Source: Streptomyces celluloflavus
GTDB lineage: Bacteria; Actinomycetota; Actinomycetes; Streptomycetales; Streptomycetaceae
Direction: 5' to 3'
Assembly: GCA_000720995.1 (NCBI GenBank)
Contig: JOEL01000005.1
Coordinates: 1 to 64,000 of the forward strand
Length of the DNA: 64,000 nt
Shown here: in pieces, positions 1 through 64,000 of the stretch
Numbering within the stretch: the stretch's first letter is position 1
Layout of the letters: every line of letters starts with the position of its first letter
The notes under the pieces: model-generated
The model's database searches: none
What the model saw: only the letters and a program-made list of their open reading frames with translations
Told to the model about the DNA's origin: nothing
Position numbers and translations under genes: made by a program

Positions 1-80
1 GTGGTGATCGTCAGCCCCTGGCCGGCCAGCGCCGCGGCGAGCGCGCGGGCGTTGGCGGTGACCTGGTGGGCTCTCGTGGG
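1..80 (-). other. possible fragment resembling serine hydroxymethyltransferase, cut by the left edge
   Basis: Read on the minus strand one frame away from the NRPS-like gene, the last 62 bases have uniformly G/C third positions and encode QVTANARALAAAL followed by AGQGLTITT. This resembles the stretch of serine hydroxymethyltransferase just before its GGTDNH motif. The preceding residues do not continue the similarity, so no N-terminal two thirds of such an enzyme is present. It could be a decayed fragment, the other side of a frameshift, or chance similarity in Ala-rich sequence. Only about 25 residues are visible, so the call is weak. Confidence 0.22.
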
Positions 81-3000
81 GTGGGGGTGGTGTCGAGGGG
101 GTGTTCGGGCCGGGTGTTCGGGTGCGGGGTGTGCTGGGGGTGCAGGCCGGGGGCTGGGTCTGTCGGCTGGTGGGGGTCGATCTGTCCGGTCTCCAGGAGT
201 TGTTCCAGGTAGGCGGTGATCTGTTGCTCGGTCGGTGTGTGCGGTGCTTTCCCTGGGGGTGGGCGCCGTCGGCCGGCTGGGGGGAGGCCGGCCGGTGTGG
301 TGTGCTGTGGCGTGGTGCTGCGGGGTGGTGGGGGTACCGGGTTCGGGGTGGCCGGTGGTGTGTGCGCGGGAGGCTGGTTGGTGCTCCGGGGCCGGTGGGG
401 CTGGTGGGGGTCGGTGGGGGCTTTGCGGGCGCGGGGCGTCGGGTACGCGGTCGGCTGCGGGATGCCGCCACCTTCGCCGCTGCCGTCGTCGCTGGTGGTG
501 CGGCCACGGCCACGGCCACGGTTGTCACCGGTGGTGCCGCCTTTGCGGCCACGGTCACGTTTACGGTCGTCATCGCTGGCGTTGTCGCCTTGAGGGGCGC
601 TGTCGTTGTCGATGGCGTTGATGCCCTCGCGGCCCTGGCCCTGGCCCTGGCCCTGGCCACGGCCGCTGCCGCCGTTGTTGCGGTCGCTGCCGCCCTTGCT
701 GCTGTTACTGCTCCTGCTGCTGTTGGTGCCGGTGCTGCCACCGTTACCGCTGCTGCCCCCACGGCCGTTGTCGCCGGTGCTGTCGCTGCTGTTGTCGCGG
801 GTGGTGTCGTGGCGGATGTCGTGGGCGGTGGTGTCGGTGGTGTGGGCGGTGGTGTTGGTGGGGGTGTGTTCGTGTGGGTGGCGGGGGTGGGGGATTGGGG
901 TGTTGTCGGGGTCGGTGTGCGGGGTGTCGGGATGGGGGTGTGGGTCGAGGCGGCCGAGGAGTTCCAGTGCGCCGTCGTCGCGTAGGCGTACCAGGTCGCC
1001 TGTGCGGCATATCGGCAGGTCCGGGGGGAAGGCGGTGGCCTGGGAGCAGCCGGTGGTCGGGTGCGGGTGGCCTGGGTGGCCGGCGGCGATTGCTGGGCCG
1101 GCGAGGTGTAGTTCGCCGGCGACTCCGGCCGGTACGGGGCGTTGCATGTGGTCCAGGACGCGGGCGGTCTGGTTCGCCAGTGGTTTTCCGATGGGGAGGG
1201 GGCCGGTGCGGGGGGTGTTTGCCGCGGTGATGCGGTGGTGGGTGGAGACGGCTGTGGCTTCGGCCAGCCCGTACAGGTGGTGGAGGGTGGGCCGGGTGTC
1301 GCCGTGGTGCTCGATCCAGTGGTGTACGGCTGCCGGGTCGAGGTGGCCGCCGCCGAGGAAGATGTGCCTGAGGTCGGGCAGGGGCGGTGCCGTCGCGTCC
1401 TGGGGGAGATCTTGTGCCAGTTGGGCGAAGGTTGCCGGGGTCAGGGACAGTACGGTGACGTGCCTGGCGGCGGTGAAGCGGCGCAGGGCGTGCGCGGTGC
1501 GTGCCGCCTGGGGCGGTACGACGGTCAGTGAGGCGCCGTTGGACAGGGCGTTCCAGATTTCCCACACGCCCGCCCCGAATGCGGGGGAGGGGGTGAGGGC
1601 CCAGGTCTCCTGCGGGCCGAAGCCGAACTCGCGGCGGGCCGCGGCGACCATGCTCTGCACGTTGGCATGGGTGAGGACCACGGCCTTGGCGGGGCCGGTG
1701 GAGCCCGACGCGTACAGGACGCAGGCCGCATCCGCCGCATCCGCCGCATCCGTCGTAACCGTGGTGTCTGCCGGATCCGCTGTAACCGTGGCGTTTGCTG
1801 CATCTGCTGTAACCATGGTGTTGGCCGGATCCGCTGTACGCGTGGTGTCCGTCGTGTCCGTGGTGCCCGCCGTACCTGCGACGCCCTCAGTACCCCCGGC
1901 GCCTGCCGCACCCGCACTGCCCGCCGAACCCTCCGTACCTGCCGTACCTGTGGCACCCGCGGTACCCGCCATACCCGCCGTACCTGGTGTACCTGTGGCG
2001 CCCGCTGTATCCGCCGCATCCACCGGTCCCGCGGCGCCCGCTGTACTTTTCGTCCCCGTGGCGTCTGTCGCACTCTCGGTTCCCCCGGCGCTTGCCGTAT
2101 TCGTGGTTCCTGCGATGCGCGTGGCATGTTCGGTACCGGCAGTGCGCTCCGTATCCGCTGTCCCTGCGATGCTCGTGGCGCGCTTCGAACCTGCAGTGCT
2201 TCTGGTGCCTGCTGAACGCTCCGCGTCTGCCGTATCTGTGTAGTCCGCCGCGTCCTGCGTGCTTTCGGAGCTCGCGGCATGCTCGGTACCCGCAGCGCTC
2301 TTCGTATCCGCCGTCCTCGTGACGCGCTCCGAACCTGCAGTACTCCTGGCACCAGCCGAACCTCCCGCGCCTTCCGTACCTGCGATGCGCGCGGCATGCT
2401 CGGTACCCGCAATGCGCTCCGTATCCGCCGTCCCCGTGACCCCCGCGGCGCCCGCCGGACCCGGCTTACCCCTGGCGTCCGCCGCACCCGCGGCACCTGT
2501 TGCACCTTCCGTATCCCCGGCGCCCGCTGCATCCTCAGTGCCTTCGGAGCTCGCGGCACGCTCGGTACCCGCAGTGCCCTCCGTATCCGCCGTCCCCGCG
2601 ACGTCCGCGACGTCCGCGGCGCCCTCCGAACCCGCCGCGCCCGCCGCGCCCGCAGCGCCGCCCACACCCCCGGCGCCCTCCGTCCCCGTAGCCCTCTCCG
2701 CCCCCACCGGCACAGGCACTGCCCCCGCCCCCACCGTCCCCACCGGCAGGTCCCCTGCCCCCACCCCCGGCAGGGACGCGGAAGCCAATACGTCAGCCGC
2801 CGCCGGCCGATTCGGCAACGGCGCCCCGCTCTCCTCCAGGTGCGGTAAGGGCGCGCCGGTGTGATCGAGGAGCAGTAAGGCCGGGGCCCAGGTAGGGGGG
2901 AGGTGGGGGCGGGTGTGGGGGGTGGTGACGATGGTGGTGGCCTGGGAGTGGGTCAGGAGGGTGGTGAGGTGGGCCGGGGGGTGGCCGGGGTCCAGGGGGA

Positions 3001-4591
3001 TGTAGGCCGCGCCGGTTTTGAGGATGCCGATCAGGGCGGCGATGCGGTGGGCCGAGGGGGGCAGGAGGAGGGCGACGCGGCTGCCCGGTCCCACGCCCCG
3101 CTCGTGCAGTGCGGTGGCGGTGCGGGTGGCCAGTTCGTCGAGCTGGGCGTAGGTCAGGCGGGTGTGTTCGTCGGTGACCGCGGTGGCCTGGGGGGTGCGG
3201 GCCACCCAGCGTGCGAAGCCGGCGGTGAGGGGCTGCGCCGCGCCGCGGATCACGGGGGGCGGCACGGGCACCGCCGGGCCTGCGCTCAACGGGAGGTGGT
3301 CCAGGGGGAGTTCGGGGTGGGTGGTGAGGTGTGCCCACACTTCGCGCAGCTGGTGGGCGATGCGGGTGGCCGCGGCGGGGGAGACCGTGGTGCGGTCGTG
3401 GACGATGCGCAGCGCCGGGGCCTCGCCGGGCATGATCAGCACGGTCAGGGGGTGGCGGGGGTGGGTGTCGCAGGCCGCCGCGGTCTGCCGCAGCCCGGCC
3501 TCCACCAGGTCGGTCGGCGGCAGCGGGGCGCCGGGGAAGCAGACACTGCTCTCCAGCAGCGGTCCGGGGCCCGCGGCCCGGTGCACCCGCGCCCACGGCA
3601 CACCGGGGTGTTCGGCGGCGGCCGCCACACGGGCCTGGACCTCGCACAGCCAGGACACCGCGGTGCGCGCCCCCTCCACTCGCCCGCGGACCGGCAGGGT
3701 CAGGGTCATCGGCCCCAGCACCGCCCGCGCACCGGGCAGCTGCGCGGGGCGGTGCGCGAGCGTCGCACCGCACAGGACATCCGCACGTCCGTGGTAGCGG
3801 CTCAGCAGCACCAGCCAGGCGCCCAGGACGAGCGTCTCGCGGGTGAGGCGGTGGGCGCGCAGCACCCGCGCCGCCCGCCCGCCGGGCCGCTCCAGCGGGC
3901 AGGCCACCACACCGTGGCCGCCCCCGTGGCCGGGCGGCGCCGGAGCACCGCCCCACGACAGCGGCGCGGGCGCGGTGAAACCGCCGAGCTCACCGGCCCA
4001 GAAAGCGGCGTCCTTGCGGGGGCTGTGCGCCGCCCACCAGGTGAGGTAGTCGCGGTAGGGGGGCGCCGGCGCCAGGCGCGGGGTGCGGCCGCACAGCAGC
4101 GCCCGGTAGGACTCGGCGAACTCCCCCAGCGCCACCGCGCACGACCAGCCGTCCGCGACCAGGTGCGAGAGCCGCCAGGCGAACGTCCACTGCCGCGCAC
4201 CGCGCCGGATGAGCGTGGCACGCATCAACGGCGCCCGGCCCAGCGGGAATCCCTCAGGCCGCTCCCGGTCCAGCCGCTCTCGCAGCCGCGCGTCCTGCAC
4301 CGTCTCACCGGTCGCCCGCCAGTCCAGGACCTCCAGCGGAAACCGGGCGCCGCGGTGGACCACCTGCCGCGCCCGGCCGTCCGCCCCCCGCGCAAAGGCG
4401 GTGCGCAGGGCCGGATGCCGGTCCGCGACGTACTGCCACGCCTGGGCGAACACATGCGGGTTGAGGGCGCCGGTGAAGGAGACCAGCACCTGCTCGGCCC
4501 CCACACCGGCCTGCGGCCGCCGCCCGTGCGCCGCCAGCAACGCCTGCTGGACGGGCGTGAGCGGATAACTGTCCTCGATGATCTCGGCCAC
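11..4591 (-). CDS. NRPS-like protein: condensation domain plus split, truncated adenylation domain
   Basis: The chosen GTG start gives 1526 residues beginning VAEIIEDSYPLTPVQQALL, a standard condensation-domain opening, with GGAAGGGG upstream. An alternative ATG 93 codons earlier adds only low-complexity residues. The condensation motif near residue 142 is SHLVADG: the first His of HHxxxDG is Ser, but the catalytic second His and the Asp-Gly remain. The adenylation domain has A1 (LTYAQLDEL) and A2 (GAAYIPLDP), then about 350 residues of Ala/Gly/Thr/Glu repeat (about 600-957), then A3 (YASGSTGPAKAVV) to A7 (CRTGDL). A4 reads FGAGVWEIW, so the aspartate that binds the substrate amine is Gly. 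After GRLD (about 1212) the C-terminal subdomain with the A10 lysine, and any carrier domain, are replaced by His/Asn/Gly/Pro-rich sequence. Two TTA codons (2846-2848, 2876-2878) are in frame. A working condensation domain (compare the free-standing HlmK of holomycin clusters) fused to an inactive adenylation relic fits best. Confidence 0.75.
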   Translation of the reverse strand: MAEIIEDSYPLTPVQQALLAAHGRRPQAGVGAEQVLVSFTGALNPHVFAQAWQYVADRHPALRTAFARGADGRARQVVHRGARFPLEVLDWRATGETVQDARLRERLDRERPEGFPLGRAPLMRATLIRRGARQWTFAWRLSHLVADGWSCAVALGEFAESYRALLCGRTPRLAPAPPYRDYLTWWAAHSPRKDAAFWAGELGGFTAPAPLSWGGAPAPPGHGGGHGVVACPLERPGGRAARVLRAHRLTRETLVLGAWLVLLSRYHGRADVLCGATLAHRPAQLPGARAVLGPMTLTLPVRGRVEGARTAVSWLCEVQARVAAAAEHPGVPWARVHRAAGPGPLLESSVCFPGAPLPPTDLVEAGLRQTAAACDTHPRHPLTVLIMPGEAPALRIVHDRTTVSPAAATRIAHQLREVWAHLTTHPELPLDHLPLSAGPAVPVPPPVIRGAAQPLTAGFARWVARTPQATAVTDEHTRLTYAQLDELATRTATALHERGVGPGSRVALLLPPSAHRIAALIGILKTGAAYIPLDPGHPPAHLTTLLTHSQATTIVTTPHTRPHLPPTWAPALLLLDHTGAPLPHLEESGAPLPNRPAAADVLASASLPGVGAGDLPVGTVGAGAVPVPVGAERATGTEGAGGVGGAAGAAGAAGSEGAADVADVAGTADTEGTAGTERAASSEGTEDAAGAGDTEGATGAAGAADARGKPGPAGAAGVTGTADTERIAGTEHAARIAGTEGAGGSAGARSTAGSERVTRTADTKSAAGTEHAASSESTQDAADYTDTADAERSAGTRSTAGSKRATSIAGTADTERTAGTEHATRIAGTTNTASAGGTESATDATGTKSTAGAAGPVDAADTAGATGTPGTAGMAGTAGATGTAGTEGSAGSAGAAGAGGTEGVAGTAGTTDTTDTTRTADPANTMVTADAANATVTADPADTTVTTDAADAADAACVLYASGSTGPAKAVVLTHANVQSMVAAARREFGFGPQETWALTPSPAFGAGVWEIWNALSNGASLTVVPPQAARTAHALRRFTAARHVTVLSLTPATFAQLAQDLPQDATAPPLPDLRHIFLGGGHLDPAAVHHWIEHHGDTRPTLHHLYGLAEATAVSTHHRITAANTPRTGPLPIGKPLANQTARVLDHMQRPVPAGVAGELHLAGPAIAAGHPGHPHPTTGCSQATAFPPDLPICRTGDLVRLRDDGALELLGRLDPHPHPDTPHTDPDNTPIPHPRHPHEHTPTNTTAHTTDTTAHDIRHDTTRDNSSDSTGDNGRGGSSGNGGSTGTNSSRSSNSSKGGSDRNNGGSGRGQGQGQGQGREGINAIDNDSAPQGDNASDDDRKRDRGRKGGTTGDNRGRGRGRTTSDDGSGEGGGIPQPTAYPTPRARKAPTDPHQPHRPRSTNQPPAHTPPATPNPVPPPPRSTTPQHTTPAGLPPAGRRRPPPGKAPHTPTEQQITAYLEQLLETGQIDPHQPTDPAPGLHPQHTPHPNTRPEHPLDTTPTPREPTRSPPTPARSPRRWPARG
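90..947. repeat. low-complexity tract replacing the adenylation C-terminal subdomain
   Basis: This stretch encodes, on the minus strand, a His/Thr/Asp-rich then Asn/Ser/Gly-rich then Pro-rich segment. It includes a perfect short tandem of the hexamer CCCTGG (about 634-661), read as GQGQGQGQG in the protein. It sits exactly where motifs A8-A10 and a carrier domain should follow, and resembles a minisatellite expansion rather than a folded domain. Confidence 0.6.
1722..2790. repeat. degenerate repeat array inserted in the adenylation domain
   Basis: About 1.07 kb of imperfect tandem repeat with a 9-bp (three-codon) rhythm, coding on the minus strand for units such as GTADTEGTAGTE. Longer near-copies recur inside it, for example TADTERIAGTEHAARIAGT and TADTERTAGTEHATRIAGT. 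The reading frame stays open throughout, so the insertion is in frame. It lies between core motifs A2 and A3. Confidence 0.8.
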
Positions 4592-5397
4592 GCCTGCTGC
4601 CGCCCCTTCCTGGCGTTCCTGCCCGGAGCGCGGAGATGCCCCGCCGCACAGGCCGACGACACCCGCCCCGCCGACGGCACCGGACCCGCCCCACCCCGCG
4701 CCGGGCCGGGTCGTGTCGTGCCGGTCCGGGCCGGGCTGTGCCGGGCCAACGGCGGGGCCCCGCCCACCGCTGTGCGGCCGGGCGGCTGTGCGGCCGGGCC
4801 GCCCGGTGCCCCGGCCGCCGCCAGGCCTTCGGGCCGGTCCGCGCATTCGTGACGGTGGCGCCCGGCTCATCCCGGCCTTCCGCCGAAGTTCGATCAGGCA
4901 ACCACCGCAAGGTGCCGCCGACCGTACCTATGCGGGATTAGGAGGACTCAATACGGTGCCCCCGAAGAATCGACCGAAGCAACACTTCCAGGCCCCGGCC
5001 GAGCAGCGCATGCGGCGTGTTTCCCACCGGCCGCTTGTCTATGTGAAGCCTTCAGCTGCGCAGGTTTGGCGTGCTAGCGTCTGCGCGGTACGTGTACACC
5101 GTTCACCCATGCCTAGGGGTCGAATTGGATCTCAAGCACGTGACTCCCGCGCAGGAGCCGACCGACCCCCTAGTCGCGCACGGCACGCCGCCCGGCGCCG
5201 CACCGCTCGAAAAGACCGGGAACCCGCAGAAGCCCGGCGGCCGCGAAATCACCCGCCGGATACCGCAGCAGCGCACACCACCGATGGCGTGCCCCGCCAC
5301 GACGGCACCCATCCTGCACGCAGGCGCGCCCGGCCAGGGGCGCGGACCGGTGACAACGCCTTGTCACCCAGTACCGGAACAGGGGGATACGAGAACG
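4592..5397. promoter_or_regulatory. divergent intergenic region between the NRPS-like gene and the LAL regulator
   Basis: About 800 bp separate the two divergent starts, so promoters for both genes should be here. The right half is less G+C-rich than the genes (for example around 4960-5120), as expected of a Streptomyces promoter region. An AGGAGG at about 4940 precedes a GTG, but the peptide it would start only runs into the frames covering the regulator gene, so I do not call a gene. No clear operator palindrome was seen. Confidence 0.4.
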
Positions 5398-8256
5398 GTG
5401 CCCAAGGAACTGTACGGCCGCAGCGAAGAATCCCGCATCATTACCGAATTACTCGACTCCGCAACAGCCGGAGCAGGCGCCCCCGCGCTGGTGGAAGGCA
5501 TTATCGGAACAGGCAAAACCTCCCTTCTGCGCTGGGCGGAAGAAGCCGCCAGACAACGCGGAATGCAGGTCCTGACCGCCACCGCGACCTCCACCGAACA
5601 GCACTTCCCGATGGGCGTCGTCCACCAGCTCCTCGACTGCCTCGACACCGCCGGACACCAACCCGGTCCAGCGCTCAAAGAGTTACCCGGGCAGGCTGGC
5701 CGGGAACACCCCGACTACCTGCAACTCACCGAATTGTTCAAGACCCTGAGCCGGGCAGCACAAAAAACCCCGCTCCTGCTGACCGTCGACTGCATTCAAT
5801 GCGCGGACCCGCAGTCCCTGCTGTGGCTGGGATTCCTCAGCCGGCGCCTGGACAGCCTCCCCGTGGTCCTGCTCGCCAGCAAACGATGCGGCGAGATGGC
5901 CAGCGACCAGCACCTGCTCGTGGAGTTCATGGAAGGCATACGCCCCGACCGCCACCTGCGCATCGACGACCTGTGCCCCAGCGCCGCCCTCGACCTGGCC
6001 GCAGCCCTCGCCAGCCAGGACCCCGGCGCCCTGGACCTCCTCATCACCACCAGCGGCGGCAACCCCTACCTGCTGACCGAACAGATCCGCACCGTCCCCG
6101 CCCCCCACACCTCGGCCGCCGGCCCCACCGACCACGCCGAACACCCCCCGGCGGAACTGCCCATCCGGCTGCGCGCCGTCAAGGACCGCGTCCTGTGCTT
6201 CCTGGGCCGCCTGGACCGCCACGGCCCGCGCGCCGCCCGCGTCGCCCGCGCCGCCAGCGTCGTGGGCAGCGCCGTCAGCGCCGAACTCATCGCCGAACTC
6301 TGCTCCCTGCCCGTCGAAGAAGTCTCCGAATCCCTCGACCGGCTCAGCGAATCCGGCATCCTGCGCGGCACCGACCTCACCTTCCGCCACCCCGTCCTGG
6401 CCCGCCTGCTCTACCTGGACATCCCCCACGCCCAACGCGCCGAACTGCACCGCCTCACCGCCCGCGCCCTCCACCGCCGCGGCACCTCCCCCCAGGACAT
6501 CACCCCCCACCTCCTGCACGCCGCACACCTGGACGAACCCTGGATGCCGCGCCTCCTCCTGGACGCCGCCGCCGCCCTCGTCCCCCACCAGGCACCCGCG
6601 GCCATGGAACTCCTCGACAAAGCCGCCGCACACGGCCTCCCCGCCCATCTCGCCCCCCGCACCGAAAAACTCCGCATCCAAGCCCTCATGGGCCTGGACC
6701 TGCCCGCCTCCGTAGCCGCCCAGTCCGCACGCGTCGAGAGCGCCACGCACCCCGGCGAACGCGCCACCGAAGCACTGCGCCTGGCCGATATCCTCCTGCG
6801 CCTGGACGAAGCCCGCCAAGCCCGCCAAGTCCTCGAACACGCCTACGACCAGATCCGATGTAGCGACGCGGCCACCGCCGCACGGCTACGCCGCCAGCTC
6901 ACCCACATCCGCCTGCACGAAGGCACCTGCACCCTCTTCACACCCCGGCCCGACACCCAGAGCTCACCCGGCCACCCGGCACCGACCGGTGAGGAACGCC
7001 TCGAAGCCGCCCTCCTGCTGCGCACCGCCCAAGGCGACAGCGCCCCCGCCGTCACCCGCATCGCCCACACCCTCCTGGCCACCCCCCGCGCCCCCTACGG
7101 CTCACCCTCCTGGTACCACGCCCTCCTGGCACTGCTGTGGTCCGGCGGCTTCGACGACGCCCACCGCCACATCGACGCCGAGGTCCAGATCGCCCGCGCC
7201 CACGCCGTCCCCACCCGCCTCGCCGACGCCCTGGCCACCCGGAGCCTGATCCAGCTCCACCGCGGCCTGCTCGACGACGCCCGCGACGACGCCCGCCAGG
7301 CCCTGGCCCTCCTCCAGCGCATCCACGCCGACCGCCACCACACCGGCGCCCTCGCCCGCAGCGTCCTGATCGAAGTAGCCCTGGAGAAAAACCAGATCGC
7401 CGGCCTCGCCGACCTCCTCGCCACCGCCCTGCCCTTCCCCGCCACCACACCCACCTGGTGGCAACTGCACCTCATGCACAGCGCGGCACGCGCCCTGGGA
7501 CGACTCGGCGAAACCCAGCGGGCCCTTGGCCTGATGGCCCACTGCGAGAAGGAACTGCGCCGCCGCAAGGTCACCAACCCGGCGATCCTCCCCTGGCGCT
7601 CGACCACCGCCATGCTGCACGCCGGCGTCGGCAACCTCCCCGACGCCCGCCGCCTCGCCCGCGAGGAAGCCGAACTCGCCCAGCGCTGGGCCGCCCCCTT
7701 CGCCCGGGGCCGCGCCCTGCTCGCACTGGCCTCGATCACCTCCCACAGCGACGCCCTGCGGCTCTCCACCAAAGCCGCCGAACTCCTCGACGCCCAGCAA
7801 GAACCCCTGCTCTACGCCCACTGCCTGCACATCGCCGGCCAGGCCCACCAGCAGGGCGGCAACACCATCCGAGCCCGCGAACTCCTGCACCGCGCCACCG
7901 AAGTGGGCGTCTCCCTGGGAGCCGACGGACTCGTCGAAGTCGTCCAGCGCGCACTGCGCAGCGCCGGCGGCCGCCCCGACCCCCGCAAGGACTCCACCGA
8001 AGCACTGCTGACCCCCACCGAGCGCCAGGTCGCCGAACTCGCCTCCCGCGGCATGAGCAACCGCAGCATCGCCCGGCTGCTCCAAGTCAGCCTGCGCAAC
8101 GTCGAATCACACCTGACCCACTCCTACCGCAAACTGCGGATCAGCGGCCGCCACGGACTCACCAAATACTTCCCGGCCCAGGACAACACCCCCGCCCCCC
8201 TCATCCTGCACGGACACCAGGCCGTCTCCTACCTGCGCCAGCCCCAGAGCGCCTGA
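5398..8256 (+). CDS. LAL-family LuxR transcriptional regulator
   Basis: A 952-residue regulator of the large ATP-binding LuxR (LAL) type. The N-terminus reads LYGRSEESRIITELL followed by a Walker A motif GIIGTGKTSLL, then an AAA/NACHT-like module and a long helical middle of TPR-like repeats. The C-terminus is a LuxR helix-turn-helix (LLTPTERQVAELASRG to SLRNVESHLTHSYRKL). The start is the GTG directly before LYGR with AGGGGGAT upstream; upstream codons in frame add no conserved sequence. Two TTA leucine codons (5449-5451 and 5683-5685) imply dependence on the bldA tRNA, typical of pathway-specific activators. It is divergent from the NRPS-like gene and upstream of the hlm-like genes; holomycin clusters also carry a LuxR-type regulator, so it is the likely activator of region 1. 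Confidence 0.93.
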   Translation: MPKELYGRSEESRIITELLDSATAGAGAPALVEGIIGTGKTSLLRWAEEAARQRGMQVLTATATSTEQHFPMGVVHQLLDCLDTAGHQPGPALKELPGQAGREHPDYLQLTELFKTLSRAAQKTPLLLTVDCIQCADPQSLLWLGFLSRRLDSLPVVLLASKRCGEMASDQHLLVEFMEGIRPDRHLRIDDLCPSAALDLAAALASQDPGALDLLITTSGGNPYLLTEQIRTVPAPHTSAAGPTDHAEHPPAELPIRLRAVKDRVLCFLGRLDRHGPRAARVARAASVVGSAVSAELIAELCSLPVEEVSESLDRLSESGILRGTDLTFRHPVLARLLYLDIPHAQRAELHRLTARALHRRGTSPQDITPHLLHAAHLDEPWMPRLLLDAAAALVPHQAPAAMELLDKAAAHGLPAHLAPRTEKLRIQALMGLDLPASVAAQSARVESATHPGERATEALRLADILLRLDEARQARQVLEHAYDQIRCSDAATAARLRRQLTHIRLHEGTCTLFTPRPDTQSSPGHPAPTGEERLEAALLLRTAQGDSAPAVTRIAHTLLATPRAPYGSPSWYHALLALLWSGGFDDAHRHIDAEVQIARAHAVPTRLADALATRSLIQLHRGLLDDARDDARQALALLQRIHADRHHTGALARSVLIEVALEKNQIAGLADLLATALPFPATTPTWWQLHLMHSAARALGRLGETQRALGLMAHCEKELRRRKVTNPAILPWRSTTAMLHAGVGNLPDARRLAREEAELAQRWAAPFARGRALLALASITSHSDALRLSTKAAELLDAQQEPLLYAHCLHIAGQAHQQGGNTIRARELLHRATEVGVSLGADGLVEVVQRALRSAGGRPDPRKDSTEALLTPTERQVAELASRGMSNRSIARLLQVSLRNVESHLTHSYRKLRISGRHGLTKYFPAQDNTPAPLILHGHQAVSYLRQPQSA

Positions 8257-9028
8257 CCACCCACACACCCACACCCACACCCGCACGCCACGGCAGCCGA
8301 ACACCGCGACAGCGACGACCCGCCACCGGCAGACCCGAAGGAGAAAGACGGGAGGCGAAAGGCAGAAGGGTAAAGGTACGAAGGAGAGAGACGCGAAAGC
8401 GTAAGAGCAGCCGGCCGCACTACGTAAGCCGGCGAATCACCGAAGGCCGGAGGCGGGCAGTCACCCCGGATTTCCGTACGGGGGAGTACGTATCACCGCC
8501 GGGCCGTGCGGACCGGAACCTGTCCTCTGTCACCGGTGCGCCGTACCGCCCGCCGGAAAGAAGCGCGCTCCGTACGTACATCCCGGGGAAAGCGGCTCCA
8601 TCGGCGCGCCCCGGAGAGTTACGCGATGTTCCCTCCCCGCGGGATACGGAGCCGCAGTCGCGGAAACACGAAAAGACGCGAACACAGCAACACAGCCACA
8701 CAACAAAACGGGAATGGGGGAGCGCAGGAACGCGAGCAGACGGCGATACGGATAAACGGCAACACCGGGGAAGGGCGGCGGCTTTGCCGCCCTCCGCAGA
8801 CGCCCGTTCGCACCGCCCGCCGAACACCGCCCAGCCCCAGACCAGCACAGAAACCCGGAACAGAATCCCGGAACAGAGACCGGAACAGGAAAGAGCCCGG
8901 AACCGAAATCAGGAACGAATTCAGGACCGGAATCAGGACCGGTACCGGGACCGGAATCGAAATCAGGACCAGGACCGGCGACCGGTGCGTTGCGCGCCGG
9001 CCGCCCTCGTCATGCCGTGGAGGTACGC
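8257..9028. other. 770-bp intergenic stretch with degenerate short repeats
   Basis: No convincing gene. After the LAL stop comes a run of CCCACA-type repeats (about 8259-8285). Bases 8640-8760 are A-rich by the standard of the window, and 8838-8985 hold degenerate GGAAC/CCGGA repeats. The last part must contain the signal for the metallophosphoesterase gene. Confidence 0.5.
8838..8985. repeat. degenerate minisatellite, unit around ACCGGAA/CAGGA
   Basis: Successive imperfect copies of CCCGGAACAGA, ACCGGAACAGG, ATCAGGACCGG and GACCGGAATC make a purine-rich track just before the metallophosphoesterase gene. A similar style of repeat occurs at 45590-45775. Confidence 0.6.
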
Positions 9029-9901
9029 GTGTCGTTGCTCGCCATCAGCGATCTGCATGTCCGGCACAGTGAGAACCGCGAGGTCGTCGAGGGACTGCGG
9101 CCCGCTTCCGACGACGACTGGCTGCTGATCGCCGGAGACGTCGGTGAACTGTCGTCCGACATCGAATGGGCGCTGAGGGCGCTGCGCGACCGGTTCGCGA
9201 CCGTCGTGTGGACCCCCGGCAACCACGATCTGTGGACCCTGCCCGAGGACCCCGTCCAAGACCGCGGGGCGCTGCGCTACGCCTATCTGGTCAGCCTCTG
9301 CCGGAAGTTGGGTGTGATCACGCCCGAGGATCCGTATCCGATCTGGCACGGCCCCGACGGTCCGGTCGCCGTCGCGCCGCTGTTCGTGCTCTACGACTAC
9401 ACCTTCCGCCCGGAGGGGACCTTCACCGAGGAAGGGGCTCTGGCCGCGGCCCGCCGCGAAGGGGTGGTGTGCACCGACGAGTTCCTGCTGCACCCCGACC
9501 CCTACGCCAGCCGCGCCGACTGGTGCCGGGCGCGCCTGAAGTGCACCGAGGCACGGCTGGCCGCTCTCCCCGCCGACCTGCCCACCGTCCTGGTCAGCCA
9601 CTATCCCCTGGTGCGCGAACCCACACGGGTCCTGCGCCACCCCGAATTCGCCCTGTGGTGCGGTACCGACGCCACCGCCGACTGGCACCGCCGCTTCCGG
9701 GCGCAGGCCGTGGTCTATGGGCATCTGCACATCCCGCGCGCCACCTGGCACGACGGGGTGCCGTTTCGGGAGGTGTCCCTGGGCTACCCGCGGGAATGGC
9801 GCCCCCGGCCGGGGCAGCAGGACGCCCTGACCATGGTGTGGCCGGACGACCGCGGCCCGGCGGCGCACACGCCCCGCCCCGTCTCCTCCCGCACCGCCTA
9901 G
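9029..9901 (+). CDS. metallophosphoesterase of the calcineurin-like fold
   Basis: A 290-residue protein with the full calcineurin-like signature in order: DLHVR near residue 9, GDVGE near 43, GNHD near 74, a late SHYPL and the C-terminal GHLH pair. These residues bind a di-metal centre, so it should hydrolyse phosphomonoesters or phosphodiesters in the cytoplasm; the substrate cannot be read from sequence. The GTG start at 9029 has GGAGG five bases upstream. In Streptomyces such proteins often neighbour phosphopantetheinyl transferase genes, but none is seen here. It is not a known hlm component, so its link to the flanking cluster is uncertain. Confidence 0.9.
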   Translation: MSLLAISDLHVRHSENREVVEGLRPASDDDWLLIAGDVGELSSDIEWALRALRDRFATVVWTPGNHDLWTLPEDPVQDRGALRYAYLVSLCRKLGVITPEDPYPIWHGPDGPVAVAPLFVLYDYTFRPEGTFTEEGALAAARREGVVCTDEFLLHPDPYASRADWCRARLKCTEARLAALPADLPTVLVSHYPLVREPTRVLRHPEFALWCGTDATADWHRRFRAQAVVYGHLHIPRATWHDGVPFREVSLGYPREWRPRPGQQDALTMVWPDDRGPAAHTPRPVSSRTA

Positions 9902-10104
9902 CCGCACCGGCCCCGCCACGACACTGCCCACCCCGCCCGGCCGCGCACCGGCCGTCCGCGGTGTGCACCCGCCGTCCGCAGTGTGCGGCGCCGGCCACCG
10001 GCCGGCCGCCGTCGGCGTGGCCGGGGGCGGGCCGGGGAGGGCCGGGGCCCGCGTTGCCCACGGCGCCCGGGATCAGGGCCGTGGGCGGGGCGGGACGGGG
10101 CCGG
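9902..10104. other. convergent intergenic region
   Basis: About 200 bp of G+C-rich sequence between convergent genes, with several overlapping CCGG/GGCC hairpins and a near-perfect direct repeat of GCCGTCCGCGGTGTGC (about 9949-9986). A bidirectional terminator is likely, but no single hairpin stands out. Confidence 0.35.
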
Positions 10105-10704
10105 TCAGGTGCGCTGCGCGGACAGCAGTTCCCCCACCGTCTTGGCGACCTGCGCCGGGGAGGGCAGCGCCGGGTGGTTGTTGTAGGTGCGCGAGAGAAT
10201 GTCGTAGCTGTCGTGCCAGACGGGTTCGGCGACATGCTGCCCGTCCGCGCGGATCTGGTCGATATTCCGCTGGACCGCGGGCTTGTTCCACATGTGGGCG
10301 CCCATGACCGGGAAGTAGACGACCGGGGAATCGGTGGAAAGTATCACCGTCGCAAGGCGGTTGGGCGCAGCGCCCGTAGCCGCGATGGCGAGCGTGTGCG
10401 CGGTGGCGGGGAGTACCACGAGAATGTCGTGGTCCGCCGCGAGACGGGAAGGTTTGTCGGTCGCCCAGTCGGCCGGGGATTCTCCGCTCACCACGCGTTC
10501 GGCGGAAAGGCCCACGGTGTGCGGCGGAATGAAGGTGGTCGCGGTGTCCGTCATTAACACCGTATACGTGCCGCCGAGTTGTTCACGCATCGCCGTGAGA
10601 TACGCGGGCAGCGACGCCACGGCAACCGAACCGGTGGCGCCGACAAGTATGCGCTTGTCGGACACGGGCGGGGGAGTCTTCTCTACCATATGGCAATCAT
10701 GCAC
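10105..10704 (-). CDS. hlmF: phosphopantothenoylcysteine-decarboxylase-like flavoprotein (HFCD family), HlmF-like
   Basis: A 199-residue flavoprotein of the homo-oligomeric cysteine-decarboxylase family (EpiD, MrsD, CoaC). It shows the N-terminal FMN-binding GATGSVAVASLPAYL and the family signature in the form PVMGAHMW, where PxMNxxMW is usual, so the normally catalytic Asn is Gly. Family members oxidatively decarboxylate a C-terminal cysteine to an enethiol. In dithiolopyrrolone pathways this enzyme is proposed to form the ene-thiol from the Cys-Cys dipeptide. It is divergent from the hlmE-like operon across a 0.9-kb gap, matching the holomycin gene content. The start is a GTG with GTGAAG upstream; an ATG five codons later is possible but lacks a ribosome site. 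Confidence 0.85.
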   Translation of the reverse strand: MHDCHMVEKTPPPVSDKRILVGATGSVAVASLPAYLTAMREQLGGTYTVLMTDTATTFIPPHTVGLSAERVVSGESPADWATDKPSRLAADHDILVVLPATAHTLAIAATGAAPNRLATVILSTDSPVVYFPVMGAHMWNKPAVQRNIDQIRADGQHVAEPVWHDSYDILSRTYNNHPALPSPAQVAKTVGELLSAQRT

Positions 10705-11623
10705 ACAGACTTCACCCGGTTCAATACCGGCAGCGTTCCCCTGGCCGCGCCCAACTGTTAGTGCACAGCCGGGAGTTCACGGTGTGCGCTGGTCATCGCC
10801 CTGATTCCGGAAAATACCGGGACAGCCCCGCGGCCCCCCCTTTTTTCCTCCCGGCGGCACCCGGCCCGCACCCCTGCCCACCACCGCATATGACGGCCCG
10901 TCAGCCGCCTTGTCTCGTCGCCGGTCCCGCCGCCCGCACGGTGCGGTGACAGCGCCCCGCCGCGGTGCGGGAATCCTTCGGTCAGCCCTACGGTGGCACC
11001 GTATTGAGGCGGTGGACATGCCCTCATATCTTCCCTTCGGAGGAAGCGAGGAAGCCGGCCCGCCGGCCGGGAGCCGCGGGCAGCCAGGCCCCGCGTGACG
11101 GTGAACGCCGGCCGCTGCGCCCCGGGGAGGGCTGCGCGGTGGCGCCGGCGCCCGGTCCCCGTCTCCGTGCGCCGAGCCCGCCGACCTACCAGGAAACGGA
11201 GTGGAGTGCTGTGGCGACAGCAGCCGAGCACCGCCCGCCCGCCGGGCGCGATCACCGGCCCCTAGAAGGCCGCGCACCCGCCGTCCCCACGCCACCCACC
11301 CCCCGGGCGGCCACCACGGCCCCCGCCCCGCCCCCGGCCCACCACACGGGCACCCGCGGGGGTATCCGTACGGGCATCGGTGGGGGTATCCGCAGGGACC
11401 TTGCGCCGCACCCCTGATGCCCCGGGCCGCCGCCCTCCCGCGGCGCCCGGCACGGCGGGCGAACCCCACCGTCCGCCGGCCACCGCGCCATTGTTCGCCC
11501 GCGCCACCGTCTGCCCACAGCGCCGACCAAGGCCCACCCTGCCGGGTGCGGCGTCCACGACGTCCGCGGCGATGACCGCAACGGCACGCCACGCCACGCA
11601 CTGAAGAGAGGCACGGAAGCTTG
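10705..11623. promoter_or_regulatory. divergent promoter region between hlmF-like and hlmE-like genes
   Basis: About 0.9 kb without a convincing gene. It separates the divergent hlmF-like and hlmE-like starts and must hold both promoters. An imperfect GGTATCCGTACGGGCATC / GGTATCCGCAGGGAC direct repeat lies at about 11360-11400. No palindromic operator was recognised. Confidence 0.4.
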
Positions 11624-14600
11624 ATGGAAGATCTTCTTACCGAGTTGCGGAATCGTCGTGTCAATCTTCGCCTCGACGGCGAGCACCTCGATGTCCAGGC
11701 ACCCGACGGCGCCCTCACACCGGAGCTGACCGCGGCCGTCACCGAGCACCACGACCAGCTGGTCGCTCTCCTCAAGGGCCGCCCGCACCCGCGCGATCTG
11801 CCGCCGCTGACCCCGCAGCCCGAACTGCGCCACGAGCCGTTCGCGCTCACCGACATCCAGCGCGCCTATCTGATCGGCCGTCACAAGGGCCTCGAACTGG
11901 GCGGCGTCTCCAGCCACTACTACCTGGAGTTCGACAGCCCGCACCTGGACATCGACCGGCTGACCGCGGCCCTCCAAAAGGTCGTCGACCGGCACGACAT
12001 GCTCCGCGCGGTCATCGACTCCGACGGCAGCCAGCGCGTCCTGGACGACGTCCCGCCCTGCCGCATCGCGACCACCGACCTGCGCGGCAAGAGCGCCGAC
12101 GAGCAGACGGCGGCCCTTGAGGAGATCCGCCGCGAACTCGCCGACCAGGTCCTGCCCACCGACCGCTGGCCCCTGTTCGACATCCGCGCCACCTTGCTGG
12201 ACGAGGACCGCGTCCGCCTGCACCTGAGCCTGGACCTGCTCTTCGTCGACGTCCCCAGCCTCTTCCTCCTGCTCCACCAGTGGCGCCGCCACTACGACGA
12301 CCCCGCCTGGTCGCCCGCCCCCCTGGACCTGTCCTTCCGCGACTACGTACTGGCCGAACAGGCCCTGGAGGACGACCCGGCGGCCACCAAGGCCGCCGAC
12401 TACTGGCTCGCCCGAGTCGAGGACCTCCCGCCCGCCCCCGACCTCCCGCTCGCCACCGCCCCCGAACGGCTGGGCCGCCCCGACTTCACCCGCCACAGCA
12501 GGGTCCTGCCCCCGGCGCGCTGGGCCGCACTGCGCGCCGCGGCCGACCGGCGGGGCCTGCGGCCCTCGGCGCTGCTGCTCGCCGCGTACTGCGAGGTGCT
12601 GCGCACCTGGTCCAAGCGCCAGGACTTCACCGTGACGCTCACCCTCCTCAACCGGCTGCCGCTGCATCCCCAGGCCGGCCAGATCATGGGCGACTTCCTC
12701 GCCCCCAGCCTCTTCGCCGCCACCGGCCGCGCTGACGAAACGTTCGCTCAGCGCGCCGCCGGCGTCCAGCACCAGCTCCTGAGCGACCTGGCCCACTCGG
12801 CGTTCAGCGGCATCCGCGTACTGCGCGAACTCACCCGCCGCCAGGGCGACGGCCGCGCGGTGGCGATGCCCGTGGTCTTCTCCAGCACCCTCGAAGCCGA
12901 CGCCAAAGACGCCAACGGCGACGCTCTGGGCGCCTTCGGCGACCTGGTGCACAGCGCCAGCCAGACCCCCCAGGTGTGGCTGGAGAACCAGATCTTCGAG
13001 GACAACGGCAAGCTCATCATCCACTGGAACGCGGTGGCCGGACTCTTCCCCGACGGCACGCTGGAGGCGATGTTCGACGCCTACCAGGTACTGCTGGACC
13101 AGCTGGCCGACGACGACACCGTCTGGGACCGCAGCCGCCAGATCGTGCCCCTCCCGGCCGCCCAGGCCGAGGAGCGCCGGCGCGCCAACGCGACCGCCAC
13201 CGACCTTCCCCCGGCCCGTCTGCACGAACTCGTCGCCGCGGCCGCCGCCCGCCGCCCCGACGCGGTGGCCGTCATCGCGGACGGCACCGAGACCACCTAC
13301 CGCCAGATCAGCGAGGAAGCCCACCGCCTGGCCCGCCGCCTGCGCGCGGCCTGCGGCGCCGAGCCCAACACCCTCATCGCGGTCTGCCTGCGGCCCGGCG
13401 CCGAACAGATCGCCGCCCTGCTGAGCGTCCTGCACGCGGGCGCCGCCTACGTCTCCATCGACCCGGACCTGCCCGAAGCACGACGCCACACCCTCCTGGA
13501 GCGCTGCCGGGCCCAGGCCGTGGTCACCGACCGGGAACTGCACGAAGCCCTCACCTGGCCGCCCGGCATCGCCGTCGTCACCGCCGAGCAGGACGCCACC
13601 CGCCGGTGCAGCCCCGACCCGCTGGAGAGCCGCCAGGGCCTCGACGACCTCGCCTACGTCATCTTCACCTCGGGCTCCACCGGCGAGCCCAAGGGCGTGA
13701 TGATCTCCCACCGCAGCGCCGCCAACACCGTCCAGGACATCAACCGCCGCTTCGACGTCGACGACACGGACCGAGTCCTGGCCCTGGCCCCGGCCAACTT
13801 CGACCTGTCCGTCTACGACATCTTCGGCGTCCTGGGCGCCGGCGGCACCGTCGTGGTCCCCTCCGCCAAACAGTCCAACGACGTCGCCCACTGGACCGAC
13901 CTCGTCGAACGCCACCACGTCACCATCTGGAACAGCGTCCCCGCACCCATGCGGATGTGGATCGAATCCCTCGACGAAACCCGCACACCGCACCCCGCAG
14001 GACCCCGCCTGGCCCTGCTCAGCGGCGACTGGATCCCCACCGACCTGCCCGGCCAGATCCGCGCCCACTTCCCCGACATGAAGGTCACCAGCCTCGGCGG
14101 CGCCACCGAAGGCTCCATCTGGTCGGTGTGCTACCCCATCGACACCGTCCCCGAGCACTGGTCGAGCATCCCCTACGGCAAGGCCCTGGCCAACCAGACC
14201 CTCCACGTCTACAACTCCTGGCTGGAGCCCTGCCCCATCGGCGTCACCGGCGAAATCCACATCGGCGGCACCGGCGTCGCCCAGGGCTACTGGGGCGACG
14301 AGGCCCGCACCGCGGAACGCTTCATCACCCACCCCGACACCCACGAACGCCTCTACAAGACCGGCGACCTGGGACGCTACCTGCCCGGCGGCGACATCGA
14401 AATCCTCGGCCGCGAGGACTTCCAGGTGAAGATCAACGGCTACCGCGTCGAACTCGGCGAGATCGAAGCCGCCCTCATCCGCCAGCCCGGCATCCGCCAG
14501 GCCATGGTGACCGCACCCGTCCACCCCCGCACCGGCCAGCGCCAGCTCGCCGCCTACTGCGTCACCGACCAGCCCCCCACCCCCGCCACCGACCCCGCCG

Positions 14601-15013
14601 CCCTGCGCGAAGCCCTCACCGGCCTGCTCCCCAGCTACATGGTGCCCAGCCACTACGTCCCCCTGACGCAGCTGCCCCTGACACCCAACGGGAAGATCGA
14701 CCACAAGGCCCTGCCCACCCCCTGGAACGACAGCGCCGAAACCGACCACCGCACAGCACCCCGCAACGAGATCGAGGAGAAACTCCTCGCCCTGTGGTCC
14801 GAACGCCTGGGCCACACCGACTTCGGCATCGACGACGGCTTCTTCGACGTCGGCGGCGACTCCCTGCACGCCGTCGGCATCATCGGCCACCTGCGCACCG
14901 AATTCGGCATCAGCCCCGAAGCCGAACAAGAAGTCCTCGAAGGGCTCTTCACCAACGCGACCATCGCGACCTTCGCCGAGATCATCGCGTCGATCCAGGA
15001 GGCGCAGGCATGA
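11624..15013 (+). CDS. hlmE: NRPS Cy-A-PCP, cysteine-activating (HlmE-like)
   Basis: A 1129-residue single-module NRPS. Residues 1-50 resemble a TubC-type N-terminal docking domain. The next domain is a heterocyclization domain with DLLFVDVPS at 204-212, the DxxxxDxxS motif that replaces HHxxxDG. The adenylation domain has FTSGSTGEPKGVM near 683, FDLSVYDIF at 726, LALLSGDWIP and GGATEGSIWSV. These match the DLYN...LS...IW pattern typical of cysteine-activating domains such as those of pyochelin. It ends with a complete A8-A10 and a carrier domain with GGDSL (Ser about 1080). There is no thioesterase domain. In holomycin biosynthesis the equivalent protein makes the Cys-Cys dipeptide that becomes the bicyclic core. 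ATG at 11624 has GGAAG upstream; a TTG one codon earlier is an alternative. Confidence 0.92.
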   Translation: MEDLLTELRNRRVNLRLDGEHLDVQAPDGALTPELTAAVTEHHDQLVALLKGRPHPRDLPPLTPQPELRHEPFALTDIQRAYLIGRHKGLELGGVSSHYYLEFDSPHLDIDRLTAALQKVVDRHDMLRAVIDSDGSQRVLDDVPPCRIATTDLRGKSADEQTAALEEIRRELADQVLPTDRWPLFDIRATLLDEDRVRLHLSLDLLFVDVPSLFLLLHQWRRHYDDPAWSPAPLDLSFRDYVLAEQALEDDPAATKAADYWLARVEDLPPAPDLPLATAPERLGRPDFTRHSRVLPPARWAALRAAADRRGLRPSALLLAAYCEVLRTWSKRQDFTVTLTLLNRLPLHPQAGQIMGDFLAPSLFAATGRADETFAQRAAGVQHQLLSDLAHSAFSGIRVLRELTRRQGDGRAVAMPVVFSSTLEADAKDANGDALGAFGDLVHSASQTPQVWLENQIFEDNGKLIIHWNAVAGLFPDGTLEAMFDAYQVLLDQLADDDTVWDRSRQIVPLPAAQAEERRRANATATDLPPARLHELVAAAAARRPDAVAVIADGTETTYRQISEEAHRLARRLRAACGAEPNTLIAVCLRPGAEQIAALLSVLHAGAAYVSIDPDLPEARRHTLLERCRAQAVVTDRELHEALTWPPGIAVVTAEQDATRRCSPDPLESRQGLDDLAYVIFTSGSTGEPKGVMISHRSAANTVQDINRRFDVDDTDRVLALAPANFDLSVYDIFGVLGAGGTVVVPSAKQSNDVAHWTDLVERHHVTIWNSVPAPMRMWIESLDETRTPHPAGPRLALLSGDWIPTDLPGQIRAHFPDMKVTSLGGATEGSIWSVCYPIDTVPEHWSSIPYGKALANQTLHVYNSWLEPCPIGVTGEIHIGGTGVAQGYWGDEARTAERFITHPDTHERLYKTGDLGRYLPGGDIEILGREDFQVKINGYRVELGEIEAALIRQPGIRQAMVTAPVHPRTGQRQLAAYCVTDQPPTPATDPAALREALTGLLPSYMVPSHYVPLTQLPLTPNGKIDHKALPTPWNDSAETDHRTAPRNEIEEKLLALWSERLGHTDFGIDDGFFDVGGDSLHAVGIIGHLRTEFGISPEAEQEVLEGLFTNATIATFAEIIASIQEAQA

Positions 15014-16626
15014 GCGAGACCGCCACCGTATGGGACCACGTCATCGTCGGAGCCGGATCCGCCGGAGCGGTCACCGCCGCCCGCCTCGCCGCCACCGGAG
15101 CACACGTCCTGCTCCTGGAAGCCGGCAGCGACCAGCCCACCGACCCCGGCGCCAACCCACTGCGCGACGCGAGCAAACTCATCCTGGAGGGCTACAACTG
15201 GGACTACCGCGCCAACCTGCGCACCAGCACCCGCCTCGCGGACCTCCTGCGCACCGGCGCCCCCGACAACAGCCCCGAAACCGAAGCCCGGCGCACCCGC
15301 GCCCTGTGGTCCCGCTTCCCCTACCAGCTCGGCAAGGTCGTCGGCGGCTCCTCCGCCGTCAACGGCGCCCTCGCCATGCGCGGCCTGCCCCGCGACTTCG
15401 ACGACTGGGTGGCACACGGCAACCCCGACTGGTCCTGGGAACAGGTCCTGCCCTTCTACAAAGCCATCGAGAACGACCCCGACTTCCCCGGCAGCCTCCA
15501 CGGCGACAGCGGCCCCCTGCCCATCCGCCGCCCTGCGCCCGAGCAACTGCACGCACTGGACGCCGCGTTCTGGGCCGAATGCACCCGCCTGGGCGTCACC
15601 GACCTGCCCGACCTCAACAGCGGCCACCAAGACGGCGTCGGCACCGTCCCCTCCAACGCCCTGCACGGTGAGCGCGTGGACGCCGCCACCGTCTACCTCA
15701 CCGGCCCCCGCACCCTGCCCAACCTGCAAATCCGCACCCACACCCGCGTCACCCGCGTCCTGTTCGAAGGCCACCGCGCCGTCGGCGTCGAACTCCTCGA
15801 AGACGGCCGCCCCACCACCGTCGCCGCCCGCAACGTCACCCTCAGCGCCGGCGCCATCGGCACCCCCGCCATCCTCCAGCGCTCCGGCGTCGCCAGCGCC
15901 GCCCTCTCCACCACGCTGGGCATCACCCCCGTGGCCGACCTGCCCGGCGTCGGCGAAAACCTCGCCGACCACCCCTCCGTCGTCATCTGGTCCCAGCCCA
16001 AACCCGGCGTCTGCACCCCCGGCCTGCCCTGGCGCCAGGTCGCCGCCCGCATGTCCAGCGGCTTCGACGACGACACCGACATCCAGATGGGCCTGCTCAA
16101 CAACGTCGACAGCCAGACCATCCCCGGCTTCATCGACCGCCTGGGCTGGCCCATGGTCGTCGGCATCTCCGTCATGCTGCTGCGCCCCGCCTCCCACGGC
16201 CGCGTCTTCCTCGAAGACGCCGGCCCCCACAGCCGGCCCGTCATCGAACTCGGCCTGGGCACCGCCACCGACGACATCGAACGCCTCGCCCACGGCGTCC
16301 GCAAAGCCTGGCGCGTCCTGCGCTCCGACGGCATGGGAAGCCGCCTGGACCAGACCCAGTTCTGGACCGACGCCATGGTCGCCAACGACAAAATCCTGCG
16401 CAGCGGCGTCCGCAACATCATGAACCCCGGCTGGCACGCCGTCGGCTCCGCCCGCATGGGCCCGGCCACCGACCCCATGGCCGTCGTCGACCAGAACTGC
16501 CACGTCCACCACACCGAAAACCTCCGCGTCGTCGACGCCTCCGTCTTCCCCACCATCCCCAGCGCACCCACCAACCTGACCACCCTCATGCTGGCCGAAC
16601 GCATCGCCAGCAGCACCAAGGAGTAA
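15010..16626 (+). CDS. hlmD: GMC-family FAD oxidoreductase (HlmD-like)
   Basis: A 538-residue glucose-methanol-choline oxidoreductase. It has the dinucleotide fold IVGAGSAGAVTAARL near residue 12, the first GMC signature GGSSAVNGALAMRG near 115, the second near 280 (SAGAIGTPAILQRSGV), and the active-site His in NPGWHAVGSARMG with the late Asn in SAPTNLTTLM. Its ATG overlaps the NRPS stop by 4 bp, so it is translationally coupled. In the holomycin pathway a GMC enzyme and an acyl-CoA dehydrogenase supply oxidations that turn the Cys-Cys dipeptide into the unsaturated dithiolopyrrolone core. Length and motifs are normal. Confidence 0.92.
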   Translation: MSETATVWDHVIVGAGSAGAVTAARLAATGAHVLLLEAGSDQPTDPGANPLRDASKLILEGYNWDYRANLRTSTRLADLLRTGAPDNSPETEARRTRALWSRFPYQLGKVVGGSSAVNGALAMRGLPRDFDDWVAHGNPDWSWEQVLPFYKAIENDPDFPGSLHGDSGPLPIRRPAPEQLHALDAAFWAECTRLGVTDLPDLNSGHQDGVGTVPSNALHGERVDAATVYLTGPRTLPNLQIRTHTRVTRVLFEGHRAVGVELLEDGRPTTVAARNVTLSAGAIGTPAILQRSGVASAALSTTLGITPVADLPGVGENLADHPSVVIWSQPKPGVCTPGLPWRQVAARMSSGFDDDTDIQMGLLNNVDSQTIPGFIDRLGWPMVVGISVMLLRPASHGRVFLEDAGPHSRPVIELGLGTATDDIERLAHGVRKAWRVLRSDGMGSRLDQTQFWTDAMVANDKILRSGVRNIMNPGWHAVGSARMGPATDPMAVVDQNCHVHHTENLRVVDASVFPTIPSAPTNLTTLMLAERIASSTKE

Positions 16627-16628
16627 CC

Positions 16629-17363
16629 GTGCCGCCCACCCCCAGCCCGCCGGTACGGCTCTACTGCTTCCCCCACGCCGGCGCCACCTCCTCCGTCTAC
16701 CGCCCCTGGAAAACCCTCGCCCCACCCCACCTCCAGATCAAAGGCATCGACCCGCCCGGACGCGGCACCCGCACCCGCGAACCCCACATCGCCGACTACC
16801 GCACCCTGGTGGACTCCCTCGCCGACCACCTGGCAGCCGACCTGCGCCAGGCCCGCAAGAACACCCCCCACCTGCGCTACGCCACCTTCGGCCACAGCTT
16901 CGGCGCCACCCTGAGCCTGGCCGTCGGCGCCACCTTGGCCCGCACCGCCCGACAGGCCCCCGAACGCGCCATCCTCTCCGCGGCCCTGCCACCACCACTC
17001 CAGCCCCCCGACACCACCGCCGCCCTCACCGACGAGGAACTCCTGGCCAAAATCGCCGCCGACGGCGGCACCCCCCGCGAACTGCTCACCGACGGCGCCA
17101 TGAGCCGCTACCTCGTCCGCCTCATGCGCGAGGACTACGCCGTGCGCCGCCAGTTCCCCCAGGACACCGCCCTGCACACCGACGTCCCCCTCACCCTGAT
17201 CGCCGCCCGCCAGGACGCCTACGTCACACCCGACCAGATGTGGCAGTGGTCCCACCACAGCAGCGCCCCCAGCCGCCACGCCGAGATCCCCGGCGGACAC
17301 TTCGCCGCACTCCAGCAACCCAAAGAGATCCTCACGATCGTGGGCGAGGACCTGTCCCGATGA
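16629..17363 (+). CDS. hlmC: type II thioesterase (HlmC-like)
   Basis: A 244-residue alpha/beta hydrolase of the stand-alone type II thioesterase family. It opens with LYCFPHAGATSSVYRPW, has the nucleophile elbow GHSFGA near residue 92, an Asp in RQDAYVTPDQ and the late His in GGHF. Such enzymes hydrolyse misprimed or product acyl chains from carrier domains. The NRPS upstream lacks its own thioesterase, so this one may either edit it or release the dipeptide. GTG start, with AAGGAG overlapping the hlmD-like stop. Confidence 0.92.
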   Translation: MPPTPSPPVRLYCFPHAGATSSVYRPWKTLAPPHLQIKGIDPPGRGTRTREPHIADYRTLVDSLADHLAADLRQARKNTPHLRYATFGHSFGATLSLAVGATLARTARQAPERAILSAALPPPLQPPDTTAALTDEELLAKIAADGGTPRELLTDGAMSRYLVRLMREDYAVRRQFPQDTALHTDVPLTLIAARQDAYVTPDQMWQWSHHSSAPSRHAEIPGGHFAALQQPKEILTIVGEDLSR

Positions 17364-17424
17364 CCACCGCCCCGGCCGGCCCGCACACCCCGGCCGGGGC
17401 TCTCGCAGGAAAGGCAACGCCCAC

Positions 17425-18567
17425 ATGGGGAACACGCCCTACGAGGCATCACACGAAGACTTCCGCACCCTGTGCCGCGAATTCCTGGCCCGCGAAGCCG
17501 TCCCCTACCACGACCAGTGGGAGAAGGACGGCATCGTCAGCCGCGAACTGTGGCGCAAAGCCGGCAAGGCCGGCCTGCTGGGCACCGGCGTCCCCCTCGA
17601 ATACGGCGGCGGCGGCGAAAGTGACTTCCGCTACCACGCCGTCCTCGCCGAAGAACTCATCCGCGCCCGCGTCACCGCACCCGGCTTCATCGCCCACAAC
17701 GACGTCCTCGCCTCCTACCTCACCACCCGCACCACCCCCGAACAACGCGAACGCTGGCTGCCCGCACTGTGCGCCGGCGAACACATCGCCGCCATCGCCA
17801 TGAGCGAACCCGACGCCGGCTCCAACGTCGCCGACATCCGCACCACCGCCGTACGCGACGGCGACAGCTACGTCCTCAACGGACAGAAGACCTTCATCAC
17901 CAACGGCGAGAACTCCGACCTGATCCTCGTCGCGGTCAAAACCCAGCCCCAACGCGGCGCCCAGGGCATCAGCCTGCTGGTCGTCGAGCGCGGAACCCCC
18001 GGCTTCAGCCGCGGCAAACGCCTGGAAAAACTGGGCTGGACGGCCAGCGACACCTGCGAACTCTTCTTCGACGACTGCCGCGTACCCGCCGCCAACCTCA
18101 TCGGCAAAGAGAACGCCGGCATGGCCTACCTGATGTCCGGCATGCCCAGAGAACGCCTCAGCATCGCCACCGTCGCCGTCGCCGCAGCCGAACGCATGCT
18201 CGCCGACACCCTCGAATACGCCCGCACCCGCCAGGCGTTCGGCCAGTCCATCGGCAGCTTCCAGCACAACCGCTTCCAACTCGCCACCATGGACACCGAA
18301 GTCACCATCGCCCGCGTCTTCCTCAACCACTGCATGAGCGAACTCAACGCCCGGCGCCTGAGCCTGGCCGACGCCGCCAAAGCCAAATGGTGGACCACCG
18401 AACTCCAGGTCGACGTCGCCAACCGCTGCCTCCAGCTCCACGGCGGCTACGGCTACCTCAAGGAAAGCCCCATCTCCCGCGAATGGGCCAACAGCCGCGT
18501 CCAGACCATCTACGGCGGCACCACCGAAATCATGAAAGAACTCATCGGCCGCACCCTGGGCCTGTAA
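17425..18567 (+). CDS. hlmB: acyl-CoA dehydrogenase family flavoprotein (HlmB-like)
   Basis: A 380-residue protein with the complete acyl-CoA dehydrogenase fold: AMSEPDAGSNVADIRT, GQKTFITNGENSD, the RERLS helix and the C-terminal LQLHGGYGYLKESPISR with IYGGTTEIMKELIGR. The Glu at the common YEG position is Gly (YGG), so the base is probably the Glu in RERL, as in isovaleryl-CoA dehydrogenase. AGGAAAGG lies before the ATG. As the last gene of the hlmE-D-C-B-like operon it probably desaturates a carrier-bound cysteinyl intermediate, the role proposed for HlmB. Confidence 0.93.
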   Translation: MGNTPYEASHEDFRTLCREFLAREAVPYHDQWEKDGIVSRELWRKAGKAGLLGTGVPLEYGGGGESDFRYHAVLAEELIRARVTAPGFIAHNDVLASYLTTRTTPEQRERWLPALCAGEHIAAIAMSEPDAGSNVADIRTTAVRDGDSYVLNGQKTFITNGENSDLILVAVKTQPQRGAQGISLLVVERGTPGFSRGKRLEKLGWTASDTCELFFDDCRVPAANLIGKENAGMAYLMSGMPRERLSIATVAVAAAERMLADTLEYARTRQAFGQSIGSFQHNRFQLATMDTEVTIARVFLNHCMSELNARRLSLADAAKAKWWTTELQVDVANRCLQLHGGYGYLKESPISREWANSRVQTIYGGTTEIMKELIGRTLGL

Positions 18568-18613
18568 AAACCGGGCCCGCAAAACCGGACCCACACCACC
18601 GCCACACCTCACC

Positions 18614-18641
18614 GCGGCCGGCAGCCGCCCCTGCCGGCCGC
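18614..18641. terminator. strong hairpin between convergent hlmB-like and MocR genes
   Basis: A perfect 11-bp stem GCGGCCGGCAG / CTGCCGGCCGC with a six-base loop, 46 bp after the acyl-CoA dehydrogenase stop and 44 bp from the stop of the facing regulator gene. It has no U-run, as usual in Streptomyces, and is well placed to act in both directions. It marks the likely right end of region 1. Confidence 0.75.
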
Positions 18642-18685
18642 CCCCGCAACCCCGCCGCCTTCGCCGACCCCGCCGCCTTCGCCGC

Positions 18686-20089
<1,404 letters not shown>

Positions 20090-20100
20090 CGCCGTCCCTT

Positions 20101-20132
20101 TGGCCCAGTCTCGTACGCGGAATATGGCCCAG
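20101..20132. promoter_or_regulatory. probable MocR operator: paired direct repeats
   Basis: TGGCCCAG occurs twice in the same orientation (20101-20108 and 20125-20132), 24 bp apart, in the short gap between the divergent MocR and MFS genes. MocR proteins characteristically bind direct repeats next to the gene they control. Confidence 0.5.
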
Positions 20133-20165
20133 CCAATCGCACCAGGAAGCTTTTAGCCTGCACAC

Positions 20166-21476
20166 ATGACCACCGAGCGATCAAGACGCGGCGGCGCGGC
20201 GACAGCCCCTGCAGGGCGCACCGCCACGCCCGGGAGCGGAATACCGCGGTCACTGGTACTGCTGCTGGCGGCCGCCTGCGGGCTGATCGTCGCCAACAAC
20301 TACTACGCCCAGCCCCTGCTGCCCGACCTCCAGGACACCTTCGGCGTCTCCTCCGCCGTCATCGGCCTGTGCGTGACACTCAACCAACTCGGCTACGCCG
20401 CCGGACTAATACTCGTGGTCCCACTGGGCGACCTCGTATCGCGACGCCGGCTGATCGTGCCGATGCTCGTCGCCGACGCGGTGATCCTCGCCGCCGCCGC
20501 CGCGGCGCCGGGCGCCTGGGCCCTGATCGCGGCCCTCACCCTCGCCGGCGTCACCGGCTCGGTCATCAACATCCTGATCCCCATGACCGCCACCCTCGCC
20601 GACGACACCCAGCGCGGCCGCGTCGTGGGCACCTTGATGACCGGCCTGCTGCTGGGCGTCCTGCTGGCCCGCACCGTCGCCGGCGCCCTGGACGAACTCG
20701 CCGGCTGGCGCCTGGTCTACGCCACCGCCGCCGTCCTCATCGCCGCCCTGACCCTCATCCTGTACCGGAAACTGCCCGACCTGCCCGTACCACCCGGCTC
20801 CAGCTACCCGCGGCTGCTCGCCTCGGTGGCCTCCCTCGTGCGCACCGAGCCGTTCCTGCGCCGGCGCATGGCCATCGGCGCGGCGGGCTTCGCCGCCTTC
20901 CAACTGCTGTGGACCGCCCTGCCGTTCATGCTCGCCAAGGAGCCCTACGGCTACTCCCCGGCCATCATCGGACTCTTCGGGCTGCTGGGAGCGGCCGGGG
21001 CACTGTGCGCCCAGCCCGCCGGCCGCCTCCAGGACCGGGGCCTGGCACACACCGCGACCGGCCTGCTGCTCACCGCCATCGTGGCCTCCTGGGCACTGCT
21101 GGCCGGCCACGAGATCCTGGCACTGGTCATCGCCGGGATCCTCCTGCTCGACGTGGGCGTACAGGGCGTCCACGTCCTGAACCAGGCCCGCATCTACGGC
21201 TACCGCCCGCAGATCCGCTCACGGGTCACCACCGCCTACATGTCCGCCTACTTCCTGGGCGGTTCGGCCGGCGGCGCCCTGGCGGTGACCCTCTACCCGT
21301 GGCTGGGCTGGCCGGGCGTCTGCGCCGTCGGCGGGGCGCTCGGCCTGGCGGCCATCGCCCTGTGGGCGACCGAACGCGTACGCACCGCCCCACCGGCCGA
21401 AACCGTCCCACCGACGGAACCGGCCGAACCGGCGGGCCGGGACACCCAGGAGGGGCCCGCCCCGCACCCCGGATGA
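20166..21476 (+). CDS. MFS drug-efflux-type transporter
   Basis: A 436-residue inner-membrane transporter with 12 predicted helices. It shows the MFS loop 2-3 motif as GDLVSRRRLIVPM and a typical ITNNYYAQP-like start (LIVANNYYAQPLLPDL) seen in YnfM-type proton antiporters. The long polar C-terminal tail (PPAETVPPTEPAEPAG) is cytoplasmic and disordered. It is divergent from, and probably controlled by, the MocR regulator. Holomycin clusters include an MFS exporter, so this could serve region 1, but the intervening terminator argues for an independent unit. Confidence 0.9.
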   Translation: MTTERSRRGGAATAPAGRTATPGSGIPRSLVLLLAAACGLIVANNYYAQPLLPDLQDTFGVSSAVIGLCVTLNQLGYAAGLILVVPLGDLVSRRRLIVPMLVADAVILAAAAAAPGAWALIAALTLAGVTGSVINILIPMTATLADDTQRGRVVGTLMTGLLLGVLLARTVAGALDELAGWRLVYATAAVLIAALTLILYRKLPDLPVPPGSSYPRLLASVASLVRTEPFLRRRMAIGAAGFAAFQLLWTALPFMLAKEPYGYSPAIIGLFGLLGAAGALCAQPAGRLQDRGLAHTATGLLLTAIVASWALLAGHEILALVIAGILLLDVGVQGVHVLNQARIYGYRPQIRSRVTTAYMSAYFLGGSAGGALAVTLYPWLGWPGVCAVGGALGLAAIALWATERVRTAPPAETVPPTEPAEPAGRDTQEGPAPHPG

Positions 21477-21492
21477 CGCCCGCCCCGCCCAC

Positions 21493-21513
21493 CCGGGAGC
21501 GGAGAACTCCCGG
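21493..21513. terminator. hairpin after the MFS gene
   Basis: A perfect 7-bp stem CCGGGAG / CTCCCGG with a seven-base loop lies 16 bp after the MFS stop codon. Confidence 0.55.
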
Positions 21514-21567
21514 ACCCCCAACCGGAGTTACCGGCCACCCGCACCCCACGGACCGCCTGGATCCGAT

Positions 21568-21617
21568 CACGCCACACGCCACACGCCACACGAACACGCC
21601 ACACGAACACGCCACAC
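21568..21617. repeat. short tandem repeat upstream of the epimerase gene
   Basis: CACGCCA repeats grade into two exact copies of the 13-mer ACGAACACGCCAC. The array ends within 50 bp of the epimerase start, so copy-number change could alter its leader. Confidence 0.7.
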
Positions 21618-21663
21618 TGAACGCGGAACACTGATGACCACCGATCTCGGGAGTATCGATCTC

Positions 21664-22512
21664 ATGCGAATCTTCGTCGCCGGCGGCAGCGGGGCCATCG
21701 GCCGCCAGCTCGTGCCCATGCTGGTAGCGGACGGACACGAGGTGTGGGGCGCGTCCCGCACCACCGAGGGCGTGGCACGGCTGCGCGCCCAGGGGGCGCA
21801 GGGCCTGCTCCTCGACGTGTTCGACCGCGCCGCGGTGGCCGACGCGGTGTCCGAGGCCGGCCCGGACGTGATCATGCACCAGCTCACCTCGCTGTCCGGG
21901 GGAAGCCCCGCGGACAACGCACGCATCCGCACCGAAGGCACCCGCGCCCTCGTGGACGCCGCCCGGCGGGCCGGAGTGCGCCGGATCATCGCCCAGTCCA
22001 TCTCCTGGGCGTACGAGAGCGGCACCACACCCGCCGACGAGCGCACCCCCCTCGACACCGGCGCCCCCGAGCCCCGGGCCACCACCATCGGCGGCATCAC
22101 CGCGCTGGAGGAGGCCGTCGCCGAACTGGAGGAGCATGTCGTCCTGCGCTACGGCACCTTCTACGGACCGGGCACCTGGTACGCGCCCGGCGGCATGATG
22201 GCCGACAAGGTCGCCCAGGCGGGGCTGCCCGCCCACGACGGGGTGTCCTCGTTCGTGCACGTCCAGGACGCCGCGCGCGCCGCCCAGCTGGCGCTGCGGT
22301 GGCCCGGCGGCGCGGTCAACGTCGTCGACGACGACCCGGCCCCGGCACGCGAATGGGTGCCGGCCCTGGCCAAGGCGCTGGGCGCACCGGCCCCGCAGGC
22401 GGCGCCGGGCGGCGCGGGCTGGGAGCGCGGTGCCCGCAACGCGCGGGCACGGGAACTGGGCTGGGAGCCGGTGCACACCTCCTGGCGGACCGGCTTCTTC
22501 CAGCAGGACTGA
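21664..22512 (+). CDS. NAD-dependent epimerase/dehydratase family protein
   Basis: A 282-residue extended short-chain dehydrogenase. It begins with the Rossmann motif IFVAGGSGAIGRQLVPML and continues with a conserved QSISWAYESG, in which a Tyr lies near the usual catalytic position; the classic YxxxK is not evident. It resembles nucleotide-sugar epimerase-like proteins that are common in Streptomyces, but no sugar genes are nearby, so the substrate is unknown. The ATG at 21664 has GGGAG upstream; an ATG ten codons earlier (21634) in the same frame is an alternative. It converges with the nitrosuccinate lyase gene. Confidence 0.85.
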   Translation: MRIFVAGGSGAIGRQLVPMLVADGHEVWGASRTTEGVARLRAQGAQGLLLDVFDRAAVADAVSEAGPDVIMHQLTSLSGGSPADNARIRTEGTRALVDAARRAGVRRIIAQSISWAYESGTTPADERTPLDTGAPEPRATTIGGITALEEAVAELEEHVVLRYGTFYGPGTWYAPGGMMADKVAQAGLPAHDGVSSFVHVQDAARAAQLALRWPGGAVNVVDDDPAPAREWVPALAKALGAPAPQAAPGGAGWERGARNARARELGWEPVHTSWRTGFFQQD

Positions 22513-22600
22513 CCGGCTCGCGCACCGCGGACACCGGCGCCGGGGTGGCCGGTGTTCGCGGTGTCCGGTCGCACCGGGGCGGGCGCGTGCCCTGCGGCCG

Positions 22601-24139
22601 TCAGCGCCGCAGGGCGCGGTCGACGAGGTCGCCGGCGGCCCCGGTGTAGGCGGCCGGGTCACAGAGCCCGGCCAGCTCTCCGGCGCCGAGCACCCCCGCC
22701 AGTTCGGGCGCCGCGCCCAGGACCTCCTCCAGCGTCCGCTCCTCCTGCGCGGCGCGGGCGCAGGCACGGGCCAGCAGCTCCCGGGCCGCCGCCCTGCCCA
22801 GCAGGGGCGTCAGGGCGGCCGCCACCCGCTCCGAGACGATCTGACCGCCGGTCAGGGCGAGATTGGCGCGCATCCGCCGCGGGCGGACCGTCAGTCCCTC
22901 GGCAAGCTCGGCGGCGGTGTGCGCGGCGCCGCCCGTCAGCCGCAGGCATTCGCGCAGCGGCAGCCATTCGGCGTGCCAGGCACCGCCCGAGCGCTCGTCC
23001 TCGCCGGGCATCGTCTGCGTCAGCACCGAGGCGAGCGCCGGGACCTGGAGGGCGGCGGAGCGGATCATCGTGGCCAGGACCGGGTTGCGCTTGTGCGGCA
23101 TCGCCGAGGAGGCCCCCCGGCCGCCGGCACCCGGCTCGGCGACCTCCGCCACCTCGGTACGGGTCAGCGACTGCACATCCACCGCCATCTTGCCGAGTGC
23201 ACCGGCCGTAAAAGCCAGGGCCGCGCCCAGGTCGGCGATGGGGGTGCGCAGGGCGTGCCAGGGCAGGGTGGGCCGGGCCAGCCCGGTCTCGGCGGCGTAG
23301 GCGGCGGCGAGCCGGTCGGCATAATCCCCCGCATCCCAGCCACCCCCACCCGACCCATCCGAGTCGCCCGGCCCGCCTGCCCCGTCTGCCCTGCCCGATC
23401 CGCCCGGCCCGTCTGCCTCGTCCGATCCGCCTGGCCCGCCCGGTCCGCCGGTGCCGGCGGGGGAGTGTCCGCGGGCGTGGGCGAGATACCCGGCCAGCGT
23501 CCCGGCGGCCCCGCCCAGCGCGACGGGCAGCCCGCCCGCCAGCAGCCGCGCCAGCCGCGCGTCCGCGTCCAGCACCAGCGCCCGCCACCCCGCCGCCTTG
23601 AGCCCGAACGTGGTGGGCACGGCGTGCAGCGCCAGGGTGCGCCCGGCCATCGGGGTGTCGCGGTGCGCCGCGGCGAGCGCGCCCAACGCCGCCGCCACGC
23701 GCCCCAGATCGGCCCGGATCAGCGCCAGGGCACGGGCGGCGACCAGCATCGCACCGGTGTCGAAGATGTCCTGGCTGGTGGACCCGCGATGCACGTACCC
23801 GGCGGCGTCCGCATCCTGCCGGGCCACGCACGCGGTGAGCGCCGCCACCAGCGCCACCACGGGGTTGGCGGTCTCCCGCGCCGCGAGCGCCACCGCCCGC
23901 AGGTCCACCCGCTCCACCGACGCCGCGGCCGTGATCGCCGCGGCGGCCGCGCCCGGCACCGTGCCGAGCGCGGCCTGCGCACGCGCCAGCGCCGCCTCCG
24001 CGTCGAGCATCGCCTGAAGCCAGGCCAGGTCACCGACGGCCGCCTCCACCAAGGTCCCCGCCCGCACCGGGGACAGCAGACCGGCATCCGCCAGCGCACC
24101 GGGCACGCCCGCGGCATCACCACCGTGCAGGGCACTCAT
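22601..24139 (-). CDS. creD: nitrosuccinate lyase (CreD-like), fumarase/ASL superfamily
   Basis: A 512-residue member of the fumarase/argininosuccinate-lyase superfamily, closest in style to PcaB (3-carboxymuconate cycloisomerase) and to CreD. Visible blocks are HRGSTSQDIFDTGAM near 115, LHAVPTTFGLKAAGW near 180 and the superfamily signature SSAMPHKRNPVLATM near 310. CreD enzymes split nitrosuccinate to fumarate and nitrous acid. The call rests on coupling: its ATG overlaps the stop of the CreE-like gene by 4 bp, the normal arrangement of the aspartate-nitrosuccinate pathway. A protocatechuate PcaB role is unlikely, since no other pca gene is present. A Gly/Ser/Asp-rich insertion of about 45 residues (near 225-270) interrupts the domain. 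Confidence 0.85.
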   Translation of the reverse strand: MSALHGGDAAGVPGALADAGLLSPVRAGTLVEAAVGDLAWLQAMLDAEAALARAQAALGTVPGAAAAAITAAASVERVDLRAVALAARETANPVVALVAALTACVARQDADAAGYVHRGSTSQDIFDTGAMLVAARALALIRADLGRVAAALGALAAAHRDTPMAGRTLALHAVPTTFGLKAAGWRALVLDADARLARLLAGGLPVALGGAAGTLAGYLAHARGHSPAGTGGPGGPGGSDEADGPGGSGRADGAGGPGDSDGSGGGGWDAGDYADRLAAAYAAETGLARPTLPWHALRTPIADLGAALAFTAGALGKMAVDVQSLTRTEVAEVAEPGAGGRGASSAMPHKRNPVLATMIRSAALQVPALASVLTQTMPGEDERSGGAWHAEWLPLRECLRLTGGAAHTAAELAEGLTVRPRRMRANLALTGGQIVSERVAAALTPLLGRAAARELLARACARAAQEERTLEEVLGAAPELAGVLGAGELAGLCDPAAYTGAAGDLVDRALRR

Positions 24140-26148
24140 GAACTCACCTCGCTCAGACCGGTGTCCAGGCGCACACCGCCGGACACGGGGGACAGCGCCA
24201 GCACCGCACGGGCGATGGCATCGGAGTCGCCGAGCGTCACCGAGTCCACCCCGGGCCGTATCCCGGCGGCGGTGATCCAGTGGACGGCCTCGGTGGGCAC
24301 GCCGTACGCGAAACGCCGCCCGCTCGCCCGCCCGTCCGCGTCCAGCAGCCGGTAGGGCCGCGCACCAACCGCCAGACCACCCGTCTCATACCCCGCGCCG
24401 TCGGCCGTGGGAATGCGGTACGGGGCACACCCGCCGGCGGCCAGCAGCCGACGCAGCAGCGGGTCGGTGGTACGGCGCACGTCCGGCTCCGGCAGCCGCG
24501 CCTCGATCAGCACATCCGCCGCCACCTGCGGGCCCGGCACCGACGAAGCGGCGACGAAGGCACGCCGGGCACGGTCCACCCGCACCCACGTCCCCGGGCC
24601 CAGCACCTCCAGGACACCCGCCTCGATCAGCGCGGCCATCTCCTCGATCCGCGAGACCGGCGGCCCGATCGACAAGAAAGCGTTCAACGGCGTGTACCAG
24701 CTCTGGAGATGCTCACGGTAGGAACGCCCCTCCAGACCGCCGTGGTCGACGACCAGCCGGATCTCGTTGCGCAGATCGCGCAGCGCGTCCAGCGCCGCCT
24801 TCAGCGGGCCGCTGACATTGCCCGCACGGGCGGCGGCGACATCCGCCCGCAGATGCCCCAGCAGCCAAGCCCGGAACGCCCCGCGGTCGGCGAAGCCCCC
24901 CGCCGGGCCGGGGCGGGCCAGCCGCTCCCAGTCCCAGCGCTCCCCGGGCGCGATGGCCCAGGCATCCAGCAGCCGGTCGCGCGCGGCGGCATCCGGCGCG
25001 TCCAAGAACTCCTCGGCGAACCGCCCGCACCACACGCCGCGCCCGCGGGCGGCCAGCAGCGCCGCGTAGTAGACGCACGACACCTCCGCGTCGATCAGCG
25101 GCCACAGATCGGTATCGAAGCGCAGCCGCTCACCCGCCTGGGCGCGCTTGCGCAACTGCGCGATGACCTCCGGGGTCAGCAACCGCGGCAGGTGACGGCC
25201 GTGCGCGCCCTTCTCGTTCTCCCCGCGCGCGTGGTACGGGATACCGCGCCGCGACCCGGCCAGCAGCCGCGGCTCACGGCCCGAGGCCCGGTAGACCACC
25301 CGCCCGCCACTACGGGTGAAGACGCCGCCGCGGCCGAGCGTGAACAGCGCCAGATGGTCGAAGAAGTTCAGGCCCAGACCGCGCAGCAGCACCGTCCGCT
25401 CCGGCCCGATCCACGACAGGTCCACGTCCGCGGGGTTGGCCGGCGGCACATAGCCAAGGCCCAACTCCCGCGCCGCCGAACCCAGTTCGGCCTCACCCGG
25501 GGCGAGCACCGCATCCAGATGCCCCTGGGCGAGCACCACCGCGTCCAGAGCGTCGAGCCGCGTCCCGTCGTCGAGGACCAGATGCTGCCCACCGCGCCGG
25601 TCCTCATCGAGAGCGACGGCGCGCCGCCGGTGCGCGACCACCCGCACACCACCGGGCGCGCCGGCCACGATCCGCCGGTAGGCGTCCTCCAGATAGTGGC
25701 CGTAAAAGGCACGGGTGGGGTAGTCATCGGGGGACAGCCGCCGGGCCTCGGCACGCACCGCCGCAGCCACACCGCCTGCCCCGCCGTCCGTCTCCAGGGC
25801 GGCCGCCCACTCGTACAGGCTGGGGCCCGGCTCGACCGGGCCGTCGATGCGGACCCCGGCGTCGGTGTAGACGGTGATCTGCGAGGCGACCGTGTTCATC
25901 AGCAGATGCCGGGACTGGGCGGTGCGCCACACCCGTCCGGCGCCGGGCGGGTACGGGTCGATGACATGCACGGTGAGCGGCCGGCCGGCGTGCTCCGCAC
26001 GGGCGTTGGCACACAGCCGCTCCAGCACGGACAGTCCCCGGGGCCCCGCCCCGACGACGGCGACCCGAAGCCGCCCGCACCCCGCACGGCCACTCCCGGG
26101 CACACCGGCCGGGATGCGCCGGGCATCTGTTGACTGCGACAACGGCAT
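24136..26148 (-). CDS. creE: nitrosuccinate synthase (CreE-like flavin monooxygenase)
   Basis: A 670-residue FAD/NAD(P)-binding protein of the pfam13454 type. The N-terminal fold reads VAVVGAGPRGLSVLERL, followed by PPGAGRVWRTAQSRHLLMNT and ITVYTDAGV with GPSLYEWA. This layout is that of CreE/FzmM-type enzymes, which oxidise the amine of L-aspartate stepwise to nitrosuccinate. Its product would feed the downstream, 4-bp-overlapping CreD-like lyase, giving nitrous acid. GAAGG precedes the ATG. Length and order match the family. The main alternative is another pfam13454 hydroxylase of unknown substrate, but the lyase partner makes that less likely. Confidence 0.85.
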   Translation of the reverse strand: MPLSQSTDARRIPAGVPGSGRAGCGRLRVAVVGAGPRGLSVLERLCANARAEHAGRPLTVHVIDPYPPGAGRVWRTAQSRHLLMNTVASQITVYTDAGVRIDGPVEPGPSLYEWAAALETDGGAGGVAAAVRAEARRLSPDDYPTRAFYGHYLEDAYRRIVAGAPGGVRVVAHRRRAVALDEDRRGGQHLVLDDGTRLDALDAVVLAQGHLDAVLAPGEAELGSAARELGLGYVPPANPADVDLSWIGPERTVLLRGLGLNFFDHLALFTLGRGGVFTRSGGRVVYRASGREPRLLAGSRRGIPYHARGENEKGAHGRHLPRLLTPEVIAQLRKRAQAGERLRFDTDLWPLIDAEVSCVYYAALLAARGRGVWCGRFAEEFLDAPDAAARDRLLDAWAIAPGERWDWERLARPGPAGGFADRGAFRAWLLGHLRADVAAARAGNVSGPLKAALDALRDLRNEIRLVVDHGGLEGRSYREHLQSWYTPLNAFLSIGPPVSRIEEMAALIEAGVLEVLGPGTWVRVDRARRAFVAASSVPGPQVAADVLIEARLPEPDVRRTTDPLLRRLLAAGGCAPYRIPTADGAGYETGGLAVGARPYRLLDADGRASGRRFAYGVPTEAVHWITAAGIRPGVDSVTLGDSDAIARAVLALSPVSGGVRLDTGLSEVSS

Positions 26149-26267
26149 GGAAGGTCACCTTCGGTATGTGGACGGGCGGCGGCCGCGCGAGCGGCCGGCC
26201 CGGTCCGGCCGGCCGCCGCTGCCGCCGCCCGGCCCGGGGTCGGAGCGGGATGCTGTGCGGACCGGGG

Positions 26268-27818
26268 TCAGAGCGGGATGCTGTGCGGGGAGCGGAAGAA
26301 GCCGTGCGGGTCGTACCGGCGCTTCACCGCGGAGAGCCGGGGAAGATTCTGCCCGTAGTAGGCATCCGCCCAGTCGGGCAGGTCGGGGTCGGGATAGTTG
26401 ACGTAAGTGCGGCCGTTGGAGAAGGGGTCCATGGCGGCGAAACCGCCGCCGACCCAGCCGAGCGCGGCGGACAGCTCCTCCGGCTCGGGCTGCGGACTGC
26501 TCAGACCGACGGTGTAGACGGCGAAGAATTCGGCGTCGCGGTGCACATAGGCGGTGTCCTGCGCGCCGGGCGCGTTCGCGTTCTTGCCCAGGGACAGCAG
26601 CCCCAGCCACCGGTACTGGCCCGCCCGGCGCTCGGCGTCGAACGCGCCGAGCATGGCGGCCAGACCCGAGGCGGGCACCGGCCGGCCGAACATGCGGCTG
26701 CGGTGGCGCACCCAGGTGGTGCGCGGCAGCAGCGCCTCGGGGTTGCTGCCGGTCAGATGGCACTGCGCGGTGGAGGAGTCCGTGCAGCCGAACAGCCGCA
26801 TCATGGCGTCCCGGTAGGGGCGTTCCTGGATGACGCGGGTGGTGGGCGGGGTACCGATCGCGGCGGTCAGCTCGGCCACCAGCGCCTCCAGCTCCGACTG
26901 CTCGCCGAAGTGGGCGCCGCCGACGATGACGGTCGGCTCGGCGCCGGGCCTGGCATCGTTGAGGAGGATCCCGGCCCGCGGCGCCAGGTCGGCGGGGGCG
27001 GCGGCCGCCCACTCCTGCCAGTGCGCAAGGACCCGGTCGGCCAGCGCCCAGGGCCAGGTCAGATCGAGGGTCACCACCCGCCGCTCGCGGGTCGGGGCGA
27101 TCTCGAAGTCGGTGACCACACCGAAATTACCGCCGCCGCCCCCGCGCAGCGCCCACAGCAGATCACGGTGGTGCTCGCGCGAGGCGGTGACGATACGGCC
27201 GTCGGCGAGCACGACCTGGGCTGCGACCAGCCGGTCGCTGGCGGGCCCGTACTTGCGGAAATGCCAGCCCATACCGCCGCCGGTGACGAACCCGCCCGGC
27301 GCGACCGTCGGACAGAACCCGCCCGGCACACTCAGCCCCAGCGGCGCGAGCGCGGTGACGACATCGACGGCCTGCGCCGCCGGACCCAGGTGCACCGTGG
27401 ACGCCGAGGGCCGCACCCGGTCCATCCGCGACAGGTCGATCACCAGCCCCTGGCCGGTCGACCAGCCGGTGAAACTGTGCCCGCCGCTGCGCACGGCGGT
27501 GGGCAGATCGTGGTCCTGGGCGAACAGCAGCGCCCCGCGCACATCACGGGCGCTCTCGCAGCGCACGACGGCCTGCGGGCGGACCGTGTCGAACTGGGCA
27601 CTGGCCAGCTGCTTGGCCCGCTCGTAGCCGGCGTCGCCCGGCAGCACCACCTCACCTCGGACCACGGCCCGCAACTGCTCCCAGGGGATACCACCGGACC
27701 GCACCCGGCCCGCGGCCCCGGCAGGCCCGGTGGCGCCCGCGGCCCCGGTGGCCAGCAGGCCCGGCGCGGCCAGACCGGTGGCCGCCGCCGCGGTCAGCAG
27801 CGCTCTTCTCTTGATCAT
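26268..27818 (-). CDS. secreted FAD-linked (BBE-type) oxidase with Tat signal
   Basis: A 516-residue oxidase. The N-terminus is [20 protein letters not shown], a twin-arginine signal, so it is exported folded. The FAD_binding_4 domain has [13 protein letters not shown] (the His that binds FAD) and [19 protein letters not shown] (Cys for a second covalent bond); the C-terminal BBE segment ends with [15 protein letters not shown] and [18 protein letters not shown]. Such enzymes oxidise alcohols, amines or late natural-product intermediates. Its start overlaps the stop of the upstream ligase gene by 4 bp. Secretion suggests a late, extracytoplasmic oxidation of the region 3 product. Confidence 0.9.
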
Positions 27819-29509
27819 CCGTTTCCCCTCGTGTCCACGGCGCGCGCGGTGTGCGCCTGACGCAGCACCCCGCGCTGCACCTTCCCCGTGCTGCTGCACG
27901 GGAGTTCGGCGACGAATTCCACGATCCGCGGGTACTTGTACGGCGCGATCTCCGCCTTCACCCGGTCCTGGATCTCCCGCGCCAGCCGGTCGGCGGCCGC
28001 CGCCGAGGCGGGCGCGTGCCCTTCGGCGGGGACGACCACCGCCTTGACCACACTGCCGCGCTCGGCATCGGGCACCCCCACCACCGCACAGCCGGCGACC
28101 GACGGATGACGCAGCACGGCCTGTTCGACCTCGGGCGCGGCGACGTTGTAGCCCGCGGTCACGATCATGTCGTCGGCGCGGGCCTGATACCAGAAGTAGC
28201 CGTCACCGTCGCGGACGTAGATGTCGCCGGTGATGTTCCAGCCGTCCTGGACATAGTCACGCTGCCGGTCATCGGCCAGATAGCGGCAGCCGGTCGGCCC
28301 CCGGACGGCCAGCCGCCCCGCCACCCCGTCGGGCACCGGCCGCCCGCCGCCGTCGACGACACGGGCCGCGAACCCCGGCACCGGCCTGCCCGTCGCACCG
28401 GGCCGGATCTCCTCATCGGCCGACGCGATGAACACATGCAGCAACTCCGTCGCACCGATGCCGTCGATGACCCGCTGCCCGGTGGCGGCCTCGAAGGCCC
28501 GCCAGGTGTCCGCGGGCAGCGTCTCGCCCGCCGAGACACAGCGCCGCAGCGAGGACAGGTCATACCCCCCGATCTCGCGCAGCGCGGCCCGGTAGGCGGT
28601 GGGGGCGGTGAACAAGACCGTCGCCCGGTGCCGGCCGACCGCGGCGAACAGCTCACCCGGCGCGGCCTTCTCCAGCAGCAGCGACGCCGCCCCGGCCCGC
28701 AGCGGGAAGACCAGCAGCCCGCCCAGACCGAAGGTGAAGGCGAGCGGCGGACTACCGGTGAACAGATCCTCCGGCACCGGACGCAGCACCCGCGCGGCGA
28801 ACGTGTCCGCGATGGCCAGCACATCCCGGTGGAAATGCATCGTCGCCTTGGGCTCACCACTGGTACCCGAAGTGAACGCGATCAGCGCGACATCATCGGC
28901 CGCGGTCGCCACCGCCCCGAAACCACCGGACTTGACGGCCGCCCGCCGCGCCAGCTCCGAGCCCTCACCCCCGTAGCCGACCACCCGCAGCCCGGCCACC
29001 TGGGCCCGCAGCAACTCGTCGGTATAGCGCTCCTCGCACAGCGCCAGATCGACACGGGCCTTGCCGGCCACCACCCGCAGCTCACCGGCGCGCAGCAGCG
29101 GCATCGTGGTCACCACCACCGCACCGGCCTTCAGCGCCGCCAGCCAACAGGCCGCCAGCCACGGCGCGTTGGGACCGCGCAGCAGCACACGGTTGCCCGG
29201 CACCAGCCCGAAATCCTCCACCAGCACCCGCGCGATCCGGTCCACCCGCTCCCGCAGCCCGGCATACGTCCACATCCGCCCCGCCGCGTCATACAGCGCC
29301 GGCCGCGCCCCGCCGAACCGGCCGATGGTGGCGTCCAGCAACTCCTCGGCGCAGTTCAGCCGCGCGGGGTAGCGCAGTTCGGGCAGACCGAAGACGAACT
29401 CGGGCCACTGGGACACGGGTGGCAGATGGTCCCGGGCGAAGGTGTCCCGGTGCGCGGACGGGGACAGCGGCGCCCCGCCCGCAGGGGTGGCGGCACTCAA
29501 CGGCTCCAT
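27815..29509 (-). CDS. 2-aminobenzoate-CoA ligase family adenylating enzyme
   Basis: A 564-residue ANL-superfamily ligase. The core motif is [20 protein letters not shown] followed by [20 protein letters not shown], the form typical of benzoate and 2-aminobenzoate-CoA ligases. Later come [30 protein letters not shown] and the A10-type [15 protein letters not shown] with its Lys. It would activate anthranilate or a related aryl acid as the AMP ester and CoA thioester. GGAGGAG precedes the ATG. It sits in the same strand group as the nitrous-acid genes, which suggests that its aryl acid is the partner for diazotisation or further elaboration. Confidence 0.88.
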
Positions 29510-29791
29510 AACTCCTCCACGGCCAGGCGCACACGGACACGGCCCGTCCGGGCACCGCACACCCGGCGGCCCCGCCCGCCCACGAGAACGGTCCCGTACA
29601 CGGCGCGGGCGCGGCCCGGTCCCACCATGGTGGCGGTGGCGGTGGCGTGGCCCAGGGGGACGGGCCGGCGGCGGGCGGCATCCCGGCCTCCACCAGACTC
29701 GCCTGGCGAAACCGCCGACGAAACGGCCGGGGCAGCGGACATGGCCGGGGCCGGGGGAGTGGCGGGCCCGCCCGGCGCCGCCCCGCGCCGC
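29510..29791. other. intergenic gap between the two ligase genes
   Basis: About 280 bp with no credible reading frame, carrier protein or hairpin seen. The gap leaves room for an internal promoter, so the CreM-like gene and the four genes after it may be separate transcripts. Confidence 0.4.
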
Positions 29792-31345
29792 TCAGTCATG
29801 TCCGCCGTCCTCGGCCAGCAGCCGCACCAACTCCGCCCGCCGCACCTTCCAGGTGGCGGTACGCGGTACCCGGTCGAAGGGCAGCTGCCGCACCGCCTCC
29901 ATGGCGGGCAGCCCCGCCACCGCCCGCTGCCACCGCACCGGATCCAGCGGCGCGTCATCGCGGGTGCAGGCCACCGGCACCGGCCGGCCGCCGCCCCACC
30001 CCACGATGACGATCTCCCGCAGCTCCGGCAGCCTGGCCATCAGCGTGTCCTCGACACGCAGACTGCTGTCGACGGCCTCGACCTGGTCGACCCCCCGGTC
30101 CAGCAGATGCAACCGCCCCAGCGCGTCCTTGAACCCCAGATCGCCCATGGCCCACCAGCCGTCGTGCAACTGCCGGCGAAAACGCTCGTCCTCCCCGAGA
30201 TAGGTCAGCGCCCGGGTACGGCTCCTGACCTCGATATGACCGACCGTGCCCGACCGCACCGGCCGGCCCCCGTCATCGACGATCCGCATCCGCACGATGC
30301 CCGGCAGCGGCCAGCCCACACTGCGCCCGCCCCCCTCGGCCGCACCGCGCGCCGTGACCCAGCCGCCCGCCACCGGCCCGGTCTCCGACTGGCCGTAGAG
30401 CTGGAAGAACTTGGGGGACCGGCGCTCGGAGGCACCCAGCAGCGTCCGCACGGTGCGCGGGTGCAGCGCGTCGAAGGTCGCGTTGTAGTAGCGGACATTG
30501 GCCAGCGGGCCCCCCGCGGCCCCGGCCAGCACCTCCCAGTCGACGAACGTGTTCGGCTGCGTCTCGACGACACCCGGCCGGTGCCGGGCGAACAGCGGAC
30601 CGATGACGGCCGGATCCGCGTCCACCGCCACCAGCAGCGGATTGCCGTACGCCAGACCGAGACTGAGCGCACTGTAGAACCGGGCGTGCACAAAGCTCAC
30701 GCACAGCGCCACCGGCTCCCGCCGCCAGGTCCGCGACGCGACGACCTGCTGAAGACGCAGCCGCTGCCACAGCGCGTCCGGCGTCTGCACCACCAGCTTT
30801 GGCACCCCCGTGGTGCCCGAGGTGTGGCTGATGAACGCCGGCTCGTCCGGCCGCGCCCGGTACGTGCCCGCCAGCGACGCCACCGCCTGCGCGCCCAGCA
30901 CCTGGGCCCCCGCGACCGCGGGACCCGCGCTCAGCAGCACCCGGCGGGCCGCCGAGGTATCGAGACCACGGGCTTCGAGATGCGGGGTGTCGATGAGCAG
31001 CCAGGGCCGCTCCAGCCGCTCCAGCAGCCGCGCCGCGGTCTGTCCGTCCAGCGTCGGCGAGAGCAGCGCGGGGACGGCGCCCACCCGCTGCACCGCGGCG
31101 GCCAGCAGCGCGATATCGAAGTTGTTCGTCTTGTAGAGCGCCACCCGGTCGCCGTGGCGCACCCCCGCCGACACCAGCCTGCCCGCGAGCTCGCGGACCA
31201 GACGCGCCAGCGCGCCGACCGTCCAGTGCGTCCCGCCCTCGGGCGCCACCTGGAGCGGTGTGTCCAGCACGACGGGCGCCGAGGCATGCGTCCGGGCCGC
31301 CTTGTCGAACATCACACCGATGTAGAACCCCTTGCCGCCGCTCAC
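29792..31345 (-). CDS. divergent AMP-forming ligase, candidate diazotising enzyme (CreM-like)
   Basis: A 517-residue ANL-family enzyme. It has [20 protein letters not shown] near 165, [16 protein letters not shown] near 310, [19 protein letters not shown] and the end motif [17 protein letters not shown], which keeps the A10 lysine but replaces the usual Gly of TGK by Trp. In cremeomycin (CreM) and avenalumic acid (AvaA6) biosynthesis an ANL-type enzyme uses ATP and nitrite to diazotise an aromatic amine. A second, unusual ligase next to CreE/CreD genes is the expected candidate for that step here. It could instead be a plain acyl-CoA ligase. GTG start; the ribosome site is weak. Confidence 0.75.
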
Positions 31346-31447
31346 GTCGCCAACACCCCTTTCCGGTCAGCACCACTGGGCACCGAGTTTTTTCCGCCGA
31401 CGGGGGCGGCCGGGGATTTCTGGCAGCTTGCTGACACGCTCCGGCCC

Positions 31448-31462
31448 CCACCTGACAGGTGG
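31448..31462. promoter_or_regulatory. perfect palindrome in the ligase/paaA divergent promoter region
   Basis: CCACCTGACAGGTGG is a perfect inverted repeat around one central base. It lies in the 366-bp gap between the divergent CreM-like ligase and paaA genes, 250 bp before paaA and 100 bp before the ligase. It is a good operator candidate for a repressor shared by both units. Confidence 0.6.
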
Positions 31463-31711
31463 TTGCCAGCAGAGCGCCACCGCGGGAAGCGGCCTGGCTA
31501 CGTTCGTCACCACACGGCCGAAGACCGCACCCGCAACACCCCGGCCAAGGCCACGCCCCTGGCCGCGGCCGCGGCCGCGGACCGCACCGTGACCGGCGGC
31601 CGTGACCCACGGCCGCACCCGGCCACCGCGATCCACGCCCACGGCCGGCGGTCACACCAGGCGGCACGAACCGGGCACCGCGGCACAGCAGCGACAGAAC
31701 GGAGAGCACCG

Positions 31712-32875
31712 GTGGACAAGGACGAGCACCCGCTCGCACCGCCCGGCGCGGGCGAGCTGCTGGCCGAGGTGGAGGCGGCACACACCGCACTGCGCACCGC
31801 ACACCGCACCACACCGCCCACCGCCACCGGCACCGGCGCCGCGGGAACACCCCACGGCCACGGCACCGCACCCGACGAAGCCGGCCTGCGGGCCCACTTC
31901 GAGAAGGTCATCGCCGACGACCGGAAAATCGAACCCCGCGACTGGATGCCCGACGCCTACCGACGCACCCTCGTGAGGCAGATCGCCCAGCACGCCCACT
32001 CCGAGATCGTCGGCATGCAGCCGGAAGCCAACTGGCTCACCCGCGCCCCCTCCCTGGCCCGCAAAACCATCCTCCTGGCCAAGGTCCAGGACGAGGCCGG
32101 CCACGGCCTCTACCTCTACGCGGCCGCCGAAACCCTCGGCGTCCACCGCGCCGACCTCCTCGACGCCCTGCACGAAGGCCGCCAGCGCTACCTCTCCTTC
32201 ATCAACTACCCGACCCTGACCTGGGCCGACACCGGAGCCCTGGCCTGGCTCACGGACGGCGCCGCCATCGTCAACCAGGTCCCGCTGTGCCGCTCCTCCT
32301 ACGGCCCCTACGCCCGCGCGATGGTCCGCGTCTGCAAGGAGGAGTCCTTCCACCACCGCCAGGGCTTCGACTCCCTGTGGGCCCTGACCCACGGCACCCC
32401 CGCACAGCGGCAGATGGCCCAGGAAGCGGTCGACCGCTGGTGGTACCCGGCCCTGGCCATGTTCGGCCCGCCGCACCACGCCTCCGTCCACTCCGAGCAG
32501 TCGATGGCCTGGCGCATCAAACGCTTCACCAACGACGAACTGCGCCAGCGCTTCGTCGACATCTGCGTCCCGCAGGCCGAACTCCTGGGCCTCACCCCGC
32601 CCGACGCCCACCTGCGCTGGAACGACGACCGCGGCCACTACGACTTCACCCCGCCCGACTTCGACGAACTCACCCGCGTCATCAAGGGCGACGGCCCCTG
32701 CAACCGCCAGCGCCTGGCCCACCGCCGCCGCGCCCACGACGAAGGCGCCTGGGTCCGCGAGGCCGCCGCCGCCCACGCCGCCAAACACCGCACCCCCCAC
32801 CACGGCCCGCACCCGGCGGCCACCACCGCCCCGGCCACGGTGGACGAGGCCGCGGCGGACGAGGCCGCGGCATGA
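31712..32875 (+). CDS. paaA: phenylacetyl-CoA epoxidase catalytic subunit PaaA
   Basis: A 387-residue ferritin-like di-iron subunit. It contains [29 protein letters not shown], the iron-ligand block [13 protein letters not shown] and the second block [13 protein letters not shown], as in known PaaA. The complex PaaABCE turns phenylacetyl-CoA into its ring 1,2-epoxide. The N-terminus carries about 60 extra low-complexity residues before the conserved part. GTG at 31712 has GGAG seven bases upstream. It is the first of five overlapping genes paaABCDE. Confidence 0.95.
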
Positions 32876-33180
32876 CCGGCCCGCCCGCACCCGACGCACG
32901 CCGCGACTGGCCCCTGTGGGAGGTCTTCGTCCGCGCCCGCCGCGGCCTGGCCCACACCCACGCCGGCAGCCTGCACGCCCCCGACGCCCACCTGGCCCTG
33001 CACCACGCCCGCGACCTGTACACCCGGCGCGGCGAAGGCGTCTCCCTGTGGGTGGTGCCCGCCGCCGCCATCACCGCCACCAGCCCCGACGAGAAAGACC
33101 CCTTCTTCGACCCCGCCGCCGACAAGCCCTACCGCCACCCCGCCTTCTTCGCCCTGCCCGAAGGAGCCGAACACCTGTGA
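32872..33180 (+). CDS. paaB: phenylacetyl-CoA epoxidase subunit PaaB
   Basis: A 102-residue subunit with the family core [20 protein letters not shown], then [16 protein letters not shown] and LWVVPAAAI. PaaB bridges the oxygenase subcomplex and the reductase. Its ATG overlaps the paaA stop by 4 bp, so translation is coupled. Size matches known PaaB proteins. Confidence 0.95.
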
Positions 33181-33947
33181 CGGCACCCCGCACCACCCCC
33201 GCCACCGCACCCGCCTACCCCCTGCGCCTGGGCGACGACGCCCTGATCGCCGCCCAGCGCCTGCTCCAGTGGTGCGCCCGCGCCCCCCAGCTCGAAGAGG
33301 ACGTGGCCCTCGCCAACATCTGCCTCGACCTGCTCGGCCAGGCCCGCGCCCTGCTCACCCACGCCGGCGAACTGGAGGGCCGGGGCCGCGACGAGGACAC
33401 CCTGGCCTTCCTGCGCACCGAGCAGGAGTTCACCCACGTCCAGCTCGTCGAACTGGACAACGGCGACTTCGCCGTCTCGATGGCCAAACTCCTCTTCTTC
33501 ACCACCTACCAGGAGCTGCTGTACGGGCGACTGGCCGCCTCCACCGACCCGGCCCTGGCCGCCCTCGCCGCCAAAGCCGTCAAGGAGAGCGCCTACCACA
33601 CCGGCCACGCCGCCGCCTGGACGGTCCGCCTCGGCGACGGCACCGAGGAATCCCACCACCGCATGCAGCACGCCGTCGACACCATCTGGCCCTACACCCA
33701 CGCCCTGTTCACCCCCGACGCCCTCGACCGGGCCGCCGCGGCGAACGGCACCGGCATCGATCCCGCCACCCTGCGCCCCCTGTGGCACGAGCGCATCACC
33801 CGCACCCTCAAAGAGGCCACCCTCACCGTCCCCGACGACGGCTGGGCACCCGGCGGCGGCCGCCAGGGCATCCACACCGAGGCATTCGGCTACCTGCTGA
33901 CCGAAATGCAGGCCCTGCACCGCGCCCACCCCGGAGCCCGCTGGTGA
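33177..33947 (+). CDS. paaC: phenylacetyl-CoA epoxidase structural subunit PaaC
   Basis: A 256-residue ferritin-like subunit with LGDDALIAAQRLLQWCARAP, the helix LGQARALLTHAGE, EQEFTHVQLVELDNGDFA and the YHTGHAAAWTVRLGDG block. PaaC pairs with PaaA in the oxygenase core but has degenerate metal ligands in the family. The GTG start overlaps the paaB stop by 4 bp; the first 15 residues are a non-conserved extension. Confidence 0.95.
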   Translation: MTAPRTTPATAPAYPLRLGDDALIAAQRLLQWCARAPQLEEDVALANICLDLLGQARALLTHAGELEGRGRDEDTLAFLRTEQEFTHVQLVELDNGDFAVSMAKLLFFTTYQELLYGRLAASTDPALAALAAKAVKESAYHTGHAAAWTVRLGDGTEESHHRMQHAVDTIWPYTHALFTPDALDRAAAANGTGIDPATLRPLWHERITRTLKEATLTVPDDGWAPGGGRQGIHTEAFGYLLTEMQALHRAHPGARW

Positions 33948-34477
33948 CCGCCCCCACCGGCCCCACCGCGCCCACGGGCACCGACGGGCGGGACGCGGCC
34001 CGGCTGCGGGAAGCCCTCGCCACCGTCCACGACCCGGAGATCCGCGTCCTGACCATCGAGGAACTGGGCATCCTGCGCCAGGTGGACATCACCCCCGACG
34101 GCCGGGCCCACATCACCATCACCCCCACCTACCTGGGCTGCCCCGCCATGGACACCATCCGCGCCGACATCCGCGCCGCGGCGCGGGCGGCCGGCTACCC
34201 CCAGGCGACGATCGACACCACCTGGTCACCACCGTGGACCACCCGCTGGATCGGCGCCGCCGCCCGCGACAAGCTCCGCGCGGCGGGCATCGCACCCCCC
34301 GCCCCCGCCCCGCCCCCCGGCGCCCGCCTCCTCCCCCTGGCCGCCACCGCACCCCGCTGCCCCCTGTGCGGCGCCGCCGACACCACCGAACTGACCCGCT
34401 TCGGCTCCACCGCCTGCAAAGCCCTGTGGCGCTGCGGGACCTGCGGCGAACCCTTCGACCACGTCAAGGAGCACTGA
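33944..34477 (+). CDS. paaD: PaaD, Fe-S maturation factor of the phenylacetyl-CoA epoxidase
   Basis: A 177-residue protein. The N-terminal MIP18/DUF59 domain has ATVHDPEIRVLTIEELGIL and TYLGCPAMDTI with the conserved Cys. The C-terminal part is a zinc-ribbon-like CPLCG...CGTCG pair. PaaD is needed for assembly of the active oxygenase or its iron-sulfur reductase. GTG start overlapping the paaC stop by 4 bp. Confidence 0.93.
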   Translation: MTAPTGPTAPTGTDGRDAARLREALATVHDPEIRVLTIEELGILRQVDITPDGRAHITITPTYLGCPAMDTIRADIRAAARAAGYPQATIDTTWSPPWTTRWIGAAARDKLRAAGIAPPAPAPPPGARLLPLAATAPRCPLCGAADTTELTRFGSTACKALWRCGTCGEPFDHVKEH

Positions 34478-35601
34478 TGACCGCCCCCACCGCCACCACC
34501 GGGGCGCCCGCCCGCCACGACTTCCACGCCCTGACGGTCACCGCAGCCACCCCGGCCGCCGACGACCACAGCGCGGTCGCCGTCACCTTCCACGTCCCCG
34601 CCCCGCTGCGCGCAACCTTCGCCTTCGCCCCCGGCCAGTACGTGACACTGCGCGCGCACCGCGAGGGCGCCGAGGTCCGCCGCGCCTACTCCCTGTGCTC
34701 CACCCCCCGCCAGCTCGACGCCGACGGCACCCTGCGGATCGGCGTACGCACCGTCGACGGCGGACGCCTGTCCCCCTACCTGGCCCGCGAACTCGCCCCG
34801 GGCGACACCCTGGACGTCCTCGCCCCCCAAGGGCACTTCACCACCCCGCTGGACCCCGGCCACCACCGCCGCCACTACGCGGCACTGGCGGCGGGCTCCG
34901 GCATCACCCCCGTACTGTCCCTGGCCGCCACCGCCCTGGCCACCGAACCCACCAGCACCTTCACCGTGGTGTACGCCAACCGCAGCGCGGCCTCGGCCAT
35001 GTTCACCGAGGAACTCGCCGACCTCAAGGACCGCTACGGCCGGCGCCTGCACCTGCTGCGGCTCTTCTCCCGCGAGACCCACCACATCGGCCTGCCCCAC
35101 CAGCGCCTCGACGCCCCCACCCTGCGCACCCTCCTGGCCGGACCACTGCCCGCCGCCGTCGTCGACACCTGGTTCCTGTGCGGCCCCCAGGCCATGGTCG
35201 GCGGCGCCCGCGACGTCCTGGCCGAACAGGGCGTGGCCGCCGCCACCATCCACGCCGAGCTCTTCCACACCCAGCCCGACACCCCGCCCGCACCCGCCGA
35301 CGGCACCCGCGCCCCGCACCCGGGCGCCGAGCTGACCCTGCGCCACGGCGGACACACCAGCACCGTCCCCGTCGAGCCGGGCCAGACCCTCCTCGACGCG
35401 GGCCTCGCCCACCGCCCCGAGCTGCCGTTCTCCTGCCTGAACGGGGTGTGCGCGACCTGCCGGGCACGCGTGGTCGGCGGCCGCGCCGAGATGGCCAGCA
35501 ACTGGACCCTGACCGAGGAAGAGATCGCCGACAACTACATCCTCACCTGCCAGGCATCCCCCCTCACCCCGACCGTGGACCTCGACTACGACGTCGTGTG
35601 A
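34477..35601 (+). CDS. paaE: PaaE, ferredoxin reductase of the phenylacetyl-CoA epoxidase
   Basis: A 374-residue reductase. It has an FAD-binding barrel with EVRRAYSLCS, an NAD(P)-binding part with AAGSGITPVLSLA and FLCGPQAM, and a C-terminal plant-type 2Fe-2S domain with SCLNGVCATC and the fourth Cys in ILTCQA. It passes electrons from NADPH to the PaaA di-iron centre. TGATG overlap with paaD. No paaK, paaG or paaZ follows, so downstream steps must be encoded elsewhere. Confidence 0.95.
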   Translation: MTAPTATTGAPARHDFHALTVTAATPAADDHSAVAVTFHVPAPLRATFAFAPGQYVTLRAHREGAEVRRAYSLCSTPRQLDADGTLRIGVRTVDGGRLSPYLARELAPGDTLDVLAPQGHFTTPLDPGHHRRHYAALAAGSGITPVLSLAATALATEPTSTFTVVYANRSAASAMFTEELADLKDRYGRRLHLLRLFSRETHHIGLPHQRLDAPTLRTLLAGPLPAAVVDTWFLCGPQAMVGGARDVLAEQGVAAATIHAELFHTQPDTPPAPADGTRAPHPGAELTLRHGGHTSTVPVEPGQTLLDAGLAHRPELPFSCLNGVCATCRARVVGGRAEMASNWTLTEEEIADNYILTCQASPLTPTVDLDYDVV

Positions 35602-35634
35602 CCCACCCCGCCGGGCCTGTATGAGAGGGCGCGC

Positions 35635-36459
35635 TCACCGCGCCGCCGCCAGCTGCCACTGCCCGGCCCGCAGCCCGGCCTGGAAACGCGACCGGGCCCG
35701 CAACAGCCGCATCACCACCGCCACATGCCGCCGGTAGGTACGCACCGAACAGCCCAGCTCCCGGGCGGCCGCCTCGTCCGTCCAGCCGGCGCCGAGCAGT
35801 TCGAGGACCTGGGCGAGCGTGGAGCCGTCCTCCCCGGCCGCCCGCAGCGCCGCGGCGTCCAGCTCCGCCAGGTGCCCGGCGTCGGGGGACTGCACCCACA
35901 CCGCGTCGAACAACGCCTCCAGGGCCTTGACCACCAGCGGGTCGCCGACCACCGTCGGCGTCCCCCGCGCCCCCGGCTCGCAGAGCATCGCCACCGCCCC
36001 GTCGATCACCACCATCTCCGGCAGGCCCACGGACGCCGCCCGCGCGACGGCACCCGTCGCCGTATAGCGGCTCAGCAACTGCCGCTCGTCCTCCTCCAGC
36101 AGCAAGGAGCGCGGCACGATCAGCCGCAGCGGACCCCGCCCGCGTAACAGCGCCGCATACAGCGCCTCGACCTCCGGCGGCCGGACACCGCTCAGGTCCG
36201 GCGGCAGGCTGATCCGGCTCGCCACCGCCCGCCGCTGGACCTTCTGCACGAGCTGACGCACGGCCGCCTCCCCCTCCCCGGCCGCCGCCCGCCCCGCCAC
36301 CGGCGCCCCCCACTCCGGTGCGGGAGCGTCCCGGCCGCCCAGCGACCGGGCGATCTCCCGCACCCGCCCCGCGTGGTAGAGCAGGGCCCGGACGGCGTCC
36401 TGCCCCTCGGCGGCCGGCGGTATCCGGGTGTGCGTCAGATGGGTGTTGGTCATCGTCAT
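35635..36459 (-). CDS. helix-turn-helix transcriptional regulator, LuxR-like C-terminus
   Basis: A 274-residue regulator. The C-terminal helix-turn-helix reads LGAGWTDEAAARELGCSVRTYRRHVAVVMRLL. The middle (RISLPPDLSGVRPPEVEALYAALLRG, then PRSLLLEEDERQLLSRY) resembles the orphan Streptomyces HTH proteins often found beside biosynthetic genes, with a TrmB-like sensor part. ATG at 36459 has GAGGAG seven bases upstream; an ATG two codons later is an alternative. It converges on paaE with a 33-bp gap, so it may or may not act on the paa genes. Confidence 0.85.
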   Translation of the reverse strand: MTMTNTHLTHTRIPPAAEGQDAVRALLYHAGRVREIARSLGGRDAPAPEWGAPVAGRAAAGEGEAAVRQLVQKVQRRAVASRISLPPDLSGVRPPEVEALYAALLRGRGPLRLIVPRSLLLEEDERQLLSRYTATGAVARAASVGLPEMVVIDGAVAMLCEPGARGTPTVVGDPLVVKALEALFDAVWVQSPDAGHLAELDAAALRAAGEDGSTLAQVLELLGAGWTDEAAARELGCSVRTYRRHVAVVMRLLRARSRFQAGLRAGQWQLAAAR

Positions 36460-37423
36460 AACGGCTCTCCTCGGGCAGAAGTGGCGCACTGCTGACGGCG
36501 TGCCAAGTGAAGCGTGAGAAGACGAACGGGGCGGCGCCGCAACGCCACCCGGCGCCGGCGCCGGGCATCCGTGTCCCGCCCGCACCATGCGCATCCCGGC
36601 CGCCCGGTCCCGGACCGGCGGCGCAACACGATCAGCGGGCCCGGCACACCCCGGCCCGCGCCCCCGGGCGCTCCCGCCGCCCGGCGCACCCCGCAACCCG
36701 CCCCGGCCCCCGGCTCGGTCCCCGCCCCGGCCCCGGTCCCGGATTGCGTCCCGGCTCCGCCACCGGTCCCGGACCGGGCGTCACCGCCGGTCCGCCCGCG
36801 CTCCGCACCCCCGCCGGGCGCACCCGGAGCCCGCGCCCGGCGCCCGCCGGCCGCGCACCCGCGCACCCGCCACCGGAATCTCCGCCACCGATGTGTCTGC
36901 CACCGGCTCTGTCACCGACCCACACCATCTCGCCGAATCCCTCCCCCGTACCGCTGCCGCCGTCCACCGGCGCAACGAGAATCCGTACCGTCCCTCGGTG
37001 CTGCCGCCCGGCCGCGGGCAACACCCGCAGCCGCACGCCGTGCCGCCGCCGGCCGCGTCCGCGCACCGGTGCCCGCCGGCTGCCCGCGGATCGCCGCGGG
37101 CTCATCCGGCACCTGCACTCTGCCCGCTGCCGTGCTGTGACGGCAGTGACTCCTGAGCCAATTCCCGTACGGGCCCGGCACCGGCCGCACCGCCGCCACC
37201 GCACCTGCGGCACGCCGCCGGGCGCACCGCGTGCAAGACGCCGCCCCGCACCGGCCGCCAAGTGCCCGGACGGTGTTCTAGGAATGATGTGCCCCTCGCG
37301 AGCCGATGGCCAGTCAGGACACCGCAGGCATCGAGCACGGTTATTCACACACCGGCCGCAGCCACCACCGGCCCCCGCACACCAACCCGTCCGCGCACCG
37401 CCCCGCGAAAGCCCCGCGCCCGG
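36460..37423. other. 0.96-kb intergenic stretch, no gene recognised
   Basis: The left part (about 36660-36780) is a degenerate CCCCGGCCCCCGG/CCGGTCCCGG repeat, and the rest shows no frame with normal codon bias for more than a few dozen codons. The promoter of the HTH regulator must lie near 36465-36600. Confidence 0.45.
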
Positions 37424-38707
37424 TCAGTTGCTGCGCCACCCCACCGCCGAAACCGCGTTCTTCCAGGGCCCCTTCAGCTCCGTCGCACCGCCCGATCCCA
37501 GGTCGACCACGGCGATCTTCCCGTCGCGCGTCGCGTACGCGATGGTGTGCCCGCCGGGCGCCGCGAGCGCGGTGACATGGCCGCCGGCCGGGCGGGCGAG
37601 CGGCGAGCCCGCGCCGACGGCCAGGGGCAGGGTCCGCTGCTGCACGGTCTTGCCGGTCTTGCCGTCGAGGGTCGTCACCAGGTAGTCGTACGTGCCCTCG
37701 TCCGCCGACTTGGGCGCCGCGGTGGTCAGCCGGCAGGTGTCCGGCGCGAAGTACCACACGGACCCTTCCGCGGCGATACCGGTGGAGGTGAGGGCCTCGG
37801 CAGCTGTCTGCGGACTGTCGGCGTAGGCGCGGTAGTCGAGCGACGAGGCGGCCATCAGCAGCGGTGTGCCGGAGCGCCGGGCGGAGTTCGCCACCGGCGA
37901 CGGCGTGGCCGCGGGGGACTGCTCGGGGTGGTAGTCCAGCAGGACACGGTCGCCGCAGGTGTCGGACGCGCTCCAGCGGGCCGACAGATTCGTCAGCTGC
38001 GGCGCCTTCGCGTCGACGCGCGCCAGGGTGGTGGTGTTCGCCTCGGCGGCCGATCCGATCGACTCCGCCCGGTCCTGCCCGACCCGGTCGAAGACGAGCC
38101 GGGTGGCGCCGGCCCAGTGCGCGCACGTCATCTCGGACGTCGCCCGCGCATCGTGGTACGTGGGCGGGGAAGCGAGGTTGCGCAGGTCCCGGCGCCCCTC
38201 GCGCCACGCGGAGACCGGACGGCCCGACACCCGGGACCCCGTGCCCGCGGTGTCGAACACGAACACCCCGCGCTGCACCGTGAAGGCCACCCGCTTCCCG
38301 TCGGGGGACCACACCGAGCACGGGGAGCCCTGCGGCATACCGGGATCGGCGGCGGCCTCGGGGACGGCATCCGCGGCAAGGCGGCCCGGGAGGGCGGCGC
38401 CCGTGCGCAGGTCCTTGACGTACAGGGAGTTGGCCGACACATAGGCCAGATGAGCGCCGTCGGGGGAGAGGGAGACCGAAGTGAGCGGCAGGATCTGCGC
38501 GCCCTCGCTGAGCAGGGGCTCGGCCGCGCCCCGCGTCACCTGCCAGACCGTCGAGGAGCCGTCCGCCGCCGTCCCGGCCACATAGACCGTGCCGGTCACC
38601 TGCGGGGCGGCCAGGTCGGGCGGTGTGGGACCGGAGGAGCAGGCGCTCACGGCGAGCAGGGCCGCCGCGGCACAGGCGGCTCGTACGGTACGGGCGCTAC
38701 GTATCAC
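37424..38707 (-). CDS. secreted lipoprotein with a WD40/TolB-like beta-propeller
   Basis: A 427-residue lipoprotein. The N-terminus VIRSARTVRAACAAAALLAV is a signal peptide and is followed by the lipobox VSAC, so the mature protein is anchored outside the membrane. The body has repeated propeller-like strands such as VSLSPDGAHLAYVSANSLYV, SVWSPDGKRVAFTV and HVTALAAPGGHTIAYATRDG, as in TolB-type repeats. GTG at 38707 follows CGGAG at suitable distance. Function unknown; no obvious operon partner. Confidence 0.85.
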   Translation of the reverse strand: MIRSARTVRAACAAAALLAVSACSSGPTPPDLAAPQVTGTVYVAGTAADGSSTVWQVTRGAAEPLLSEGAQILPLTSVSLSPDGAHLAYVSANSLYVKDLRTGAALPGRLAADAVPEAAADPGMPQGSPCSVWSPDGKRVAFTVQRGVFVFDTAGTGSRVSGRPVSAWREGRRDLRNLASPPTYHDARATSEMTCAHWAGATRLVFDRVGQDRAESIGSAAEANTTTLARVDAKAPQLTNLSARWSASDTCGDRVLLDYHPEQSPAATPSPVANSARRSGTPLLMAASSLDYRAYADSPQTAAEALTSTGIAAEGSVWYFAPDTCRLTTAAPKSADEGTYDYLVTTLDGKTGKTVQQRTLPLAVGAGSPLARPAGGHVTALAAPGGHTIAYATRDGKIAVVDLGSGGATELKGPWKNAVSAVGWRSN

Positions 38708-39473
38708 GGTGGTCGGCTCCGATCGGGTCTGCACAAGGTGCGCCTTAAATCCAGCGGGACTATAACCGGGCGCCGCCATCCCCGGACTTCCCGTGCACCG
38801 ACCGCACTTGAGGCCCGCCGGCCCCTCTCTCGGGCGGTGGCCGGCGGCGTGCTTGTGGCGGCGGGCGCCCCGGTGGGAAGGTCGTCCGGATCCCGGCGCC
38901 GGCACCCCCGCGCGCCCGCCCCGCCGTGCGCCGCCGCACAACAACGGACACGTCCGATATCAGGTGCGGCCGCAGACCACCGAGCACGGCGCGAGCCGTG
39001 CGGGCGGCCGCCGGCGACGCCCGCGCCGCCCCTCCGCGCGCCGGGCGGAGGAGTTCCCCGGCCCGCGTCATGGGGTCCCCGGACCGGGTCAGCGGCGTCC
39101 CTTTTCCCCGGGATACGGCCGCCATCCAGCCATTCGGCAGGCCATTTCGCCGGGCGGGCGCACCGGTGCCGGCCGTGGCCGTCAGGGCGGTGGCGGGGTG
39201 CGGCGCGACCGACGGGCCGGGCGAACGGGCCCGGAGCGCCGCAACAGGCAGCGGGTCAACAGCCCGGCGGGGGCCGGTCACTGTGCCACCACACCCTCAT
39301 AAAGAAACGGAAAGCTACGGAAAGGAACAGAAAGAAATCGGTCAGAGGCTCTCTTGGCGGGTGACCATGGCCGTGATGGAGTTGATCCGCGCAGCCGCAA
39401 GAACGCCGGTCGGTATGTCGGCGACCGGCGCATGTCCGGCGACCTGAACCCCACCGAAGGGACGCACCCGCAC
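38708..39473. other. divergent intergenic region, lipoprotein and GNAT genes
   Basis: About 0.77 kb between divergent starts. No gene recognised. Bases 39296-39345 (AAAGAAACGGAAAGC and similar) are an A/G-rich island, the likeliest promoter zone for the GNAT gene. Confidence 0.4.
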
Positions 39474-40394
39474 ATGACTCTCCCAGGCGAGACCCCACAG
39501 CCGCACACCGCAGCCGGCCCCGGCCCGGCCCCCTCTCCCGGGCCCGGCGGCATCACCGTCGGCGTCGCCACCGCACAGGAATGGCAGCAGATCACGAGCT
39601 GGGCCAACCACGAGGGCTGGGACATCGGCCACCACGACTTCGCCGTCTTCCACGCCACCGACCCCGGCGGCTTCTTCGTCGGCCGCCTCGACGGCCGCCC
39701 GGTCGCGGCACTCTCGGTCGTCAACTACTCCGACGACTACGCCTTCATGGGCAACTACCTGGTGGACCCCGCCCACCGGGGCAAGGGCTACGGCCTCGCG
39801 ACCTGGGAGGTGGCCATTCCGCACGCCGGCTCCCGCGTCATCGGCCTGGACGGTATGCCCGTCCAGGAGGCCAACTACAAGAAGTTCGGCTTCGTCTCCC
39901 AGTACCGCACCATCCGCTACGCCGGCCCCCTCACCGGCCGCCCGGCCGCCACCGCGCCCCCGGGCACCGAACTCCTCACCCCCCACCACCTCGACGCCGT
40001 CGCCGCGTACGACCGCACCTACTTCCCCACCCCCCGCCGCGCCTTCCTGGAGCGCTGGCTGACCGCTCCCGGCCACACCGCCCACGTCCGCTTCCAGGGC
40101 GGGCGCCTGACCGGCTACGGCGTCATCCGGCCCTCGCCCGGCGGCCACCGCATCGGCCCGCTCTACGCCGACACCCCCCGGGACGCCGAGGCCCTCTTCG
40201 ACGCCCTCACCGCCCCGCTGGCCCCCGGCGCCCCGCTCTGCCTCGACGCCCCCGAACCCCAGCAGGCGGCAGCCTCCCTGGCCGCCTCCCGCGGCCTGGC
40301 CCACCAGTTCCACACCGTGCGCATGTACCGCGGCCCGGCCCCCGCCGCCGGCCCGGAGCGGGCGTTCGCCCTCACGGAACTGGCCATGGGATAG
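39474..40394 (+). CDS. two-domain GNAT N-acetyltransferase
   Basis: A 306-residue protein with two GNAT-like halves. The first carries the acetyl-CoA loop NYLVDPAHRGKGYGLATWE (V/I-x-x-x-x-R-G-x-G-x-A form). The second (TELLTPHHLDAVAAYDRTYF, RRAFLERWLTAPGH, GYGVIRPSPGGHRIGPLYAD) matches the YitH/HolE-type C-terminal domain that often follows it. Substrate unknown. ATG at 39474 preceded by GAAGGGAC; an ATG 13 codons earlier (39435) is possible. It is not the holomycin-type acyltransferase, which is a single-domain enzyme of another layout. Confidence 0.9.
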   Translation: MTLPGETPQPHTAAGPGPAPSPGPGGITVGVATAQEWQQITSWANHEGWDIGHHDFAVFHATDPGGFFVGRLDGRPVAALSVVNYSDDYAFMGNYLVDPAHRGKGYGLATWEVAIPHAGSRVIGLDGMPVQEANYKKFGFVSQYRTIRYAGPLTGRPAATAPPGTELLTPHHLDAVAAYDRTYFPTPRRAFLERWLTAPGHTAHVRFQGGRLTGYGVIRPSPGGHRIGPLYADTPRDAEALFDALTAPLAPGAPLCLDAPEPQQAAASLAASRGLAHQFHTVRMYRGPAPAAGPERAFALTELAMG

Positions 40395-40615
40395 ACGAAC
40401 CAGCCAGGGGATAGACGGTGTTCACCCACCGTGCCGATGCGCCGTGGCGGCCCGGCGCGGGGTCCGGCGCAGCCCCCGTAACCGAGGAGCGCCGCACCGG
40501 GCGCGCCGCGGACGGGCGCCACGTCGACCGCACGCCCCGGTAAACGGCGGGTGGCCCCGCACCCGTCCGGGCGGGGGCCACACCGGCCCGGTCTCAAGCG
40601 AACGGCCCGCCGCAC

Positions 40616-42088
40616 TCAGCTCTCTGACGCTACGTCAACTCCACCGGCGGTGGCGGTGTGGCGACGGATGAGCGCCGTCGCCGCCAGTGCGGCGAGGAGG
40701 TAGGCGACGCAGGCGGCGCCGTAGGCCCACTGGTAGCCGACGATCACGTCGGCCTGCGTCGCCGCGACCGCCATCAGCGTGGCCAGGCCGACCGTGGGGC
40801 CCAGTTCCATCGCGGTGTTCATGACGCCGCCCGCGAGACCGGCCTGGTGCGCGGGCACGTCCGAGGTGGACAGGACGGCCGATCCGGAGAAGACGAGGGA
40901 CAGGCCGACCGGCAGCAGGATCAGCCCCGGCAGCAGGACCAGCGCGAAGGAGGTGTCGCGGCCGGCGCCGGCCAGCAGCGCGAGTCCGGCGGCGCCGACG
41001 ACCAGGCCCCCCACCATCGCCCGCAGCGGCCCGAACCGGCCGACCACCGGTGCCGCCGCGCGGTTCGTCGCGATCAGCGCGAGCGTGAACGGGACGAACG
41101 CCCCCGTCGTCGCCAGCGTCGACCAGCCCCGCTGCTGCTGGAGGTAGAGCGAGAGCAGGAAGGTCACCAGGCCCACCCCGGACGCCGCGAGCAGCATCCC
41201 GAAGAGCCCCGCGAAACGCCGCGGTTCGCGGACGAACCCCGGCGGGAGCAGCGCGTGCCGGACCCGGCGCTCGACCACGAGGAACGCGCCGAGCAGCACC
41301 ACACCGACGACGAGCGGAACGGACACGGCGGCGGAGGTCCACGGGCGGTCGCCACTGGCGATCAGGCCGTAACTGCCGACCGAGATGCCGAGCGTGGCCA
41401 GCACGGCGCCGACGGGATCGAGACCGGGCCGCTCCCGGGACGAGCCGGGAATCCCCCCGGGCATCAGCGACCGGGTCAGCGCCAGCGCGAGGACCGCGAC
41501 CAGCACGGGCACCGCGAACATCCACCGCCAGGACACCCACGACGTGATCACCCCCGAGATCAGGGTGCCCAGCACCGAGCCGAGCACCGACAGCCCGCCC
41601 CAGGTGGCCATCGCCCGGTCGAACGCGGCCGGCGCGGGGAACACCGCCCGCAGCACCGCCAGCGCAGCCGGCGCCGTCAGCGCCGCCCCGGCCCCCTGCG
41701 CGAAGCGCATCGCCACCAGCAGGGCGACGTCGGGCGCGAGGGCGGCGGCCGTGGAGGCGACCGCGAAGATCGCCAGCCCCGTCACGAACATCCGCCGCCC
41801 GCCGTAGCGGTCCGCGAGCCGCCCGCCGAACAGCAGCAGCCCGCTGTACGGCAGCCCGTACGCCGCGGTGATCAGCAGCAGCCCCGACGGCTCGATGCCG
41901 AACTCCCGCCCGATGGCCGGCAGCGGTACCGCGATCAGCGTGACCGTGAAGATCAGCGTCGCCTGGACGACACCGAGCACCGTGAACGCGACACCGGCCC
42001 GGGGCCACCCGCCACCACCGGGCTCCCGGCTCCGGCTGCGGGCGGGCGGCGGCTGCTCGGTGACCCTGTCTCCGGGAGATGAGGGCAT
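40616..42088 (-). CDS. DHA2-family (EmrB/QacA) MFS multidrug exporter
   Basis: A 490-residue transporter with the length and roughly 14 helices of the DHA2 family. Motif A appears as GGRLADRYGGRRMFVTG and motif C as SVLGSVLGTLISGVITSWVSWRWMF, both drug/proton antiporter signatures. AAGGAG nine bases before the ATG fixes the start. It is divergent from an XRE-cupin regulator, which probably represses it in response to its substrate. Confidence 0.93.
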   Translation of the reverse strand: MPSSPGDRVTEQPPPARSRSREPGGGGWPRAGVAFTVLGVVQATLIFTVTLIAVPLPAIGREFGIEPSGLLLITAAYGLPYSGLLLFGGRLADRYGGRRMFVTGLAIFAVASTAAALAPDVALLVAMRFAQGAGAALTAPAALAVLRAVFPAPAAFDRAMATWGGLSVLGSVLGTLISGVITSWVSWRWMFAVPVLVAVLALALTRSLMPGGIPGSSRERPGLDPVGAVLATLGISVGSYGLIASGDRPWTSAAVSVPLVVGVVLLGAFLVVERRVRHALLPPGFVREPRRFAGLFGMLLAASGVGLVTFLLSLYLQQQRGWSTLATTGAFVPFTLALIATNRAAAPVVGRFGPLRAMVGGLVVGAAGLALLAGAGRDTSFALVLLPGLILLPVGLSLVFSGSAVLSTSDVPAHQAGLAGGVMNTAMELGPTVGLATLMAVAATQADVIVGYQWAYGAACVAYLLAALAATALIRRHTATAGGVDVASES

Positions 42089-42485
42089 GGTGAGGATCTC
42101 CTTGTCGCCTTGGTCAGGACACATCTGGCCCCGCGCCCGGCCCGACGGCCGGGATACGCCGGAGCGGGCCGCCCGGACGCGGCCGCAGGCCGCCGGAAGA
42201 GCCGCTCCGCTCCGCCGCGCTACCGCGCCCGGACCGGTCCCGGGGCGCCCGGGAAGGGTCCCGTCACCTCGCGGCCAGGACCCAACGGCCGCCGGATGCC
42301 CGGCCGTTGGCGACCCTCGCGCGGACCGTCCAGGTCGGCGGGGTGTCGCGCGGCACCACAGGGCGCTTGAGCGCCGCGCCGTCCGCGGTGCCCACGGCGA
42401 TCACCTCCGCCGACAGAGTGCGACGAACGTGCGGAACAGACAATTTTTGTTGCCGTTTCGGCGACGGGATTGTGTACTGGGCGCC
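42089..42485. promoter_or_regulatory. divergent promoter region of the DHA2 exporter and XRE-cupin regulator
   Basis: About 400 bp. An A/T-rich island with the inverted repeat ACAATTTTTGT (42440-42450) lies about 45 bp before the regulator start and is the best candidate for a promoter or operator. Confidence 0.45.
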
Positions 42486-43085
42486 GTGGAGCCTCAATCC
42501 GCCATCGCCCGAGCACTCACCGAGGTCGGCCCCCGCCTCAGACGCCTGCGCACCGAACGGGGCGTGACCCTGGCGGCGCTGTCCGCGGCCACCGGCATCT
42601 CCAAGAGCACCCTCTCCCGCCTGGAGTCCGGCCAGCGCCGCCCCAACCTGGAACTCCTCCTGCCCATCGTCCAGGCCCACCGCGTCCCCCTGGACGAACT
42701 GATCGGCGCCCTGGAGGCCGGGGACCCCCGCGCCCGCCTCGCCCCCAAACACGGCCACGGCAAGACCGTGCTGCCCCTGACCCGGCAGCCCGGCCCGCTG
42801 CAGACCTTCAAAATGGTCATCTCCGCCTCCCGCAAGACACCGGAGCTCTGCCACCACGAGGGCTACAAGTGGCTCTACGTCCTCTCCGGGCGCCTGCGCC
42901 TGGTCCTGGCCGACGACGACCTGGTGCTGAACCCGGGCGAGGCCGCCGAGTTCGAGGCCCGGCTGCCGCACTGGTTCGGCAGCACCGGCGAGGGCCCCGT
43001 CGAGCTCCTCAGCGTCTTCGGCCGCCAGGGCGAACGCATGCACGTACGCGCCCAGCCCCGCCCCCGCGTAAAGCCCCGCCCCTGA
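42486..43085 (+). CDS. XRE-family regulator with C-terminal cupin sensor
   Basis: A 199-residue regulator. Residues about 12-67 are a Cro/C1-type helix-turn-helix (LRRLRTERGVTLAALSAATG, ISKSTLSRLESGQRRPN). Residues about 105-185 form a cupin barrel (CHHEGYKWLYVLSGRLRLVL, DLVLNPGEAAEFEARLPHWF) with metal-ligand His residues. Such proteins bind a small ligand in the cupin and control nearby efflux or catabolic genes, here most likely the divergent exporter. The GTG start is the best in frame, but its ribosome site is weak. Confidence 0.9.
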   Translation: MEPQSAIARALTEVGPRLRRLRTERGVTLAALSAATGISKSTLSRLESGQRRPNLELLLPIVQAHRVPLDELIGALEAGDPRARLAPKHGHGKTVLPLTRQPGPLQTFKMVISASRKTPELCHHEGYKWLYVLSGRLRLVLADDDLVLNPGEAAEFEARLPHWFGSTGEGPVELLSVFGRQGERMHVRAQPRPRVKPRP

Positions 43086-43571
43086 CCCGCCGTCAGCCGC
43101 CCGCCGGCCCGGCCGCCCTGCGCCGGGCCGCCGCGCGGCGAGCACCCCGGGCGCCGCCACCGCACCGAACCCGCCCCCGGAGAACCCCCGAAACACCCCG
43201 AACACCCCCCGAAGAACCCCCGGAGAACGCCGGAGAACCCCCGGAGAATTCACCCCGCCACCTCACCTTTTACACTCCTGGTAAGGGGCGGATCACGCTC
43301 CGGGATAGGCGATGTAGATCATTCTGTCCGCGTTCCCGCCGCCCCCGTTTCCCGCTGTGGACCGGAACTCCCCGCAGGCCGCCGAACGCCCCGGAATCCC
43401 TGTTCTCCCAGGCCATACGGGACTTGTTGCTGTTTCAGGGAATCCGTTGCCAGTGAACGCAACCCTATGCAACTCTCTCCACCCTGCTGAACCTTCCAGA
43501 AATGTCAGACGTGTGTCGCGAATACCAAGTCGGTGTCGCGCGGTAATGACCTCGGAAGAATGGGATGCAAA
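43086..43571. other. intergenic stretch with a tandem repeat and a lower-GC leader
   Basis: Bases 43170-43255 are imperfect copies of CGGAGAACCCC / GAACACCCC. Beyond 43260 the sequence becomes less G+C-rich and forms the leader of the DAO-family gene. No gene recognised. Confidence 0.5.
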
Positions 43572-45047
43572 ATGAATTCCAATGGGGGGCCGGAAGGCCG
43601 AAGATTCGATGTCCTCGTCGTCGGAAACGGAGCGTTGGGGCTTTCGCTGGCCCTGACCCTGACACGGCGGGGACAACGCGTGGCACTGCTGGGGGAGTCG
43701 CATCGCCCCTGGGCGGGATCGACGGCGGCCGGTGCCATGCTCGGCTGCTTCGGCGAGGTCACCACCTCCCTGGTGGCCAGTGACCACGGCAGGACCAAAC
43801 TGGAGCTCGGCATCGAGGCCACCCGGATGTGGCCCCAGTGGCTGGCCGAACTCGACGAGGAGACCGGCGGCGGCGACAGCATCAAGACGGCCGACGGCAC
43901 CACCCTCATCCTCAACACCATCGGCATCCCCGAGATCGACGACGCCAACTTCGCCGCCATCCGCGCCGAACTCGTCCGCTACGCCGAACCGTTCCACGAC
44001 GTGGACCCGGCCGACCTCGACTGGGTGGACAGCGAACCCCTCTCCCGCCCGCTGAAGGCGTTCCACATCCCCGGCGAGCACGCCGTGAACCCCGTCGCCC
44101 TCATGGCGCGGCTGGAATCCGCGTTCACCACGGCAGGCGGCACGGTCATCACCGAACTCGCGACCGCGGTCGTCCACGACCGCGACCGGGTCACCGGCGT
44201 CACCCTGGCGAACGGCGACGGCATCAGCGCCGGCCAGGTGGTGCTGGCCGCCGGCGCCCGCACCCAGGTACTGCTGGACACCCTGCCCGTCGGCCCGCGC
44301 ATCCCCAAACTGGTCAGCGGCTACGGCGTCTCGGCCCTCGTCAAGACCGTGGACGGCACCTCGCCGAGCAGCGTCATCCGCACCCCCAACCGCTCGTTCG
44401 CCTGCGGACTGCACGTCCTGCCCAGGAGCCAGGGCGAGGTCTACCTCGGCGCCACCAACGTCATCTCCTCCGAACCGCGCGACATCGCCGAGATGCGGGA
44501 CCTGGTCTTCCTGCTCCAGTGCGCCCACCGCCAGGTCCGGCGCAACCTCTGGGACAGCCACGTCGCCAAGGTCCAGGTCGGAAACCGGCCGGTCTCCGTG
44601 GACGGCTTCCCCCTGCTGGGCGACGGGGGCATGGACGGCCTGTGGATCATGACCGGAACGTACCGGGACGGCCTGCACCTCTCGCCGCTGCTGGCCCAGG
44701 AGATGACGGCCCGGATCCTGGGCGAGGCACCCCGCGCCGCACTGGCCCCCTTCACCCCCGTACGGCCGCCCCTCCAGGCGTGGAGCCGCGAACGCATCGT
44801 GGAGGACGTCGTCCACCACACGATCGCGATCGGCTACGAACAGGACTGGAAAATCCCCGTCGAGTGGGACGGATGGATCGAGAACGACCTGCGCCCGGCC
44901 ACCCTGAGCTGGGCCGAGGAGATCGACCCGGAGTTCACGCCCCCGCCGGAGCTGCTCTTCCTCTCCCGGCAGATCCCTGATCTGGCCAAGATCCTCCGGG
45001 AGTACTACGCGGCGAGCCGCGAAGGGGCCGGCGCGGCAGCGCGATAG
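43572..45047 (+). CDS. DAO-family FAD-dependent oxidoreductase (glycine-oxidase-like)
   Basis: A 491-residue flavoprotein. The Rossmann motif FDVLVVGNGALGLSLALTL is followed by the ADP-contacting RVALLGE and by STAAGAMLGCFGE, the loop characteristic of glycine oxidase/ThiO-like enzymes. The C-terminal flavin block is PVSVDGFPLLGDGGMDGLWI with MTGTYRDGLHLSPLLAQEM. It likely oxidises an amine or amino acid with FAD. It is about 100 residues longer than ThiO, and no thiamine genes are near, so its substrate is open. ATG at 43572 has GGGA upstream; an earlier GTG at 43533 in frame is possible. Confidence 0.87.
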   Translation: MNSNGGPEGRRFDVLVVGNGALGLSLALTLTRRGQRVALLGESHRPWAGSTAAGAMLGCFGEVTTSLVASDHGRTKLELGIEATRMWPQWLAELDEETGGGDSIKTADGTTLILNTIGIPEIDDANFAAIRAELVRYAEPFHDVDPADLDWVDSEPLSRPLKAFHIPGEHAVNPVALMARLESAFTTAGGTVITELATAVVHDRDRVTGVTLANGDGISAGQVVLAAGARTQVLLDTLPVGPRIPKLVSGYGVSALVKTVDGTSPSSVIRTPNRSFACGLHVLPRSQGEVYLGATNVISSEPRDIAEMRDLVFLLQCAHRQVRRNLWDSHVAKVQVGNRPVSVDGFPLLGDGGMDGLWIMTGTYRDGLHLSPLLAQEMTARILGEAPRAALAPFTPVRPPLQAWSRERIVEDVVHHTIAIGYEQDWKIPVEWDGWIENDLRPATLSWAEEIDPEFTPPPELLFLSRQIPDLAKILREYYAASREGAGAAAR

Positions 45048-45883
45048 CAAACCGTCCCACCCGGGCGGGCCGTCCCACCGACAGCCCGACGGCCCGCCCC
45101 GCAGCCCCCGGCAACCCCACACTCAGCCTCCGCACCAGGCACACCACGCCCCACCGCCTCCCGCCGGGCGACCCTCCCCATCTCACCGCCGCCCCGATAC
45201 TCCAAAAGCGCCGCACCCTTGCAACCGGAAACCCGCACCCGGGAATTCTCGATATCCCGCACAAGAAAGGCGCCGCCCCACCGGAAAAACCGCACTCATC
45301 CACCCACCCACCCGGCCCGCGCGCAACGCCCTTTCCTCCCGCCGACCGAAACCGGCCACCCGCACTCCGCACCACTCACGGACAAGCCGCCCAACGGCAC
45401 CATCAATCCGCGCAGTTGCCATACGGGAACGTTTTCGAGCCGCTCCTTTCCGTCGGCTGCTCCTCGGCTGTTCCTTTCGCCGGCTGCTCCTGCCGGCAGC
45501 CGGTCCCATTGCCACGCCTGGCCAATTCACCACGCGGCCCGGCCGCTTTCACCTGCCCGCTCCCGGCGGCCGATCGCCGCCGGGAACGGCGGCAGCCCGA
45601 TACGACGACAACCCGATACCGACAGCGGCCCGATACTGACAGCAGCCTGATACGGACGGCAGCGCGGAACGGGACCCGGACACAACCGGCGGCCGGGGCA
45701 CAACCGGGACCGGGACACAACCGGGACCGGGACACACCGAGCGGCCGGGACCGGGACATAACCAGCGCTCGGGCCCGGCCACTTCGCGCGCCCGCAGCCG
45801 CCAACCGCCGCCCGGCCGCCACCAGCCCCGCGCCAGCCGCGACCGGCCCCGTGCCGGCCGCCATCAGCCCCGTGCCGCCCGGC
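45048..45883. other. 0.84-kb intergenic stretch with degenerate repeats
   Basis: No gene recognised between the DAO-family stop and the facing lipoprotein stop. Frames on the + strand are open because the tract is repeat-like, but they lack normal codon bias. Confidence 0.45.
45590..45775. repeat. degenerate repeat, units CCCGATAC and CACAACCGGGACCGGGA
   Basis: Four CCCGATAC/CCTGATAC-type units spaced at about 18-24 bp are followed by near-identical copies of GACACAACCGGGACCGG. Style is the same as the array at 8838-8985. Confidence 0.65.
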
Positions 45884-46387
45884 TCAGCCGCCGAACATCC
45901 GGCGGCAGGCACGCAGCAACTCCCCGCCGACCCGTCCGGACGCCATCCGGCACACCACCCCGGCCTCCGCCGACGCCCGCAGCCACGGCCGAGCGGGCAC
46001 ACCATGACGGCCCTGCCGCGCCTTACGCACCGGCTCCCGCGACCGGACCGCCACCCGGGCACGGGGTGGCCGCACCCGCCGAGGCGGCCGCTCCCGCCGG
46101 TGCGCCGGCGCGGCACGTACCGGCCCGGCCGCCCGCGCCGTGCCCGCCCCCGCGTGCGCCGGCCTCCCCGTCAGACCGCGCACCGTCACCAACTGCTCCC
46201 GGGGCTGTTCCTGGCGCTGTTCTCGATGCGGCGCCACCGTGGGGGAGGGCCACACCGGCGCGACCGTACGTCCGTCAGGGGCCAGGACGGGCGCGCGCAC
46301 CGGTCCGCCGGCCGGTACGGACACACAGCCGGCGGTGGTGATGAGCAGGACCGCCGCGACGGCAGGAAGAAGAAGAGGAGGGCGCAC
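45884..46387 (-). CDS. small secreted lipoprotein
   Basis: A 167-residue protein starting VRPPLLLPAVAAVLLITTAG followed by the lipobox Cys (TAGC), so it is lipidated and extracytoplasmic. The mature part is Pro/Arg-rich and ends VCRMASGRVGGELLRACRRM, the paired-Cys ending common to a family of small Streptomyces lipoproteins of unknown function. The GTG start has GGTAGGCGG just upstream. Recognised from its signal sequence and ending; the low-complexity middle leaves some doubt. Confidence 0.6.
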   Translation of the reverse strand: MRPPLLLPAVAAVLLITTAGCVSVPAGGPVRAPVLAPDGRTVAPVWPSPTVAPHREQRQEQPREQLVTVRGLTGRPAHAGAGTARAAGPVRAAPAHRRERPPRRVRPPRARVAVRSREPVRKARQGRHGVPARPWLRASAEAGVVCRMASGRVGGELLRACRRMFGG

Positions 46388-46683
46388 CCGCCTACCGTGC
46401 CGCACCCACGGCGGCCGTCCCCGCGACGCGCTGGCGCGCCACGCGGACGAAGGACGGCGGCGAATCCATTGGCGGCATCCCGCCCCGGACCACGCGGCCG
46501 CCGCCGACGGGTGACCACCCGCCCTCGGCGGCCGGGGCTCCGGCGGACGGCACCGCCGTCGGCGGCGCCGGTACCCACCCGCCGACGCCGCCCGAACCAC
46601 GCACCGCCCGCCCACCCGACCCTCGCCCAGGACTGGCAACTCACCGCCACAGCAAGGCAGTTCACCGATTCCCGGCAACCGCG

Positions 46684-47553
46684 TCAGCCCTCTTCCGCCT
46701 CCGCCTCCGCCGGGCTGGGACGCCACCGTGCCTCTCCTGCCCGGTGTGCGCCGGGCAGCCGGCGGCGCCGGGCGGGGGTGGCGGGGGGAGTGCGGCCGGT
46801 GCCGGGCATCCGCTGTACGTGGTGGTGTACCGCGAACCGCAGTCCGCATCCGCGGCACCACCAGGCGCCGGCGCCGGCGTCGCCCGCCGGTCCCGCCGGG
46901 CGCCGGCGCTCCACAGCCGGTGCGCCGCAGTCCGGGCAGGCCGTGGGCCCGTACGAGCAGTGGGGCTCGGCCAACGGCTCCGGTTCCGCGTGCGGTTGCG
47001 GCGCCGGGGACAGGTCCGAGGGGGCCGCCGCCTGCGCGCCGGTGGCCGTGGTGTGGCCCGCGGCCACCGAGACCAGGGCCCCGGCCGAGAGCAGGATCAG
47101 GTTCTTGATGACGAACTCGCCCGTGGCGGTCAGTTGCAGCGGATCGGCGTTCTGGAAGGCGAGGTGCGGGGCGAAGACCAGGAGGGAGAAGGTGCCGGCC
47201 ATATGGGCGGCGAAGAGCGGCAGCAGCTGGGGCAGGTACCGGTTGAGGGCGAACAGCGTGCCGATGAGGATCTCGACACCGCCCAGCGCGGGGACGAACC
47301 ACCCCGGGGCCGGGAACGGCAGCGCGGCCCTGACCAGAACACCGGCCGGGCTGGTGCCGAGGAGCTTGAGCACCCCGAACCACACATACACCGTCGCCAG
47401 GGCGAGCCGGAGCGCCGTCAGCGTGCGCGGGAACGAGGGACGCCACGCCCGGCCGGACCAGATGTCCCCAAGCGCCGGGCGGGCGGGGTGCGGGGCCGTC
47501 CCGTCGGTCCGCGTCGTACCGGCGGGACTTCCCGGACGTCGGGAGAGGCTCAT
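46684..47553 (-). CDS. DoxX-family membrane protein with C-terminal zinc-ribbon-like tail
   Basis: A 289-residue protein. Four hydrophobic helices lie between about 45 and 185 (LALATVYVWFGVLKLLG, VPALGGVEILIGTLFAL, FAAHMAGTFSLLVFAPHLAF, FVIKNLILLSAGALVSVAA), the DoxX/SURF4-like pattern. After a polar linker come CPDCG and CRGCG pairs that could bind zinc, an unusual addition. GAAGGG eight bases before the ATG fixes the start. DoxX proteins are linked to redox stress or thiosulfate oxidation in some species; the role here is unknown. Confidence 0.82.
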   Translation of the reverse strand: MSLSRRPGSPAGTTRTDGTAPHPARPALGDIWSGRAWRPSFPRTLTALRLALATVYVWFGVLKLLGTSPAGVLVRAALPFPAPGWFVPALGGVEILIGTLFALNRYLPQLLPLFAAHMAGTFSLLVFAPHLAFQNADPLQLTATGEFVIKNLILLSAGALVSVAAGHTTATGAQAAAPSDLSPAPQPHAEPEPLAEPHCSYGPTACPDCGAPAVERRRPAGPAGDAGAGAWWCRGCGLRFAVHHHVQRMPGTGRTPPATPARRRRLPGAHRAGEARWRPSPAEAEAEEG

Positions 47554-48082
47554 GGTCAGTTGCCCTTCTGTCGGAGCACGCCGACAGGGCACGGGTGCCG
47601 GCCCGGCGGAAGTACCGGGCAGCACGGCGCCGGCTCCTCGGCGCTGCGCCGTGGGCCGGACGCGGGGCCGCTGATGCGGCGCCGGCGGAGTTGATCGCTG
47701 TCACACGGCGCCGACGGGCGGCTGCGGCCGGTGGCTCGACTGCGAGCGACGGTCACCGTGCGGGCCTCGAAGACGAACGGAGGGGGCCCGCCGGCATTCA
47801 CGCTGGGTGGTGAAGACGGAAACCTTCCGGAAACACCCATATGCCGCTATCGACGTACATTGAGGCAGTAAAACGACCTCCTGTTCATATTGCAGCACCT
47901 GGTGCGGATGTCAACTCGACTGCGGGGGTCCGGCGTTCTCGCCCGGCTCCGGCCCCCGTCGCGGTCACCGTGGGTGAACGGACGATGGGGGAGCGGGGAG
48001 GGGAAGCGGGCCGCCTTGACGCATCAAGCTAATGGCATTAGCTTCATGGCTACAGACGTTAACTCTTCGGGGACGGGACGGC
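47554..48082. promoter_or_regulatory. divergent region between DoxX and hydrolase genes
   Basis: About 0.5 kb without a gene. Bases 47830-47890 are less G+C-rich (CGACGTACATTGAGGCAGTAAAACG). The TetR-type operator sits at its right end, just before the hydrolase start. Confidence 0.5.
48026..48044. promoter_or_regulatory. 19-bp palindromic operator for the adjacent TetR regulator
   Basis: AAGCTAATGGCATTAGCTT is a perfect inverted repeat around a central G, and symmetry continues to 48022-48048 with one mismatched pair. It lies 39 bp before the alpha/beta hydrolase start, whose operon ends with a TetR gene. TetR proteins typically bind such sites, so the operon is probably autorepressed. Confidence 0.85.
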
Positions 48083-48919
48083 ATGACGCACTTCTTGACG
48101 GCCAACGGCGGACAGCTCGCCTACGACGTGACGGGCGAGGGCCCGCTGATCGTGCTGGCCCACGGCATGGGCGACAACCGGTCGGCCTACGACGCGGTGG
48201 CCACCCGCCTCGCGGCGGCCGGGTTCCGGGTCGCCGCCATGGACCAGCGGGGACACGGCGAGTCCAGCACCGGCTGGCCCTCCTACACCCGCACCGACGC
48301 CGCGGCCGATCTGCTCGCCCTCATCCGGCACTTGGGCGGCCCCGCCGTCCTCGTGGGCCACTCGTTCGCCGGCGGCGCCGCCACCATCGCCGCGGCCCAG
48401 GAACCCGAACTCGTCAGCGCCCTCGTCGAGATCAGCCCGTTCACCCGCGCCCAGAAGATCGACCTGGGCGCCCTGGCCTCCCACCCCCGCTACCGCAAGG
48501 GCATGGCCCTCCTGATGGGCGCCGGCATGCTGCGCAGCGTCGGACTGTGGCAGCGCTACCTCGACCACGCCCACCCGGGCCCCCGGCCCGCCGGCCACGC
48601 CGACCGCATCGCCGCCCTCGACGCCGACCTGCGCCGGCCGGGCCGGATGGCCGTCGTCGCCAAGATGGGCATGTCCGCACCCACCGACGCGGGCGCCAGG
48701 CTCGCCGACGTCCGGTGCCCCGCCCTGGTCATCGAAGGCACCCTCGACCCCGACTGGCCCGACCCCCGGGCCGAGGGCGAGGCCATCGTGGCGCAACTGC
48801 CCGAAGGACTCGGCCGGCTCCACATGATCGAGGGCGCGGGCCACTACGCACACGCCCAGTTCCCCGCCGACGTCACCACCGCCATCCTCGCCTTCCTCCA
48901 GGCCGGCGTCCGTGGCTAG
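48083..48919 (+). CDS. alpha/beta-fold hydrolase
   Basis: A 278-residue alpha/beta hydrolase. It has the oxyanion region VLAHGMGDNRSAYD, DQRGHGES, the nucleophile elbow GHSFAGG near 98, a late acid in EGTLDPDWPDP and the catalytic His in GAGHYAHAQF. The substrate cannot be named; its control by an adjacent TetR suggests detoxification or an inducible esterase. GGGACGG precedes the ATG. The stop overlaps the TetR start by 8 bp. Confidence 0.92.
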   Translation: MTHFLTANGGQLAYDVTGEGPLIVLAHGMGDNRSAYDAVATRLAAAGFRVAAMDQRGHGESSTGWPSYTRTDAAADLLALIRHLGGPAVLVGHSFAGGAATIAAAQEPELVSALVEISPFTRAQKIDLGALASHPRYRKGMALLMGAGMLRSVGLWQRYLDHAHPGPRPAGHADRIAALDADLRRPGRMAVVAKMGMSAPTDAGARLADVRCPALVIEGTLDPDWPDPRAEGEAIVAQLPEGLGRLHMIEGAGHYAHAQFPADVTTAILAFLQAGVRG

Positions 48920-49487
48920 GGCCGCGCTCTCCGCGGACGCCGTGGTCGGCATCGCACTGCAACTCCTCGACGAGAAAGGCCCCGACGCCCTGACCCTGTC
49001 GGCGGTGGCCGGCCGGGCGGGCGTGGCCACCCCCTCCCTCTACAAGCACGTACGCAACCTCGCCGAACTGCGCGACCTCATGTCGGCGCGGATCATGAAC
49101 GACATCGCCGACCAGGTCGGCCAGGCCGTGCTCGGCCACTCCGCCGACGAGGCGATCCGCGCCCTCATGACGGCCTGGCGCCACTACGCCCGCCACCACC
49201 CGCACCGCTACGCCGCACTCCTGCACCGCCCCGAACCACGGACGGCCCAGGCCGGCCAGCGGCTGCTCGACATCCTCTTCGCCACCCTGCGGGCCTACGG
49301 CATGACGGACTCCGCGGCCATCCACGCGGTCCGCTGCCTGCGCGCGGTCCTCCACGGCTTCGCGGCCCTCGAAGCCCAAGGCGCCTTCCAGCTCCCCGAG
49401 GAACTGGACGAGAGCTACGAACTGCTGACGCACATGGTCATCACCGGACTGCACACCCCCACCGGCTCCCCGCCGCCACCGGCCTGA
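48912..49487 (+). CDS. TetR/AcrR-family repressor
   Basis: A 191-residue regulator with an N-terminal helix-turn-helix (LTLSAVAGRAGVATPSLYKHV near 27-47) and a TetR_C-type ligand domain containing LMTAWRHYARHHPHRYAALL and VRCLRAVLHGFAALEAQGAF. The GTG start lies inside the hydrolase gene (8-bp overlap), so both are co-translated. The 19-bp palindrome upstream of the operon is the likely binding site. Confidence 0.93.
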   Translation: MARAALSADAVVGIALQLLDEKGPDALTLSAVAGRAGVATPSLYKHVRNLAELRDLMSARIMNDIADQVGQAVLGHSADEAIRALMTAWRHYARHHPHRYAALLHRPEPRTAQAGQRLLDILFATLRAYGMTDSAAIHAVRCLRAVLHGFAALEAQGAFQLPEELDESYELLTHMVITGLHTPTGSPPPPA

Positions 49488-49586
49488 GGCCGGCCGCGGC
49501 GGGGGAGCGGCCCGCACGCCGCGACCGACACCGACGCCCCGGCCGGCCCCGACCGCTCAGGGGCGCCGCACCGCGGTGACGGACGC

Positions 49587-50015
49587 TCACCCACCGCACA
49601 CCGGCACCGCCGTCAGCCGGCGCACCGCATACGCGACGGGCACGGCCACCAGCGTCAGCACCGCCGGCGCGGCCAGCGCGGTCAGTGCGGGGTTGACCCA
49701 GGCCGGGACGATCTCCACGCCGCTGCACACCGTGCTGAGCGGAAAGTGGCCCGACGACCGGGGATGGGCCCTGACACCCATCCGGGCCAGGCAGGTCTTG
49801 TCCCCGTACAACCCGGGCGAGTACCACGCGTCCGCATAACCGAAGACCAGAACGGCGGCGCCCAGCGCCGCCACGGACACCAGCCCCAGGGGCCGGGGAC
49901 TCGCCAGCCGCGGCGCGCACCGCTGCCGGATCCTGCGTACGGCGTGCGCGACCAGCCCGGACACGGCCGCGATCAGCACCAGCGCGCCCGGCGGGCCGAA
50001 GAAGACGAGAAACAT
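49587..50015 (-). CDS. small membrane protein of unknown function
   Basis: A 142-residue protein with three likely helices: FLVFFGPPGALVLIAAVSGL at the start, LGLVSVAALGAAVLVFGYA near 45, and LTALAAPAVLTLVAVPVAYA near 110. The loop between the last two (YGDKTCLARMGVRAHPR, TVCSGVEIVPAW) holds two Cys that could pair outside the cell. The ATG lacks a strong ribosome site; a GTG five codons upstream is possible. No family recognised. Confidence 0.65.
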   Translation of the reverse strand: MFLVFFGPPGALVLIAAVSGLVAHAVRRIRQRCAPRLASPRPLGLVSVAALGAAVLVFGYADAWYSPGLYGDKTCLARMGVRAHPRSSGHFPLSTVCSGVEIVPAWVNPALTALAAPAVLTLVAVPVAYAVRRLTAVPVCGG

Positions 50016-50138
50016 GAGGCATCGTCGCACGCCCCCGCCCGCCACCACCGCCGCTGCTGGCCGCGCCCGCCAACGCCGTTGCTGCCGGCCGCGACCGGCG
50101 CCCCGGGGCCGCCGGCGGCGGTGCGATACGGTCGGGCC

Positions 50139-50735
50139 GTGACCAGGACAGAGTGGGACGTACTTCTTCTCGGCGGAGCCTCCGGCATAGGAAAGAGCCG
50201 GGCGGCCGCACAACTGGCCCGGGAAACAGGGGCGTTCATCGTCGAGTTCGACGACGTGGTCAGCGCCGTCCAGAACATCACCAGCGCCGCACAACACCCC
50301 GGCCTGCACCACTTCGACACCGTCCCCGACCCCGGCCGCCTCGACCCCGAGCGGGTGGTGGAGCTGCAGATCGCCACCGCCAACGCCCTGGAACCCGCCC
50401 TGCTCGGCGTCGTCCGCAACCGCCTGACCGTCGACGTGGCGGCGGTGGTCGAGGGTGACTACCTCACCCCGGCCGCCGCGCTGCGGGCGAGGAAGGAGGG
50501 CGCCGCCGCGGGCCGCACCGTGCGGGCGGTCTTCCTCCACGAGGACGACGCCGCCCAGATCACCGCCAACTACACCGACCGCGAACCGGAGCACGGTACG
50601 CAGCGCCGACGAGCGGACATCAGCGCCCGGTACTCCCGCTGGCTCGCCCAGCAGGCCGCGCTCCACGCCCTGCCCGTCGTCGACTGCCGCCCCTGGCACA
50701 CCCTCACCCACCGGCTACGGCAGGCCGCCCACTGA
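50139..50735 (+). CDS. P-loop NTPase, kinase-like
   Basis: A 198-residue protein with a clear Walker A motif LLLGGASGIGKSRAAAQL near residue 9-26, followed by FIVEFDDVV and VVEGDYLTP, the arrangement of small-molecule kinases such as chloramphenicol phosphotransferase-like or 2-phosphoglycerate-kinase-like proteins. It ends with LPVVDCRPWHTLTHRL. Substrate unknown. The GTG start is the best in frame, with a weak ribosome site. Confidence 0.8.
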   Translation: MTRTEWDVLLLGGASGIGKSRAAAQLARETGAFIVEFDDVVSAVQNITSAAQHPGLHHFDTVPDPGRLDPERVVELQIATANALEPALLGVVRNRLTVDVAAVVEGDYLTPAAALRARKEGAAAGRTVRAVFLHEDDAAQITANYTDREPEHGTQRRRADISARYSRWLAQQAALHALPVVDCRPWHTLTHRLRQAAH

Positions 50736-50897
50736 CCGATCCGCCCCCCGGACCGGTACGGCCCTCAGCCGGGCCGCCCGACGCCCGCCGCCCCGCACGG
50801 TTCGTACACCCGGATCTCGTGATCTTCGAATCGCGCTGAGGGAAACGGGACGTACGAGAGAGATGACCTCCCTCCGCGGGCGGCGGCAGGACGCGGA

Positions 50898-52142
50898 TCA
50901 GCCGACCGGGGCCTCCTCCCGCTGCGGCCGGTGCGGCTGGTGCGGCTCCTCGGGGCACCAGGTCCGGGTGCTGGACCGGGCCCCGAGCAGCAGCCCGAAC
51001 GCGGCGCCCACGGTCAGACCCGCCACCAGCCACGGGGTGCCGGGCGCGCCCTTGGCGGACAGCGCCACGCCGATCTGCGGTGCGGCGATGAACCCGATGT
51101 TGGCGCCGGCCGAGTAGAGGCTGATGTTGCGGCCGGCCACCGCCCGGTCGGACAGATGGCTGACATAGCTGAGCAGCGCGGGAAAGACGATCATCTCGCC
51201 CCCGGTCCACAGCAGGGTGACCAGCGCCAGCACGAAACCGTTGGCGGTCAGGCCCATGAGCGTGAAACCGGCGGCGGCCAGACCGAACCCGATCAGCAGC
51301 GACCTCGCGTGCGACATCCCCGACATCGCCTTGTTCAGCGGCACTTCGAAGAGCACGATCGCCACCGCGTTGACGACGAACACCGCACTGGCCCAGTACG
51401 CGGGCAGCCCCAGCCCCTCGATGACATAGACGCTCAGCAGGATCGGCGGCAGCGCATACGCCACGTGCACCGGCAGGGCCAGGCAGAAGATGGTCCAAAA
51501 CCGCGTCTCGCCGTGCGCGGTGGACGAGACCAGCCGCACCCGCTCACCGGCCCGGCCCCGCTCGGGCGCGCCCGACGGCTGGCGCGCCCACAGGACGGCC
51601 GCCGCGACCAGCACGCACACCGCGTTGACGTAGAACAGCGCCAGCGGGGCCACGGCGAACAGCAGCCCGCCGACGGCCGGCCCCACGCCCATGCCCAGGT
51701 TGATCGCCAGCCGGTTGCAGGAGAAGGCGATCTTCCGTTCCTCCGCCGGCGAGCTGGCGACGACCTGCGAGTACGCCGCGGGCGTGTAGATCTCGTACGC
51801 CACACCCCACAGCAGGGCCGCGGCCACCAGCGGCACCACCCCCGACAGCAGCGGGACGACGGTCAGGACGGCCGCGTAGACGACCGACCCCGCCACCATC
51901 ACCAGGGTCGGCCGGATACGGCCGAGGAACACGCTGGCCGAGAGGTCGGCGAGCAGCGCCCCCACGCCGAACGCGCCGACCACCACGCCCACTTCGGCCG
52001 CGCCGTAGCGGTGCTGCCCCAGCAGATACGCGGCGAGGAACGGGAAGGCCATCGTGCCCGCCCGGAACACCAGCGTCACCACGAACAGGGTCCGCAGATC
52101 GCGGTTGAGGCCGCGGACGGTGCGCAGAGTGCTCAGGAACAT
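50898..52142 (-). CDS. MFS transporter in the region 5 operon
   Basis: A 414-residue, 12-helix transporter beginning LNRDLRTLFVVTLVFRAGTM; the loop 2-3 motif is degenerate (LADLSASVFLGRIRP). Layout resembles MDR-type MFS proteins such as YfcJ/MdtH-like pumps. It lies 91 bp downstream of the ATP-grasp ligase gene on the same strand. Pairing of an ATP-grasp peptide ligase with an MFS pump recalls bacilysin (BacD/BacE), so it may export the product. GGGAAG precedes the ATG. Confidence 0.9.
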   Translation of the reverse strand: MFLSTLRTVRGLNRDLRTLFVVTLVFRAGTMAFPFLAAYLLGQHRYGAAEVGVVVGAFGVGALLADLSASVFLGRIRPTLVMVAGSVVYAAVLTVVPLLSGVVPLVAAALLWGVAYEIYTPAAYSQVVASSPAEERKIAFSCNRLAINLGMGVGPAVGGLLFAVAPLALFYVNAVCVLVAAAVLWARQPSGAPERGRAGERVRLVSSTAHGETRFWTIFCLALPVHVAYALPPILLSVYVIEGLGLPAYWASAVFVVNAVAIVLFEVPLNKAMSGMSHARSLLIGFGLAAAGFTLMGLTANGFVLALVTLLWTGGEMIVFPALLSYVSHLSDRAVAGRNISLYSAGANIGFIAAPQIGVALSAKGAPGTPWLVAGLTVGAAFGLLLGARSSTRTWCPEEPHQPHRPQREEAPVG

Positions 52143-52233
52143 GTCCGGCGGCTTCCCGTCGCCGCGCCGTGCGGGGCGTTGCCGGACCGCGCGCGCGAGC
52201 GCGGGCCCGGCCGGCGGGTGGCGGGGCGGGCCG

Positions 52234-53565
52234 TCATGACCCGGCCTCCTCGGGCACCGCCCCGGAGCCCGCCTGGGTCACGGTGAAGAGCTGCTCGGTG
52301 CGGGCGGCGGCCAGTTCGTCGACCGCGGCCCGGAAGGCGTGCGGGTCCGGCTGGTCGCCCCCCTGCCCGCCGCGGAAGCACTCCAGCACTCCGTCGCGGG
52401 CCAGATAGGAGGTCAGGGGCCGGGACCAGTCGCCGGCCTCGGCCGTTGTGTAGAGGCCCACTTCCTGGTCGCTGAGGTCCTTGACCGGGTGGACCTCGGC
52501 GACGGTGCCCTCGGGTGCCTTGAGGAAGGCGGTCGCGCCGATGCCCCGCGCCTGGGTGGGGAACTTTGGCAGCCCCTCCAGGGTGCCCCGGTAGGAGGCG
52601 ATGTGGACGTCGTAGGGGCTGAAGCCGTAGACCCGGTCGATCAGGTCCATGATCCCGTCGCCGCCGGGGCGGGGGGCGACCTCCACCACGCTCAGCTCGT
52701 CCCCGTTGACCAGGACCTCGACATGGGCCAGACCGTGGTCGATGAGCAGCGCGGCACACGCCTCCAGCGCCACCTGGCGCAGCGCCTGGTTGCCGGAGTC
52801 GGCGCTGGGGACCAGCTGGCCCTTCTCGGTGAAGTACGGGGCGCCGGCCTTGGACTTGTCCGTCACGGCCACCACTGCGCGCTCGCCCTCGTGGTTGGCG
52901 ACCTCCACGGAGACCTCATGGGTGGCGGCGAAGAACTCCTCGGCCTGGTAGCGGCCGTCGGCGAAATCGTAGGTGGGGGCTATCTCCAGCAGCGATTCGC
53001 GGCAGTAGTCGAAGGCCGCGGGCAGTTCGCCGGGGCCGTTCACCTTGATGGTGCCGACGTTTCCGGCGAAGTCCCGCGGTTTGAGCACCAGCGGGTAGGT
53101 CAGCTCGGCGGCCGCGTCCCGCAGTTCGGGCAGGGTGCTGAAGAGCCGGTGCCGGGCGCAGGGCACCCCGGCCTCCTCGAACGCCACCTTCATCGTGTGC
53201 TTGTCCCGGGACCGGGCCAGGCACTCGTCGGAGAGTGTCGGCAGGCCGTAGTGGCGGGCGAGGGCGACCGAGACGTGCACCGTCATCTCGATGACGGGGA
53301 CCACCGCGTCCGGCGTCAGGCCCGTCTCCCGCTCGAACGCCTCGACCGCGGCGAGGGCTTCGGCGGCGTCGTAGTAGTCGGCCCTGAGCACATGGTCGAA
53401 GAACCGGTTGGCGCTGTCCGACGCCGGCGCCTGGCTCATCCCGATCACCGGCCCCGGATAGGTGCGCAGCGCCGAGACGATGGCCCGCTCGCGTAAGAGG
53501 ATGTCGGCGCCGAGCAGGAGCAGATAGCGGTTGCCGTTGGCGTGAGCGCGGGCAAGGTTGAACAT
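52234..53565 (-). CDS. ATP-grasp ligase, amino-acid/peptide ligase type
   Basis: A 443-residue ATP-grasp enzyme. An N-terminal pre-ATP domain (YLLLLGADILLRERAIVSAL) is followed by the nucleotide lid KVAFEEAGVPCARHRLF, ELTYPLVLKPRDFAGNVGTI near 150 and the metal-binding block SVVEVAPRPGGDGIMDLIDR near 310. Relatives join a carboxylate to an amine through an acyl phosphate, for example L-amino-acid ligases. Substrates are unknown; co-location with aromatic hydroxylase and aminotransferase genes suggests a modified aromatic amino acid. GAAGGA seven bases before the ATG fixes the start. Confidence 0.9.
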   Translation of the reverse strand: MFNLARAHANGNRYLLLLGADILLRERAIVSALRTYPGPVIGMSQAPASDSANRFFDHVLRADYYDAAEALAAVEAFERETGLTPDAVVPVIEMTVHVSVALARHYGLPTLSDECLARSRDKHTMKVAFEEAGVPCARHRLFSTLPELRDAAAELTYPLVLKPRDFAGNVGTIKVNGPGELPAAFDYCRESLLEIAPTYDFADGRYQAEEFFAATHEVSVEVANHEGERAVVAVTDKSKAGAPYFTEKGQLVPSADSGNQALRQVALEACAALLIDHGLAHVEVLVNGDELSVVEVAPRPGGDGIMDLIDRVYGFSPYDVHIASYRGTLEGLPKFPTQARGIGATAFLKAPEGTVAEVHPVKDLSDQEVGLYTTAEAGDWSRPLTSYLARDGVLECFRGGQGGDQPDPHAFRAAVDELAAARTEQLFTVTQAGSGAVPEEAGS

Positions 53566-54062
53566 GGACGTTCCTTCGGTCAGCTGGTGCGGCCACTGCT
53601 GCCGTCGACGACACACGAGGGGTGGGCTGCATATGCCGACAGCTACGGCGTGCGGCAGGGCCGGGGGCAACTCGGTGATACGGGCGCACAGGTGACGCCG
53701 TCTAAGGCGGACACCCGCCCGCGCGCCGGAAGTCGGCCACGGCGGGCGACGCCACTGCGGACGGATCCGTGCAGACAGGCCGACGGCAGGGTCTCACCGT
53801 GCGAGGTGTGCGCCGGCACGTGAATCGCCGGTCGCACAATTCGATGCGAAAGATCGCCGCTTCGGCGATATCTCCCCGTTGGGCAATTGTCTACAGCTAC
53901 CTGGAATTCCCCCGTTTCGCCGCTGTGTGCGTTCTTCGTACTTTAACAGAGCAGCCCCCCGTAAGGGGGATGTGTCGAACAATGAATGCCCAATTCCCGG
54001 ACATGCCGGGAACGGGGCATTCGGTACGGCGTCGGTACCTCACCTACGGTCGGACAAGGGGC
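53566..54062. other. 0.5-kb intergenic stretch upstream of the ATP-grasp gene
   Basis: No gene recognised. Bases 53840-54030 are notably less G+C-rich and include TTCGTACTTTAACAGAGC, suggesting a promoter region. It separates ahcY (upstream) from the ATP-grasp and MFS genes, so these two may have their own promoter. Confidence 0.45.
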
Positions 54063-55532
<1,470 letters not shown>

Positions 55533-55860
55533 GTCATCTCCTCAAGCATGGTTGAAGCGGCAGCGGGCGAGGGGTGCTCCCGATCCGCATACGGCGGCCG
55601 GGCGGGCTGCTGCGCGCCGGTGGACGGGCGGATGTGCGGATGCCGGCGGCCGCGACAGAGCGACACCCCGATGTTGCTTGTGCCGTGCATCCGCTCCCCG
55701 CCGACATCCCGGTTGACCTGCGGTCAGGTCCCTCCGCCCCGCAGCACGTTACATCCCGGCAAGCGCCAGCGGCACGTGATACCAGCCGACTTGGCCGGAT
55801 GCCGAGCCCCGCGCGCGGGGCGCCGGCGGACGCGGTGACCGGGGGGTGAACAGCGTGTGA
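55533..55860. promoter_or_regulatory. ahcY leader region
   Basis: About 330 bp between the RraA-type stop and ahcY. It contains the perfect inverted repeat GACCTG-CGGT-CAGGTC (55715-55730) nested with TGACC-TGC-GGTCA. An SAH riboswitch was looked for, but its conserved core was not found. The repeat may be an operator or a terminator of the upstream gene. Confidence 0.45.
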
Positions 55861-56559
55861 TCACAGATATCCGAACTCGGCCAGCAACTGGTTGAGCGTC
55901 GCCCCGTCATTGATCTTGTCGCGGATGACGCTCTCCTTCGCCAGGAGCTGCCGCGTCGCCGCCAGCACCTCGTCCGCGAGCGCGGGCGGCACCACACCGA
56001 CACCGTTCTCCTCGGCCACGATGATGTCGCCCGGCTCGATGACCGCACCGTCGATCACGATGGGCACATTGACCCGCACGGGCCGGCCGGCGGCCGGGGC
56101 GGCCGCCGGGCAGCGCCGGGGCATGGTGGTCCGGTACCAGATGGGGAAGTCGAGATCGCGCAGTTCGTCGACATCGCGGACGGCACCGTCGACCACGGCC
56201 CCGGCGATCCCCGCCATCTGCGACAGCGTCGCCATCAGCCCGCCCCACATCGCCATCCGGGTGTTCCCGTGGCAGGCCAGCACGATGACGTCACCGGGCT
56301 GCGCCGTCGGCAGCACCGGCAGGATGTCGACCAGATCGTCCTCGGGCAGGTCGATGGTCAGCGCCGGACCGATGACCCGGTGCTCCCGCTTGACCGACCG
56401 CAGACCGCCGATCGCACCGACGCGCTCCTGGGCGTCGGCGACCAGACAGCTCGGGCTGTACTCCGCCCGCAGCACCTCGTGGAACGCCTCGATCACGTCC
56501 CTGGGCGGCCGGACGAGCTCGTTGTAGACGGTTTGCACCTCGTGCACCTCTCGATTCAT
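55861..56559 (-). CDS. RraA/HMG-aldolase-fold protein (class II aldolase/decarboxylase type)
   Basis: A 232-residue RraA-like protein. Core motifs are VIGPALTIDLPEDDLVDILP, LACHGNTRMAMWGGLMATLS and GAVVDGAVRDVDELRDLDFP, the Asp/Arg-Asp metal-site pattern of 4-hydroxy-4-methyl-2-oxoglutarate (HMG/CHA) aldolases and oxaloacetate decarboxylases. These act at the end of meta-cleavage routes of aromatic compounds. Its presence with an HpaB-type hydroxylase and a muconic-semialdehyde-type dehydrogenase fits such chemistry. It starts 10 bp after the aminotransferase stop, so the two are co-transcribed. Confidence 0.88.
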   Translation of the reverse strand: MNREVHEVQTVYNELVRPPRDVIEAFHEVLRAEYSPSCLVADAQERVGAIGGLRSVKREHRVIGPALTIDLPEDDLVDILPVLPTAQPGDVIVLACHGNTRMAMWGGLMATLSQMAGIAGAVVDGAVRDVDELRDLDFPIWYRTTMPRRCPAAAPAAGRPVRVNVPIVIDGAVIEPGDIIVAEENGVGVVPPALADEVLAATRQLLAKESVIRDKINDGATLNQLLAEFGYL

Positions 56560-56569
56560 CGTGCCGTGC

Positions 56570-57796
56570 CTACCGTGCGCCGCGCAGGCCGGCCGCTTGC
56601 GCGAGCACCCCCGCGAGCTTGCGCACCCCTTCGGATATCTTCTCGTCGGGCACGCGGCTGAACGCCAGGCGCAGTTCGTTGCCGCCCCGGGCGTCCGGAT
56701 AGAACGCCCGCCCCGGTACGTAGGTGACCTTCTCGGCCAGCGCACGGGCCTGGAGCGCCACGGTGTCCACGTGGCCGGGCGCGGTGACCCAGCTGAAGAA
56801 GCCGCCGCCGGGCCGGGTGAAGCGCATCTCCTCGGGCAGGTGGGCGCCGAGCGCGGCCGTCATGAGGTCGCGCCGCGCGCGGTAGAACGTCCGCGAGAAG
56901 GCGATGCCCTGGTCGAACCGCCCCGAGCGCCCGTAGTCCTCCAGCAGCAACTGCCCCAGCGCGCCGGTGCACTGGTCGGTGTTCTGCTTGGCCCGCACCA
57001 GCTGCGCGATCAGCGGGGCCGGCGCCGCGATCCAGCCCATCCGTATCCCGGGGGTGAACGTCTTGGCGAAGGTGCCCACCTGGGCCACCACATCCGGCGC
57101 CAGCGCCCACAGGCTCGGCCGCAGCTCACCGTCGAACCCCAGCTCGCGGTAGGCGACGTCCTCGACGATGAGCATCCCGTACCGGCGGGCGAGCGCGACC
57201 AGTTCCCGGCGCCGCTCGACGGACAGGCTCAGACCGGTCGGGTTCTGGTGGTCGGGTATGACGTACACCAGCTTGGGCGCCGCTCCGGGGCGCTCGCGCA
57301 GCAGCCACTCCAGCGCGGGCACGTCCAGCCCCTCGGAGTCGACCGGTACGGCGTCGACCTGCGCCTGTGCCCGCTGGAACCCGACGAGGGCGCCGAAGAA
57401 GGTGGGGCCCTCCACCACGACCCGGTCACCGGCGTCCAGCAGGCACCGGGTGATGAGCCCCAGGCCCTCCATTCCGCCGCTGGTGATCATGAGTTCGCCG
57501 TCCCCGGGCCGGACGCCCTCCTGGGCGCCGAGCCGGCCCGCGAACCAGTCCCGCAGTCCGGGCAGCCCCGCGGTGGGGCCGTACTGGAGCGCGGCGGGGT
57601 CGCCGATCACCCGCGGGAAACTCTCCGCCAGCGCCGCCCGCGGAAAGGTGTCCGGATGCGGGAACCCGCCGGAGAGGGCGATGGCGTCCGTGCTGCCGGC
57701 CTGGTCGAGGATGGCGGTGATCTCGTCACCGGTGTCACCGGCGACGTGCCGGGCGAACAACTGCTCCCACGACCTGGAACCGAGGTCAACGGGCAT
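56570..57796 (-). CDS. PLP-dependent aminotransferase, class I/II (2-aminoadipate-transaminase-like)
   Basis: A 408-residue fold-type-I aminotransferase. Visible are IALSGGFPHPDTFP, LQYGPTAGLPGLRDW, YVIPDHQNPTGLSLS and the PLP lysine in VGTFAKTFTPGIRMGWIAAP; it ends with the substrate Arg region NELRLAFSRV. Closest in style to LysN/2-aminoadipate and MocR-like transaminases that accept aromatic or long-chain amino acids. The ATG at 57796 lies inside the flavin reductase gene (11-bp overlap). It probably interconverts an aromatic amino acid and its 2-oxo acid in the region 5 pathway. Confidence 0.93.
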   Translation of the reverse strand: MPVDLGSRSWEQLFARHVAGDTGDEITAILDQAGSTDAIALSGGFPHPDTFPRAALAESFPRVIGDPAALQYGPTAGLPGLRDWFAGRLGAQEGVRPGDGELMITSGGMEGLGLITRCLLDAGDRVVVEGPTFFGALVGFQRAQAQVDAVPVDSEGLDVPALEWLLRERPGAAPKLVYVIPDHQNPTGLSLSVERRRELVALARRYGMLIVEDVAYRELGFDGELRPSLWALAPDVVAQVGTFAKTFTPGIRMGWIAAPAPLIAQLVRAKQNTDQCTGALGQLLLEDYGRSGRFDQGIAFSRTFYRARRDLMTAALGAHLPEEMRFTRPGGGFFSWVTAPGHVDTVALQARALAEKVTYVPGRAFYPDARGGNELRLAFSRVPDEKISEGVRKLAGVLAQAAGLRGAR

Positions 57797-58388
57797 AGGT
57801 AGGCCGTCCCATCTGTCCACCGTTCAAGGCGTCCTCCGCACGGCTCGGAGCGGAAGGCCCGTCCTGGCAAGAAATGTCTAATATGTACATTTTTTTACCG
57901 TAGCGCACCAAGGGAGACCCCGAAGCGTTCCAGAGCCCGTCGACCGCCCCGATGTACACGGTGTGGTCACCCGCCAGATGGGACTGACGCACCGTGCACG
58001 TCAGCTGCACCAGCGAATCCGCCACCAGCGGAAGCCGGTCACGCCACACGAAACGGACCAGATCGGGCCGTTGCGCACCCCCCGCGAAATGCTCCGAGAG
58101 CGACTTCTGGTCCGCGCTGAGAACGGAGATCCCGTAGCGGCCGCTCTCGGCTATCCGCCGGTGCGTGGTCGCCGCGTTGGAGACCGAGATGAGCACCAGC
58201 GCAGGGCGCAGCGACACCGAGGTGAACGCGTTCGCGGTCATGCCGTGCGCATCGAGATCGTCCTGCTCGCCCGTCGCGGTGGTCACCACGGTGACCCCGC
58301 TGGCGAACTGCCCCATCGCCTCGCGCAGGTGCGTGGGGTCCACGTCGTCGCGGGTATCGGTGTCGGCACCGCCGCTGCTTGCCATCAC
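57786..58388 (-). CDS. hpaC: flavin reductase partner of the HpaB-type monooxygenase
   Basis: A 200-residue flavin reductase of the HpaC/DIM6 type: REAMGQFASGVTVVTTATGE, the FMN-binding GMTANAFTSVSLRPALVLIS and RRIAESGRYGISVLSADQKS, with HTVYIGAVDGLW near the end. It supplies reduced FAD to the neighbouring oxygenase. GGAGG precedes a GTG-ATG pair; either may be used. It overlaps the aminotransferase start and lies 63 bp after the oxygenase stop. Confidence 0.9.
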   Translation of the reverse strand: MMASSGGADTDTRDDVDPTHLREAMGQFASGVTVVTTATGEQDDLDAHGMTANAFTSVSLRPALVLISVSNAATTHRRIAESGRYGISVLSADQKSLSEHFAGGAQRPDLVRFVWRDRLPLVADSLVQLTCTVRQSHLAGDHTVYIGAVDGLWNASGSPLVRYGKKMYILDISCQDGPSAPSRAEDALNGGQMGRPTYAR

Positions 58389-58451
58389 TGGAATTCCTCC
58401 ATGCCGTGGCCGGCACCGGGGCCGCGCCCGGCGACCGGTACCGGCCCTAGA

Positions 58452-60017
58452 TCAGCGGCCCCGGACGAACGACAGCTCATCGGGGTTGAACAGGTCCGGC
58501 CGCGTCCATCCGTCGAGGTCGTACTCGTCCATGCACTGGTCCACGAACCCCTTGAGCGCATCCGCCTCACCGGAGCTCTGGTACGCCCACAGGGTCTGGA
58601 ACCGGACGGACTCGTGATCACCGCCGTAGTTGCGCTCGTAGAGCTCGTGCCGCCCGCCGAACTCGGTGCCGACGGCGTCCCACAGCAGCTTCAGCAGCTT
58701 GACCCGGTCGATCGCCTGGATCCCGTGCGAACCCCGCAGATACTTGTCCAGATAGGGACGCACATCCGGGTTCTTCCAGTCGTTGGCGTGCGAGTTGAGG
58801 TAGATCAGCCCGCTGCCGAGCGTCTGCTGCAGGATCTCCTTGATCCGCGGATAGCCGATACCCATGAACGTGCGGTACGCCATCCCGTAGCGGACGTTGG
58901 GCTGCACGGCGTCGCCCACCCAGGCGACCGGCGACTTGGCCATCGCATCCGACAGGCCCCAGAACAGGTCGCGCCAGTTCAGGATCTCGCCGATCTGCGC
59001 CTGCACACCACGGAACGTCGACGTGCCCGTCATCTCCACGGCCTTCATGGCGCACCCGGCGATGAAGTCGAGCTTCACCGCGAGGCGGGTGCAGCCGTGG
59101 AAGGTGAAGCGGTCCAGGAAACCCGACCCGTTCGCGAAGGAGTTGGCCGCCTCCGCGTCGTACATGAAGACGTTCTCCCACGGGATGAGCACCCGGTCCA
59201 GCACCATGATCGCGTCGTTCTCGTCCAGCCTGCTCGACAGCGGATAGTCGAACGGGGTCCCCATGACGGCCGCCGCCATCTCGTAGGACGCCCGGCAGAA
59301 CAGCTTCAGCCCCGGGGTGTCCATCGGCACGGTGAACACCACACCGAACCGCTTGTCCCGCAGCGGCAGCCCGTAGTGCGCGATGAAGTTGGCGTTGGTC
59401 AGCGCGGACCCGGTGGCGACCACCTTCGCACCCGAGACGATGAGACCGGCGTCGGTCTCCTCCTCGACGTGCACACACACATCCGCGGTCTGATCGGCCG
59501 GCTGGTCCCGGTCGATCGGCGGGTGGACGATCGCGTGGTTGAAGTACAGCACCCGCTCCTGGGCCCGCTTGTGCCACAGCAGCGCGTTGTCCTTGAACTC
59601 CCCGTAGAAGTCCGCGTTGGCGCCCAAAGTTCCCAGGAACGACGCCTTGTAGTCCGGGCTCCGGCCCATCCAGCCGTAGACCAGCCGCTGCCACCCCACG
59701 ATGGCGTCGCGCGCGGTGATCAGGTCCTCGGCCGAGCGCGCCGTCTTGAAGAAGGGATGGGTGAACCCGCCGTTGCCGGTATCGGTCGGCACCCGCAGCA
59801 CACCCTCGGCCTCCGGCGCGTGCAGCGCGTCGTAGAGCCGGGCGATGGAGCGGGCGCTGTTGCGGAAACCGGGGTGCGTGGTGACGTCCTCGACGCGCTC
59901 GCCGTAGAGATAGATCTCCCGGCCGTCACGCAGCGAGTCCAGATACTCCTCGCCGGTCATCGGACGGACGTCGTTGCGGGTGCTGGGCTGCTCCGGCAAC
60001 GAGGTCGTTGCGCTCAT
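58452..60017 (-). CDS. hpaB: 4-hydroxyphenylacetate 3-monooxygenase family oxygenase (HpaB-type)
   Basis: A 521-residue FADH2-dependent aromatic hydroxylase. It opens with [20 protein letters not shown] and [20 protein letters not shown], contains [18 protein letters not shown], the [20 protein letters not shown] block and [20 protein letters not shown], and ends with [20 protein letters not shown], all typical of HpaB. Such enzymes add a hydroxyl ortho to a phenol or aminophenol. Its reductase partner follows directly. AAGGAG five bases before the ATG. Substrate could be tyrosine, 4-hydroxyphenylacetate or a hydroxyanthranilate-like ring. Confidence 0.94.
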
Positions 60018-60092
60018 GGATCTCCTTCGGGAGGTGGACGGGCCCCGCGGCCGCCGGCCGCCAGGTCGCTCCGTCCTCGGTGTCACGAGTGG

Positions 60093-61655
60093 TCAGGCGT
60101 CCTGCAGGGCGTCGTCCTCGAACCGGCACGACGCGGCTTGCACGGCGTCGTCGCGGATCGCGCCGGCGATGTCGTAGGCGCGGTCCACGATGGAGGGCAG
60201 GCCGAAGGTGAAGAACAGGCTGCCCGACGCCAGATCGCCGAGCGCGTACAGCCTGCGGTCGGTCATGCCGTTCACCACCAGCCGGCTGGTCGCACGCTCC
60301 ACCCGCACGCCGCCGCGCGGATGCCGTTCGGCGAGGTGCGCCCCGACCATGGCGGCGACCAGCGGCTCGGCGCTGGGCGACTGGAGGCGGGGCGAGGAGT
60401 TCACGGCGTTGACCAGGATGTCGGCCCGGTGGGCGGGCCCGTCGCCGTCGGTGCGGGCGGTGAATCCGCCGCCGGCCGCCGGCTCGATGTGCCGCAGGCC
60501 CGGGACGATCTCCAGCTGCCCGCTGTCGATGAGGCCGAGCAGCGCGGCGGCCGAGGCCGGGGGCATCGGGCAGCACAGGCTCATCACCGCGCGGTGGTGC
60601 GCGCGCAGCAACTGGTCCTTCTCGTGCTCGGGCAGCCGCGGCCACACATCGGGCCCGGTGGCCGGCACCGCGTGCTGGAGGATGCGCAACGCCTGGCTGG
60701 GGGAGTCCACTTCGGCCAGATGCCTGCGCAGCCGCCGCACCGGATCCCCGTCGGTGAACGCCGCGATCTCCGCGGAGACCGAGCCGAGGTCCTCGCCCGC
60801 CGCCGCGAACTCCGCGCGCATCGTGGCGACCACCTCCTCCAGCGTCACCGTCTCACCGCGCGCCGCCGCCTCGCGGAACCGCTGGGGGGTGAAGTGCCGC
60901 AGCGTGTACGGCAGGGGGCGCTGGCGCACCAGCGGCAGGACACCGGTGCGCGAGAGCAGCAGCATGCGGCCGCGGTGTCCGCGGGCGGCCAGGGAGAGCA
61001 CCACATCCACTCCGGTCAGCCCGCTGCCGACCACCCCGACCCGCTGCTGGGGGTCGATCCCCGCCAGCGAGTGCATCAGCGGGTAGGGATCCGCGATGAA
61101 CCCCGCGGAGCCCGTCAGGGAGTAGGGGTCGCCGGGTAACCCGCGACCCACGCATAAGACGGCGTGGTCGACCCGCACCCGCCTGCCGTGCTCGGTCCCC
61201 AGCACCACTCCGCCGCCCGCCGGGGTCATCCGGGCCACCCGCTCGCGCACCACCTCGGTGCGCCAGCCGCGCTGCTCCAGCCGGCGCAGCGCCTCGTGCG
61301 CCGAATGCTCCAGATAGCTGCCGAAGACGGCGCGCGGCACGAAGCGGGTGCCGATGAACGGATCCGCGAAGTCCCGGCCGGCGCCGGCCGCCGCATCGCG
61401 CTCGGCCAGCCACCGCTGGAAGAGGGTGTGGTCGCCGAACCGGACGGACATGCCCTCCGGCGCGATGTTCACCCGCACCGTCTCCAGGTCCGGTTGGTAG
61501 GGCCGGCCGCGCCACAAATGGCGCGACGGTTCGAAGACGGTGACGCTGCCCGGCGGGGTGTCGGTCTCGGCGAGCGCGTCGAGCAGACAGACGGCGGACG
61601 CCCCGCCCCCCACCACGCCTATATCGACAGTACGGCTCATATCGCTTGAGCCCAT
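60093..61655 (-). CDS. pfam13454-type FAD/NAD(P)-binding oxidoreductase
   Basis: A 520-residue flavoprotein with an N-terminal Rossmann motif IGVVGGGASAVCLLDALAE, then SVTVFEPSRHLWRGRPYQPD with RVNIAPEGMSVRFGD, a second nucleotide site RVGVVGSGLTGVDVVLSLAA near 200, and LYALGDLASGSLFFTF near the end. This layout (NAD_binding_9) is shared by many N-hydroxylase-like or regulatory flavoproteins and distantly by the CreE-like gene of region 3. It is first in the minus-strand group of region 5. ATG at 61655 follows AGGGGG; an ATG five codons later is possible. Substrate unknown. Confidence 0.87.
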   Translation of the reverse strand: MGSSDMSRTVDIGVVGGGASAVCLLDALAETDTPPGSVTVFEPSRHLWRGRPYQPDLETVRVNIAPEGMSVRFGDHTLFQRWLAERDAAAGAGRDFADPFIGTRFVPRAVFGSYLEHSAHEALRRLEQRGWRTEVVRERVARMTPAGGGVVLGTEHGRRVRVDHAVLCVGRGLPGDPYSLTGSAGFIADPYPLMHSLAGIDPQQRVGVVGSGLTGVDVVLSLAARGHRGRMLLLSRTGVLPLVRQRPLPYTLRHFTPQRFREAAARGETVTLEEVVATMRAEFAAAGEDLGSVSAEIAAFTDGDPVRRLRRHLAEVDSPSQALRILQHAVPATGPDVWPRLPEHEKDQLLRAHHRAVMSLCCPMPPASAAALLGLIDSGQLEIVPGLRHIEPAAGGGFTARTDGDGPAHRADILVNAVNSSPRLQSPSAEPLVAAMVGAHLAERHPRGGVRVERATSRLVVNGMTDRRLYALGDLASGSLFFTFGLPSIVDRAYDIAGAIRDDAVQAASCRFEDDALQDA

Positions 61656-62548
61656 GATTGGCACGTCCCCCTAGTTATGAGCCATAGGCCGATCGCAAAG
61701 GGAGCAGCGTGATCCGACACCCGAAAGCGGGTGGAAAGTGGTCCGGGGATCAAACGGAAGACGATCGTCCACCGTCCTGGCCGGGCGAGACCGGCCAGAC
61801 GACTGCATATGAGGTGAGCATCACGCGCACGAAATGCATGCGCAACATTCGAGCAAGACTCAGCACCCCCGCTGTGAAAGCGGCTTGAGACTACCTCTGC
61901 GCAAGGGGCCGGTCAACGCGGTGAAGCGGGATATGGCCGCCCCGGAGCCCGCCTGTGCGGGACTATTCGGCCGGTGTGAATGACGATGGACAGTTAGAGG
62001 TTGTTTGTGAACTCCACATGACCTGCTGGCGCTACCGGCTGTTCACGGGTCGATACATCGAACGCTTCGACGGTACCCCCTGTCCGCCGCCCGATCAATC
62101 GCTTCCCCGGTTGAATGGTGCGCAACCACCGTTATACGAAGCGTAGTTGGGCGATTACCCATGTGGATCTTGACTCGTCGGGTCCCGTATGGGGAGGATT
62201 GGCGAGGCCATGCACCTGACGAGCTCCGAATAGACCGACCGGCCACGGCACACGGCAACGAGCCGAAGCCGGCCGGACCGAAGATTCGACCGAAGAGCCG
62301 ACCGAAGGAATAGACGGACAGCGGTGCGGTGTTACACCGCAAATTCATCCGTCGGCGTATCCGAGAACAGACGAGTCGCTGATCATTGATACGGGCACCG
62401 CGCGGCAGCAAGCGGGCACCGAAAATGGGGGGTGCGATGTCATGAACGAGAGTCCGGGCGCATTACCAATACGACGTCGTCATGATGTCGAGCACCTGGG
62501 GAACCCCCGCACCGTCGCCGGGTTCCCGCCCCGGGGGGAATCCCCCCG
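61656..62548. promoter_or_regulatory. 0.9-kb divergent regulatory region with direct repeats
   Basis: Separates the divergent flavoprotein and aldehyde dehydrogenase genes and is clearly less G+C-rich than the genes, typical of a complex promoter region. Three copies of GACCGAAG recur at exact 12-bp spacing (62276-62283, 62288-62295, 62300-62307), and AATAGACSGAC occurs twice around them (62229 and 62309). A 63-codon open frame (61955-62146) has atypical codons including TTA and is not called. Confidence 0.6.
62532..62548 (+). promoter_or_regulatory. hairpin overlapping the ribosome site of the dehydrogenase gene
   Basis: CGGGGGGAATCCCCCCG forms a 7-bp G:C stem with a three-base loop ending one base before the ATG. 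The GGGGGGA is also the only Shine-Dalgarno-like sequence, so translation should be restrained unless the stem opens. Confidence 0.6.
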
Positions 62549-64000
62549 ATGACACAAGGTACCGAGACGGCCGGAAAAGACCGCCAGGTCCGCCACCTCA
62601 TCGGCGGCCGGGCCGCCGACTCCACGGGCGACGAGACCTTCGAGACCAGGAACCCGCACGACAACTCGGTGATCGGCACGGTCACCCGGGGCACCGCCGC
62701 CGACGCCGAACGGGCGATCACCTCGGCGCGCAAGGCGTTCGACGAGGGCCCGTGGCCCAAGATGACACCACGCGAGAGGCGCACCGTCCTGCACGACGTG
62801 GCCGACGCCGTGGACGCCCACCGCGAGGAACTCGCCCAGCTGGAGACCGCCGACAGCGGCAAACTCCTCCACCAGGCACTGCACGGCGAGATGCCACGGG
62901 TGGCCCAGAACCTCCGCTTCTTCGCCGACTACGCCGCCATGGCCGGCAACGAGGCGTACCCGGACGGCGCGACCCTCAGCTACACCCTCTACCCGCCCGC
63001 CGGCGTCGTCTCCGCGATCAGCCCGTGGAACGCCCCGCTGATGCTGGCCACCTGGAAGGTCGCCCCGGCGCTGGCGTTCGGCAACACGGTGGTGCTCAAG
63101 CCCGCACCGCAGACGCCGCTCACCGCCACCCGGTTCGGCGAACTGGCCACCGCCGCCGGCCTGCCCGACGGCGTCCTCAACATCGTCCACGGCTTCGGCG
63201 GTGACGAAGTGGCCGGCCCGCTGACCGGCGACCCGCGCGTGGACCGCATCACCTTCACCGGCTCCAGCGCCACCGGGGCCCGGATCATGGCGTCCGCCGC
63301 CGCCCACCTGACCCCGGTCTCCGCCGAGATGGGCGGCAAATCGGCCAACATCGTCTTCGACGACGCCGATCTGGACGTCGCGGTACCCGAATCGATCAGA
63401 GCGATCTTCGCCGGCTCCGGCCAGATGTGCTTCGCCGGATCGCGGCTCTTCGTCCAGCGCGGAATCCTCCCCGCATTCCTGGAACGCTTCACCGCGGAAG
63501 CCGAACGCATCACCGTCGGCGACCCGAAGAACCAGGAAACCGCCATGGGCCCGCTCATCGAACAGCGGCACCTGGACAAGGTGCACGGCTACGTCGAACT
63601 CGCCCGCAGCGAAGGCGGCTCGGTCCTCACCGGCGGCTCGCCCCTGACCACCGGCGGCCTGGAACGCGGTTTCTACTACCCGCCCACCATCATCACCGGG
63701 CTGGCCAACGAATCCCGCACCGCCCAGGAAGAGATCTTCGGCCCGGTGGAAACGGTCATTCCCTTCGACACCGAGCAGGAAGCCCTGCACCTGGCGAATT
63801 CCAGCCCGTACGGACTGGGCGGAATCCTGTTCACCACCGATCTCGACCGGGCCCACCGGATGGCAGCCGCCTGGCAGGCGGGCACGGTATGGGTGAACTG
63901 TTTCTTCGAGCGCGATCTGCGCCTGCCGTTCGGCGGCCAGGGCATCAGCGGAATCGGCCGGGAAGGCGGACAGCACTCCCGCGAGTTCTTCACCGAACCC
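62549..64000 (+). CDS. aldehyde dehydrogenase of the muconic-semialdehyde type, partial at the right edge
   Basis: 484 residues are visible with no stop; only the last few are missing. Catalytic motifs are ISPWNAPLMLATWKVAPALA, FTGSSATGARI, the Glu in EMGGKSANIVF and the nucleophile Cys in GQMCFAGSR. The end block WVNCFFERDLRLPFGG with SGIGREGG is characteristic of 2-hydroxymuconic, 5-carboxymethyl-2-hydroxymuconic and 2-aminomuconic semialdehyde dehydrogenases. It would oxidise a ring-cleavage product to the acid. A ring-cleaving dioxygenase is expected further right. Divergent from the HpaB-type group, probably under shared control. Confidence 0.92.
   Translation, partial: MTQGTETAGKDRQVRHLIGGRAADSTGDETFETRNPHDNSVIGTVTRGTAADAERAITSARKAFDEGPWPKMTPRERRTVLHDVADAVDAHREELAQLETADSGKLLHQALHGEMPRVAQNLRFFADYAAMAGNEAYPDGATLSYTLYPPAGVVSAISPWNAPLMLATWKVAPALAFGNTVVLKPAPQTPLTATRFGELATAAGLPDGVLNIVHGFGGDEVAGPLTGDPRVDRITFTGSSATGARIMASAAAHLTPVSAEMGGKSANIVFDDADLDVAVPESIRAIFAGSGQMCFAGSRLFVQRGILPAFLERFTAEAERITVGDPKNQETAMGPLIEQRHLDKVHGYVELARSEGGSVLTGGSPLTTGGLERGFYYPPTIITGLANESRTAQEEIFGPVETVIPFDTEQEALHLANSSPYGLGGILFTTDLDRAHRMAAAWQAGTVWVNCFFERDLRLPFGGQGISGIGREGGQHSREFFTEP

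Follow-up and report, generated by a model that had tools for sequence, protein, structure and literature searches.

What might a Streptomyces make with nitrous-acid genes that lie beside a ligase for an aminobenzoate? The question is raised by Streptomyces celluloflavus, in a window of 64,000 nucleotides (the whole stretch of DNA analysed here, contig JOEL01000005.1), where a sequence-only reading had singled out five genes as a candidate diazo or N-N pathway. We propose, with a probability of about 0.6 and from sequence comparison, that these genes belong to a conserved portable cassette that would turn anthranilate into an aryl diazonium or diazo species.

Results

The earlier reading rightly saw that the nitrous-acid genes CreD and CreE share their strand with genes for an anthranilate-type ligase, an export-signal oxidase (BBE type) and a candidate diazotase (CreM-like): all five lie on the minus strand at 22601-31345. 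But that extent is too small. In fact, the cassette spans 18 kb (18686-36696) and holds about 14 genes, the five being accompanied by an AvaA7-like reductase, an exporter, two regulators and paaABCDE:

18686..20089, minus strand: MocR/PdxR-type regulator at the cassette edge (NF052282 363 bits, cut-off 320)
20166..21476, plus strand: MFS exporter, MFS1 (Pfam MFS_1; 59-69% in three other cassettes)
21664..22512, plus strand: SDR-type reductase, distant homolog of AvaA7, the 3-diazoavenalumate denitrifying reductase (NF058621 215 bits, below the cut-off of 400)
22601..24139, minus strand: nitrosuccinate lyase, CreD (NCBIfam NF052556 751 bits, cut-off 650; PDB CreD 5xny 588 bits)
24136..26148, minus strand: aspartate N-monooxygenase / nitrosuccinate synthase, CreE (Pfam NAD_binding_9; PDB 8cp2 669 bits)
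26268..27818, minus strand: BBE-type FAD oxidase with a twin-arginine start (Pfam FAD_binding_4 and BBE; 59-71% in other cassettes)
27815..29509, minus strand: anthranilate-CoA-ligase-like enzyme (best PDB match anthranilate-CoA ligase 4wv3, 274 bits)
29792..31345, minus strand: CreM-like ANL enzyme, proposed arylamine diazotase (cassette clade 100/100; remodelled A8/A10 motifs)
31712..32875, plus strand: paaA, catalytic diiron subunit with altered substrate pocket (TIGR02156 463 bits, cut-off 280)
32872..33180, plus strand: paaB (Pfam PaaB)
33177..33947, plus strand: paaC (Pfam PaaA_PaaC)
33944..34477, plus strand: paaD (Pfam Zn_ribbon_PaaD and FeS_assembly_P)
34477..35601, plus strand: paaE reductase (TIGR02160 371 bits, below the cut-off of 421; Fer2 and FAD/NAD domains)
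35635..36459, minus strand: HTH regulator at the other cassette edge (the ORF could start at 36696)

Neither paaABCDE, nor the AvaA7-like reductase, nor the dithiolopyrrolone genes that surround the cassette had figured in that reading.

CreE overlaps CreD by 4 bp and the ligase gene overlaps the BBE gene by as much, which fits an operon; spacers of 282 bp and 119 bp separate the CreM-like gene from the ligase gene and the BBE gene from CreE. The cassette is also found in Streptomyces alanosinicus, in Streptomyces sp. NBC_00388, where it sits on an 88-kb linear plasmid, and in Kutzneria buriramensis, which makes four actinobacteria with the source. The neighbours differ in all three other genomes, and the gene order is mostly kept across the two families that these represent, so the gene set is not a product of chance. 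Homologs of the MocR/PdxR-type regulator occur in K. buriramensis (59%) and NBC_00388 (69%), with no match within the fetched S. alanosinicus stretches; those of the HTH regulator reach 36-45% in cassette loci L176 and L177 and 38% in NBC_00388.

The three other cassettes additionally carry an anthranilate synthase, a DAHP synthase and a hotdog thioesterase. The S. alanosinicus synthase scores 849 bits against TIGR01815 (cut-off 739); that of NBC_00388 is named by annotation and shares 68% identity with the Kutzneria copy. Since three other actinobacteria keep the set along with an anthranilate synthase dedicated to it, the probable substrate is anthranilate, which the sequence-only reading had also favoured, although the window copy lacks a synthase of its own: tblastn (E 1e-3) finds no cassette-type anthranilate synthase, DAHP synthase or thioesterase in the window, and the fused cassette anthranilate synthase has no close relative in the rest of the source genome (best 42% over partial length). 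The window copy would use housekeeping anthranilate.

CreD passes its equivalog cut-off (NF052556), and CreE matches at 59-68% the CreE-like proteins that adjoin CreD in other loci; its PDB match 8cp2 is named only "FAD-binding protein" in its entry. A CreD equivalog and a CreD-coupled CreE are thus both present, and an aspartate-nitrosuccinate (ANS) pathway is predicted, with nitrite as its output. No CreE/CreD match appears in 57 kb around the Kutzneria cassette, so nitrous acid would need another source there.

The second PDB match of the ligase is 2v7b (benzoate, 237 bits). Against the benzoate-CoA ligase family TIGR02262 it scores 320 bits, below the cut-off of 375, and a genus-wide homolog, L078, falls under the same cut-off with 338 bits. 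The cassette ligases do not fall in the clade formed by the 19 genus-wide homologs (support 95/97), which rules out that the enzyme is the genus-wide homolog itself. Near the genus-wide relatives, 6/6 fetched loci encode a protein family of about 760 aa, and its L078 member, the one tested, matches salicylyl-CoA 5-hydroxylase/oxidoreductase at 1181 bits (cut-off 1078).

The candidate diazotase has the ANL fold, with the A5 Glu (LYGQSETG) and the A10 Lys (TATWKVRR), the Lys being kept in 42/42 family members. It had been called a divergent CreM-like ligase; it is an ANL enzyme and divergent, but close to neither CreM nor AvaA6. In fact, it gives 91 bits with the AvaA6 diazotase model NF058622, whose cut-off is 975 (other cassette copies: 98 bits in L177, 73 bits in L176), and is 29% identical to cremeomycin-type CreM, so close kinship with either is ruled out. 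The Trp of TATWKVRR, which the earlier reading had pointed out, proves not to be diagnostic: the 42 aligned members have W in 16, T in 13, M in 8, A in 4 and L in 1. All 42 have a 3-residue gap in A8 and no Gly in A10. In 7/7 aligned CoA/aryl ligases, and also in cremeomycin-type CreM, A8 keeps its length and A10 its Gly, so that the change is no mark of all diazotases.

The BBE oxidase likely starts at the Met at 27818 (MIKRRALL...) and not at the GTG at 27899. Its S. alanosinicus and Kutzneria homologs likewise have an N-terminal twin-arginine stretch, a putative Tat signal. The SGGH His and the GFC Cys, which we take to be the two flavin-link residues, are kept in three aligned BBE rows. 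With the twin-arginine start and both covalent-FAD motifs in place, the earlier call of a Tat-exported bicovalent oxidase stands as a prediction. Each of the three other cassettes has an SDR-type reductase at 66-71% to the window copy. No NCBIfam model scores higher than AvaA7 with either the window protein (215 bits) or the Kutzneria one (217 bits), which suggests that N2 may be lost after diazotisation. Thus, diazotisation followed by oxidation outside the cytoplasm, the order proposed before, has its pathway genes, a candidate diazotase and an oxidase that bears an export signal, but the reductase suggests that the N2 may go again.

Cassette PaaA forms its own clade (100/99), apart from 30 others that include the second copy of the source genome; the comparison took in 29 of 37 PaaA matches from other genomes. 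That second copy belongs to a complete paaABCDE operon, which lies on a different contig. A separate full operon and a conserved clade of their own for the cassette proteins together rule out paaABCDE as a catabolic coincidence. Like the PaaABCDE phenylacetyl-CoA epoxidase, the cassette has all five subunits, and its PaaA keeps six of six iron ligands as well as E49/K68, but it differs in its separate clade and in an altered ring pocket. Six substitutions (S105L, I107F, F108I, V125T, Q159H and M193A) are found in 4/4 cassette PaaA and 0/30 others; position 108 is Ile in all four and Phe in all 30. Phe108 is the residue that orients the phenylacetyl ring, according to the available text of PMC4498308. 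The same text describes benzoyl-CoA as an inhibitor of PaaABCE and not a substrate, so the substrate change that we propose would be a large one.

The cassette is nested inside a putative dithiolopyrrolone (holomycin/thiolutin-type) cluster, between its acyl-CoA dehydrogenase and acyltransferase genes, a call made from gene set and order against the available part of PMC3826145 and not from direct comparison with hlm sequences; the names of neighbour genes in this cluster and in the PABA-type loci below were given partly by eye from translations. The host genes are:

11..4870, minus strand: NRPS at the start of the contig, with an A domain and a C domain (the latter similar to C-domain proteins from other dithiolopyrrolone loci)
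5563..8256, plus strand: LuxR-family regulator (53-66% to 6/7 dithiolopyrrolone loci)
10105..10704, minus strand: PPC-DC-like decarboxylase, HlmF type (TIGR00521 83 bits, cut-off 220; 63-68% in 7/7 loci)
11624..15013, plus strand: C-A-PCP NRPS, HlmE type (cyclisation-type C domain by eye)
15010..16626, plus strand: GMC oxidoreductase, HlmD type (68-71% in 7/294 other sampled genomes)
16629..17363, plus strand: type II thioesterase, HlmC type (Pfam and comparison with dithiolopyrrolone loci)
17425..18567, plus strand: acyl-CoA dehydrogenase, HlmB type (77-81% in 7/7 loci)
39432..40394, plus strand: GNAT N-acyltransferase, HlmA type (55% to the G287 gene that immediately follows the acyl-CoA dehydrogenase)
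40616..41980, minus strand: MFS transporter (72% to G287)
42486..43085, plus strand: XRE-cupin regulator (76-78% in 7/7 loci)
43572..45047, plus strand: DAO-type flavoprotein (70-74% in 6/7 loci)

Weaker HlmD-type matches (49-51%) occur in G014, G116 and G126. As in the holomycin/thiolutin clusters (hlm/hom/hol), the flanks hold NRPS, GMC, thioesterase, acyl-CoA dehydrogenase, PPC-DC and acyltransferase genes. Unlike in those clusters, an 18-kb cassette separates dehydrogenase from acyltransferase, and the dithiol oxidase and globin have no match in the window, which starts at a contig end. The acyltransferase follows the dehydrogenase in one of seven related loci (G287), the other six having no match to it; HlmB-type and HlmA-type genes are consecutive in the hol gene order listed in PMC3826145, as far as its accessible text goes. 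The cassette has a GC content of 74.5%, higher than that of the hlm-like stretches on its flanks (70.8% and 72.7%).

Discussion

How could these parts work together? The ligase at 27815-29509 would, by family and context, convert anthranilate to anthraniloyl-CoA. The specialised PaaABCE(D), with its altered pocket, would then oxidise the ring, most likely to a hydroxyanthraniloyl-CoA whose hydroxyl sits at C5 or C3, para or ortho to the amine respectively. CreE and CreD are predicted to make nitrous acid from aspartate, and the CreM-like enzyme would activate nitrite with ATP and diazotise the aminophenol to a quinone-diazide-type product. After this, N2 may be lost or the diazonium may couple. 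Among the weakest steps are the last ones: the AvaA7-like reductase might swap N2 for hydride, or use a related diazo intermediate as its substrate, and the BBE oxidase, once exported, might work on the product outside the membrane. A thioesterase that released the acid before diazotisation would fit poorly, since Aha11 reportedly refuses free 2-amino-5-hydroxybenzoic acid (available text of a review on tasikamides).

Is the CreM-like enzyme a diazotase at all? It could instead load an aminobenzoate onto CoA or a carrier protein, nitrous acid serving another step. Generic ligase models of the ANL superfamily do score above the AvaA6 model. The family has 51-55% matches in 37 other genomes, and in the locus comparison, which covered 12 of these, the closest relatives outside the cassette, in PABA-type loci, had no CreD/CreE match in their 20-kb stretch (12/12 examined). 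Yet in Streptomyces sp. Mg1 the plasmid that carries the PABA-type cluster also has CreE/CreD, at a distance of about 15 kb, and of 25 members that belong neither to the PABA class nor to the cassette, 18 share their fetched stretch with CreE and/or CreD, most of these stretches having been chosen for CreE or BBE. A8 and A10 are remodelled throughout the family, and a separate ligase with both motifs intact adjoins the CreM-like gene in cassettes and PABA-type loci alike, so that we hold a plain ligase to be distinctly improbable. Diazotisation might also be a hidden step towards deamination, as in ava/cma, with N2 replaced by hydride and a (hydroxy)benzoate free of N-N bonds as the end product. 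The reductase, present in all four cassettes, speaks for this, AvaA7 chemistry being described in the available part of PMC10777205. But it misses the AvaA7 cut-off, and no KS/CLF, AvaH/AvaI homolog or 3,4-AHBA synthase pair was seen among the window proteins scanned (Pfam/NCBIfam; a subset of ORFs); we consider this outcome possible, if on the doubtful side.

The nesting inside an antibiotic cluster allows the product to be joined to a holothin-type compound or made alongside it. With odds only a little short of even, the two clusters may simply be independent, the cassette yielding its own small diazo or aryl metabolite and the host an ordinary holomycin/thiolutin-type compound. The different neighbours elsewhere, including those on a plasmid, and the higher GC content of the cassette agree with a plain insertion, which does not explain why the nested copy misses exactly the thioesterase and the anthranilate supply genes. 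Would the cassette instead deliver an aryl-CoA or diazonium to the dithiolopyrrolone core, via the GNAT acyltransferase or a tasikamide-like diazonium coupling? Dithiolopyrrolone-type genes flank it on both sides, it parts two genes that are adjacent in G287 and in the hol list, and no cassette thioesterase would remove the aryl-CoA here. In fact, benzoyl-CoA was a donor to N-methylpyrrothine in cell extract (PMC3826145, available text), and coupling of pathways through a diazonium is described for tasikamides in the accessible part of the review. Nested clusters need not share a product, however; S. alanosinicus and K. buriramensis, which carry the cassette too, gave no HlmD-type match (E 1e-60, in a search without its own positive control), and the acyltransferase follows the dehydrogenase in that one related locus only. 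A true hybrid thus seems unlikely. We are more sceptical still of the boldest form of our proposal, in which PaaABCE has been retuned to anthraniloyl-CoA for a stable quinone diazide and the cassette, as a mobile module, here gives an aryl-diazo or N-N-linked dithiolopyrrolone hybrid.

The earlier reading named no known cluster with this exact set, and among the open-licence papers that our searches listed we found none either, the tasikamide aha cluster being likened to the cassette by description and not gene by gene. This cluster could be of the same kind and is the likeliest place for the cassette to be known already. In the available texts of PMC11705231, PMC13266690 and PMC11429834, an ANL enzyme (the Aha11 diazotase) and nitrous acid (from Aha1/Aha2) diazotise a hydroxyanthranilate derivative, an alkyl 5-hydroxyanthranilate, and the diazonium joins two pathways. 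The avenalumic acid and p-coumaric acid clusters (ava, cma) share ANS genes, an ANL diazotase and an NAD(P)H reductase that acts on the diazo intermediate, but start from 3,4-AHBA with a type II PKS, whereas the cassette has an anthranilate-type CoA ligase and PaaABCDE and misses the AvaA6 and AvaA7 cut-offs. The penzonemycin cluster (pzm) has CreD/CreE/CreM homologs, as the window cassette does, a 3-hydroxyanthranilate core and a DAHP synthase; this core is proposed to arise via anthranilate synthase, isochorismatase and dehydrogenase (PMC9323291, accessible text), where the other cassettes have anthranilate synthase and PaaABCDE. Nothing relevant in the open-licence literature ties paaABCDE or phenylacetyl-CoA epoxidase to diazo or anthranilate natural products, or anthraniloyl-CoA to diazo, and none of the best-ranked open-licence papers brings dithiolopyrrolones together with diazo, nitrous acid or CreD.

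In the cassette, one conserved unit brings together the ANS pathway and the PaaABCDE ring oxygenase, both well-known systems. It thus allows the idea that diiron aryl-CoA oxygenases act on aminobenzoyl-CoA to be tested in a concrete instance. If the cassette works as proposed, it would be a ready-made cellular module for aryl diazonium production, and the fact that it is nested in an antibiotic cluster would show how such modules could yield hybrid metabolites.

A cassette larger than the named genes

The five genes at window 22601-31345, which the sequence-only reading had joined into one candidate diazo or N-N pathway, are real and all lie on one strand. CreD (22601-24139) passes the cut-off of its curated model and CreE matches the solved protein 8cp2; CreE and CreD overlap by 4 bp, as do the ligase and the BBE oxidase genes. 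Sequence features fit the predicted Tat-exported bicovalent oxidase: the BBE protein probably begins at 27818 with a twin-arginine stretch, and it has the two motifs whose His and Cys are the covalent-FAD residues. CreD contains a Gly/Ser/Asp-rich low-complexity insert (about residues 222-270) that splits its match to 5xny, with residues 10-221 and 271-512 aligning.

The named genes do not, however, make up the whole unit, because relatives share their neighbours as well. Searching genome contigs with the CreM-like protein gave 23 pattern matches and two confirmed relatives, in Streptomyces alanosinicus JCM 4714 (68%) and Kutzneria buriramensis DSM 45791 (65%); the scan requires exact 8-residue words and so detects close relatives only. 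Common to these two loci are an MFS exporter, the AvaA7-like SDR, paaABCDE, the ligase, the BBE oxidase and an HTH regulator. A fourth cassette (68%) emerged by tblastn of a plasmid collection and is carried by Streptomyces sp. NBC_00388 on a linear plasmid of 88 kb, NZ_CP107949.1; the cassette's proteins are 59-84% identical to those of the window, the HTH regulator 38%. MocR occurs in the window, Kutzneria and NBC_00388 cassettes, with no match within the fetched S. alanosinicus stretches.

All three cassettes outside the window encode three more enzymes: a class II DAHP synthase, a hotdog thioesterase and an anthranilate synthase in fused form. Against TIGR01815 (cut-off 739) the last of these reaches 849 bits in S. 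alanosinicus. The DAHP synthase model (cut-off 615) gives 702 bits in Kutzneria and 596, under the cut-off, in S. alanosinicus, and the NBC_00388 copies carry the corresponding annotations. The window has no match to these three cassette-type proteins, and its genome lacks any close counterpart of the fused anthranilate synthase. CreE/CreD are present in three of the four cassettes: in Kutzneria, neither is matched in 57 kb around the cassette on contig C9, and CreE matches lie elsewhere, on contigs C24 and C5.

Three settings

The window cassette is flanked on either side by dithiolopyrrolone-type genes, so named by gene set and order as in an excerpt of PMC3826145, not by comparison of hlm sequences:

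10105-18567: PPC-DC, NRPS, GMC, thioesterase and acyl-CoA dehydrogenase genes
39432-45047: acyltransferase, MFS, XRE-cupin and DAO genes

HlmD-type genes are found at 68-71% in 7 of 294 other sampled genomes (three more at 49-51%), with no match at E 1e-60 in S. alanosinicus or K. buriramensis. All seven fetched loci have the core five genes and XRE-cupin, and six have DAO; the acyltransferase and close MFS homologs occur in a single locus, that of genome G287. There the acyltransferase gene comes immediately after that of the dehydrogenase, matching the listing of the hol genes in the same excerpt (PMC3826145); in the window, the 18-kb cassette and a beta-propeller-like gene separate the two. 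After the cassette, S. alanosinicus and NBC_00388 share acyl-CoA carboxylase, MaoC, FabG, KS and other genes (65-92% alike), a set not found in the Kutzneria stretches. Thus, one cassette occupies three different settings: dithiolopyrrolone genes, the carboxylase/KS set or, in Kutzneria, surroundings that gave no match to either.

G287 (L165-L167) itself combines a dithiolopyrrolone-type cluster with a cremeomycin-like one (CreM-type, CreE, CreD and 3,4-AHBA-type genes, by eye), CreE lying ~17 kb after the acyl-CoA dehydrogenase, a second case of both pathway types as neighbours. An NRPS with C and A domains (window 11-4870) reaches the contig start, and the host cluster may continue on another contig. 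A second gene group (50898-61616, minus strand) encodes ATP-grasp, RraA-like, HpaB-type monooxygenase and a further NAD_binding_9 protein; inspection by eye adds SahH-, aminotransferase- and flavin-reductase-like proteins.

A changed oxygenase pocket and its candidate substrate

The window's genome holds a second full paaABCDE on contig C17. In a PaaA tree of 33 proteins, the three cassette proteins included group together as one clade (support 100/99), separate from the C17 copy and from 29 further proteins drawn from 37 matches in other genomes. The paaABCDE genes are part of the cassette. Cassette PaaA retains six of six iron ligands as well as E49 and K68, and is fixed for S105L, I107F, F108I, V125T, Q159H and M193A, seen in none of the 30 others; NBC_00388 PaaA, outside the tree, has the same six changes. 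In this numbering the published iron ligands, E49, K68, Lys103 and Phe108 land on matching residues, and Leu286, named in the review, falls on Trp. According to an excerpt of PMC4498308, Phe108 sets the orientation of the phenylacetyl ring above the iron centre. Because the ligands are kept and six residues including Phe108 are changed, the oxygenase is conserved and its ring pocket rebuilt, which of all the sequence data argues most strongly for a new substrate. Aminobenzoyl-CoA is the candidate substrate of PaaABCE, offered by the neighbouring ligase.

For the proposed 2-aminobenzoate-CoA ligase the best solved relative is an anthranilate-CoA ligase, but the enzyme misses the cut-off of the benzoate-CoA ligase family (320 of 375 bits). 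Strong matches occur in 261 of 295 sampled same-genus genomes, and a ~760-aa protein family lies near the homolog in 6/6 fetched genus-wide loci. The single member tested is a salicylyl-CoA 5-hydroxylase/oxidoreductase, a neighbour that we would expect of an aminobenzoyl-CoA catabolic set. In the ligase tree, the three cassette copies branch outside a clade that unites 19 genus-wide copies (95/97). Taken together, anthranilate is the likely substrate.

Diazotase or ligase?

Among 42 aligned CreM-like proteins (38 from fetched loci, with the window, S. alanosinicus, Kutzneria and L217), the A8 loop has a 3-residue gap and the A10 Gly is missing; in seven aligned CoA/aryl ligases the A8 length and the Gly are retained. 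We infer that thioester formation would be lost, which fits a diazotase. A cremeomycin-type CreM, however, also keeps A8 length and Gly, which counts for the still unlikely view that the CreM-like enzyme is a plain ligase, and slightly against the diazo reading of the cassette as a whole. The enzyme is not close to either reference: it scores 91 of 975 bits against the AvaA6 model and is 29% identical to the CreM of G287, itself named by cluster context beside a dithiolopyrrolone cluster.

In the CreM-like tree the cassette clade (100/100) is nearest to a PABA-type class and separate from 25 proteins found at other loci. For 18 of these 25, CreE and/or CreD lie within the stretch fetched, most such stretches having been chosen for CreE or BBE. 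PABA-type loci (L058-L069), among 37 other genomes at 51-55% identity, share one gene order in 12/12 examined, with no CreD/CreE in 20 kb of any: PabAB-like, aryl ligase, CreM-like, FAD monooxygenase, PabC-like (one locus protein by protein, by eye; example L058 5487-13298). In Streptomyces sp. Mg1 such a cluster shares linear plasmid pSMg1-1 (L232/L234) with BBE (57%), CreE (59%) and CreD (68%) homologs, along with a fatty acyl-AMP ligase, desaturases and an ACP. In three further loci (L132, L133, L135) a CreM-like gene is accompanied by BBE, prenyltransferase-like and terpene-cyclase-like proteins, and the stretches of L132 and L135 contain CreE/CreD too; the loci resemble azamerone/furaquinocin-type meroterpenoid clusters.

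A probable variant of a known chemistry

Gene content, synteny, clades and residue changes are observed directly. We give a probability of about 0.6 to the cassette making an aryl diazonium or diazo species from anthranilate. Anthraniloyl-CoA would be formed, its ring hydroxylated at C5 or C3 and the product diazotised, with putative roles for the SDR and BBE oxidase. The hydroxyl is expected because, in an excerpt of review PMC11705231, the ava, tasikamide and cremeomycin diazotisation substrates bear an ortho or para hydroxyl; by the same account, related compounds that lack the para-hydroxy group are not converted by the tasikamide diazotase Aha11. Against this expectation, Aha11 reportedly does not take free 2-amino-5-hydroxybenzoic acid, and SpiA7 is active without a hydroxyl (same excerpt of PMC11705231).

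In the literature searched, diazo chemistry was not linked to paaABCDE or to anthraniloyl-CoA in any paper, and none of the matches listed combined a dithiolopyrrolone with nitrous acid. In the sources as excerpted, the tasikamide aha pathway makes an alkyl 5-hydroxyanthranilate and then diazotises it. Nitrous-acid diazotisation of a hydroxyanthranilate derivative is thus already described for aha, which may contain the same cassette; for that reason the cassette described here is probably a variant rather than a wholly new system.
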